Part shown: positions 1 through 53,224 of the stretch, piece after piece
Layout of the letters: the number at the start of each line of letters is the position of its first letter
Numbering within the stretch: position 1 is the stretch's first letter
From: Clavulina sp. PMI_390
Lineage: Eukaryota; Basidiomycota; Agaricomycetes; Cantharellales; Hydnaceae
Assembly: GCA_015039315.1 (NCBI GenBank)
Contig: WIDE01000064.1
Span: 19,548 to 72,771, forward strand
Length of the DNA: 53,224 bases
Direction of reading: 5' to 3'
Made by a program: the position numbers and the translations under genes
The notes under the pieces: model-generated
The model's database searches: none
Seen by the model: the letters and a program-made list of their open reading frames with translations, nothing else
Told to the model about the DNA's origin: nothing

Positions 1-1130
1 TGTACAAGCTCATTGGCTACCCCACTGGTATCGGCTGCCTTGTCGCCAAGAAGGAGTTCCTGACCAAGCTGCAGAAGCCTTGGTTCAGTGGCGGCTCTGT
101 ACTTGTTGTCCAGGTACGTCATCATCAGGAGCCTTCATGACAAGTAGAAGAGTATATTGATTATATATACCATTTCATTCAGGCACCTAATATGGGTCGT
201 CTCCTTCTCGACGGACATGAGCGATGGGAGGATGGGACTGTCAACTTCCTCTCGTGAGTCAAACTGCATTCAGACTGATGTTCGAGGCACGTTACTGATC
301 GATCACCTCCGTTCATTTCCATATTTTGCTTTCCGCATCGCGCCGCCTCCCGACCTTGCACCTCCTAATTATACCTACACCATTGCCCATGCGCGTTTGT
401 TCTATTGGTTTTCCGACGCCGCCGTTTCAGCTTGATCGCTATCCCCCGCGGCCTTCAAATCCTCCACAACCACCTCCCTACTTTGGCCCAACGCCTGCCC
501 CTCTTGATGCACTTCACTCTCTCGTCGCTCGCATCGCTCAAGCACTCGAACGGAAAGCCTGTTGTGGATCTCCACTCTCCATCTGGACCCGATGAGTATT
601 CGCCCTCAACCCACGGCGCTGTTATTAGCATGTCGTTCCTCAAGCCCTCGGGCGAGCGGTTCCTACCCCACGACATCGAGAACGCAGCATCGCGGGCCAA
701 CATCCACGTCCGCGCTGGATGTTTGTGCAACCCGGGTGCTTCGACGACACTTACGGGAATGACTGAAATGCTCAATGGATTCGACATGAAGCGCGTCGAC
801 GCGGAGGGCAAGCAAGATACTCCCGCATCCGTCACCGAGTCGTATGCCTCGAACGACGATATGGAGTGGTTCATCCGCGATGGTGGTGTGGTGCGCATGG
901 GCTTCGGGCTCGCAAGCGCGATCTCGGATGCCGCAGCATTCATTGAATTTGCGCGCACCTTCGTGGATGTTTCCGAGGCGACCAAGGATGGGAAGACCGT
1001 TGGTGCACCCAAGCTGAAGAAGATCGCTGATGCGGACATCCTGCGCGAGGAGCTCCCTTCGTTGAAGAAGAGGAACTCTGTTGTCACCAGGCTCCGTGGA
1101 ATCCGCCATCGCGTCTCTCAGATATTCTAA
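1..1130 (+). CDS. Molybdenum cofactor sulfurase-like PLP enzyme, 3' part (5' end outside window)
   Basis: Class V aminotransferase / cysteine desulfurase fold, closest in my reading to the N-terminal domain of Moco sulfurase (MOCOS/HxB), which puts the terminal sulfur on the molybdenum cofactor. Predicted exons are 1-113 (reading from base 3), 183-253 and 431-1130; phases 0, 2 and 2 close cleanly. Seen: a YPTGIGCLVAKKEF stretch, FSGGSV, a WEDGTVNFLS stretch as in MOCOS, and near the C-terminus RAGCLCNPGA, which matches the active-site cysteine loop of MOCOS (GCFCN-G-type). The stop follows about 135 residues after that loop, so no MOSC domain is encoded downstream. It may be a MOSC-less paralogue or a general cysteine desulfurase-like protein. 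The upstream part with the PLP lysine is not in the window. Confidence 0.8.
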
Positions 1131-1549
1131 ATGGATCTTCGGTTCTAGATATCATTCCCTTCTCTCCCTTCTTTTTCTCTTCCGGTCTAATTACAGAAAC
1201 TCTTCCACTCCTTGCTTTGTTTCCTCTCTGCTATCTTTATTCGGCTTGTGTCTTGTACTCATATCACCCTACCCGACCTTCCATAATAATACAACCGCAT
1301 ACTACTCCCTATATTCATGCTGCTCTCGTGTTTGGATATTAATCGCAGTTTTGCTCTGATACCAAAGTGGATATGGCGGAGATGTGGAGGCTAGACGAAC
1401 CCCCAAACTTGAATCCTCCCTCTATGCGTCAGAGCAGGTTATCTCTACATTCTACTTCATTCGCCAATTCGACGGGTGAGTATTGGTATATAACTTATAC
1501 ACCGGTACCTTAAAGGCTGGTGGATAAGTTCCTGCACAGTCCAAGCAGG
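1131..1549. other. Intergenic, convergent 3' ends
   Basis: Lies between the Moco-sulfurase-like stop and the last predicted exon of the first F-box gene. It is T-rich just after the stop, as expected of a 3' UTR. I see no gene in it. Confidence 0.5.
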
Positions 1550-3365
1550 CTAAATAACATCCATCGGGTTCCGGTTGAGCCTGGCCGTTTGCGTATGGAA
1601 AGTAGCAATAAATCTTTTCAATTCTCGCTAGAGATATCCTATAAGGTCAGGTTCACCAAATGCAACATCAGAGTGAATTCAGTTGGTAGTTTCATTTGAG
1701 GTGGCCCACTTACAAAAAGCGACACGCTCATGAGAGGCTCCAGCATGGGCACCTTCGTCAGCAGGTCATCAAACGTGTCGAGGTCATCAGCTTCTCCAGT
1801 CACTAGAAGTTTGACGAGTGAAGGTATACGCTGCCGCGTGTAGACCAGGCTTTGTGGTATCCCAGTGCGCTTGATGAACTCAGGAAAGGAGTCTTCGTCT
1901 ACAGCAAGTTCGAGCAAGGTAAGATTTGGAGGGAGGAGGTCATCCATAGGATTGCGGTGATTTGAGATGGTAGGATGAGAAGATCTTCCTTCTACCGCCT
2001 GGTCCTCATCTTCATCCTGAGTTTCTTCATCCTCTGAATCATCGTCATCGTCTTCACTGTCTTCGGAGTCGCTCTCGTTGTAACGGTCGAACCACTGAGC
2101 ACCATCGAGGATAATCGGCAACGAGACATGCAACTTCTCAAGCGCAATCATTCCGTAAAGTGAACCAATGAAGGGTTCATCTTCATCCCAGTAGTGATCA
2201 GGTTCGTCAGCGGTGATGATTAGTTCCTTGAGGGAAGCAGCGTGGCGGATTATTCCCGGAAGAAGGTCGGAAGCGTTGAAGATTGCTGGGTCGTCGGTAT
2301 CAGAGGAAAGTTGATACTCGAAAGTCTCCAGGCGCAAAGGGAGCTTTAACAGATTCGATATGGTTTTGCATGATGCTGATGAGCTCTTGAGACGAAGAGT
2401 CGTGATGTGACTTGAGTGGGCCGGAAGGGCATACCCACGAGGTATCTTGACAAAGGGAGTGGGTTGAGGAGTGGCAGGATTGTTGGACGAAGAGCTTGGA
2501 GGCAGAGCTGGTGCCGAGACACCAATGTCAAGACGCTCTGCATCCCCTCCGTAGAAGTTGCACACCGTAAGGGTTTGCAGCGATGGTAGGGTCATGAATG
2601 CTGCGACTTCTTCAGTATCGAGCCCGCCCTAGAATGAGGCATAAGAGTGTGTGAATAAATGTATAAAAAAAGTCTTACGTCTGAGTATGGATCTTCTTCG
2701 ATGTAAACCGAGAGCTCAACAATAGACCGGAGGGAGGCAGGAATCTGCCCGCCGAACGCCCCGAAACACGAGTGTGCAACAAAGTTCAGGGGCGCACTAG
2801 CTTCGATATAAAGGGACTGTAGTTTAGGGAGCAGGTGTAAGAGAGTGATAAACATTCCGTCGACTCCTCCATTCAGCACGAGACCGTTTTTCAATCCTAA
2901 AGGCTTGAGGGCAGCGAGGATGATCGATAGATCCGATTGCCCCTTCTCGTCACGGGAGAGAGCTTTTTTCACTTTGGCCTCAGAAATAGATTTCTTCCAT
3001 GAGGCCAAAGTAGCCTTGAATTCGTCCCATTCATGGCCCACGGATGGTACAAACAGCCGGCGAACATGTTTCCCTAATTGCGGGCGAAGCACGATTGTAC
3101 GCGTGAATTGACGAATGCTAGAGTAAGACATTGCGTCTTCTCGTTCTAAATCGTCAAAAAATGCCATAAGGTGAACATCTCGATAAAGGATGGGCTCTAT
3201 TATTGCCTGGAATTGGCGGGAAACACAGTTACAGTTGAGGAGATCTTCTTGGGCAATGTAGTCGCCATCGGGAAAGATCGAATCGTTCAAGAAGGTTTCG
3301 GGAGGATATATCTCTTCCAACACTTGTATCACGAGCTCAGTGGGTAGGTCAGCCCATGTCCCCAT
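1550..3365 (-). CDS. F-box/leucine-rich family A protein, copy 1
   Basis: Predicted SCF ubiquitin-ligase substrate adaptor. The start MGTWADLPTELVIQVLEEI is an F-box-like helix, and all paralogues start at the same point. Exon 1 3365-2679 ends in a GTAAGA donor; exon 2 2628-1714 opens GGLDTEEVAAFMTLPSL and ends at a GTAAGT donor after SLF; exon 3 is placed at 1627-1550. Phases are all 0, giving 559 residues. After the F-box comes NCVSRQFQAIIEPILYRDV, typical of fungal F-box proteins, then degenerate leucine-rich repeats. This copy has a long acidic Asp/Glu/Ser run (about plus-strand 1990-2075) absent from its neighbours. The last exon is uncertain: a second acceptor gives a shorter tail. Substrate unknown. 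Confidence 0.78.
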
Positions 3366-3735
3366 CTTGGTGGTGCTGATGGTGAGCTGGATTCGTTGAT
3401 GCAATTCCCACGACCACAATCCTCGAGTGACCCCAGTAACGGTGACTGAATTGTAACGAGGCTGGCACCAAAGCACGGAGGAACCCCGTGATGACAGCGA
3501 TGGAATCCCGGGTTGCCCATGTTATGAGCGTACGAGATAAATAGAGAGAATAATATGATTTAGAGGCGAGAGGCAATACACCTCGATGATGCAGTGGGGA
3601 AGGGAAATCCTCGCGGATGGCTGAAGAGGTTCGGTTGAATCTTCAAGCGATAAAAAATTATTACAAATCAGAGGCCATGCTATCCGACCCAGATTTAATC
3701 ATTGGATGAGTTATGCCAACTCTTTTTTTTTACCC
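3366..3735. promoter_or_regulatory. Promoter region of F-box copy 1
   Basis: Holds a TTCCCACGACCACA element (3405-3418) 40 bases upstream of the start codon, a variant of the element shared by the array. No further gene is visible up to the end of copy 2. Confidence 0.45.
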
Positions 3736-5465
3736 TCAACTGCTTGGGAGACTTTCATTGGAAATGTTCTAGAAGCTCGCGTCGACAGATTATATGGGGA
3801 AGGTTAGGAGACCAATCAATCAGAGTCTACCCGAAGAGGGATATAGACTCACGAAAAGAATTAGGTTCAAGGGAGGATTGAGTTTCGGTACCTCCTTCAG
3901 GAGGCGGTGTATCACGCCGTGGTCATCAAAGTCTCCACTTACTTCCAGGGTTCGCAGCGAAGGTACACACTGGCTAGTGAGATGCAGGTTCTGAGGGATT
4001 CCAGTGTGCCCGATAAATCTAGCAAGGGAGAGATATCCAATGGCAAGTTCGAGGACTGTGAGGTTTGGGGGAAGGAGGTCATCGAGAGGATTTCGAGTGC
4101 AAGCAGAAGCTGGATAGCGAGATGGTAGGTCAGCAGGCGACCCATCATTGCTCCAGGTCTCGAGGCCGTCGTCATCGGATTCACCATAATCACTATCGAT
4201 GAGCTCCTTGGCACCGGGAAGCACAACGGACAAGGGAGCGCGTAATATCTCCAGTGCACTCATGGCAGAGAGCGACCCAATGAATGGCTCATCATCGTCC
4301 TGCCATTCTGGATCGTATTGTTTAAATACAATCTTGAGCTCCTTCAGGGAAGCCGCCTGGCTGAGAAGGCCGGGGAGAAAATCGGAGGGATGGAAGGGCT
4401 CGTTGTTCAGTCCAATCTCGTATTCAAATTTCTCCAGATGCATGGGGAGCATGAGGATGTAGTTCAGCGTTTTGTATGAGGCAACTGAGCTCTTTAGGCA
4501 AAGATTTGTTATCGGACATGACTTGGCCATGAGAGCATATCCGGTCGGTAATTTGAGAAGCGACGATGAGAGTGGGTGATGAGTAGACATCGAGGGTTCG
4601 GAAGGGCTACCTGGCACTGATGGGTTTACTTGAAGCCATGGGGATCGATGGCGATTGTTGTGGAGCTTATGCACCGTCACTGTTCGGATAGATGGTAAAG
4701 TCATGAAAGGAGCGAGTTCATCTGTATCAGACCCGCCCTGGAGTTACATGTAAGGTTGAGCCGGTATCACAGATAAGATTTACTCACATTCTCATAAGGG
4801 CCTTCGTCTGGAACGAGGGAAAGCTCGGATATTGACAACAGCGCTGCAGGAATTCTTCCACCAAACCCACCGAAACAAGAGCAAGCGATACAGGCAATGC
4901 CCGAATATGACTCGATGTCAAGCACTTGCAGATTCGGAAGCAAATGCAGGAGAACAACAAAGATCCCATCTGAGCGTCCGTGCATCACAAGACCATTGCT
5001 CAGACCTAGCCCTGGTAGGGCATCAAGGATGATAGCCAGGTCAGGCTGCCCAGTAATGTACCCTGACAGCATATTTTGGACCTCCTCCTCATCGATAGAT
5101 TGGTTCCATCGGGATAAATAGACATCGAAGTCGCGATAATAATCACCGAGAGAGTCCACGAATAGTCTGCGGACATATTTTCCCAAATGGGGTTCAAGGA
5201 TAATTGCAGACGCAAATCGATGAATGGCAGGGAAAAATTGATAGATTCCTTGCTTCCTGTGTGGGAAAGCGCTTTCAAGGTGCACATTGCGAAACAGCAG
5301 GGGTCTTGCGATTGTGTGGAACTGACGGGAAACACACGTGCAGCTAAGGAGGTCTTTTCGGGCCTTTGAGCTCGCAATAAGGTCCCCCTGAGGAGACGAC
5401 CGGCTAGAGAGTGCTTCCAACACATGAATCGCGAGCTCGTAGGGTAGGTCTGCCCATACTCCCAT
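3736..5465 (-). CDS. F-box/leucine-rich family A protein, copy 2
   Basis: Same three-exon design as copy 1. Exon 1 5465-4788 starts MGVWADLPYELAIHVLEAL and includes LLSCTCVSRQFHTIARPLLFRNVHL. Exon 2 4737-3853 opens GGSDTDELAPFMTLPSI and ends NLILF before a GTGAGT donor. Exon 3 3768-3736 encodes NISNESLPSS and a stop. All phases are 0, total 531 residues. The leucine-rich part carries the family signature NPLDDLLPPNLTVLELA and an acidic stretch just before it. The next upstream in-frame ATG adds only nine residues not conserved in paralogues, so the MGVWADLP start is preferred. Probably a nuclear or cytosolic SCF adaptor; substrate unknown. Confidence 0.8.
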
Positions 5466-6138
5466 GCTGGCTAACAAGGTGTGGATAAACACAACAGCCC
5501 AGTTCCCACGACACGGCTACTGCAGCACAGGCGGTGACTCAGGCGGTGCAGGATTGTGGCAAATGTTCATCATTGATCCCCCGCTCCCAAATACGAATAA
5601 GAAGCTTCCCGAAGCACCATAACCCGGTTCTATGCTCTCACTGCGGACTGGTACACAAATCGGGGTCCCAATCTCCAGAGGGTGCTGACCACTCTATCGC
5701 TTTCCGAGACTCTGACTGGAATGCTCCCACCATATGTATCAAGGATATTGACCTACTCATTGCTGGGATCTATGGGGTAAGCGTGGATCTGGGCAGGAGG
5801 CTAATTGTAGCCACTCTGTGTCCTTGTAGCGCGCTCTATCGACAGGAGCACTAGATGAATAATGCTGTGTTTCTACCATGTTACTTTGGAGCAATTGGAC
5901 AATTCCGCAATATAGACATTAGCCGCTGACGGCTGATGGACGATAATTCATATTGATTCATTGGGCTCTAGCTGATGAAGAAGAAACTCATTAAGACAGT
6001 AGTCTACCATATTGTGAGCTGATTAAGTGACGCTACAAGATGGTTGGTGGTGGATGTGGCATGAGAGTGGCTAACATATGCGGTGGTCGCAATCATACGC
6101 TTCAACCCTGGTGACTTGCGAAGAAGCGCGTGTAGACT
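5466..6138. promoter_or_regulatory. Promoter and spacer upstream of F-box copy 2
   Basis: TTCCCACGACACG lies at 5513-5525, 48 bases upstream of the start. The remaining roughly 600 bases contain only short unsupported reading frames. Confidence 0.45.
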
Positions 6139-7830
6139 TCATGCATGGCTGCAAATATTCTAGGAGAACAATATTGGTGGAAACAGAGACAAATTGAGCA
6201 CTAAGTACTCACGAAAATTGTTATTTTCATGGGGGGATGGAATTCTGGTATTTGCTTCAACAGGTGGCGCACTACGCCATGTTCATTGAACTCTCCGTTA
6301 ATCACCACATCAATCAGCGAAGGGACGCTATGGCGAGTGGATGTCAAGCTTTGAGGGATTCCCGTGCGCTTGATGAATTTGGCAAAGGAGAAGTGTCCCA
6401 TCCCAAGCTCGAGGGAGGTGAGATTTGGTGGAAGGAGATCGTCAAGGGGGTTACGAGTATCAGTGGGGGCCAAAAAACGAGCTGGAAGGCGATGGGGCCA
6501 CCCCTCCTTGTCCCGTGCTCCGTCGTCATCCCTGTCGTCCGTTTCCTCATTATGATGATCCTCAAGCTCTTCGACGCGTTCAAAGATAATGGGCAGAGGG
6601 ACGCGCAGAATTCTGAGCGCATGCATGTTAGAGAGCGAGCCAATGAATGGCTCATCATCGGTCCAGTCATGTTTATATACTTCCGTCGTAATCACCAGTT
6701 CCTTCAAGGAAGAGGCTTGGCTTAGTAGACCAGGAAGGAAGTCGGAAGGGCAAACGCGTTGGTCATCAAAGTCACCAACCTCGTACTCGAATCTCTCCAA
6801 GCGCATGGGGAGCATCAGAATCTTGCTCAAGTTTTGGCATGATGCGGCACAGCTTTTAAGGTGGAGACTGGTGATGGGGCTCGATCTGGCCAGCAGAGAG
6901 TATTCTGCGCGTATCTCGGGGAACACTGGAGGAAAGAGGGCGGTGGATGTGTTCGAAGGGGATTGAGGGAGAGAATTTGACTGTAGTGCATCGAATTGAA
7001 GCCACTGGTGTCGTTCAAGATCTTCTCCATGGATCTTCCGCACCGTCATGGTTCGGAGAGAAGGTAGGCTCATGAAAGGGGCGAATTCGTCAATCTCAAG
7101 TACACCCTAATATCATGTGTGAGAAGCGAGCCATATGAAAAAGTGAACAGCTTACTGCGTAATACTTATTACTCCGAGCATCCAATGAAAGCTCAGATAT
7201 CGACTGGAGCGAATCAGGGATTCTTCCACCAAAGCCACCAAAGCAGGAGTAAGCAAGAAAAACGATATCCGATTGTGCTTCAATATTGAGTACCTGCAGC
7301 TTGGGGAGCAGATGCAAGAGAATAATGAAGATCCCGTCCGAAGACCCATGCAGCACAAGACCGTTGCTCAGCCCCAGCGCGGGTAGGGCATCGATGATGA
7401 TCGATAGGTCAGGACGCGCTACGTCGTCCCCCGAAAGCGCTTTTTGGATCTCTTGTTCGTCAACTAATTGTTTTCGTCTGGCTACGCTGAAGTCAAAGTC
7501 ACCGTAACTACTACCAAGAGAGTTTGCAGACAGTCTGCGGACACACTTCCCCATGCGGGGCTCAAGTACAATTGCACGCGTGAAGCGGAGAAGGCTGAGG
7601 AAGTACGGAATTCTTCCTTTCCTTTCCGGAGGAGGAGGACCTTGGAGGCGAATATCTCGATACAGGAGTGGCTTTGCGATTGAGTGGAACCGACGGGAGA
7701 CATAGGTGCATTGTAAGAGGTTGTTTTCGCGACGATCCGTTTGGCGTTCATTTTGCATGGGTTGCCCGGGGCATAGTTCTCGCAACACCTGAGTAGCAAG
7801 CTCATCTGGTAAGTCGGCCCACACGCCCAT
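6139..7830 (-). CDS. F-box/leucine-rich family A protein, copy 3
   Basis: Exon 1 7830-7156 starts MGVWADLPDELATQVLREL and contains LLQCTYVSRRFHSIAKPLLYRDIRL. Exon 2 7106-6213 opens GVLEIDEFAPFMSLPSL and ends ITIF at a GTGAGT donor. Exon 3 6159-6139 encodes NICSHA and a stop. Phases are all 0, total 529 residues. The conserved NPLDDLLPPNLTSLELG block and a preceding Asp/Glu-rich linker are present. The longer reading frame adds fifteen residues before MGVWADLP; that extension overlaps the shared promoter element and was not taken as coding. Likely an SCF adaptor with unknown target. Confidence 0.8.
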
Positions 7831-7862
7831 GACGAACGTTGGCGGAGAAGTAGTCAACACAG

Positions 7863-7876
7863 TTCTCACGGTCACG
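7863..7876 (-). promoter_or_regulatory. Shared F-box promoter element, copy 3
   Basis: Plus-strand TTCTCACGGTCACG, 33 bases upstream of the predicted ATG. One mismatch to the form found upstream of copies 5 and 7. The rest of 7877-8201 holds nothing recognisable. Confidence 0.5.
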
Positions 7877-8201
7877 CTCCTGTCCAGAGCGTTTCGCCAT
7901 CTCGCAATAGAATGTACCTGGTTCTAATCACCGGCCACGCTCTAGCACTTGCTGAGAACACATATGAAAAACAGATATATTGTAGCATATTAGCATCGAG
8001 TACAACGCACAATGACGCGCACAACAGGCTGCGACATACACTCTCCTTGACCAAGAAGGTACCGATGTGTGTTGGCAAAGGAAACGACGTGGAACATGAA
8101 TAGCGGATATCTAAGCTTTGCTAGAAGGCTCCGGGAGATAATGTTGGACCTCTATACTGGGGAGATCACAGTCTCCTCCATGGGGAAATGGCGAACAGGT
8201 T

Positions 8202-9944
8202 TCAGCCCCTTGACACACCCTAGAAATTAGGTTTACAGGCGACGGGGAAAATTTTTGAATTTCATCATTAAATAGAATTCCTAGGAATCATTTACACTCA
8301 CAAATAGAGTCAGAATCATAGGAGGCTCGAGTTTCGGTACCCGCTTCAGGATGTGTTGCATCACGCCGTGGTCATCGAAGTCTCCGCTAACCTCCAGGAT
8401 CCGCAACGAAGGTACACGCTGCCGAGTGAGCCCTAGGGTCTGAGGGATGCCGGTGTGCGCGATAAATTTGGCAAAGGATAGTCCCCCAGCAAATAGGTTG
8501 AGGACAATGAGGTTTGGAGGGAGGAGATCATCGAGAGGGTTGCTGATACCGGCGGGAGCTGAGTAGCTACTGGGTAGGCGAATGGGCCATCCCTCCTCGT
8601 CCCCGCGTTCGTTCATGAAAGCGTCATAAGAGTCATCGGAATTGTAAGAAACATCACCTGCCAACTCTTCGGGGAACTCTTCGGCCCCGGACAGCAGAAC
8701 CGGCAAAGGAATACGCAATATCTCTAGTGCAGTCATGCCAGACAGCGAGCCAATGAATGGGTTATCATCATCCTCCCATACTTGCTCAAAGCCTTCGATC
8801 GAAATCTCCAACTCCCTCAATGAGGACGCTTGGCTCAGTAGACCTGGGAGAAAATCAGAAGGGCAGAATGGCTCGTCGTTCGGCTCGCCGATCTCGTACT
8901 CGAACTTCTCCAAACGCACTGGGAGCATGAGGATCTGATTCAAGGTATTGCATGGTGCAAATGAACTTTTCAGACTAAGACTGGTTAATGAGCTTGAATC
9001 GGGTAGAAGAGTGTATCCGGTGGGTGTCTTGAGAAACACCGGTGAACATGGTAGATGAAGTGCAGTCGATGAAGATTCGGTTGGAAAGTCTAGGGTTGAT
9101 GGATTTATTTGAAGCCAGGAGGGTCGGTCAGGATCTTCAAACGCGTGATGCACCGTCATCGTCCGAAGAGATGGTAGTGTCATAAAAGGGACAAATTGAT
9201 CGACAGTACATCCTCCCTAGAGACGCGTGTGAGATCAAGGTATGCTTGAAAGGAATAGTTACCTACAGTATAATCATTGCCGTCTTTAGGACAAAGTGAG
9301 AGCTCAGAGATTGATTGAAGCGCGGCAGGAACCCTCCCTCCGAACCCACCAAAACAGGAGTACGCGAGGCAGGCGAGGTCCGACTCGGCTCCGATATGAA
9401 GTAATCGTAGCTTGGGGAGCAGGTGTAATAGAACAATGAAGATTCCATCCGAACGCCCATGTAACACAATGCCGTTGTTCAACCCTAACCCAAGGAGGGC
9501 CTTGAGAATACTGTATAGGTCAGGGCGCGCGGTGTCTTCCCCCGAAAGCGCTGCTTGGACCTCTTGCTCATCAAAAGATCCGTTCAGCTTGGATACCATC
9601 GAGTTGAAGTCGCCATAAGTAGTCCCGAGGGAGTCCACGGAGAGGTTGTGAACATATCTTCCTAGGTGGGGTTCCAGCACAATTGCACGCGTGAATCGAC
9701 AAAGACTTGGGAAGAAGTCGTATTTTTCTGCTTTTTTGCGCTTGTAAGGAATGCGGAGGCGAACACCGCGAAAAAGGAACGGCTTTGCGATCGCGTGGAA
9801 CTGATGGGAGACATAGGTGCAGGAAAGAATGTCTTTTGTAGCTTGGTAGCTCGGGGCCCATTCCTCATAGCGGGATGGCTGCCTATATACTGCCTCCATC
9901 ACATGGGTCGCAAGTTCATTAGGCAAGTCTGCCCATGCCCCCAT
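8202..9944 (-). CDS. F-box/leucine-rich family A protein, copy 4
   Basis: Exon 1 9944-9267 starts MGAWADLPNELATHVMEAV and contains ILSCTYVSHQFHAIAKPFLFRGVRL. The donor is GTAGGT, chosen over the overlapping GTAACT because only the former keeps the phase-0 junction seen in all paralogues. Exon 2 9216-8302 opens GGCTVDQFVPFMTLPSL and ends LTLF at GTGAGT. Exon 3 8219-8202 encodes GVSRG and a stop. Total 536 residues. The block NPLDDLLPPNLIVLNLF follows an acidic linker containing NSDDSYDAF. Looks functional; a substrate adaptor role is inferred from the F-box only. Confidence 0.8.
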
Positions 9945-9988
9945 GTTGAGCGGCAGCCAAAGAGACAAAAAGTGTATGAACAGTGTCC

Positions 9989-10002
9989 TTCCCACGATCA
10001 CG
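9989..10002 (-). promoter_or_regulatory. Shared F-box promoter element, copy 4
   Basis: Plus-strand TTCCCACGATCACG, 45 bases upstream of the predicted ATG of copy 4. Confidence 0.5.
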
Positions 10003-10446
10003 TCTCAACTGCAGCCTCGTGCACCTGGTGAACATGGTACCGCTGGGCATAATCATTGGCAATGGGTAGAGCATCCCGGAGTAGAACTTATTAATAGCAT
10101 TATTAGCACTAACCATACTCGCTGCCAGAACTTTCATTGTAAACCCCGTGAGTACGAAGCAGCTTTCTCAACTGTTCCATCCAGCTCCCACCTTATTACA
10201 GCCAAGCGTTCTTTTAGCACAGATGTATGAGAAAGAAGAGGTCCGCTATGGTCGCGCTCACAGAAGGCGTCTGGACGGTTCAATTGTCACGCCCACTATA
10301 AGCAGCGTAGATCGTTCACAATCAATGTGTGATATCTCTTATATTAGAGCAGATGCAATCACCAGTGCCAAAGAAAACAAGGTGGGGTAACTCTGCTCTA
10401 AAAACGGCTCTAGCTGAAGCACAATAGATACACATCATAACAAGCG

Positions 10447-10534
10447 AATATTGCGTTTGTGCGACCTGAAGCTAACTGGGTTCTGAGGTTAATATTGCGT
10501 TTGTGCGACCTGAAGCTAACTGGGTTCTGAGGTT
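10447..10534. repeat. Perfect 44-bp tandem duplication
   Basis: Two adjacent identical 44-base units, 10447-10490 and 10491-10534, each starting AATATTGCGTTTGTGCG. They lie in the spacer between F-box copy 4 and the broken copy 5. Perfect identity implies a recent duplication or an assembly effect. No other gene is supported in 10003-10628. Confidence 0.95.
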
Positions 10535-10628
10535 ACTCCTCAGCTACACCAGACTGTGGTATAACCGTGGGCTTCAATTATATGTAGGAGAGCGGGATGA
10601 TCGGGTTTCAACCTTAATTGGAGATAGT

Positions 10629-12307
10629 CTAGAAGCGCAAATGAGCACCCTGTCAAGAGGAATGGATTATTAGACGAAAATGAGTCAGAGAGCTTCACAC
10701 TCACAAAGAAAGTTACGTTTATGGGGGGGTTGAGTTCCGGCACTAGGTCCAAGAGGTGATTTACCACCCCGTAGTCGTCATACCCACCAGTGACCTCCAG
10801 GTTCCGTAGTGCAGGGATGCGCTGGCGAGTGAATGCCAGACTTCGAGGGAGCCCAGTACGCTTCGTGAAGTTTGAAAAAGAGAACTCCGCTATATCGATC
10901 TCGAGCGACCTAAGCTTAGGGGGGAGGAGATTATCCAGGGATTACGAGTGTTAGCAGGGGCTAAATAAGGATTTAGGAGGTGAAGCGGCCATCCGTCTTT
11001 GGCCCGGGCGTCCTGGTCATAATCATCTTCATGATCTCATTGGTTTGCGAGCCCCTCGGCGTCGGGAAGGAGAACAATCAGGGGAGCACGTAGCTTCTCG
11101 AGGGCAGTGATGCCAGAGAGCGATCCAATGAATGGTTCATCATCACTCCAGTCACGGTTGTACACCATAACGGTGATATTGAGCTCCCGCAGTGAGGAGG
11201 CATGGCTCAAGAGACCAGGAAGAAAATGTGAAGGGTAGAATGGATCATCATCATAGACATCACCAATCTGATACTCGAGTGTTTCTAAGCGTATGGGGAG
11301 CATCAGAATCCGACTGAGTAGTGTGCACCGCGCCGTTGAATCTTCCAAGCGAAGACTCGTGATTGAACTTGACCTAGGCAGGATAGTATATCCATTGGGC
11401 CTCTTAAGGAATGCTGGGGAAGGCAAGTTATGGAGTGCAGATGGAAGTAGTTCCGAGGAGATATTTGCCGTTGATGCGCTTAGTCGAAGCCACGACGTTC
11501 GATTGGGGGCTTCATAAACCCTGTGCACGATCATCGTATGGAGAGATGGTAAAACCATGAAGGGGACAAATTCATCAGCACTGAATCCGCCCTAGAGGTG
11601 AAAATGAGAGTATAATTGGATCAAAAGCGAGGGGAACTCACTGTGTAGATGTCGTAATCTTCAGGAACAAGGGAAAGCTCGGAAATTGATTGGAGTGAAG
11701 CAGGTATTCCTCCCCCAAATCCACCAAAAGAGGCGTAGGCTATGTATGCGAGGTCCACTTTTGTTCTGATGTCGAGCAACCGCAATTTAGGAAGGAGATG
11801 CAGGAGAACGATGAAGACCCCATCTGAACGCCCATGCAAAACGAGACTGTTGCTCAGACCCATGCCGGGGAGGGCATCAAGGATAATGGATAGGTCTGAG
11901 CGAGCAACATTCTCGTCCAAAAGTATTTTTGGAACCTCTTTTTCATCAAAGCATTCCTTCCATCTAGCAATATTGAGTTCAAAATCGTCATATTCAGTGC
12001 CCAATGACTCGGCGAACAGCCTGTGAACATGCGTTCCTAGCTGGGGTTTTAGCAGAACGGCGCGAGTGAATTGACAAAGACATGGAAAGAAGCTTGGTAA
12101 TTCTCCGTTTTCACTTGCGACAGGGGCTCGAAGGCGAACATCGCGATAGAGCAAGGGTTCCGTCATTGCTTGAAATTGGTGCGAGACATAGCTGCACTGC
12201 AGCAGATCATTTTGGGCGCGATGGTCCACAACAGGGAATACTGGATCAGAGAGTCCTTCGAGGATCACTATTGCAAGCTCGGTTGGTAGGTCAGCCCACT
12301 GTCCCAT
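10629..12307 (-). pseudogene. F-box/leucine-rich family A, copy 5, disrupted by a stop and a frameshift
   Basis: Exon 1 12307-11642 is intact and starts MGQWADLPTELAIVILEGL. Exon 2 starts at 11591 (GGFSADEFVPFMVLPSL) and stays open until an in-frame TGA after GLANQ near 11037. The same frame then continues as an acidic linker up to TNTRNP-type sequence (ANTRNP). There one base is missing compared with paralogues, so the NPLDDLLPPNL block continues in another frame. The shifted frame runs to the usual GTGAGT donor (exon end 10705), and a last exon 10649-10629 reads GAHLRF and a stop. The two lesions would remove about the last 45 percent of the protein. Alternatives are sequencing error or a truncated but expressed protein. 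Confidence 0.75.
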
Positions 12308-12358
12308 GAATTCTAGAAGATCGGCGTCAAGCTTGCTGTGCTGACAAGAGGCGAATGG

Positions 12359-12372
12359 TTCCCACGGTCACG
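12359..12372 (-). promoter_or_regulatory. Shared F-box promoter element, copy 5
   Basis: Plus-strand TTCCCACGGTCACG, 52 bases upstream of the ATG of the broken copy 5 and identical to the element of copy 7. The spacer to 12964 otherwise shows a short A-run (about 12460) and no gene. Confidence 0.5.
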
Positions 12373-12964
12373 AGCAACGGACCCGAACACAGGCCGCCTC
12401 GCCTTTCGTTCCTCAGTGTGGGCAATCGACAATCGATTATCTCCCCACTTAGCAATCGAAAAAAAAAAAATTCTTCGTTGATGGCAGCACTGATTACACG
12501 CTTCTCCGATGTCTTTTCCACCCCGACTTGTTTAACCATGAACTATAGCATCAAGCCGAATTGTTCACCATCAGACCACTGCCACTGAACACGAGGGCGA
12601 AGAACCCCCCGCAGCACGGCACCCTGAATACATGCTCCCGTCACTAATTAACCCAAAGGTCGGCACCCTAATCTCCATGGAACCGACGTGCTAGCGGACA
12701 CCGCAGTAAAGGGTGAGCAAATAATTATTATGCTATGCTGCTTAGAGTGTCACATCGCCATTCTAATTGCGACGAAAAGGAGATGGGTGCCATCACGGAG
12801 CTCCATAATAAATCGTTCACGAGCGGCCTTGTACTCGCGGAACTCCGGTTCAGACCTTCAAGCCGTGTCGCAAGCAGCCTGAGTGCGCATGGCGGGCACT
12901 ACTAGAACAAAGACTTCCGGCGCAAACTCTCCCCATACTCCTTCCACTCCTCTCCTCGCTCCTA

Positions 12965-14115
12965 ATGACCCCTTTGCTTAAGTCCCTTGTGTTTGCTGGC
13001 CTCGTCACATCCTCCTGTGCTTTGGCTATTAATGGTCTACGGCGCCAGGCTGTGGCATACACTGACCCAGCGGCGAACGGAGGCTCCATGCTTGACTCAT
13101 CCGCTGGCCTTGGAGAACCTTTGAATGTCAGCGGATACGCATCCCTTGGTCCCTTGCACATGAGGACTCACGATCAATAATATCTCCCGCACATTTCCTT
13201 GTTAGGTGATCATCTCTGGCCTTTCCTCGTCCTCAGTCCTATCAGACTCTGGAATCGAGAGCTGGGCAAGGTGAGTCGATTGAGATCCCATGCTCGTCCT
13301 CGCTGACGAGAATACTCCGGGCTAGATCAATAAGTTTTACCAATGATTGCCTGGGGATCACACTTGGTAACGTGCAGACTGCTAATACCGGCGATGGTTG
13401 TGGCTGGTTGAATCAGGTGAGATGTGACCTTCCGGGAGGCCTGTTTTCTTAGGCCTCGTAAAGATCGTCGACAACTCACTCCCTTTCATTGGAAACATTT
13501 CCCTTGACCCCGCAATCTAGACCGCTTTGATGCGCTACGACTACGGCGATTCTATCTTTGGTTCATGCCTAGAAATCCTCAGTGGTGAGTGAGATAGCAG
13601 CCATGAGAACTTATACTGTCTTTCCTGATCCCACATGCGCTCCAGGGGGCAACCATTTCCGCTGCTGGCAACAAAACACGACGGGTGCATACTTCCTTGC
13701 CGTATCCTATGAAGAAGGCATTATGGATTACCATGATATCGAGGCTAATGGTTATGACATCGGTAAGCAGGATGCTGGCTATCCCATCGCCTCGAGGTAT
13801 CAACCACAATACTGATCACCGGCAACTCCGAATACAAACACACAAATGCTATATCTCATACTCCCCTCTTAGGTCGTGACGATCTTGTCCAAGCTGCCAA
13901 TGGCACGACAAGCTTCGGCGGAGTCACATACACGACGACAGCAGAATACGTGTCAGGCCTCCTACAGGCTGGCTCTGATGGTGGGTCTTCGCTGGGCAGC
14001 GATAGCATTGCTCCACCTGCCCGGTTATCATTACTCACTCTATGACATCGCAGGCATCAACCATAACATCACCATCGATGGTCTCGTGGCCGTTCTTACA
14101 GTCATCGCCTCATGA
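12965..14115 (+). CDS. Secreted protein of unknown function, seven exons
   Basis: I do not recognise a named family. Predicted exons: 12965-13126, 13206-13270, 13326-13416, 13521-13584, 13646-13762, 13873-13980, 14054-14115; total 669 nt, 222 residues, with every phase closing. The N-terminus MTPLLKSLVFAGLVTSSCALA is a signal peptide candidate. Mature features: GEPLNVIISGLSS, four cysteines (DCLGI, GCGW, GSCLE, RCWQQ) that could pair, GGNHFRCWQQ, NGYDIGRDDLVQAA, and a C-terminal INHNITIDGLVAVLTVIAS. Several Asn-X-Thr/Ser glycosylation sites are present (LNQT, QNTT, NGTT, HNIT). It is divergent from the broken F-box copy 5, with about 660 bases between starts. Probably extracellular; function unknown. 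A decayed paralogue lies at 19431-19625. Confidence 0.8.
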
Positions 14116-14981
14116 ACAGGGGATTCGGCCTCATGCCTTCCCTCTATAGTGATGTCACGAACCGAAACCTTTTCAGCGCCTTGTTTTCTTACGGGGGAAA
14201 CTTCTATATCTGGAATAGAATACTCATTTCAGCCCGATTCCCAATCACGAACCCACTCATACGCGTGCGCTGGCGCAGAGTTATGGACTCTCTCCAACGA
14301 ATGATCTTAATGCGCCTATCAAATCTATGGAGTAAATTGGCTCTCATTATCAAGATTCATAAGTTGGATTCTACGCGATGTACGATGGAATGGGTCGGCG
14401 TTGTTTCCCCGGGCGCCGAGGCGTCTCAATACAGCTCATCAACTTGACACGACAACCATAGGGATAAACATGGGTAGCATGCTTCTAACATACCATTTTA
14501 GAACCATTTGGGTATTCTGCGATTGAGATACTAGGTGCGCAGTAGCTGCACCTTCAAACGATGCGCGTGCTTCACGTTTCCCTGTCCGGGAAAGTTGGAT
14601 GGTGTGCCAGAACCAAGAGAAATCTCGGCTGGTGCTCGTACACTGGGGTATCAGCATAGAGAAGTATGAGATACCATTCTCTCCGACCCGCACCGGCAGT
14701 TGGTAGTGCCACAGCTATTTAGGTGTATAGGGGTATTATTGAATCCTCTGAATGAGTGATATTAAATATCAGAGACCATGGCCAGATCGCCATGCATCTA
14801 AGAGATTGCATACAGAAGCTTTTTTTGAGCACCTCTTGGAGCTTTCATCGAGATGCCACATGGAAAACAGTGCTTCTGCCCGACCGCGCGGCCACGGGAG
14901 CAGAAAAAGGTCCTGATCGAGGTATAAATACCTCGTCGTTTCGCAAAGCGGTCTGGAAGTAAACCCAGGAGGTTCCTTATC
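14116..14981. other. Spacer without supported gene
   Basis: Between the secreted protein gene and the small repeat precursor. Reading frames here are short and lack coding character. The 3' part should hold the promoter of the precursor gene; GTATAAATACC at about 14921-14931 is a possible TATA box roughly 50 bases upstream of its ATG. Confidence 0.45.
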
Positions 14982-15438
14982 ATGAAAGTCGCTTTGATCA
15001 GTGCGCTCTCACTTGCTGTTGCCAATACGATCCGTGCTCTTCCAATCGTCCAACAAACTGGAATAGTAAGTTTTCCGTGCTTTATCATTATTCCACGATG
15101 GTGTTCGTGTGTCTCATCTTATTAATGGCCAGATCGGCAAGCGCGCAGAAGAAATTGTTCGTCGGAAGGAAGTAGAGCATTGCATCCCTAAATCTAACAC
15201 GGAAATACACATCCTCATCGTAGAACCCGGATATCACTATCTACTACCGTAAAGAAAGTACCTCAGAGACCGTCAAAAAGCGCGGAGAAGAGATCGTATG
15301 TGATCATTATTTCTCATGCTAAGTATTCGTACTAATAAGGCCATTTAGAGCCCTGATATCGTCATTTACTATCGTGAAGAAGCCTCGGGCGCGGAGGAAG
15401 CCGCCGAAATTGAGTGCACAAATTGTGTATTCCGCTGA
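14982..15438 (+). CDS. Small secreted precursor with KR-flanked peptide repeats (candidate kexin-processed peptide)
   Basis: Too small for standard ORF calling. Exons: 14982-15065, 15133-15156, 15224-15295, 15349-15438. All junctions are phase 0, total 89 residues. Exon 1 encodes MKVALISALSLAVAN..., a clear signal peptide. Exon 2 ends GKRAEEI. Exon 3 (24 codons) is NPDITIYYRKE...VKKRGEEI. Exon 4 starts SPDIVIYYREE and ends ECTNCVFR. Thus two units of the form (A/G)EEI(N/S)PDI(T/V)IYYR(K/E)E, each directly preceded by Lys-Arg, the cleavage site of Golgi Kex2 protease. The units are split by introns at the same place (after EEI). Exon 2 uses a GTTCGT donor, which is also the best donor in two F-box genes of this window. 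Family knowledge: fungal kexin-processed peptides (alpha-factor type pheromones, repellents, dikaritin precursors) share this design. Whether a peptide is made is inference. Confidence 0.7.
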
Positions 15439-15684
15439 GATGGGTCCTCGTGAGTTCCCTAGTCACAGGCGATGCCCATGACAACCTCATTGACATGTCG
15501 AGACTGAAGGAGATAAATATCACTCTCGTAAGATGCAGAATTAAGGTGTTTTCTCAAGAAGACACCTCTTCTTTCTATACTAGTTGAATCACAGGAATCA
15601 AATGTTCTTCACGCCCTAGGCATGCCAATGCCGAAAATATATTATCCTCAGGTAGCTCCGGTCTTCAGAAGAGTATCGACTCAC

Positions 15685-17254
15685 AAAGACAGGGTCGTTC
15701 ATAGGAGGGTGAAGTACTGGCACTCGTTGCAGCCACTCGTTGCAGCATCTCGCGAAGGATAGACTGTTCCGGGTGATCTAGTCCTTCAACAACGAAACTA
15801 TGCAGCGAGGGACATCACTGCCGAGTGGATCGAACGCTCTCTGGGAACCCCGTCCGTCGACAAAAACTATCAAACGGAGCTTCCTCCAGGCCGAAGTGGA
15901 TAGCTATCAGGTTCTGGGGGAGACGGAAATCTATGGGGCCGTGAGAGACTGTGGAATTACTGTTCTCCTCCCCATTAGAAGCCGACAGTAGAAGACGAGT
16001 AGGTATATGGAGCTTCTCAAGCTGGGTTAATTCGGAGAGACACCCTATGAAAAACTCGTCATATGCTAGCTCATCCATCCTGCCCGCTCTAATAACGAGC
16101 TCCTTCAAAGAGGCGCACTGGGTTAGCAGGGCGAGGAGAAAATCGGCAGGACAAAGGGCTCGCTACCCACAGTCGCCCGAGCCAAACTATACTCAAACCT
16201 CTCGACGCCAAAATTCAAGGCGAGGATCTTGTTCAAGACCGAGCACGACACCAAGGAGCCTCCTAGAGCGGAGGCTTTTGACGAAGGAAGAACTCGTAGG
16301 CAGAGAATAACCGTTGGGGGTTTCGAAAAACGTTGGACGAAAGCTGATATTCCGCAGCCTTGCTAAAATTGGGGGTTGAGGTTCCTTTTTCACAGCGATT
16401 TGAAGTCACGGAGATCCATCACCCTCCGCCGCAAAAGCACCCACTCTAAGTACTGTGACGGCCAGGGGTGTAAGGAACGGGACTACTGCAGCAGCCCGGA
16501 GGTCGCACTGTCGGTGAAGCTCAATGAGTAAAATACTAATAGGCTAAGATTGAGTTGTTAATCATAACTCAGTATCCAAATAATTCAACAAAATTTCTGA
16601 CGCCGACTTCAAGCCAGCCGGAACCCCACCCATGAATACACCAGAACAGGAACGTGCAATGAACTCGAGGTCAGATGTAGCACTAGTCTTTTGTCTCCCA
16701 AGTTTTGGGAGGAGGTGAAGGAGGATAAGGGGAACTCCATTGCCTTCTCTACGAAGTGGGAGGCCATTTTTCGCGCCGAAATTGGCAAGGATGGGTAAAA
16801 TCTGTTCGAGATCATAACGAGCAGCTTCGCTGGCCTGAGCAAGCGAGCGCTCAATTTGGTCTTTGTCATAGTGCGCATTGCAATTTTATCACCAAGCTAA
16901 TAATATCGTCGTCTTCTTTATCCACGTCGTACAGTGACGAGATCTCTAACTCGCGCACATGCTCTGCTAAATCTAGTCGAGGAACGAGAGCACGAATGAA
17001 TTGCCGAAGGTTTCGAGACGCATATTGGCTTTTGTTGAATTCCTACTAGTAGAGAGGCAAATTTGGCGATAGAGAATAGGTTCGATGACCGCTTGGAACT
17101 GGCAGGAGACATAAGTGCAGTTCAGGAGCGTTTGATCGACCTGATACATGACCTTTGCAACCCAAAGTTCCTGCAGGATCTTGTATCGCGCAGGTTCAAA
17201 CTCACTGAGTATGTTGGCGACAAGCTCGGAGGGAAGATCAGCCCATATCGCCAC
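15685..17254 (-). pseudogene. F-box/leucine-rich family A, copy 6, multiply frameshifted
   Basis: Starts MAIWADLPSELVANILSEFEP at 17254 and keeps ELWVAKVMYQVDQTLLNCTYVSCQFQAVIEPILYRQI, which groups it with copies 7 and 8. After YRQICLS the frame breaks. The expected QYASRNLRQFIRALVPRLDLAEHVREL reappears in a different frame (about 17030-16950). Later pieces are scattered over several frames: 16878-16609, 16393-16193 and 16108-15815 (MKELVIRAGRMDELAYDEFFIG...). A donor-like GTGAGT still follows the LF-type end near 15685. Several frame changes and losses make a functional product very unlikely. Only a partial GGGTCACGGT remnant of the shared promoter element is left upstream (about 17276). Confidence 0.8.
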
Positions 17255-17492
17255 TGTGGTGGGTCGAGTTGAAGTCGGGTCACGGTGTACTGCAACTCCC
17301 CATAGGCAAGTAGCTCATTTGCCGACCGAATACTTGGATACGTTAGCGGACCTAAAATTATCCAACTAAAGACCACGTGGTGGATATATCCATGACAATG
17401 GGTGGATGTATCTACATGAAAAAGCCATTGCTGTGTTACCCGGGCCGTGCTGGTGAGTCTCCATACCCAATCGAGCTGTTTCATATGCTAGC

Positions 17493-19175
17493 CTATTTGG
17501 TTGCGGTATGGATGTTTCTGACGCCCTAAATATTCAAGCACCAAAATCAATCATAATTACCGTGATGAGTTGCTGAGGTAATAACTGAACTCACAAAGAG
17601 GCTTATATTCATGGAGGGCTGAATTACTGGTATCTGGTGCACGATCTCGTGAGGACTGGGTTCCACTGGGCACTTCCGTCCTTTAACGGCGAAGTTGAGT
17701 AGCGAGGGAAGCCTCTGGCGAGTGAAGAGAAGACTTTTCGGGAACCCTGTCTTTTTCCAGAAGCTATCAAACTTTGACCTCTCAAGGTCAAGCGAGAGGG
17801 ATATCAAATTTCGAGGAAGAAGGTTGTCTATGGGGCTGCGAGAAACTGCAGATCCCCCGTTTTCATCTCCATCCCAAGGTTTCCCTTCTTTATCAGGCAT
17901 ATCCAGGAGAAGACGAACAGGCACATTGAGCGTCTCTAGGGCAACCATCCCAGAAAGCGAGCCGATGAAGTACTCGTCATTCCACTGATCAACTCGGTCT
18001 TCCATTTTGATGACGAGCTCTCTGAGAGAAGCCGATTGAGCCATCAGGCCAGGGAGAAACTCCATGGGGCGAAAAGGGAGGCAGCCGACGTTTCCTTCAC
18101 CCAAGCTATGCTCAAACCTTTGCAGGCTAATGGGGAGAGCGAGGATCTTGTTTATGAGTGAGCATGACACCACCGAGTTTGATATGGTGAGGCTCTTGAC
18201 GGAAGACGAACTGGCCGGTATAAAGTATCCTGTAGGTGTTTTCAAGAATGTTGGTGGATCAGCGTCGTTCGACAGCGTTGCTGGAACAGATGACAAAGAT
18301 TCTGCCTCTTCGGTGATCTGCAACCACACAGTACTATCTTCATCGGCCAATAAACCGACAATTCTTACATCCGTGACGGATGGGAGGGTAAGGAATGGTA
18401 CGACCGCAGCGGGACTAAATCCAAACTGTGAATCAAAACCCGTCAGCTGAAGCGATGATTTGAAAATTTGGGATATATATCGCACCTTCGTATCATCGTA
18501 CTCGAGGGTGATATCTGTGACCGAATTTAAGCCGGCAGGGACACCGCCTGCAAAAGTTGCGAGGGAGGAGTACGCAATGAGCTCGAGCTCGGTCCGGGCA
18601 GCAATTGCGAGCTTGCGCAGGTTCGGCAGGAGATGGAGCAGGACAAGGAGGAGACCGTTACCTCCTCCGCGAAGCACAAACCCATTGGGTAGGCCTAGAC
18701 TGGCGAGGGCAGGTAGTATTTGTTTCAAGTCGCCACATGCAGCCTCGCTCATCGAAGACAATGACTCATCCACCTCATCTTTCTCGTAGATGGTACTGCA
18801 GTCATTCGCGAAGGTATAGATATCTTCTTCATCCTCGTAGCATTCAAACTCCAATCCAGGAATGTAGAGTTCACGGACGTGTTTCGCGAGCTGCGGTCGA
18901 AGAACGATAGCACGAGTGAACTGCTGAAGCGTTCGGGAGGAATATTGATCGTTCCACTCATTTCTCCAAGCAGGGATGCGAACCCTATGATACAGGAGGG
19001 TATCAATGATTGTTCGGAACTGGTGGGACACATGACTGTAGCTCAGAAGGGGTTGATCGACCCGATCCCTGACCTTCTCGAACCAAGGTTCATCAGGTTC
19101 CGCATATTGAGTAGGATCAAGCTCCTGTAATATGCTTATGGCGAGCTCCGGGGGTAGGTCAGCCCACACCGCCAT
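17493..19175 (-). CDS. F-box/leucine-rich family A protein, copy 7
   Basis: Exon 1 19175-18486 starts MAVWADLPPELAISILQEL and contains LLSYSHVSHQFRTIIDTLLYHRVRI. Exon 2 18425-17595 opens FGFSPAAVVPFLTLPSV and ends NISLF at GTGAGT. Exon 3 17525-17493 encodes GVRNIHTATK and a stop. Total 517 residues. The first intron (18485-18426) is 60 nt, a multiple of three, and stop-free, so the genomic frame reads straight through it; paralogue comparison supports splicing. The usual NPLDDLLP block is here SPIDNLLPRNLISLSL. An upstream in-frame extension of 45 residues overlaps the promoter element and is not conserved, so it was left out. Confidence 0.8.
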
Positions 19176-19222
19176 GACGAGCGACGAAAGGAAGTGAATC
19201 AGGAAACTGTTTGGAACTGCGG

Positions 19223-19236
19223 TTCCCACGGTCACG
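19223..19236 (-). promoter_or_regulatory. Shared F-box promoter element, copy 7
   Basis: Plus-strand TTCCCACGGTCACG, 48 bases upstream of the ATG and identical to the element of copy 5. Confidence 0.5.
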
Positions 19237-19430
19237 CGTTCCTCGCAAACAATTGAAACGCTTCCATGCTCCAACGCACGCACTCCGACAAATGCACTGA
19301 ACTGCGTCAAGATGGATAAAAATATCTGTCGCCTCGGTCAACACTACTTACTCTCGCAGCAGCCAAAGCTTCTCGATATCCTGAGGGTGGGGTTGCACTC
19401 ACTTCCAATCGCTAACTTTTCTCACTCTAG

Positions 19431-19625
19431 GTCGCGACAACCCTGTCAACCCTACTAGCCCTTTGGTGGGTCCACGTGGCTCTTATAGCCTTGTTCTGGC
19501 AGTTTGCTCCCTCGGGTAGTCGCAATGTGTTGCTAACACTCGGCTGAGCACTTCATGAGTCCCGACCTTAGCATCACTGTTAATGGTCTAGTACATGCAG
19601 CTATTCTTACCACGATCACCTCATA
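19431..19625 (+). pseudogene. Relic of the seven-exon secreted protein gene
   Basis: At 19431 CTAGGTCGCGACAACCCTGTC matches the acceptor and start of exon 6 of the secreted gene (TTAGGTCGTGACGATCTTGTC at 13870). About 120 bases further, 19560-19625 reads LSITVNGLVHAAILTTITS and a stop, matching the final exon (ITIDGLVAVLTVIAS). The first five exons are missing. It sits divergently upstream of F-box copy 7, as the intact gene sits upstream of copy 5, which suggests the pair was duplicated and this half decayed. Confidence 0.65.
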
Positions 19626-20001
19626 ACAGAAAGTTTGAATACATTTTATGATGTCTTCATCGTTTCGACCTTCATTTCTACCATTTTTCCGATCCCCTGG
19701 TGTTACTTTTCACTCCTTCTTTTATTGGAAAACAGAGTCCCTCGGTTTGCGTCACTCTTTCCTCACTGCCTCTGCATCTCTCTGATCTTTCATCCTACAC
19801 GCCCACAGAACGATTGCTTCCCTTCGGCTCTTCGAACAGCTATAAATCTTATTCTGCTGGCTCAATGCATCATCTCAACTTAGGCTCTTGGTGCTTCTAC
19901 ACAAAAACCTCGGATGTGGGCTGGAATGACGTTATGAATATCTAATCAGCTCGAACTTTGGCCACAAAAAGTTTTTTTCTATCTCAGTTGACTTGTTGAG
20001 T
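19626..20001. other. Spacer without supported gene
   Basis: T- and C-rich sequence between the secreted-protein relic and the end of F-box copy 8. Only short reading frames without recognisable content. Confidence 0.4.
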
Positions 20002-21654
20002 TCAGTCGCTACTGACGCCCTAGACATTCGATCACCAAACAAGTTATGACCAGTTTGATGAATTTCAAAATAATTGCCGGACTCACGAAAAATCTGGTCT
20101 TGATAGGGGGTTGAAGCGCTGGTTTTTGGCGCAAAATCTCCCGAAGATTGGATTCCTCCGAGTGATCTAATTCTCCAACAGTGAGGCTCATCAACAAAGG
20201 GAGTCTCTGGCGAGTGAAGCGCAGACTCTTTGGGAGGCCCGTTCTCCTGCGGAAGCTTTCGAAGGCGGATATTTCTAGCTCAAGCTGGAGAGAAACCAAG
20301 CTCGAAGGAAGCCTTTCGTCTATTGGGTTCCGCAGGATCACGGTCCTTTCATTGCTCTGCTCGTTATCGAGTGCGCCTTCTCCGTCGGAAGGGCCGAGCA
20401 GAATGCCAGCGGGTACATGGAGGCTCGCGAGTGCTGTCATTCCCGACAACGAACCAATAAAGAGCTCATCATCGTCGTGCTCGTCCATCCACTTTGTGTT
20501 GATGACAAGCTCCCTCAATGAGGAAGATTGGGCGAGTAGACCAGGAAGAAATTCAGCAGGACGGAAGGGCTCGTAGCCCACAGTAGCTCCACCTAGGCTG
20601 TACTCAAACCTCTCGAGACCAAAGGGAACGGAAAGGATCTTATTGAGGACTAAACATGACAGAACTGAACCCATCATAGCGAGGTTCTTGACGGAAGATG
20701 ATCTCGCTGGTAAAGCATATCCCGTCGGTGTTTTGATGAATGTTGATTTATATCCGCTATCAGGAGCATCCTCTGGAGAGGAGAGCCGATGTCCTGGGAC
20801 TCCGGCAATTTCAAGCCACGAAGAATTCTCGCTCACAGCAGCAAGAGCACCAATCCGCAATTCCGTGATCGAAGGCAGAGCAAGGAATGGGACCACCGCG
20901 GCAGCGCGATATCCATACTATTGAGCGAATCAGCACAACGATTTAGATCACATAGGACTTCCCATACCATGGTATCGTCATAGTTGATCATAAGCTTCGA
21001 ACATAATTTCAACCCAAGTGGGATACCACCAGTGAAAGCAGCGAGGCTCGACCGTGCAACAAACTCTAACTGCGATCTAGCAGTAATTTCGAGTTTCTGC
21101 AGCCTCGGGAGAAGGTGAAGGAGGACAATAAGAACGCCATTTCCTCCCCCGTGGAGCAATATTCCATTGCTCAAACCTAAGCCAGCGAGAGCAGATGAGA
21201 TATCTAGTAGATCATCACGCGCCGCTTTGCTCGCTGCTGAAAAGGCATCATGAACGCGCTCTTCATCGTAGCTGATATTGCACTGTGTCACTAGAGCCGC
21301 AATATCACGATTTTTGCCATACACGCCATCTAGCGATGAAATGTCGAGCTCTCGGACATGATTTGCTAACTCTGGTCGGAGAACGAGCGCGCGAGTGAAT
21401 TGCTGGAGGTTTCGAGAAGTGTATTGACCGTCAGTTTCATCTCTAGCAGCAGAAAGAACAAGTTGGCGATACAGGAGAGGTTCAATGATTGCTCGAAACT
21501 GGTGAGACACATAGGTACAGCTCAGGAGAGTTTGATCGACCCGATGGAGGACTTTTGCAACCCAGAGTTCCTGGGCCGTCTTGTATCGAACAGGATCAAG
21601 CTCATGCAGCACATTCGTGGCAAGCTCGGAAGGGAGATCAGCCCATACTGCCAT
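20002..21654 (-). CDS. F-box/leucine-rich family A protein, copy 8
   Basis: Exon 1 21654-20968 starts MAVWADLPSELATNVLHEL and contains LLSCTYVSHQFRAIIEPLLYRQLVL. Exon 2 20917-20087 opens YGYRAAAVVPFLALPSI and ends KTRFF at GTGAGT. Exon 3 20019-20002 encodes GVSSD and a stop. Total 511 residues. Closest in the window to copy 7 and broken copy 6 (shared ELWVAKV..RVDQTLL insert after the F-box). The leucine-rich block reads NPIDERLPSSLVSLQLELE. Unlike copies 1-5 and 7, the sequence just upstream lacks a clear TTCCCACGGTCACG element, so it may be regulated differently. Presumed SCF adaptor with unknown substrate. Confidence 0.8.
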
Positions 21655-22355
21655 GATGCTAGGCAAGGTCTCAGGTTGCCTTCTGGAACCAGGAGTCCGC
21701 CGTTGCCAGAGCCAGTTTAGTGAATCGGTCTGTTCACAAACTCATATGAATTGAGCAACTAGTCACGCGACTGATGTATCCATGGTGACGGGCACCTTCC
21801 TGTCCCTTCGGTTTCAACAACTGAGGCTCCTACCTACTTCCCACTAACTTCGCTAATCAGGTACTGCGCGGACCTGTAACTAGGTATGACAAATTACGCA
21901 ATGGAAGCCTGGATGGGAATTCCATAATATTTCTGTCGAGGAAGTTGTGAAATATGAAGTGCAATGCATGGCCAGACACACGAACACGGATGAAAGGAAC
22001 TCAGTTTCCCCAGTGGAAGCGCTGGTAATGTCCTCATAGTATTTCGTGGGGATGTGATGAGATATACGAGAAATATCAACTTTTTGGAATGACATGGGTT
22101 TTTATAATACGACAAGAAGCTGAGAGCAATTTAGAACAGCGGTTGTTTAGGAATGCTCAGGAGGATGATCAAGTTTTGGCATATGAAGAGTGATGGAGCA
22201 AGAGAACGGTGCACAAGAATGAAGTCGCGAGCCCGAAAATAGGCGATCATAATAATCGAGTAATCTGAGGAATATTTGAACAATACTTTCTGAGCTGAAG
22301 ACGACCATCAGCTGGGTCTTATTACTACAAGGCACATGGCTCGGAGGAAATACCT
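21655..22355. other. Spacer without supported gene
   Basis: Upstream of F-box copy 8 and downstream of the Myb-like gene. Short minus-strand frames (21880-22115) show no conserved content. Nothing recognised. Confidence 0.4.
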
Positions 22356-24617
22356 TTATCGAGAATAAGTCGCAATAAGTTTAGCTGCTTCGCGTAGCTG
22401 ATTGAAGATTTTTCCTTCGCGCCAGTAGAGCGCCATCCACTCATGCAGTTCTCGGTGTTTCCCAAGCTAAGGTAAACATGCGTGAGTTCCGCTTCGTAGA
22501 TGACATCTGAAGCGCAGTACATACCTCGGATTTGACTAGGCCCTCGACGCAGTGCAGAATGCCATCTCCGGGCTCAGGATGGTCTCGCTCCTGAAAGACG
22601 TGCCAGAGGAGAATAGCAAAATCATTTGGGAATTTCAGATCGCCGTTAGTGGACTCGTGGACTGCAGGAAGATCGCAAAGAATCTCGATGAATAGTTTCG
22701 CGTGAGAATAATAGAGGCTCTGCCACCAAAAGCTATCACGATCGTCCTGCTATCAAATTAGTGATATCAGCCTGAAATCCGACATAGAACAGGCCACTAC
22801 TAGGTCGTACTGAATGCTTTTCAAGTCGTTCCGCAACTTTGACGACAATCTGGTGGTCGTATAGAGTCGGTCGGTCAACCATGACTTGCATGATTAAAGC
22901 GTTTAAATCGCTGACTGTGGGTACAGGGCTCGGGGTTGGTGCCAACAGTTTGCATATCGCGTCGTATCTTGTAACGTAGACCAGTAGCCATTGCCGGAAG
23001 TCACGATGTTGACCAGACTAGGATCAAGTTCAGTCAAATAGAATTCGGTGATAATAACAGGCACACCTCAGAGTTGTGCAAGCGTTGAAGTGACTCCCAT
23101 ACTTCGACTGAGGGGCCATCAACAAGTCGCGGCACGTGTTTCTCCTGAAAAAAGGTGCTGAATCAAAATCACAGTGTCTGCAGATAGGTCCTCCCTATCA
23201 GATTGCGAAGCTTTCGAAATCTCATTTACTATCTCGTCGAAAAGCCGGGCCGAAGCCAAGTAGAGTGAGATCCACCAGAAGTAGTCGTGCTGAACCTCCT
23301 AGCGGATCAATCAGATAAGAAGCGTCAGTGTGCCATCATTCCACCAACATAAAAGACTACCGATCATACCGATGCTCTGGAAAGCTCATGTAATGCTTTC
23401 TGAACGGCGTCGAAGCTGGATGATATGATGTGCTGCTTGATAACTTTGATTGCCAGCTTCTGAAAGTCCTCAGTTGAAGCGGGAAGACTGTGCTTTTGAG
23501 CGAAGCCATGAAACGCAGGCGTGATGCTTATGGAAAATCTTCCTGAATTTGCTTTTACGATATTCTCATCGGCGATGGGGGCGTCAGCACTGTTGGCTGG
23601 AGTGGGGGACGTAGGGGAAGGCTTTGACCAGATTGAGCCCGAAGGCCCAGCTCATGACGCGATAGCCCTTAATGAAGGTGCTGGCGCGTTCAAAGTATCA
23701 GGAAGGATAGGATTGTTCGGCTGCCTCACGATATCTGGGGATGCGTCAGAGTCGGTACGACGTCTCTTCGAAGGACGCCCGTAATCGAGGGTTTCAACAG
23801 AAGTGCGTGGTTCTAGAACCTCCTCTGGTGAGATAATGTTAGAGGGGTCTAATAGTGGGATCTCGGGACTGGTATGTGTAGGTCGCCATCGAGTCGAGTC
23901 TATTCTCTCAAAGAGGTTTAACCTTCTGGCTTTTTCTGCCACTGCACCCGCGGATCGCCCTGGAAACTGAGAGTTCACAAGAAATTCAGCATGATGGACG
24001 CTATATCGCAAGGAGAGTGTAGAACGTAACTTGATCAATGTGCCGAGCAAAAAACCCGTAAGTACTGCACTGTTGGGTGCCATGGACCCCAGCAATTAAA
24101 CGAACGATGGTCGCCTCTTCTTCTTGGGTCCAGGCCTTAATATTCTCACACCGAGCGCCCTTCTTGCCACTTGCTTCCGAGCCCGCGTCTAAATCAGACA
24201 CGGAATCGAACAGAGAATCGAACGAGCTCGATGATCTCCTTGACGCTGGCTGATGAGGCGTCCATCTGCGCCCTGAGATCCTCTTCCGGTAGGTGTTTCG
24301 GCATCTGTCAGGGGTGTGATTCGGATGAAAGACATTGGGATGCTGCCAGGAGGGCGTTGGACATGCATGAACGTATGAGCTCTGATAGCTATAAGAAAGT
24401 TGACATACAGCATCGATCACTTCCTCCCACAGCTTCAGACTATTCGGCTTCCCCTCTCCATAGGTGTAAAGTAGAGTCAATTCCTCCTCAGTCCAGGGCG
24501 TGGGTGGTTTCGCCGCGAGTTGTGACTGATTGACAGGCGACGGTTCAGGTGAAGTGTCGGGAGCGCACTATTACGTTATGTACCTACCGAGCTCGAGGGA
24601 CTTTCTTCATCCATCAT
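22356..24617 (-). CDS. Myb/SANT-like DNA-binding protein, multi-exon
   Basis: Exon 1 24617-24588 encodes MMDEESPSSS. Exon 2 24525-24031 contains PWTEEELTLLYTYGEG...RNTYRKRISG, then a Ser-rich linker and IKAWTQEEEATIVRLIAG. Exon 3 starts at 23966 with FPGRSAGAVAEKARRL, which completes the second SANT-type helix set, and holds the basic PSKRRRTDS, a likely nuclear signal. Later exons (from 23298, 23090, 22990, 22740 and the last ending at 22356) encode repeated FWW(I/Q)SLY...A(R/K)LF(D/I)EI segments and a final LGKHRELHEWMALYWREG stretch. An in-frame TGA at 23654-23652 lies in exon 3; the same frame is open for another 90 codons. Either a 108-nt intron (GTGAGG after PDI to AAAG) removes it, or the gene is broken. 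Role inferred: chromatin or DNA binding; target unknown. Confidence 0.6.
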
Positions 24618-25205
24618 AGAAAGGGCTTTGGCGAGGGAAAACGCTGATAATTGTGGTGTGCAGCACCCAAAGCTTCAGCAAGAGTCAAGGGGCGCGCTTG
24701 GACTCCGACTTCCGGTCACCGACAGATTGAATAGTCGTCCACGACATAAACACTAAATTTCGCGCAGCTGAGTTCAGAGCTATTATTACTCACGCATCAA
24801 TCATTCGGTTTTGGATGAACGTGCCATCGGGACTTCCGTGTGCGACACCTGACGCAGTAGTAAGAGGTGAAGCGCCAATAGTTATAGTCAGAAATAAGGA
24901 AGATTTTGATGCCGATGATCCTCGCCGTCACTATAGTAGCGCGGTGTCAAGCAAAGTGTCAAGCAAAAAAAGACTGACATGTAGCGAAATAAGCAACGAG
25001 GCCCCAACAGCCAGATAGCATGAAGTGGAATTTCAATCATTAGGCTTTGGACAGATCTTGTATTTTCACGTGAGGGGTGAGCGCCTGTCAGTAGGAAGTT
25101 CCCAAAAGGCGGGACAGTCTGCGACCCACTGAACCGGTATGCACTGTTTTGCATGTTGGCAGTGGTGTTGATATAACCAAAGAGAGTTTGGGGACAGCGC
25201 CCATT
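24618..25205. other. Spacer upstream of the Myb-like gene
   Basis: About 590 bases with only short reading frames. Expected to include the promoter of the Myb-like gene. Nothing specific recognised. Confidence 0.35.
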
Positions 25206-25532
25206 TTATCCAGCTCCTAAAGGAGGAAAAACTACGTTGAAGGTCGAAGGGCTATTGAATGAGCAGCTAGTGATCCATATTGCTAGAATTGAATGGAATA
25301 AGGCGATCTGTTTGGTTTCAGCGATCCGATCATAGAAGGCTGGATGGAGTGGTTGTTGCTTATTTGGTTGGCTTCGGGGGCACGTGCCGCACTGACAGAC
25401 TGATTTGGCTTGAAAATTCAGGAGATTGAGTAAAAGCGGCCATTCATGCCTCTGGAGAAAGATATCGACAGCGTCTCGATAGGCCACGGTAACACCAATA
25501 TAGGAATCGCCTTCAGAATTTAAGTTAAGCAC
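25206..25532 (-). CDS. Possible small or partial gene, unknown
   Basis: A 108-codon open frame. It includes AYRDAVDIFLQRHEWPLLLNLLNFQ and a CQCGTC pair of cysteines. I recognise no family. It has no clear start context and could be an exon of a longer gene reaching upstream, or chance. No neighbouring exon could be joined with confidence. Confidence 0.2.
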   Translation of the reverse strand: MLNLNSEGDSYIGVTVAYRDAVDIFLQRHEWPLLLNLLNFQAKSVCQCGTCPRSQPNKQQPLHPAFYDRIAETKQIALFHSILAIWITSCSFNSPSTFNVVFPPLGAG

Positions 25533-25844
25533 TGCTACTGTATCCCTGAATCACAATGCGACTAGAAATTACTTCACTTACTGCCTCTTACCATCAACCG
25601 AGCTTATAAGCCAAAGTTTAGGATAGGCAGTACGGGACGTCCCTACTGTTGATAGATATCAATCGCGCGCACGACCTTCAACATGAAGCGGCACGGGTAA
25701 GCAGCCGCCTGCCGATTTGCGGTACTCGAAATATTAAATGGTAGGGCTGGAGAGGTTTAAGGTGCGCACTCCTTAGAAATCCCGCAAATACCAACATAGA
25801 TCAAAAAATGGGCACGTAGAAGGAATACCATTCCTACCCCTGCC

Positions 25845-26570
25845 TTAGATCTTCTCTTCAACAGTCTTAGGCTCGCCGTTCAGAATCACAGCTCCAGGAT
25901 CATTCTCGAGCACTGGTATCTCCTCAGTTGGTTCAGATTGGCCCGGGGCGTGAGCTGTTGCAGTTTGCGTCTGATATGCCACGACGGCTATTGCAGACCA
26001 AGTCTGGGCTTCTAAGTCTCCCTGTCTCGTCCCGTAGGTAACGGCTGGAGCGGGCACTGCGGGCAATGCAGCGGCTGCGACTGCAGGGAGTCTCATCAGC
26101 GTCCTGTTTGACTCGAGTAGCTCCTCTCTTCGTCTTCTTCTTTCCTCCACGCGATGACGATGCCTCGCGTCAAATGGTCCAAGCAACAACGCGGCGATGA
26201 ACAGAATGGGAAATATGCCTAATATCATGCATACGCCTCCCCAGATAGGCCAGGCCCATCTTATGGATGGCTTCATTCTTCCCCCAAAGAAGAAGTACTG
26301 AGTATAGGGAGGACGCTAATGTCAGAGAGGTGATCTATTGTGTGTAGGTACGGGGCGAATATCAAAGCCGCATGTATCCCACATGTTGTGTCCATGATTA
26401 TTGCGAAAACTTACCAGGCAACCCGCCAAAAACATTAGAAATCCTCCCATACCGAAGACCCACAAGACGACATAGAGCACGACAGTGAGGGTCTTATCCG
26501 CCCAATTTGTTCCGTCAGCAGCGAATGGATCGTCTACTCTTCTCCTCCGACTAAGTAAAGGGATCTGCAT
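25845..26570 (-). CDS. Small two-pass membrane protein, unknown
   Basis: Two exons: 26570-26415 and 26297-25845, phase 0, 202 residues. Start MQIPLLSRRRRVDDPF; an upstream in-frame ATG at 26645 would add 25 residues. Exon 1 carries a hydrophobic segment (LTVVLYVVLWVFGMGGFLMFLAGC) ending at the splice site. Exon 2 opens YFFFGGRMKPSIRWAWPIWGG and has a second one (VCMILGIFPILFIAALLL) followed by the strongly basic RHRHRVEERRRRREEL, probably cytosolic. The tail is Ala/Pro-rich, then acidic. No enzymatic motif seen. Likely an integral membrane protein of unknown role; the arginine-rich juxtamembrane stretch would favour an inside-positive topology. Confidence 0.65.
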
Positions 26571-26943
26571 CGACTCTCTGCCGTTCAGGGTTTGACAGGC
26601 GAAGGGGTATGAGCAGGATGGGAGGTGGCAAAGACTACGAGACAAGAGAGTGGTGGGTGGATTCTGAATCGTGGGTACAAACTCTCAAGTGATTCATTCA
26701 CGAGATTAGGCTGAATTGGAGGTCAGGTGTTGTAATAGCTGTGCAATTCAATTCAAGATCAAGCATCTGCCGATGGTTCTTCTGTATGCAACACAGCCAT
26801 GGAGTCAATCTGATGTTATTTTCCTTTCAGTATAGAGGTATGGAATATTAGGGGCGTCATATTACAACAGCAATGATGGGTTGAGTTTGCAGCTGAAGGG
26901 CTCGTCCCACGCCTAACGGACTGCGCAAAGCTTTTCCCTCTAC
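26571..26943. other. Spacer between membrane protein gene and SRP68
   Basis: Contains the 5' flank of the membrane protein gene and the 3' flank of SRP68. Nothing else recognised. Confidence 0.4.
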
Positions 26944-29359
26944 TCACTTTTTGCCCCACCACCCTCCCAGAATCCCGCTCAAGCCTCCGGTCAAACCACC
27001 TCCACTCGACACAATCTTCGGCTCGGGGACCGGCTCCGGTCCAGGGACCTGGTCCTCCACCTTTGCACGCCTCTTCCCCCCACCGCCTTCACCCGGAAGG
27101 CTAGGGTTCTTCGAAGCTACTGGCGACGGCGGAGCATTTGGCTTGGCCTTACTGATGACGGGAGACGGCGGACCACTCGGTGCAGCTGAACCAGGCACAC
27201 TCTTTCCAGCACGCGCGAGCAGGCGATCTTGTGGGAGCTCGATGTAGTTGAATGCGACGTCCAAGAAGCTTGGCTTCTTGAACTTGGCGTCCGCCTCGGG
27301 GGTACCGGGGATAGCCCCACCATTCAGAGTATACCATGCCATCTTCATTTTTTGTTCTTCTTTCGCGAGAGATTCCTCGAAGGCTGTGAGGGTGTCAGCG
27401 GTGATTGGATAGTGGGATTCCTCAGGCGAGGTAGTTGATGATGAGAAAGTCGTGGTAGTAGAGATGATTGACCGCGCCTCGCGAAGATAGAGCGATGCCT
27501 TTGCCGTGAGGGATAGCGCCTCGGCGTATCGTGTTAGGGTAGCATATGTACGCGCCAAGTGGAAGACACTATAGCGTGGAACAATCCATCAGTTGACTCG
27601 GCGATAGGAGGGCATGAAGTGTTGTATGATGATTCTAGAAAGAAAGGGGTAAGAAACGTACCGTTTCGCACGGGAGAACGCGAGTCGTCCTTCAACGCTC
27701 GGGACCAACTCAACGCTCTCATCAACGACGCTTAAGTTCCGCATCTGCTCAAGACTCTGCAGGATAGCATCGTAGAGCTTGACCAAGCCCGGGTTGATCC
27801 TAGGGTCTTCCTGCTGCTCTTTTCCTTTCCCTGTGGCGGGCGACTTAGTTTGAGGAGTAGGTGTTGCAAGAAGTGAGTCAACGAGCAGGAGATCACGCTC
27901 AATACGCCTGGCGAGGAGACGATAAGATGTGTATGCGAGGACGAAGTGAATATCGCGAGCGGGCCCTCCTTGAGCTCCAGGAGCAGGCGCCTGAGACTCG
28001 GATGAGCCGGAGAGCTATGGTAGTGTTATCGCGATGAAGTTACACATTAGGAACAAAGTCCTATCAGTATATATAGTTAAAATACAGATGATTCTATAGC
28101 GACGTACCTCTTTCGCCTCAGCCAAAGTCTGCGCGACGCTCTCTGCGTCTGCCAACGCCAGCAATACGGCATCATACGAAGCAACCTTGCTTCTCGCGCC
28201 TTTCCCTCCTTTGCTCTTCGGGGCATCACCGCTTTCCTCGCCCTTCACCAGGACATCTTCGGCAGCTTGAACCTTCAAAAACGCATCAACCAACTCGGGG
28301 ACGCGGATCGGGACCGGCGCGCCCTCCCACTGCACCTCGCGGAGCATGCCACGGCGCTGCGAAGAGCCCGCCTCGCTCGCTCGCTCCTTCCTCATCCCTT
28401 CAAGGAGGTCGTTGAAGTTTGGCACATGCTCCTTCAGAAGCGCGGAAGAAGCCGCGTCCTTGCCTGCAGCTCCGAGCACAACAGCTTGGACGACTGCGCC
28501 GGTGTCGTATGCGTTCTTGACACCAAGGGAATGAGCGGCGTACCGAATCTGCGGAGCGATCTCGTCTGCGAACGTCCCATAGAGAGCTTCTTCTCGAGAA
28601 GAGTTGGGGTTCTCGTTAAGGGCAGCTGGAGAGAGGAGGTATGCTGCGAGAGCTAGGAGAGGGAGGGCCTCTGCAAATGCATCGCGCCGGAGATAGAAGC
28701 GACCTTGAAGGGTGAGGTGATAGGCGTGGATCTCAAGGAGTGTCGTAGGGGAGATGTTTTTGGTCGTGGAAAGGATGGAACGTGCTTGGGAGAGCAGCGT
28801 CGACGAGTGCGAGACGGCACGCCGGAAGCGGGCCGTGCTAGCGTGTCTTAGAGCACCATTGCCTTCTTCAGAGATGTCTGGAGCGGACGAGATTTCATGC
28901 GAGTGGGTCCATGCGCGTTCCGCTTCGAAAAGGGATAGCTGAAGACTAGATTGTGGAGAGGAGGAAAGTGAGATGTCGTTCGATGGGGGGTAGGAGGGAT
29001 CGATTGAACGTACTGCTCATTAGTAAGAGCTTCTGCGCTCACAGGAGCCACCTTTTTGAACTCGCGACCTTTGCCATGGGTCAGCTTGAGCTTCTGGCGA
29101 AGGCGTTGGACTTTATGGGAGCAATGAGCACTGGAAGCGATGACGCTTTAGAAGTAGCACTAGGCGAGATAGTTAGTAGTATGACTCACTGATACTTTGC
29201 ATATTCGTTTGACCTCAGTCCATACCCGTTCCGCTCCTCATTGATCAGAGCAAGGACTAGATTCACACACCGATAAAAGACATGGTCAGATATTTCCTCA
29301 CAAGCTCATTCGAGTTACATATAGACTTTACCTTTCAGATTGACCTCTTGAGCCGCCAT
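26944..29359 (-). CDS. SRP68: Signal recognition particle subunit SRP68
   Basis: Core subunit of the cytosolic signal recognition particle; it binds SRP RNA and SRP72 and helps target ribosomes with signal sequences to the ER. Exon 1 29359-29332 encodes MAAQEVNLK. Exon 2 from 29256 gives VLALINEERNGYGLRSNEYAKYH, the expected SRP68 N-terminus, followed by the basic KVQRLRQKLKLTHGKGREF RNA-binding region. A long middle exon (about 28925-28110) has tetratricopeptide-like helices and a Gly/Lys linker (KSKGGKGARSK). The last exon contains KPSFLDVAFNYIELP, equivalent to the PLFFDLALNHV C-terminal signature of animal SRP68, and ends with a Pro/Gly-rich tail GGWWGKK. At least five exons. Divergent from GET3. 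Confidence 0.88.
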
Positions 29360-29635
29360 TTCGCACTATCCGCTCGATGCGAAACGTGGCCGATCGTTCT
29401 CCAACGTTCGAGCAAGGCCTCGTCAGAACGAACTGAATGGGGAACCAAGCAGAGTGTCACAGTGACAACGTGTGACTGGCGATTCCATTTCCCCTCGACT
29501 CGCGTTGCTTGCTGCGATCGTCTCTGTTTAGAGTTGATATAAAGCTCTAGAATTACACTTGACTCAAGGTCCCTGAAATATCTACCGTCTCAACCCCCGC
29601 CGGCTCCACCAAGATCAAAATCTCTTGTTCGTAAG
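29360..29635. promoter_or_regulatory. Divergent promoter of SRP68 and GET3
   Basis: The two start codons are 276 bases apart on opposite strands, so the region must hold both promoters and 5' leaders. No TATA box is obvious; GTGTCACAGTGACAACGTGTGAC (29454-29476) contains a short palindrome-like GTCACAGTGAC. Confidence 0.55.
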
Positions 29636-31371
29636 ATGGCTGAAACGCTTCCCCCAACGCTACAGAATGTGCTAGACCAGACAAGTCTAAAGTGGATCTT
29701 CTGCGGTGCGGCAGTATCATTATAAAATCTTCCCGATATGTGCTCATGTGTGGTCTCTTGAATGACGCCGAACGATGTTGCAGGTGGAAAGGGCGGTGTT
29801 GGTACGTGTCGTAGATTCTGACTAACGAACCACTGGTCTGAGGATCGAGTCTGTCAAAACTTATAATGGTTGATAAATATAGGGAAGACTACAACCTCGT
29901 GCTCTTTAGCTATCCAATTAGCCAAAGTTCGCCAATCAGTTCTGCTCATCGTAAGTAAGGTTCTCGCAGATGACAATCCTCGGTTCCAGGGGCTGAACTG
30001 CGCTAACCTTGAACCTTTCTTTGGACATCTCCCCTCGGATACTGCCCTCACTATTCTTTCGTAATGGGATATCGACTGAATAATCCCCTTCCAATCGATT
30101 CGGGCCACTCACCCACCAGTCGACCGATCCAGCCCATAACTTGTCCGATGCCTTTGGCCAAAAGTTCAACAAAGAAGCAACACTCGTGAACGGCTTTACG
30201 AACCTGTATGCTATGGAGATCGACCCAACAGGCAGTATCCAGGAGATGATCGATAATGGTATTGTCCTTTCATCCTCCTTGACCGAATATTGCCAAAGAG
30301 CTCATGCCCGCGTCTTTTGTGACTCATCTTAGCGGATGAAAGCGGAAACGGTGCGATGGGTGGGATGATGCAGGATTTGGCGTTCGCAATTCCTGGTGTC
30401 GATGAAGCTATGGGTTTCGCAGAGATCATGAAGTACGTTCTTTCTCTTCCTTGCACCAGTTGGTATCAGCGTAGATCATTTTTTATCATGTTGTTGTCGA
30501 TCATCCTTTCATATTCAATGGAAGCCTATCCTTTCATCAAATCAGCTAACACCGAACTCCTGCACTACTTAGGCATGTCAAGTCAATGGAATACAGCGTC
30601 ATCGTTTTCGATACTGCGCCAACCGGGCATACCCTCCGATTCCTCTCGTTCCCGACCGTGCTAGAGAAGGCACTAGGGAAGATCAGCCAGCTAGGCGGGC
30701 GTTTCGGAGGGCTCATTTCACAGGTGCGATGCTTCATTTTCTTACCTGCGCGATATATGTTCTTTTAGCTGACTCCAGAATGGATATGGGTAGATGTCAA
30801 CGATGATGGGCGCACCTGCTGGTGGGCAGGAGGACATGTTTGCACGGTTGGAACAGATGCGTGCGGTTATTACTGAAGTGAACACACAATTCAAGGACCC
30901 CGTACGTCTTCGTTTCCCTGTCCCTTTGTTCTCCTACTTCGGCTCAGTGGGATTGGCGATTTGTTTGATAGGAAAAAACAACGTTCGTGTGTGTTTGCAT
31001 TTCCGAATTCTTAAGCTTGTACGAGACGGAGCGGCTAGTGCAAGAGCTCACATCATATGAGATTGACACGCATAACATCGTCGTGAACCAGTTGTTGTTC
31101 CCCGGAGCCGGTGAGTTGGCCGAGATGCCGTGTCTCGTAACCTCCCTCGCTCACGAATGATTTGCCATCACCGTTGCATGCAGCTTCGACCTGCGAACAT
31201 TGCAATGTGCGGTTCAAGATGCAGCAAAAGTACCTGGGTGAAGCGCACGAGCTGTATGATGAGTTCTTCCATATTGTCCAGCTGCCGCTGTTGACGGAGG
31301 AGGTGCGCGGGCCGGAGAAGCTCAAGACGTTTAGCGAGATGCTTGTCAAGCCATACGTGCCGCCGAATTAA
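29636..31371 (+). CDS. GET3: ATPase GET3 (tail-anchored protein targeting factor)
   Basis: Cytosolic homodimeric ATPase that captures tail-anchored membrane proteins and delivers them to the GET1/GET2 receptor of the ER. Nine exons: 29636-29705, 29784-29801, 29883-29950, 30120-30258, 30333-30432, 30573-30723, 30794-30901, 30972-31110, 31184-31371; 326 residues, all phases closing. The Walker A/deviant P-loop GGKGGVGKTT is built across three exons (exon 2 is only 18 nt). Then [11 protein letters not shown] (switch I), [19 protein letters not shown] (switch II region), the Met/Gly-rich [11 protein letters not shown] segment of the client groove, NQLLFPGA, and CEHC, the zinc-binding cysteine pair that joins the dimer. 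Length is normal for the family. Confidence 0.93.
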
Positions 31372-32749
31372 GGAGGTATGGTTTGGATTTGCGATCGCGA
31401 GGATATGCACGGGCTGTGCGCATGTACACGTACACGTACGCGCTGATGCTCAAAACGTGTACCCAATCCAATAGGAGACAAATTTGTTTCACTGCTCCCC
31501 GTATGGAAGCGCGCAGTCTGATGTTTTCGAGTCATTCTGGGGGATTGATCTCCCGTTTAAGTTTACTTTGTGCGAGGAGCACTTAGTGGCTGGCTGCTAT
31601 CGGAGGGACTCGGGTTGTCGTAAAATTTGACGCCGGCGATTACGTGACCTATTGAGAAGGGAGGCCTGGAGTGACGTCACTGAGATGATCACTCTCCTTC
31701 GACGAGCCAAAATAAGCGCCAGAGTCATACAACCCAACATTCATCGCCGAGCGCGACGTTGATCGCGGCTGATCCCGCGCTCTTCCTGGTATATACACGA
31801 TAAGACCAGAAGCGGACCCGTAGAAAGAGTCTAGACTTCGGGCTTTTCTCGAAGGAGATCTGCCCTCCAAGCTGTGGAGTGCAAGTCGTTTGTTTGTTTT
31901 GCATATTTGGGTGACACGTGAGTCGGCCCCGGATCTCCATGATGACCCCAACAACAACAATACCAACTGCTTCCAGTGACATCATCATCCCATAGTGTTT
32001 CTCATATTCTGTTTATCCCCTCACTTCCCCCTGGAATCCGGCATCGGCCTAAGCATACATAGAATCTCTTGCAGGCCAGCAAAACTTTCTGGGTGCCGTT
32101 ACTAATTCTGTGCTTGGCAAAGCAACAGTCCACACACGAGTACTCGCGCTGTCACCTTGCTCTCTCTATCTCTATCTCTTTCTGTCGCCGACGACGACAT
32201 CGCCGTCACCCTTCGTCATCTGTTTCGGGCTGTGGTGCCTTGCTTTCGGTTGGCACGCACATCCGCGCCCTGACGCTGCTCTTCTTTCTTCCCTCTCCTT
32301 TTACGGCCCCCTGTCCTCTGTCTGCTGCTGTCTGCTGCCTGCTGTCTCCGCCTCAGTCGAGACGTGTGTAGATCTTAACTCGTCAGTCAGCTCCATCTGA
32401 CATCTCCCAGCTCTACGGTTCCCTCTGTTCTTCGGTTCCTCCAACGATTAGCGGGCATCCTTGCTATCACTGGTACTGTGGCATTACTCAATCAAGAATC
32501 AGTTTCCGAATTTACAAAGGTGTGTGTCCATGTGATACAGCATTAGACCAATCCATCAGGCACGATCTATCCTTCCCTCCACATCATTAACATTGACACA
32601 TCTGCACGATACCAGCTAGTTCTACTATCACTGACATCGTCATCACCATCATCATCATCATCACCACTACTACTATAGTTCACTACTAAACGAGCCCAAT
32701 CATCTCTACTCGCTCGCACTTTCGGCGCACACCCGAAAATTCGACATTC
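31372..32749. other. Long 5' region of the tyrosine phosphatase gene
   Basis: About 1.4 kb between GET3 and the phosphatase start. Pyrimidine-rich from about 32140 (repeated CTCTATCTCTATCTC and TGTCTGCTGC), then a CAT/CAC run at 32639-32668 close to the coding start. This looks like a promoter plus a long, possibly intron-containing, leader. The small reading frames here (such as 32069-32400) lack coding support. Confidence 0.5.
32639..32668. repeat. CAT/CAC trinucleotide run in 5' leader
   Basis: Imperfect run of CAT and CAC triplets about 90 bases upstream of the phosphatase ATG; untranslated by my start choice. Confidence 0.8.
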
Positions 32750-35700
32750 ATGGACGACTTTTTCTCCGCTGCACCTCCAGCGTCGAATCCCCGCGCTCCA
32801 ACCACATCCAACAACCTTACCTCACTAAACCCTGCCAATCCCCTCTTCACCTCCGCTGCAGCCGTCCATCCCCCATCATTAGCTCTGTCAAATAACGCAG
32901 CCCCCGATCCAAGTCAAGATGATGGGCAAGAAGCGGGGGTAGAAGGAGGAGAAGAGGGAGCGGAGGACGAATTGCGCAAGTTTGAGGAAGCGATTTCAAG
33001 GCGCTTCGGCGAGAACTCCCCCGGCACCCTACTAACGACGAGACTGCTTGGCGTCGATCCTGGCCATTCTCCATTATCACCTTCATCCGTAGGCGCCCCT
33101 GGTACTAGCCCATTACCAGCAGCGGCACCTGACGGCGCGGGAGGAACGTCATCGGGGTTTCAGCCGGTGATGATGACGAGTGGCGCTGGGGTGTTCTCGC
33201 CAGCCGCGATTGCGCTCCCTGCTACGCCTGCCACTCCTGCGCGGGGTAGAGACGCGGCTGGCCATGTGCGTACGCCCAGTTTCGGGCTGAACCTTCCAAC
33301 AGGTGGGGGGCGCTTTGGAGGGAGCAAGTTGAATCCCAGTACAGCTGCCTTGCGTGCCCTGAGTAGTGCTGGTGGTCGGAGTGGGGCAGGAGGTGGGACT
33401 ACAACGACCCCAGCGCCTTCGCTTGGTGCAGGGCTCGGGTTCGTGCATTCCCCGCGCTTAGCGGCTATCACTGGGTCCCCAAGTGCTGGAATTCCTAGCA
33501 CGCCAGGCGTAGGCGGGGCCCCCATGTCTCTTGGGGTAGCTGGAATGATTCCCAAGACCCCGATGCCTGTTCCGCACGATGGGGTACTTGCGTCCCGCTC
33601 GCAAGTAGGCCCGTCTCAGTCATCATTCTTTCCTCCTCAGCCTTCGCCCTCAGCTGCGTTCACGCTTACACTTCCCGCCGCCCGTACCCCTAAATCCCAG
33701 CCCCCACCACAATCACAGGAACCATCCGAAGCTCAAACTCAACCCCAAGCGGAAATGCTGCCACCACCACAACCAGGAGCGTCCATCACACCCCCCATGT
33801 CGACGTCACCCCCCAAAACTTCACGAACACCCAGTGGTCCACTCAGTCAGCTCTCGTTGCGCTCCCCTCCCTCGACCAAACAGATTCCTTCTCATCCACA
33901 CGTGACGAGAAGCGGAGGCGGAGTGGGTGGCGTGGTGGTTGGAGGGGGAGGTGTTGCGAAGGGTGAAGCCGCGGCGCGCTTTGTAGGGTATGTCCCTGCA
34001 GATTTGGCTGGTATTCTCCGCAGCGAGATGGCGGGAAAGACCCTCGGGGGACCACCGTTCAGCTCGACATCATCTCCACCCTCCTCGTCATTACTCCCCT
34101 CCCCATTCCCACACCCTTCGCAGACTTCTTCCCCGACATCTCCCTCTCCCACTTCCTCTCATTCTCAGAAATATTCTGCGAGAAACCTCATCATTGACAT
34201 AAGAAATCATGCACATTTCCTCGATGCCCGCATCGCGGGCGCCATCTCACTTTCTGTACCTTCAACGCTGCTCAAGCGGCCCGCGTTCTCCCTTGCGCGT
34301 CTTGCGGAGATGATCCCACTCCCAGCCCACCGACGCGCATTCCTCGCGTGGAATAATAGCGTGACTCCTACTGCCAATACGCCTCTACCAGGGCCTAGCA
34401 AGGGCGATAGTAGCAGCGGTGGTGGTGGTGGTGGTGGTGGTGGTGGTGGTGGTGCTGCGCCCGAGAGGATCATCGTTTATGACGCAGACACGAGCGTGCT
34501 TTCGACATCAGGGAACAACGTCCTTGGCCTACTGAACAAATTCTACAACGAGGGCTATCGTGGGGAGCTCGCGTTTGTCATTGGTGGGTTCGGTGCGGTG
34601 GCGCGTGCGTTTCCCCCCTCCACTTCATCTGATGTGAATGTGGTGGACACGCGAGAGGTGGGTCGAGGTGGGGGGTCTCCGGCGGAGGAGAAGGAGATGG
34701 CGCAGGTTGAGGCGGGCATTGAGCAGACGATGCGAGATGCTGACACACAGAAAGTGAAAGAGAAGCCGAGAGGAGAAACCGGAGGGGGGAGAATGACGCT
34801 TGGACTAGGCTCCAGTATGGGTATGGGCATGGGAGGCGCAGGTTTGGGAGGGAGTTCGTTGCCGACCAGTGCGTTCCAGCGATGTGAGTTTACGAACATT
34901 CTACTGGGTTTTCTTTCTTTCTTTTTGACTTGACTTGCTGATCATGCTGTTTCTATTATATTGATGCTGATGACGATGTTCTACCCTGCTGATCGTCGGC
35001 TTATTGGCTAATCACCTGGGCACTTACTGATGCTCTCGCGCTCACCTTGCTCGTCTTTTCAAAAACACAGCTTCCACTCATGGAAACTCGAGTGTAAAGG
35101 TAGAATCTGTTTCCTCATTTTTTACGTTTGTGCACAATATTCACACCCGTATCACCACCTCCGACCCTTGGGCATACCGCATGCAGACCACTCAGGTTGC
35201 CGTCGCAAATCCCTTCTACGACAACATTCGCCAAAATCTCGAGCTCAGCACTGGTATCACTGAGCGCATCCCACTCGTCATCCCCACACACATCCTCAAG
35301 CGTGAATCCGACCTTCCGTTTCAGTGGCTCCGCGATGTGGTACGCAAGGCGTCTATGCGAAGCGAAGACGGCGTCATTGGTAGTGAAGCGCTGGAAGACC
35401 TTGCGATGCAATTCTACCGGATTGAGCTGGGTGAGCAGAGGAGGCTTAATGGTGTGATGGCACATCATTCGAGGGAGAGTGACAGCTCAGCAACCGCTGC
35501 TAGCCGAAAAAAGGAGAAACAACTTGCTGATGCCAGTGTTGCGGACGGGAATGAGATGGATATCGAGAAGAAGCAGCCGAGTCCAGAGGAGAAGGCGGGT
35601 CTGTTTCCGTATAGTATTACGGCAGGTGTAGAGAAAGGCGCGAAAAATCGGTCAGTTGAAACTAGTACTTTCCGTCATCATTGATTTGACCTTTGCCGCG

Positions 35701-38700
35701 ATTGCCTCACACATACTAATTGGTCTCATGTCTTTGGTACGTCTTCATTATGCAGATACCGCAACATCTGGCCCTTCGAGCACGCCCGTGTGCGACTACA
35801 ACACCCAACCGACAAGACTGACGATGGCACAGGCTACATCAACGCCTCGTACGTACAGCCACGAGGGACGCAACTCAAGTACATCGCTACCCAGGGACCC
35901 CTTGCCGCGACCTTTGACGACTTTTGGACGCTTGTCTGGGAGCAGAACGTCGCGATCATCCTTATGCTCACACAGCAGATCGAAGGCCATTCAATCAAGT
36001 GTCATTGCTATTGGAAGCGTGAGGCTTTTGGCCCACTCCGGCTAAAGTGCACAGATGTCCAAGGTCCTGTGCATCTCGAGCGGGATATTCTTGGTGACGA
36101 GAACGACGGGCTTGGTGGTGGCGGGGTGGGCCAGGGAGCTAATGTGACTGGATTTGACTTTGCAGTCCCTCCTCCCGCACCAGCAACTGGGGCGGATCGC
36201 TCAGCTCCTGGACCGACTTCTCCCGATGGAGATTTCTCCTCGGGTGGTGCACCTTATACTAAATCGACACCCATCTCAAAAACGTCCTCCCACGATAACA
36301 TCATCCGCCGCACCTTCCTGCTCTCACACTCGTCCTATCCATCTCGCCCCCCACGCAAAATCGTTCAACTCCAGTTCCTTGGTTGGCCCGATCTCAATGT
36401 GCCCTCTTCCGCTGAATCCCTGCTTAACCTCATTAGCGAGCTGGATAAGCTTCGTACGGAATTCCGCTCCATGGGTGGCTCGCGTGGTACCGAACCTAAG
36501 GCTTCCGAGCTGCAACCTGGCCCTGTTTTGGTGCATTGTAGCGCGGGCGTGGGCCGAACGGGAAGCTTTGTCGTTGTAGACGCGGTGTTGGACGCAATCC
36601 GCAGAGAGGCTAGGGCAAAAATGGGCAATGGAGAGAGGAGCAAAGAAGTCAGCTTGAGTGTTCCCGACAAACATAATCTTGCACCAGAATCAAAGAGCGT
36701 GCAAATGGACGTTGGTGGCGGAGGCGACAGTGAGGGCAGTGGATCGACCGCCGCGCCCCACGCTGCACCATCCGTGCAATTCCCGCCTTCGCTGCAGCCG
36801 AGTTCATTTGATTCCACGCTCAACCCTCCATCGCATCCATTCCTTCCTCCTTTAGGGCATAGCATGGATGATGACCTTGCTCTTCTTGGCCCTGATCGCC
36901 GCCCTGGCGTAATCAAGCTGGATTCTCATGGCAATGAGGTCCTCGATGACTCTGACAAGCGCTCAGTCAAGAAGCGAAAGAGTTCGCTCGCAGATTCATC
37001 CGCAACTGGCTTGGGCTCTGCTTCCGGTTCTGGCAGTTCTCGCTCCAGGGGCGGGTCGACGGATGGGGTTCCAGAAATTGACGGGATCCCACCTGTTCCA
37101 CCAATCCCCTCAGTACATCTCTCTCCAACAAGACCTGCCAGTACAACTACATCACCAGTTGGGTCTATCCCCGTCCCGTTGCTGCACGCAAAAGCGTCTC
37201 CGTCTGCGATCTCATCTCAACGCTTTGAGTTGGATCCTCGAAAGTTGCAACAGAGCACCAGGTTGGGGGCTAGGATGGAGTTGTTGGCTAGTCCCGGAAG
37301 CGGTTCTCCAGGCTCTGCAACACAGACCGTCAATCCTTCACTCGAATCGCTAACAGAATACAGTGATATGGCCCCACAGCGAGAGGCTAGAGGTAGCGAT
37401 AGTGCCAGCTTGGCGTCAAAACACTCCCACAGCGGTAGTGGATCCGGCAGCAGGACCGGCACTGGGAGCAGTGGTGGTACGGGGGGCTCGATGTCTACAG
37501 CGCCGTCCACGTCCTCGTCTTCTTCACTTCCACACCTCGGTATATCGCCTGCGATGGTGGCAACGAGTTCGCCGGCCCCCATGACCCCTCCATATGGAGC
37601 CTCGAGCTTGAGCACTGAGCCTCAAACTACGCCGGGTCAAGATCTAGCGTCCAAGCGAATGCCGCTCTCTGGAGCCTCAGCATCGTCGGCATCACTCGCG
37701 CTTCCTCGCCAATCAAAACCATCATCATCGCCCATCCCGCTCTCTCTCCCTGATTTTGCTAAGAAAAAACTTTCGGATTATTCAACCAGTCTTGGCTCTA
37801 CTGCCGGATCCAGCTCTAATATCAGTCGCACGCGTTTCGATGTCGCGCCTAGTGCTGCTGGCTCGGCCAGTTTTTCTCAACCAGCGAATGCATCAGCGAG
37901 CCTCGAAAGGATGACGGGCAATCCGACTTCTGCGTCCGCATCATCATCGTCACTGAATCTGCCTGCTCCAAAGGACCTGCCTCCCCCGTGGACCTCTGGC
38001 GTCGCTCCATCGCCTCAGCGATCTCTGGCAAGCAGAGGGGATAACACCTCCACATCTAGTTTCCTATTGTCAGAGAACCGTGCACGCTTCTCGTCACCTG
38101 CTCCCGAGGTCGAGATGGGTGAGGCTAGTCAGGGAGAAAGATCCAGTGACATGCATTGGCAGCCTAGCTCTCATTCGCAGTCGCAGTCCCAGTACACCCA
38201 TTCGCGCTCACACTCGCACTCTCACTCACATATGCATAGTCGTGGACACCATCATGCCGACCCCAAAGCTGCGTACGATTACGCTCCTCCGCGGCGCATC
38301 TGGCTCAATAAGGAAGTCAAACGAAAGGTGAAAGCTGCTGAACACCGGGCCGCTGTCTCCGCAAATCGAGCCCTCCAGCTTGCTAACACAGGCAATCGTG
38401 GAGTTGCCGCTTCATCGCCGCTCGCCCGCAACGTGACTGCGGCAGGTGGGCGCATGTCTCTCGATTCTTCTCCTATTAACTCCGATGATGACAATGACGA
38501 TTATGGAGACCGCGAGCCGTCTTCTGAGGACAACCCGCCCTCATCGCCAGAGTCGTTGAATGGCATCGATGAACCAATTCGACAAGTGCTTGAGGATATG
38601 CGAGAACAGCGTATGAGTCTGTGCCAGACCTTACGCCAGTATGTGTTTGTGCACTTAGCCGTCTTAGAGGGGTCTTTGCAGATTGTCGATCAGTTGAGAG

Positions 38701-39021
38701 CGGAGAACGCAGCGATTGAGTCGAAAGAGGAGGAAATGACTTCTTTTGACCGTGGTCGGGACCATGCTCGCCAAGTAAGCCTTTGTCTTTTTTCCGCGGC
38801 TATGATGTGCTGATGATTCTGCATATCTAACTCAGCAAACTGTTCTTTCTCCCCGCAGTTCCATTATAGTTGAAGACTCGAGTTTTCAATTCAGTACCCT
38901 TGATGGCGCCAATTCTCCTTCACTGTCAACCTTCCCTGCGAAACGCCCCTCTGTCAAACGGAAAAAGCGCAGTAACGATGATTCCCAAAGCCCTCGATTC
39001 GAGCGCATGATGATTGATTAG
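32750..39021 (+). CDS. Protein tyrosine phosphatase with rhodanese-like domain
   Basis: Dephosphorylates phosphotyrosine, probably on MAP kinases as for the fungal PTP2/PTP3/Pyp class. Exons 32750-34883, 35071-35650, 35756-38774 and 38836-39021, total 1972 residues. Order: a long Pro/Ser-rich disordered N-terminus; a rhodanese/Cdc25-like domain (RNLIIDIRNHAHFLDARIAGAISLSVP ... RIIVYDADTSV ... VIGGFGAVARAFP) containing a poly-Gly loop; then the PTP domain: KNRYRNIWPFEHARVRL formed across the exon 2/3 junction, TGYINASYVQP, YIATQGPL, WPDLNVPSS (general acid Asp), and HCSAGVGRTG (nucleophile Cys). The closing helix MSLCQTLRQYVFVHLAVLEG comes only after roughly 650 low-complexity residues. The C-terminus is basic (KRKKRS). 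Exon 4 was chosen by frame closure. Confidence 0.88.
34417..34454 (+). repeat. (GGT)n microsatellite coding for poly-glycine
   Basis: Uninterrupted GGT run inside the rhodanese-like domain of the phosphatase, giving about 13 glycines between two conserved strands. Such a run may vary in length between strains. Confidence 0.9.
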
Positions 39022-39460
39022 TTATGAGCTTCCCTTCTCAATCCCCAAATGTCTTTTGTGTCAAATATTTGTGTACTTTTTTTGTTTCTCATTCGCCTGA
39101 TCCGACAACTCTACTGCTTGGTCATTTCGAACTCCTTGAGGATTGCACGCTCGTGACTCAACCCCTGTTTGCGCTCATGCTATCCGTCTCTTCAACTCGT
39201 TTCCCTTTGTCTCCACATTATTCAATCTTGCATTTCACCGTTCTTCTGAACTACATGCCGCCACATCTTCCAGTTTTGTTACGCTATTGCATTAATATCA
39301 TGCTTCACATCTCATCATGGCTGATAACTTTTACATATCCATACAAACACCCACATGTTACACCCAATCAAGTTATTAATCGCTTTCTGAGCTTGGTATA
39401 GACTGCTGGTTTATTTCTTCAAAATCAAAGGACACCACCTGCTTCGCCCTTTGAGCCGGG
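39022..39460. other. Convergent 3' spacer
   Basis: AT-rich 3' flanks of the phosphatase (plus) and RCC1-like gene (minus). No gene supported. Confidence 0.45.
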
Positions 39461-40936
39461 CTAATCTCCAGCTGAGTCCAGGGCTAGCCAAGTCGTCCCA
39501 TTGCCCGCCCAGGCATCCCGTAGGCGAGCCATCAGTAAGACGGAGCGATCTGTTTCCTCCACAGGGCGAGCAGGGTGCCCATTGCCGTTCGTGACAGAGG
39601 ATAGCGGGTCTGGCGTGGGCCATATCTTCGTGGGCAGAGGAACGTCCTCGGTATGTACTAGTCCGAGATTTCCATGCTCATTCCATCCCCACCCCCATGC
39701 TTCTCGCTGCGACGTTACATTGCTGGGTGATTCGGAGTCCGATAGGACCGCTACAACGTGTTCGCTCCCACACGAGAGGGAATGCAAGGTTTTGGACGCG
39801 GTGGAGAATGGGAATTGGACCGGCTGACACGATGATCCACCATCGTCTGCTACAGCACGAGTGGAGGTTGCAGGTTGCGTCGAGTGCGAACGGCCCAGCT
39901 GACCCTTCTCGCCGCTGCCCGTCGCCCATATCTGGAAACCTCCTTCGGGAAGGGCTTCGACCAGGTATGTCCCATTCCATGTGCAATGTATTGAACGAAG
40001 CAAGTTGATAGGTATGTCGAGGGAAAAATTCAGCTGTCCCTTTCGGTTAGAGCCCCCATATAGTAAGCGAGACGTTCCGTCCTTATGCTGAAAGAGTACA
40101 ACAGAATGCTGCTGACCAAGTGCGATGGAGAGGACTTGTTCATCTGAGGGTACGGTGAGAATGTGGATGGGAGTTTGCATGAATGAATGGGTGCCGTTCG
40201 ACTTTCGTAGTTGGGCATTTGGGTTACGAGGAAGCGGGGCGGCTATTGATGATGAGCTGGCGGCATCTGAAGTGGAGAATTGAGATGGATTATACTCTTG
40301 AAGAGAGAGCTGTCCGTGACGACTGGCTCCCCATCCCACCAGTACTGATCTCGCAGGTCCTTGCCCGTCCGTCACATGGAGATGGCATATTATATGGTGT
40401 AGGCCAGTGACAATATCATTGATCCTGAAAGAGTGCTTATGAGAGATGGGGATGATTGCACTACTTTGTAAAGCGGCTGCAAAAGAAACATCCGTAAACT
40501 GCGAGGAGGGATTGGGCGTGCCGCCTAGAGCCCCAAAATCGTTCGATCCCATGGCGTAGCAGGTATCTGATTTGCCCTTCCTATCGGATCGATAAACAAT
40601 ATAGGTGGTTTCCCAGCATGCAGCAACGTGTACGACAGACTTTTTCTCGGCGATCGAGACAAGTTTCTGAAAGCCAAGATTGGGGTTCTTAAATGTGAGC
40701 TGACCTTTCGAGCTATCCCCAGCGCAAAGCAGCACAGGGTTGAATGTTTCGGGTTGCTGATGAGGCGGTGGCTCCATGAGAACTAGGGAGTGGTTTGATC
40801 CACATGCGATGGAACGCGGGCTGCCTCCACTGACAGCATCAATGAACAAGCAAGGCGTGAACACACTCTTGTCTTCGTCATCCCCTGTGCCGAGCTGTCC
40901 TTTGGCGTTTGATCCGGCGGCATAAAGATGAGTCAT
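39461..40936 (-). CDS. RCC1-repeat protein, ATS1/KTI13-like
   Basis: Single-exon gene of 491 residues forming a predicted RCC1-type seven-bladed propeller. Blades seen in order: LYAAGSNAKGQLGTGDDED ... SIACGSNHSLVLM; LCAGDSSKGQL; CYAMGSNDFGALG; LVGWGASRHGQLSL; LSIALGQQHSVVLF with LLYGGSNRKGQLNF; IWATGSGEKGQLG; LSCGSEHVVAVL with AWGWGWNEHGNLGL. The very N-terminal blade and overall size resemble yeast Ats1/Kti13, which binds Kti11/Dph3 in tRNA wobble modification and diphthamide synthesis; that assignment is tentative because RCC1 repeats occur in many proteins. No extra catalytic domain is fused. It is the only intronless larger gene here. Confidence 0.8.
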   Translation of the reverse strand: MTHLYAAGSNAKGQLGTGDDEDKSVFTPCLFIDAVSGGSPRSIACGSNHSLVLMEPPPHQQPETFNPVLLCAGDSSKGQLTFKNPNLGFQKLVSIAEKKSVVHVAACWETTYIVYRSDRKGKSDTCYAMGSNDFGALGGTPNPSSQFTDVSFAAALQSSAIIPISHKHSFRINDIVTGLHHIICHLHVTDGQGPARSVLVGWGASRHGQLSLQEYNPSQFSTSDAASSSSIAAPLPRNPNAQLRKSNGTHSFMQTPIHILTVPSDEQVLSIALGQQHSVVLFQHKDGTSRLLYGGSNRKGQLNFSLDIPINLLRSIHCTWNGTYLVEALPEGGFQIWATGSGEKGQLGRSHSTQPATSTRAVADDGGSSCQPVQFPFSTASKTLHSLSCGSEHVVAVLSDSESPSNVTSQREAWGWGWNEHGNLGLVHTEDVPLPTKIWPTPDPLSSVTNGNGHPARPVEETDRSVLLMARLRDAWAGNGTTWLALDSAGD

Positions 40937-41376
40937 TGGTGCACCAGAATATCAACGAAACCGTTTGCCCTCCGATATGCTAGTTCGTCAACACTTTGGT
41001 AGGACTTCTATAATCTTCACGCGATAAGCGCTGTGAAATCATTTTATGGTATCACGCGATGCCGTCATTATAACTCTGAGAAACATTGGACGCACAGAAA
41101 CTATTACTGTGAACAAGGGGCACAATTGATGAAAGTAATACAGGACCAAACAATCAATACCACTCTGTAGCTAGTTGGGTAATTGAGTGCGATTCAATCA
41201 TCCGTGCCTCTCCAAAAAAAATCGATCGGTCGATGTATTGTACTAGTGTTGAACAATTATCACTCCGAATTCTGCTCTCTCTTCGCTTCTGAACTTGTCT
41301 CTCCGCAGAAAAGAGAGTCCGAACGTTCCGGAGGGGGAGGGGGCAGTTCTGATCCCGTAACCCCTTCAGCATAGGG
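40937..41376. other. Spacer, left edge of segmental duplication
   Basis: Upstream of the RCC1-like gene and downstream of F-box family B copy 1. Its part from about 41090 (GGACGCACAGAAACTATTA) resembles 51060 onward, next to family B copy 3. No gene. Confidence 0.45.
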
Positions 41377-43070
41377 CTAGTAGGGCAAGATGCGCACCTT
41401 CTCTACTACCGCGAACTCCTGCACACGAGCACGATACCAAGCTTCGTTGCCTCCAACGAGCTCTCGTGTCATTGTCAGATGATTGAGTTGTGCGCCCGTA
41501 TTTGCTCCTACCATTTCTGAGGGGCTATCAAGCGGCGGTCCAATCCGGGTTTCGAGTATCTGCAGGGTTCGGGCAGGAAAATTGGACATGTCTATTGTGG
41601 TGTTGGTGCGCCGAACTCCAGGGGGGGTTTCGCTAGCCAGTTCAATCTGCAACGTATGTAATTGGCCCATCGAGATGTTATTATTTGGCCCATTTTCAAA
41701 AATATCAATGATCTCAAGGTACCACCGCGGGTGTATGCCGAGCTTGAGAGATACCAAGGATGGGAATGCCGATAACTTCGCAAAGGCTGCACGTTAGCTA
41801 CGGCAATGAGAAGGATGATCCGTCTGGGACTCACAAAGCTCGAAACCAGAGGACGTACGGGAGGATGAATTGGGAAGTAGTGACAGGTCGTAAGTTCCAG
41901 ATGGTTAATCCCGGACAGCATGTTCCCATTACCCGCACTAATCGTATCTTGGAGCCCTGACCATTGGTCGGGCGTGGTGTTAATGATGCTCAGAGAGCGC
42001 AAAGTTGAGAAATCTGGAGATATCTCGTCAGGGAGGTCTTCGTCATCATCGCCATCACTAAATTGCTGTCCATTGATTATCTGCAAGTCACGTAGGTTTG
42101 GCGCTTCCAAACTACCCACCATCCTGGGTATGTGGTCAACACAGACGTGATACAAAACAATCTCCTCGAGTCGAGGCATATACAGCTGTGAGTAGCCATA
42201 TATGGGCCCCTTCTCGATTCGCATGGTACGTGCCGAGGAAAATCGCTGGAGCTCGTTCACCTCAATACTGTACTTGATCGTGAGGGAGTTCAGAGGCCCG
42301 GCGCCTCGTGATCGAGGAGAGAAGGAGTTTCCAAAAGCCAAATGGCTTGAAGGAGCTCCTAGCACCACATCTTGAACCAAATGTTCTTCAAGAGGGGTGA
42401 TTGGGGTATTAGCGTCAATTTTTCTCCAGGGTTCGTCTGATCGCGGCAGAAAAGATACCGCGAGGTCTAGCGAGCCTGAGCGCTTCGCGAAAAGAGGCAC
42501 AAGGTTGCCACTGAGGGGACTTCGGACCGTGATCGATACCCAGAGTTTCCGAGAGGTGGTGGCTATCGCACGCCATCGGCGGCAAACATGAGAGAGCTTG
42601 AGGGCAGGACGCCAAATCTCAGTGGCTCCCGATTCAGACTTGATAGCAGCGGTGTTACGTATTATTAGGTCGAATATACCGCTCAATAACTCGTCTGGCA
42701 GCCCGGAAGCTGGGGATAGGCATTGCATGAGGCCCGCTTTCCTCGAATGGAGGGAACCATGGAGTTCTTGGATCTGGGCTTGCAATAAGGATACGACACA
42801 AAGAGCTTGGTCGAGCTCGTCAATAGCGTGCTTAACCTCCTGTGTTGCTGAGAAACGCTCGGATCCACGGCGCAGCAGCACAACTGGAGTCGTGTTAAGT
42901 GTCGGCCAACGGATTGCGGAAAGCGCATCAAGCGCTGCTTTCGCGATTTTGCCGTTTTCAGTAAACGTTGTGGAGGTCTACAAATGTGGTCATCAACATA
43001 CTTTCATCATGATGCACCTAGACGCTGGAGAGAAATGGAAATGGAAACGAACTGTTTTGGTTGGGGGCAT
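41377..43070 (-). CDS. F-box family B protein, copy 1
   Basis: Three exons: 43070-43053 (MPPTKT, 18 nt, GTTCGT donor), 42977-41835, 41775-41377; phases 0, 519 residues. After a short N-terminus (FTENGKIAKAALDALSAI) comes a coiled-coil helix (EVKHAIDELDQALCVVSLLQAQIQELHGSLHSRK) and the F-box-like SGLPDELLSGIFDLII, then LSHVCRRWRAIATTSRKLWVSI as in the fungal F-box-like/CxxxW family. The rest is leucine-rich (YMPRLEEIVLYHVCVDHIPRM, FSTLRSLSIINTTPDQW, HLELTTCHYFP) and ends ELVGGNEAWYRARVQEFAVVE. The coding frame reads through the second intron for a while, so naive calls give a wrong C-terminus. Presumed SCF adaptor; substrate unknown. Confidence 0.8.
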
Positions 43071-43689
43071 ATATTCACGCGTTGGAAGGTTCAAACGAGT
43101 CAGAACACCAGAAAGAATATGATTGTGACTTAGTTGGGCAGTGTGATGTGGAACCAAGGGAGAAGTGTCTGCTTGCGAAGGTCACAGTGTTCCGCCGCGC
43201 GCCTACTGAATTTGCAAAAGTACCATCTCATTGGTGGCCCAATGTGTCGTCGCAGATAACACACGTCGCTCTTAATTACTGTCTCTCTCCATTATGGAAT
43301 AGCCTAACGCGGCCACTAGACCACCTCGACCCCAATGGTCCTTAGTTTGTGAATTAACTTCTTGTACGTGTCCTCAGTAGCCTCATTGCGAGTCTAACGG
43401 CTCAGGGTTCACCGTGATCAATTTGAGCCACGTTTTGACAGTAGTCTGGGCCACTAATGCCAAGATATTATTCCTTTCCACTAAAGGGATGCCCTTGCCG
43501 AAAACAGTCATCACAGTCGTGGACGCCATACCAGGAGGATGCTATCAACGTTCAATGCGAATGATTACTCCACTAACTCACGGCGCGACATCAACCAACA
43601 TTTATAGTGTTAATGCTAGGATTGTTGTCGATGACCGCTTCATTGTCAAGCGCCCGTCTCTTTGGAGTCTGTCACTCCTTTGGCACAGG
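43071..43689. other. Spacer with conserved family B upstream block
   Basis: 43181-43219 (GTCACAGTGTTCCGCCGCGC...) closely matches 53173-53210 upstream of family B copy 3, on the far side of the locus. No supported gene in the rest. Confidence 0.5.
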
Positions 43690-45381
43690 TTAGTAAGGCA
43701 ACGTGCGCGCTTCCTCGACCACCGCAAACTCCCGCACACGAGCACGATACCAAGCCTCGTTCTCTCCAACAAGCTCCCGTGTCATTGTCAGATTCTTGAG
43801 TCGCTTGCCAGTATCTGCCCCTATCATTTCTGAGGGGCGAGCAAGTGGCGTTCCGATGTGTTTGTTGAGAAACTGTAAGGTTCGGGCCGGGAAACTCGAA
43901 TTGTCTGTTGCTCCACCAGTGCGTAGATGCCCGTCGAGGACTTCACTCGCCAGTTCAAGCTGCAACGTATGCAACCGAGCGATTGGGATGTTGTAGTGTG
44001 GCCCCATTTCACGGGCACCGATAACCTCGAGGTAACACCATGAGTGTATGACAAGCTTAAGAGATGCTAAAGATGGGAATTGCAATAACTTGCAAAGTAC
44101 AGGACGTCAGCTACCTTGATTAGCTCGAACAATTTCCCGAGACTTACGAAGCTGGAGAGCATATAACGCATCTGAGTTTCAAACGGAGGATAGTGACATG
44201 TTGTCAGTTCCAGATGGGTGATTCCGGACATTAAGTCCCTAATCCCTCCTTTGATAATAGCTTTCAGCCGGAACCAGTCGCTGGGACGTGTGTTAATGAT
44301 GCTCAGAGAATGTAGATTTGACAAGTCCGGGGAGATCTCATCAGGGAGGCCTTCTTCTCTCGCCCCGTTCCGGTTCCTAGTTAGCTGTACATTGATGATT
44401 TGCAAGTGACGTAGACGGGGTCCATGTAAACTCCCCAAGGTCCTGGGGATGTCGCCCATCCAGACGCGATACAAAACAAACTCCTCGAGCCGAGGCATAT
44501 ACAGACGCGAGGTCCCGTATATGGGCCCGTTCTCGACTCGGATAGTGCGTGCCGATGAGAATCGCTGAAGCTCGTTCACATCAACAGAGTACTTGATTGT
44601 GAGAGAGTCGAGAGGCTCAGCTGCTAGGGCTCCAGGCATAGAGTGATTTCCGAAAGCGAGATGGCTCGAGGGAGCCCCCAATACCACTTCTCGAATCAAA
44701 CGTTCGTCGAGTGGGATAATGGGTGCACGGCCGTGGACTTGTTTCCAGGGCGAGTTCGTTCGCGGAAGGCAGGAGACTGCGAGGCGCAGTGGACCTGAGC
44801 GTTCAGCGAAAAGAGGCATTAGGTGGGCACTGAGGGGGCTTCGGATCGCGATCGATGCCCAGAGTTTACAGTACGTGGTGGTCGCCGCTCGCCATCGTCG
44901 GCAGACGTGAGAGAGCTGAAGCGCGACACGCCACTTGTCATCGGCCTCTCCTTCAGCCTTACTAGGAGGGAGCACACCAATTACGAGGTCGAAGATGATG
45001 CTCAACAGCTCGTTGGGAAGCCCGGAAGCTGGGGACAAGCTTTGCATGAGGCTCGTCTTCCTGGAATGGAGGGAGATACGGAGCTCTTGGATTTGAGCCT
45101 CTAGGAGAGATACGATATCGAGGGCTTTGGAGACCTCAGAGATGGCATGTTTGATCTGTCGCGTTGCTGAAGACCGCTCGGATCCGCCGCGCAGCAGCAT
45201 AACTGGCGTTGCGTTGAGCAATGGCCAATGGATGTCAGATAGTCCACTAAGTGCTGCTTTTGCGACTTTGCCCGTCTCAGCAAACCCCGTGGAGCTCTAA
45301 AGATGTGTTCACCGATACGTTATAGTTATGACGGATTTGGATTCGAAGGAAATAGAGACGAACCGTTGTCGCACGTGGCAT
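43690..45381 (-). CDS. F-box family B protein, copy 2
   Basis: Exons 45381-45364 (MPRATT, 18 nt, GTTCGT donor), 45296-44148 and 44088-43690; phases 0, 521 residues. Same order as copy 1: FAETGKVAKAALSGLSDIHWP, coiled coil QIKHAISEVSKALDIVSLLEAQIQELRISLHSRK (key heptads only), F-box-like SGLPNELLSIIFDLVIG, LSHVCRRWRAATTTYCKLWASI, leucine-rich repeats with YMPRLEEFVLYRVWM and HLELTTCHYPP, and the C-terminal ELVGENEAWYRARVREFAVVE. It has RN-rich differences in the middle (LTRNRNGAREEGLPDEI) from copies 1 and 3. Appears intact. Likely function as substrate receptor is inferred from the F-box only. Confidence 0.8.
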
Positions 45382-45835
45382 ATACCCATCGAGGAAGGCG
45401 CTTACACGTGTTGGAAGATACAAAGGAGCCAGAATTGATAAATGTGGGGTAATAGTAGTGGGGATGGTGGTGGTAGCAATAGTAGCAGTATTGGTAGCGT
45501 TGGGGATTTATAAAGGCCATGATGTGTTGTCTTGCGTTGGGAATATCGCGGTGTTATATCGCCCTCTGTCACCTTTGGAGGTAAATTTTGGTGTTGTCGT
45601 TGTTGGTGCCAGGAGTTGCTCTTGACGACTCTTTTGTGCTCGACGTCGTGAAATGGTTTAACGCCGCCGCTGTTGTTTGGTTTGTGGATCCACTTCCCAG
45701 CAATGGCGCACGGCCCCGAGGTTGCCGTCGGGCAACTCTCCGCCTCCGTCACCGTCCTCGGCATGAGCTGAATCAGCATTTCCGCTAGGATGCTCTAAGA
45801 AGTGAACCAGCAAAAATCCGAAAATCATTCGCGTT
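45382..45835. promoter_or_regulatory. Divergent intergenic region
   Basis: Between the starts of family B copy 2 (minus) and the questin-oxidase-like gene (plus), so it should carry both promoters. It contains an AGT/GGT-rich stretch near 45448-45490. No gene. Confidence 0.5.
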
Positions 45836-47753
45836 ATGAGCGCGAGGGCCTCCTCAGTTATTTGGAGCAGCCTTCTGGCTGGTCACAGGGCTTCTCGGAG
45901 TTGGCGCTATGATATCAAACTCGCAGCCCACCGTCATTCCTCCAGCACCACTTCCATCTCGTCCACCAAGATGTCTCTTGGCACTCTCTTCCCTTCGCCC
46001 TCTCGTCCGTCAGAGTTCTGGGATCAGACTCCACACAACTTGCCTGGTGTCACTTCGGAGTCCACCCAAAAGCTAGTCGAGCTTCTTCGCTTGAACGATG
46101 AGAGATATCACGTCTTCTTCAACTCGATGGGATTCCACAAGTACGCCTAGTTACTCGACGCCATGCCCAAGTTACCCTGATACTAACATTACCATCCGAT
46201 CACGCTAGCCATCTGACACACCATGTTCTGGCTGCTTGGTCACTCGGCGCCTCTGCTGCCGAACTACAGCAGGCGTTTAACGAACATGCTAGCTACCAGA
46301 GGAAGAAACCTATACCTCCAGAGAAGATCACCGGTCAGTCAAACGATTCGATCTCTGTAGCATGGCCCATGACTGATCCATGATGTCATGCATAGATGAC
46401 AACTGGACTCTTCATCTAGGTCATAAGAAGTGAGATTTACTGTGTTTTGTATATAGCTTCTCATTCACCAACATCTCTTACCTTCTCTCTAGTGAAAAAT
46501 ACTATGAGGGCTATCGGCAGTTCTTTGCCGACAAACTCCTTCGACCGGATGGCATCTCCAAAACTCTCGAGGAATTCGTCTTCAGTCGCGAGGCGAACCA
46601 CGGAGCCTCTGGATCATCTTCAGCTGGTCCGATGATGCTGGCTCGATTCTATGGAGGAGTGTTGCATCCTATGATCCATAGCGGGTACGTCGAGTTCGGG
46701 ATGCCTGGTATGCTTGCCGAGGGTAGGTCCATCATTCCTCTGTAACACTTGACCATGGAGCAAAACTGACGCATGAGTTATTGATAGGGCTTTCTGTTGC
46801 TTGCATAACGAACCCACAGCTAGCCATCATGATGCCCCCAGAGTTCTTCCACGCATCATCAGAAACAGACTCGACTCCGGGGCAACACTCGTTTGACATT
46901 GTGGCAGAAATGCTCCAAGATGATCGACTGAAACCGCACAAGATTCGCAAGCTGAATAGCTCGCGGCCTTTTGAAGAGAGTATGGACAACGTTGGAGCGA
47001 TCGTGCGAGAGTATGCTAGTAAATGGGTTGTTCCAGCCGACGGCGACAAGAGAACCTTGCAATCAAAGATCGAGGAGTTGCAGTGGCTCTCGGCGATCAT
47101 CTTTGGCGTTGGTGGATGGCGGCCTGGCCACGACTTTCGCTCAGATTTCTTCCTGTAAGCTTGGCCTCGGAGTCGTCTCTATCCCTGAATCCATAAACAC
47201 CTTCTTGCTAACCTTGTCATGGTATCTGATTTGTTTTAGGATGCACATCCTAACGTCTTCAATATTCCTTCCTTCTCTCGCCGCTTTCCTCTCGCCTTCA
47301 TCCCAAAGCGCGCTTCTGCGCGGTCACTTCTCCACTCTCCTCTCATACTGGATCGACCGTGGCCGGCCCTCCTTATATCTCGGAGAATTCATGGACTCCG
47401 TCACCGCTACTCCGTCACCACCCAAAGAAGCTCCCAGGCGCAGCAGCAGTAATAGAAACGCACCACCCGACGTGATAATAAACAATAACCCATGGCTCGA
47501 CATCATCCAGAGCGTCACACACCACCCAGACGAACACCTCGTCAAGACGATTCGCGCCCTACAGCACTACGCACGGATCTATGGTGGGCGTCCAGCGGGG
47601 ACCTTTGGCGCGACGAAGCTTGCAGGGGCTGAGAGACTTGATGGGACGCTATTTGTGAGGGTTGCTGTGAATGCGATGAATGCAATTGGGTGGGAGTCGG
47701 GTACGGGAGGATATGATCGTGCAGGATTGGGTTGGGATGAGGTGTGGAGATGA
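45836..47753 (+). CDS. Questin oxidase-like / AflY-type oxidoreductase
   Basis: Six exons: 45836-46140, 46209-46333, 46396-46429, 46493-46722, 46788-47154, 47240-47753; 524 residues, all phases closing. Family members such as questin oxidase (GedK) and AflY do Baeyer-Villiger-type ring opening in fungal anthraquinone and aflatoxin pathways. Seen: NLPGVTSESTQKLVELLRLNDERYHVFF, NHLTHHVLAAWSLGAS, EKYYEGYRQFFADKLL, MLARFYGGVLHPMIHSGY-EFGMPGMLAEGL (conserved His-rich core), and a C-terminal FHILTS-like MHILTSSIFLPSL with LLRGHFSTLLSYWIDRGRPSL. The first 45 residues are Arg/Ser-rich and could be a mitochondrial leader; an alternative start is the Met at 45971. No polyketide synthase lies nearby, so a secondary-metabolite role is not supported by context. 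Confidence 0.82.
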
Positions 47754-47923
47754 TGTGAAGATATGGCTGTACTTGTGGGTTGTCATGATGATCACACCCT
47801 ATTTTTCGAATAACCAAAGTGAATTCAAGCTGTGCAGCCGTGGAGGCATTCTGTAACCAAACTCTAAATATAGTATATGTGGCAAGAGGGATAAAGGCTA
47901 ATAATCCACAATGAGCAAGGTTA

Positions 47924-50605
47924 TTACGCAGATGATTGGATCGCTCCTGAGAGTTGATGCGCATATTGAACACGTTTAACAATATCGCCAGCCGTGGGTC
48001 GATTGGCCGGCAAATGTGCCCACATTGTCTCGATCAGTTCCCAGATGATGGACTCAATAGGGCGAGACTCCGAAAGCATAGTAGTTGCTGGACGAGGAGG
48101 ACGTTCCCCATTATTGACTCGATGCATTGCATCATCGTCCTGGGAGCCCCCGAAAGGGATACTTAGGGTGACAAGAGAGTAAAAAGTCATCCCCAAGCTA
48201 TAAATATCGCTCAAACATGTAGTGCGAAACCTTTCGCTAACAGAATTTGCCAGCTCCGGAGCAATATAACGACGGTGACCGCCTTCTAGGATATTGGTAG
48301 TGGTCCTCGTGACTTCATAGTAGATTCGACTGAGGCCAAAGTCACAAAGCACTGCTTCACCAGTTGCAGTCACAAGAACATTCTCCTGAAAACATTAGAT
48401 CATATCAATGATCAACGTTGAGGCAGTAAAGAAGTCTCTGGGACGTACAGGATGAAGATCCCCGTGAATCACGGGTGGGTTCCGCCCATGCATATACTCG
48501 ATCCCAGCTGCTGCTCCTTGAAGCTTATCGAGATAAAACTATCAGCAACAGCTCAAATTATCAACCGGGGGAGACATACGATTTCAAGGTAACGGGCACG
48601 AGATCTCTTCTTCCCTCGTGGTGAACGCTTCGTAAGAAATGTAGTGATGAGGCACTTGGTGACGAAGAAGCAAGGCATGATCGACTCGAGTATTGGTTTT
48701 CAACGAGAGGAAGCAGAGTCATAAATGAGTCGTGATGGAAGAAAACTCCGTACAGTCGCAAAATGTTCTTGTGTGAAAGTAAGTAGTGGGTGAGTGCTTC
48801 GCGGTACGCGTTCTATTGAAACAAGGAAGTGACTTTATCGAACAGGTACCATTGAATCGACTAAACATACTGCTCTTGTGTAGCTTGCTGTCAACACAGC
48901 CTTCCTTACCGCCATGGGCCACCTCCATCCGTTGATATTTCGTTCGCACCGGAAAACCCGCGCCTCTCCACCGTGTCCGAGGTCACCAAAGGGGTCAACA
49001 GTAATTTCATTTTCTGGCACCCAGAGCGACAAAGGTAGCTCCTCGGCAGATGATGATATGTCTTGTATGAGGCGAAGGCTGGCACTGGGAATGACGTTGT
49101 AGTCTCGTTTCGGCTTGAAAAGCAATATTAATATGTTGGATTGGAGCGGTAGACAGCAGAGAATGAAGCGCACTATGAGGCGATCGAGTAAGTTGGCGGC
49201 GCTAGTTCCTCTCAATGCGAGTAACATGCGGCGGGAGGTAGAATAGCTAGCCTCCAAGGCTATCCTTCCCGAAAACGTTTCAAGATCATGACCGCTTAAA
49301 ATTGTTAACAGTTGGGATGCCTAAAATTAGACCAGGCTTGAGTATTTGAGCAAGAAATAAAGCCAAAGAGGACTTACAGCGCGAGGGAGTTGAAGAAGAT
49401 GCTCTATTTCAATCCGGACAGTGGTAATCTTGCCACTATCTGATATGCAGATAAAGTGGTTATCGCTCGTATAGCAAACTGCGAGTTTTTTGATCGCACG
49501 AAATGGGCAAGCTAGTACCGTTTCCCATCGAATTAGCTTTGGATCCCAGTAGCATGCAATTACTTGTGGCATAAATGCGGACCAAAATGGGCGAAGAATG
49601 CAGGTGGCAACACGCGTATAGGGAGAGGAGATTGTACATGGCATCCCATCGAAAGGAAAACTTGGAGCAAGCACCTCTGTTATGCCGGATGCAGCGTTCA
49701 CTAGATGCATCTACGGTAAGATGAAACGTACGACCAAACAGCTCGATTTTGTCTTCATCAGTAATGTGCATTGCTCACCTCATGACGTAAGAACGCTTCA
49801 TCATTTTTGGTGATCAAAGCACACTTGGTCGGGCTACCAACGTTCAAAAATATTGGAGCACTGGACCTGCGTAGGGAAGAAATCCGAACACCATTGTTGT
49901 TATAAATGTGCACTTGGTTGCCAGCTGCATGATCAAAACTGCATATAGCGAAGCTTAGTTGATCTGGACTTGATACGACATCAAGTATTCCGGACAGCTC
50001 GCCGGCTTCGTTCGTAGAAAGTAAGACGACGGGTATGGTTGGATACCCTTGTAAAGAGATTTCCCACTTGAACATATTCGATGACGCAACAGTCACCAGA
50101 CAGGTTGGTCGTAGCCATTTCCAGAAAATAATTGCAACATTGTGCTCAAACCCTCCGATCACAGGTGGTTGCGGTCGCGCTCCCCAGAGATTCCGGTCAG
50201 ACGACATTTGATAGACTCGGATTCTGGACTTCGCTAGAGTTTCAGTCAGCGAATGCTAAACCGCGAAACAGATTACTTACTCCTAGTTGCTAAGTATCGA
50301 TGGGTAGGAGAGTAGATAGCAGCAACAATTTCCGTAGCTCCCACCCAATTTGGCTGGACCAGCATTGGTGGTCGATCCGGTTGGAATACGACCATTCTGA
50401 GTGCTTGGTTTCCGTCCACGTAGACCAAAGTGCCATCGTACGCTATAGCAGATGCCTTATTCGCACATATCAAGACGTCTGAAATCGTGAGAGCCTGGAG
50501 CCAGGAGCTCACCGAATCATCATTTTGTGGGATAGGTAGGCCAGCAGAGGTGATGTCACCAAGATGAGTGATCTCGAAGGGTAGCTCGTCCTCTGACATG
50601 GACAT
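47924..50605 (-). CDS. Clathrin-heavy-chain-like N-terminal propeller fused to a protein kinase domain
   Basis: Exons: 50605-50281, 50233-49779, 49710-49378, 49320-48871, 48812 to 48580 (with a probable 50-nt intron inside), 48538-48449, 48385-47924; 765 residues if so. The N-terminal half aligns with the clathrin heavy chain propeller: SSWLQALTISDVLICA, RYLATRTKSRIRVYQM, IIFWKWLRPTCLVTVASSN then MFKWEISLQG (clathrin FWKW...VYHWS), GELSGILDV, KCALITKNDEAFLRHE and GKITTVRIEIE. The C-terminal half is a TKL-type kinase: FGDLGHGGEARVFRC (glycine loop), MAVRKA (VAIK region), REALTHYLLSHKNILRLYGVF, HGDLHPENVLV (catalytic loop), LCDFGLSR, RRYIAPE, SDIYSLGMTFYSLV. The two halves join through exon 4, which is phase 0 and holds the end of the propeller linker and the start of the kinase. 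Function unknown. Confidence 0.72.
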
Positions 50606-51339
50606 TGATCAACGCAGCTGAAGTTACGGACGAGACAAAGCACCGTGAAGTGGGGCGAGAAGAGGGGGTCCCGGCGGAGTGCTGGCCTATCGGCAGCGGC
50701 GGCAAGCGCCCAGTCCCTTGACTGCGTCTCTGCCTCCTAACCACTAAAGATCAACATCAAACTCGTGCCTATAACTCGTAAGTTGGTATATTTCCTTCAT
50801 ACCTTCGTGTCTGAAATCACGTCCTCCGTTCGCCGCAGTGCGTCAAGGCGCTGAAGGCTTTACACCAAGCTCGCAAAATGACATCATAAATCAATATGGT
50901 GGTGGATTCTCGTTCATTAGTTATTTCGGGCTGCGAGCTATTTGCCCACGCCAAGAACGATCATAATTGAATACCTCGCTACCCAACAGTCTCTCGGTCG
51001 AGCGTGTCTGATATGCTATTTCGCACAAGATCATATCATGCATATGAACTGCACGTAGCACTGGACGCACGGAAAAATAGGACCGTGAACAAGCACTAGG
51101 CCATGATCTGGGGCCACACAATCGATTCCAATCTACAAGTGTCCAGCTGATTTAAATGAAAGTTGATTATACGCCCCTGTTGCAAAGTCAATCCCATTGG
51201 TTTTTATATTGCAATTCTGCTGGACCGTGGTGCTCCTGATTCTGCACTCTCTTCACTTCCGAACCCGGCCCTCCACAAAAAAAAAAGAATCTGAACGGTC
51301 CATGAAGTAGTCTAAAGTCCGTTACCCGTTCGTATGGTA
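50606..51339. other. Spacer, left edge of the second family B segment
   Basis: Includes the promoter of the propeller-kinase gene and, from about 51050, the sequence duplicated downstream of family B copy 1 (compare 41090-41300, including ATTCTGCTCTCTCTTCGC and ATTCTGCACTCTCTTCAC). No gene. Confidence 0.5.
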
Positions 51340-53035
51340 CTAGTAGATCAATGAGCGCCCTTCTTCAATGATCGCAAACTCCTGCACACGAGCGCGATAC
51401 CAAGCCTCGTTCTCCCCAACAAGTTCCCGTGTCATTATCAAATTATTAATTCATGCGTTCATACTTGCCCCTATCGGTTCTGAGACGCTATCAAGCGACG
51501 TTCCGACCCGGGTTTCGAGCACCTGCAAGGTTCGCGCCGAGAAATTGGATCTGCTTGTTGTTGCACTAGTTGGAAACCCAATGAGGGCATCGGTAACCAG
51601 TTCAAGCTGCAGCGTATGCAACTGGCTGTTCGGGATATTACTGTATGGCCCGATTTCAAGGACGTCGATGATCTCCAGGTACCATTGCGGGTGTATGCCA
51701 AGCCTAAGAGATAATAAAGATGGGGATGCGGATAACTTTCAAAACATGGAAGGTTAGCCATTGAGATCGAACAGATTATCGGCCTGGGACTCACAAAGCT
51801 GGAAAAAAGAAGGTGCATGGAAGCATGAGTGGGGAGGTAGGGGTAGGTCGTAAGTTCCAGATGGTTGATCCCAGATAATACGCTCCCATTGGCGGAATTG
51901 ATAATATTTTGGACCCTGGGCCACTGGTCGGCCACGGTGTTGATGATTCTTAGTGACCGCAAAGTGGAAAAGTCCGGGGAGATCTCGTCAGGGAGGTCTT
52001 CGTCATCCCCGTCATTGAATTGCTGTCCATTGATTATCTCCAAGTCACGTAGGTTTGGTGCATTGAAGCTACCTACTATCCTGGGTATCTGGTCAATGCT
52101 GACGCGACGTAAGACTATCTCTTCGAGCCGAGGCATATAAAGCTGCGAGTACCCATACACGGGCCCGTTCTCAACTTGCAAGGTGCGTGCCGAGGAGAAT
52201 CGCTCAAGCTCGTTCACATCAACACTGTACTTGATCGTGATGGAGTCGAGAGGCTCAGCCTCGCGGGATCGAGGAATGAAGGAGTTTCCGAACGCCAAAT
52301 GGCTCGAGCGAGCCCCCAGTACCACCTCCCGGACCAAATGATCTTCGAGAGGGGTGATTGGTGTATTAGCGTTGGCCGGTCTCCAGGGCTCATTTGATCG
52401 TGGCAGGAAGGACACAGCCAGATGTAAAGTACCAGAGCGTTGAGCAAAAAGAGGTATAAGGTTGCCACTAAGGGGGCTTCGGACCGTGATCGATGCCCAG
52501 AGTTTCCGAGAGGCGGTGGCTATCGCGCGCCATCGTCGACAAACATGAGAGAGTTGAACGGCAAGATGCCATATTTCGGTGGGTGGTGCTCCAAGTTTCA
52601 TAGGAGGGGATGCATCCCTTGTCAGGTCGAATATGCTGCTCAGCAGCTCGTCCGGAAGTCCGGAGGCTGGGGATAGGCATTGCATGAGGCTTGTCTTCCT
52701 AGAATGGAGGGAATCATGGATTTCCTGGATTTGGGCTTGTAATAAAGATACGACATGAAGAGCTTGGTTGACGTCAGCAACTGCATGCTTGACCTCCCGT
52801 GTAGCTGAGAACCGCTCAGACCCACGGCGCAGCAGCACCACTGGAGTCGTGCTCGACGTTGGCCAATGGATTTTAGCAAGCGAATCAAGAGCTGTTTTCG
52901 CAATTTCGCCGCTTTCGGCAAACCTGGTGGATGCCTACGAATGTGGTTGGTAAGATGCTCTCCCGACGGTGCGCCCCACTGGCAACTCAAGGGGAAAGTT
53001 TGGACAAACCATAGTGGTAGGCCGCGTAGATGCAC
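51340..53035 (-). pseudogene. F-box family B, copy 3, with premature stop and damaged first exon
   Basis: Exon 2 52934-51795 is intact: FAESGEIAKTALDSLAKIHWP, coiled coil, SGLPDELLSSIFDL, LSHVCRRWRAIATASRKLWASI and the leucine-rich blocks, very close to copy 1. Exon 3 starts at 51735, but a TGA at 51453-51451 interrupts it; the same frame continues INNLIMTRELVGENEAWYRARVQEFAIIE to the normal stop at 51342-51340. About 37 residues would be lost. The 18-nt first exon of the paralogues cannot be found in the right phase; only an ATG at 53035 with a frame-shifting 26-base stretch is there. It may still make a protein slightly shorter than its paralogues, but two lesions suggest decay. Confidence 0.65.
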
Positions 53036-53224
53036 TGAGTAAGAGGTTACACCCTTTTTTTTTTTTTTTGTAAGATACCGCCGATTTTAGATTGATAGAT
53101 GTGGGAAAAGAATCTGATTGTGGCGCGTTCGGGGAATGCGTTGGATGAGACAGAGGCGGCGCCTAGAGGAGTGTCACAGCGTTACGCCGCGCGCCTGCCG
53201 AATTTACAACTTGGAGGGAGTATG
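53036..53224. promoter_or_regulatory. Upstream region of family B copy 3
   Basis: Holds a poly-T run (about 53053-53070) and at 53173-53210 the block GTCACAGCGTTACGCCGCGC..., matching 43181-43219. The window ends here. Confidence 0.5.

Follow-up and report, generated by a model that had tools for sequence, protein, structure and literature searches.

A candidate secreted peptide precursor with one core per exon in Clavulina sp. PMI_390, and relatives beside UstYa-family genes

Whether a small gene of Clavulina sp. PMI_390 (Basidiomycota; Cantharellales; Hydnaceae) encodes a working secreted peptide precursor, and of which kind, is the question raised by the locus studied here. The gene, E, lies in a window of 53,224 nucleotides (contig C263, positions 19548–72771), the whole stretch of DNA that was analyzed. 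An initial annotation had read it as a signal peptide followed by two near-identical units, each behind Lys-Arg (KR), on four exons joined in phase 0 with an intron cutting each unit at the same place, and had likened this design to pheromone-like, repellent or dikaritin precursors. We model E as an apparently unannotated four-exon precursor gene at window positions 14982–15438 on the + strand, with its ATG at 14982:

14982..15065, + strand: exon 1, hydrophobic leader (signal peptide by hydropathy), 84 nt
15066..15132, + strand: intron 1, 67 nt, GTAAGT..CAG
15133..15156, + strand: exon 2, IGKRAEEI, carrying the first KR, 24 nt (8 codons)
15157..15223, + strand: intron 2, 67 nt, weak donor GTTCGT, acceptor TAG
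15224..15295, + strand: exon 3, core 1 NPDITIYYR, then an acidic spacer, then the second KRGEEI, 72 nt
15296..15348, + strand: intron 3, 53 nt, GTATGT..TAG
15349..15438, + strand: exon 4, core 2 SPDIVIYYR and a tail ending ECTNCVFR, stop included, 90 nt

All four exon lengths (84, 24, 72 and 90 nt) are multiples of three, the joins are in phase 0 and the introns are GT..AG, giving by exon the product MKVALISALSLAVANTIRALPIVQQTGI (exon 1), IGKRAEEI (exon 2), NPDITIYYRKESTSETVKKRGEEI (exon 3) and SPDIVIYYREEASGAEEAAEIECTNCVFR with the stop (exon 4). The units KR-AEEI-NPDITIYYR and KR-GEEI-SPDIVIYYR agree at 12 of 15 residues from KR to YYR, and each is interrupted by an intron directly after EEI, so that the splice model bears out both the annotated exon phases and intron positions and the near-identity of the KR-preceded units. 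The proposed signal peptide agrees with hydropathy, the measure used, with a mean of 2.49 over 12 residues from residue 3, compared to 2.14–2.85 in the related or neighboring precursors A, B, C, D and G introduced below. Intron 2 begins GTTCGT, as against a GT[AGC] start in each of the 14 remaining introns in the five precursor genes, and its retention would stop the frame ahead of the first core. Because a search with 768 candidates returned no public protein equal to E, the gene appears to be unannotated.

A Pfam scan covering 30 of the 76 window ORFs of at least 120 aa characterized the surroundings. F-box-like matches (PF12937) run on the − strand through 2592–12367, 17547–21741 and 41592–52934, in ten of the 30 scanned ORFs (E-value up to 0.001), five of them over the Pfam cutoff. 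Other assignments from the same scan were as follows:

26944–29016, − strand: SRP68 ORF
35685–38813, + strand: protein-tyrosine phosphatase ORF
39461–40951, − strand: RCC1-repeat ORF
46956–47753, + strand: questin-oxidase-like ORF

With E as query against its own genome (39.4 Mb, 301 contigs), matches comprised E's own exons and contig C237, which carries an array of relatives:

C237:36855–36296, − strand: A, three units
C237:34993–34600, − strand: B, two units
C237:33088–32711, − strand: C, two units
C237:31364–31049, − strand: D, degenerate, one core, with ER where the first KR is expected

Common to A, B, C and E is an exon plan in which exon 2 comprises eight codons, xxKRxEE[IV], and every core opens a new exon. 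Public Clavulina sp. PMI_390 models fit this plan: the spliced protein of A is identical to P0002, P0004 contains B in full, preceded by 21 extra residues, and P0003 equals C from residue 15 onward and continues into D. The exon junctions of A, B, D and the P0003-covered part of C agree with these models. A near-twin of E, F (P0005), is encoded on a 2989-base public contig and has no identical match in this assembly. Of 60 residues compared, 44 are identical in F and E, with 0/15 differences from KR to YYR versus 16/45 elsewhere (Fisher p 0.006); the public model of F ends after its second KRAEEI, that is, before any second core. An EC-x-x-C motif occurs C-terminally in E (ECTNCVFR, window 15409–15438) and D (ECMGC, C237:31049–31066) and is absent from A, B and C.

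In protein searches, four proteins reached an E-value of up to 0.1 among the 768 candidates, all from Clavulina sp. PMI_390, and a longer query against proteins of about 150–490 aa gave no relative outside Clavulina at this threshold among 7996 candidates scored. The KR-spaced homologues for which the initial annotation had suggested searching related genomes were recovered within the same genome, as four more genes (A, B, C and the degenerate D) plus the public twin F, and in no other species by searches scored to 0.1. Viral or plasmid relatives of E were likewise absent (0/226 pattern matches confirmed; megablast without match). That E was recently copied from C237 as part of a larger segment was considered and rejected: over E ± 3 kb, similarity to C237 is limited to two patches (44 and 37 bases) that fall in the leader exon and first unit.

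About 3 kb from D and on the same strand of C237 as A–D, we observed a second exon-per-unit precursor with a different unit type, G (C237:28161–27483, − strand). It consists of a leader exon, five 39-nt phase-0 unit exons (DLEYWGRREAPKE, DMVYWKRAESPKE, DAVYWKRADGPKE, DEVYWKRSDAPKE and DLEYWGRRDGPKE) and a last exon of 27 nt (DEVYWKRK).

Substitution patterns distinguish the units from the leader. Across nine 15-codon units taken from E, A, B and C, pooled pS was 0.73 and pN 0.16, in comparisons that are non-independent, with synonymous sites near saturation and with D (lost KR) and F (DNA not used) left out of the unit counts. E units against A–C units gave nearly the same values (pS 0.74, pN 0.16), and between the two units of E itself, 6 of 9.3 synonymous sites differ, as against 4 of 35.7 non-synonymous ones. 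Constraint is weaker on the leader exon (pS 0.56 and pN 0.39, pooled for E, A, B and D; C omitted for length). A core tyrosine is among six invariant columns, the first Tyr of the YY pair being kept in 10/10 units; the pair itself is Tyr-Tyr in nine of the ten and Tyr-Trp in A3 only. Judged by these ratios, the units are under purifying selection.

Upstream of E, two promoter motifs were recognized:

14871..14881, + strand: 11-base element TGCTTCTGCCC, consensus TGCTTCTRCCC, at −111 of E
14923..14929, + strand: TATA box TATAAAT, at −59 of E

Motifs of the TATA class [TC]ATAAA[AT] occur at −59 (E), −68 (A), −70 (B) and −65 (C), against a background of 0.010 per 60 bases on one strand of the window; none lies proximally before D. 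The 11-base element is found at −111 (E), −121 (A) and −116 (C), and was not found before B or D. It was first spotted by eye and the trio E/A/C was picked afterwards, which qualifies its three-way score of 21/22, a value reached in 0/300 random window triples (best 18). Genome-wide, TGCTTCTRCCC shows no overall enrichment, with 62 sites, three of them those before E, A and C, versus 72 for the reversed control.

The initial annotation had noted that the Tyr-Tyr core would suit oxidative cross-linking and had reported no UstYa-type modifying gene in the window. This absence is borne out: the five HxxHC strings in the six frames of the window fall in open frames of only 36–107 aa, and none of the 18 UstYa (PF11807) matches in the genome, 11 of them on contig C2 and seven elsewhere, lies on the contig of E. 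On C237, the matches represent two genes with two HxxHC motifs each, U1 (38010–39029) and U2 (about 39363–40500, inner exon borders partly worked out). A and U1 are divergent neighbors, ~1.15 kb apart. U1 is identical to the public Clavulina sp. PMI_390 model P0006, and its best named foreign relatives among 14 hits are Mycena metata and Sistotremastrum proteins; a search for a solved UstYa relative gave only four weak matches, to IMP dehydrogenase (E-values of 0.58–0.92). The 18–56-kb region of C237 has 65 distinct ORFs that reach 100 aa; a scan of 20 of them detected UstYa, MFS-like, aldehyde dehydrogenase, ABC transporter and phosphoesterase matches and neither a tyrosinase nor an S41 peptidase, enzymes that occur in some dikaritin clusters.

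Other UstYa matches were seen with or without repeat precursors nearby. Near the matches at C60:36613–37301, a single-exon precursor starting at 38764 (+ strand) carries four GSYYGVAKR copies in 22-residue units. Two precursors with 18-residue DTPPVDTEFTAYGGEKR units, some bases being N, lie amid the C2 matches (C2:59611–58093, − strand, and from 91410, + strand). A UstYa match pair at C198:125824–127525 (+ strand) had no repeat precursor within C198:118001–135900 in a scan with a KR filter that fails to pick up E as well.

Fungi have kexin. Genome searches with PF01483 and with a kexin sequence stretch each gave 0 matches, in searches that introns weaken, and PF00082 gave eight, of which two loci inspected by eye look proteinase-K-like.

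Taken together, these data show that E is a real gene, and one that probably works. Our preferred reading, to which we assign a probability of roughly 0.6, is that E is a dispersed, probably functional KEX2-processed repeat protein (KEP) gene of a family whose Tyr-Tyr cores would probably be cross-linked by UstYa-type enzymes in a dikaritin-like manner, for E in trans. Because its close relatives adjoin genes for candidate peptide-cyclizing enzymes elsewhere in the genome, E gives the impression of a stray copy from a natural-product family about which little is known. The E protein would enter the secretory pathway and be cleaved by kexin after KR, giving products of ~22 and 33 residues before trimming, for example AEEINPDITIYYRKESTSETVK and a C-terminal 33-residue peptide, while UstYa-type oxidases may cross-link the Tyr residues of NPDIxIYYR, either mutually or to neighboring Ile, Val or Leu. 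Since the contig of E carries no UstYa gene, the C237 enzymes are the candidates for modifying E in trans. Counting for this reading are the splice model, the exon plan of A–C, the public models, the twin F, selection on the units, the promoter motifs and the UstYa pair by A. Counting against it are the lack of a UstYa gene on E's contig, the weak intron 2 donor, the missing public model of E and the lack of an identified kexin gene, and further the absence of the 11-base element from B and the decay of a family member, D.

Among the alternatives, the one that survives best, with perhaps a one-in-five standing, is that E is a KEP yielding linear, unmodified secreted peptides for signaling, surface or defense functions, with the C237 UstYa genes serving other precursors such as G. 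The UstYa-free contig of E would fit, as would the survey in the main text of PMC7329392, in which most KEPs are without UstYa neighbors (present for 1758 of 7878, and for 103 of 1680 in Basidiomycota). Against it, E-type precursors A–D adjoin UstYa genes, with A and U1 in divergent orientation, and the core tyrosine is invariant, with Tyr-Tyr in nine of ten units and Tyr-Trp in the tenth. Less likely still, E could be a decaying copy that worked recently and is now poorly spliced or silent, a notion consistent with the intron 2 donor and the stop that its retention brings, with the degenerate sister D and with the failure to retrieve a public E model; yet E keeps its open frame, both KR sites, both cores and its promoter motifs, and the synonymous excess is strong both between E1 and E2 and between E and A–C. 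Chance assembly of frames, for which nothing speaks beyond the absent public model, is excluded as the source of E by 0/60 dinucleotide shuffles against one E-type repeat pair in the window (9-mer pairs ending YY[RK], at least 6/9 alike and at most 600 nt apart, a pattern fixed after the gene was seen) and was already refuted by paralogues built on the same exon plan, as well as by public models.

Extending our preferred reading of E as a trans-modified family member, we tentatively propose, as an idea with odds well below even, that Clavulina makes UstYa-cyclized peptides from exon-modular precursors, the E/A/B/C type and G sharing a cluster and strand, and that dispersed copies like E, controlled by a promoter element in common with the cluster, supply its enzymes in trans. 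If true, in-phase one-core exons would let exon duplication, loss or skipping alter the peptide mix while leaving the frame intact.

How, then, does E compare with known systems? By the design read from its sequence, E is a KEP: like the precursors described in the main texts of PMC6339444 and PMC7329392, it has a leader, repeated units and KR between them. It is unlike KEPs in general in having just two units, with an intron inside each, and no relative outside Clavulina among the candidates scored. Alpha-type pheromone precursors (PMC6339444, main text) are also kexin-style multi-peptide precursors, for which that text describes an XA/XP Ste13 signature after KR. This signature is absent from E, A, B and C, whose units start AE, GE, DE, VE or EE after KR. 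The secreted, KR-spaced, exon-encoded repeat design recurs in the relatives. Of the precursor types initially considered, the dikaritin-like one gains because A–D share their locus with two UstYa-family genes.

Dikaritins (ustiloxins, phomopsins and asperipins; oxidases UstYa/UstYb), as presented in the main texts of PMC6514808 and PMC9233826, resemble E in their multi-core secreted precursors, KR sites and core Tyr, and the two UstYa-family genes at their locus add to the likeness for A–D. Differences are the basidiomycete host, another core, one core per exon and the lack of linkage between E and a UstYa gene. E has Tyr in its repeated core, and a UstYa gene lies near A–D and not near E (0/18 matches on its contig); for want of this linkage, we do not file E itself as a dikaritin, and A, B and C come closer. 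Epichloecyclins (gigA), according to the same two main texts, share with E a leader, KR-spaced imperfect repeats and core Ile and Tyr, between which a cross-link is reported, and differ from it in their ascomycete origin and four repeats.

UstYa-linked KEPs are already a known kind, and basidiomycete cases are uncommon: the main text of the 2020 survey (PMC7329392) counts UstYa (DUF3328) neighbors for 1647 of 5372 ascomycete KEPs versus 103 of 1680 basidiomycete ones. Passages of PMC7329392, PMC9769878, PMC6339444, PMC6514808 and PMC9233826 were among the literature in which we found no description of the E family or of a KEP with one exon per core. The word ‘intron’ is absent from the main texts of PMC7329392, PMC6339444 and PMC6514808, and ‘Clavulina’ from that of PMC7329392. 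E represents a known precursor kind in an unusual lineage and layout, its attractive extra being the exon-per-core plan, repeated in G, which would offer a route to peptide diversity through exon gain, loss or skipping. Genes of this sort, whose exons may be only 24 nt long, can be overlooked in annotation, as E illustrates. This is a compact basidiomycete family, comprising three clustered members that carry KR sites (A, B and C) and the dispersed E, with conserved cores and candidate enzymes, so that what UstYa proteins do outside ascomycetes becomes directly testable.
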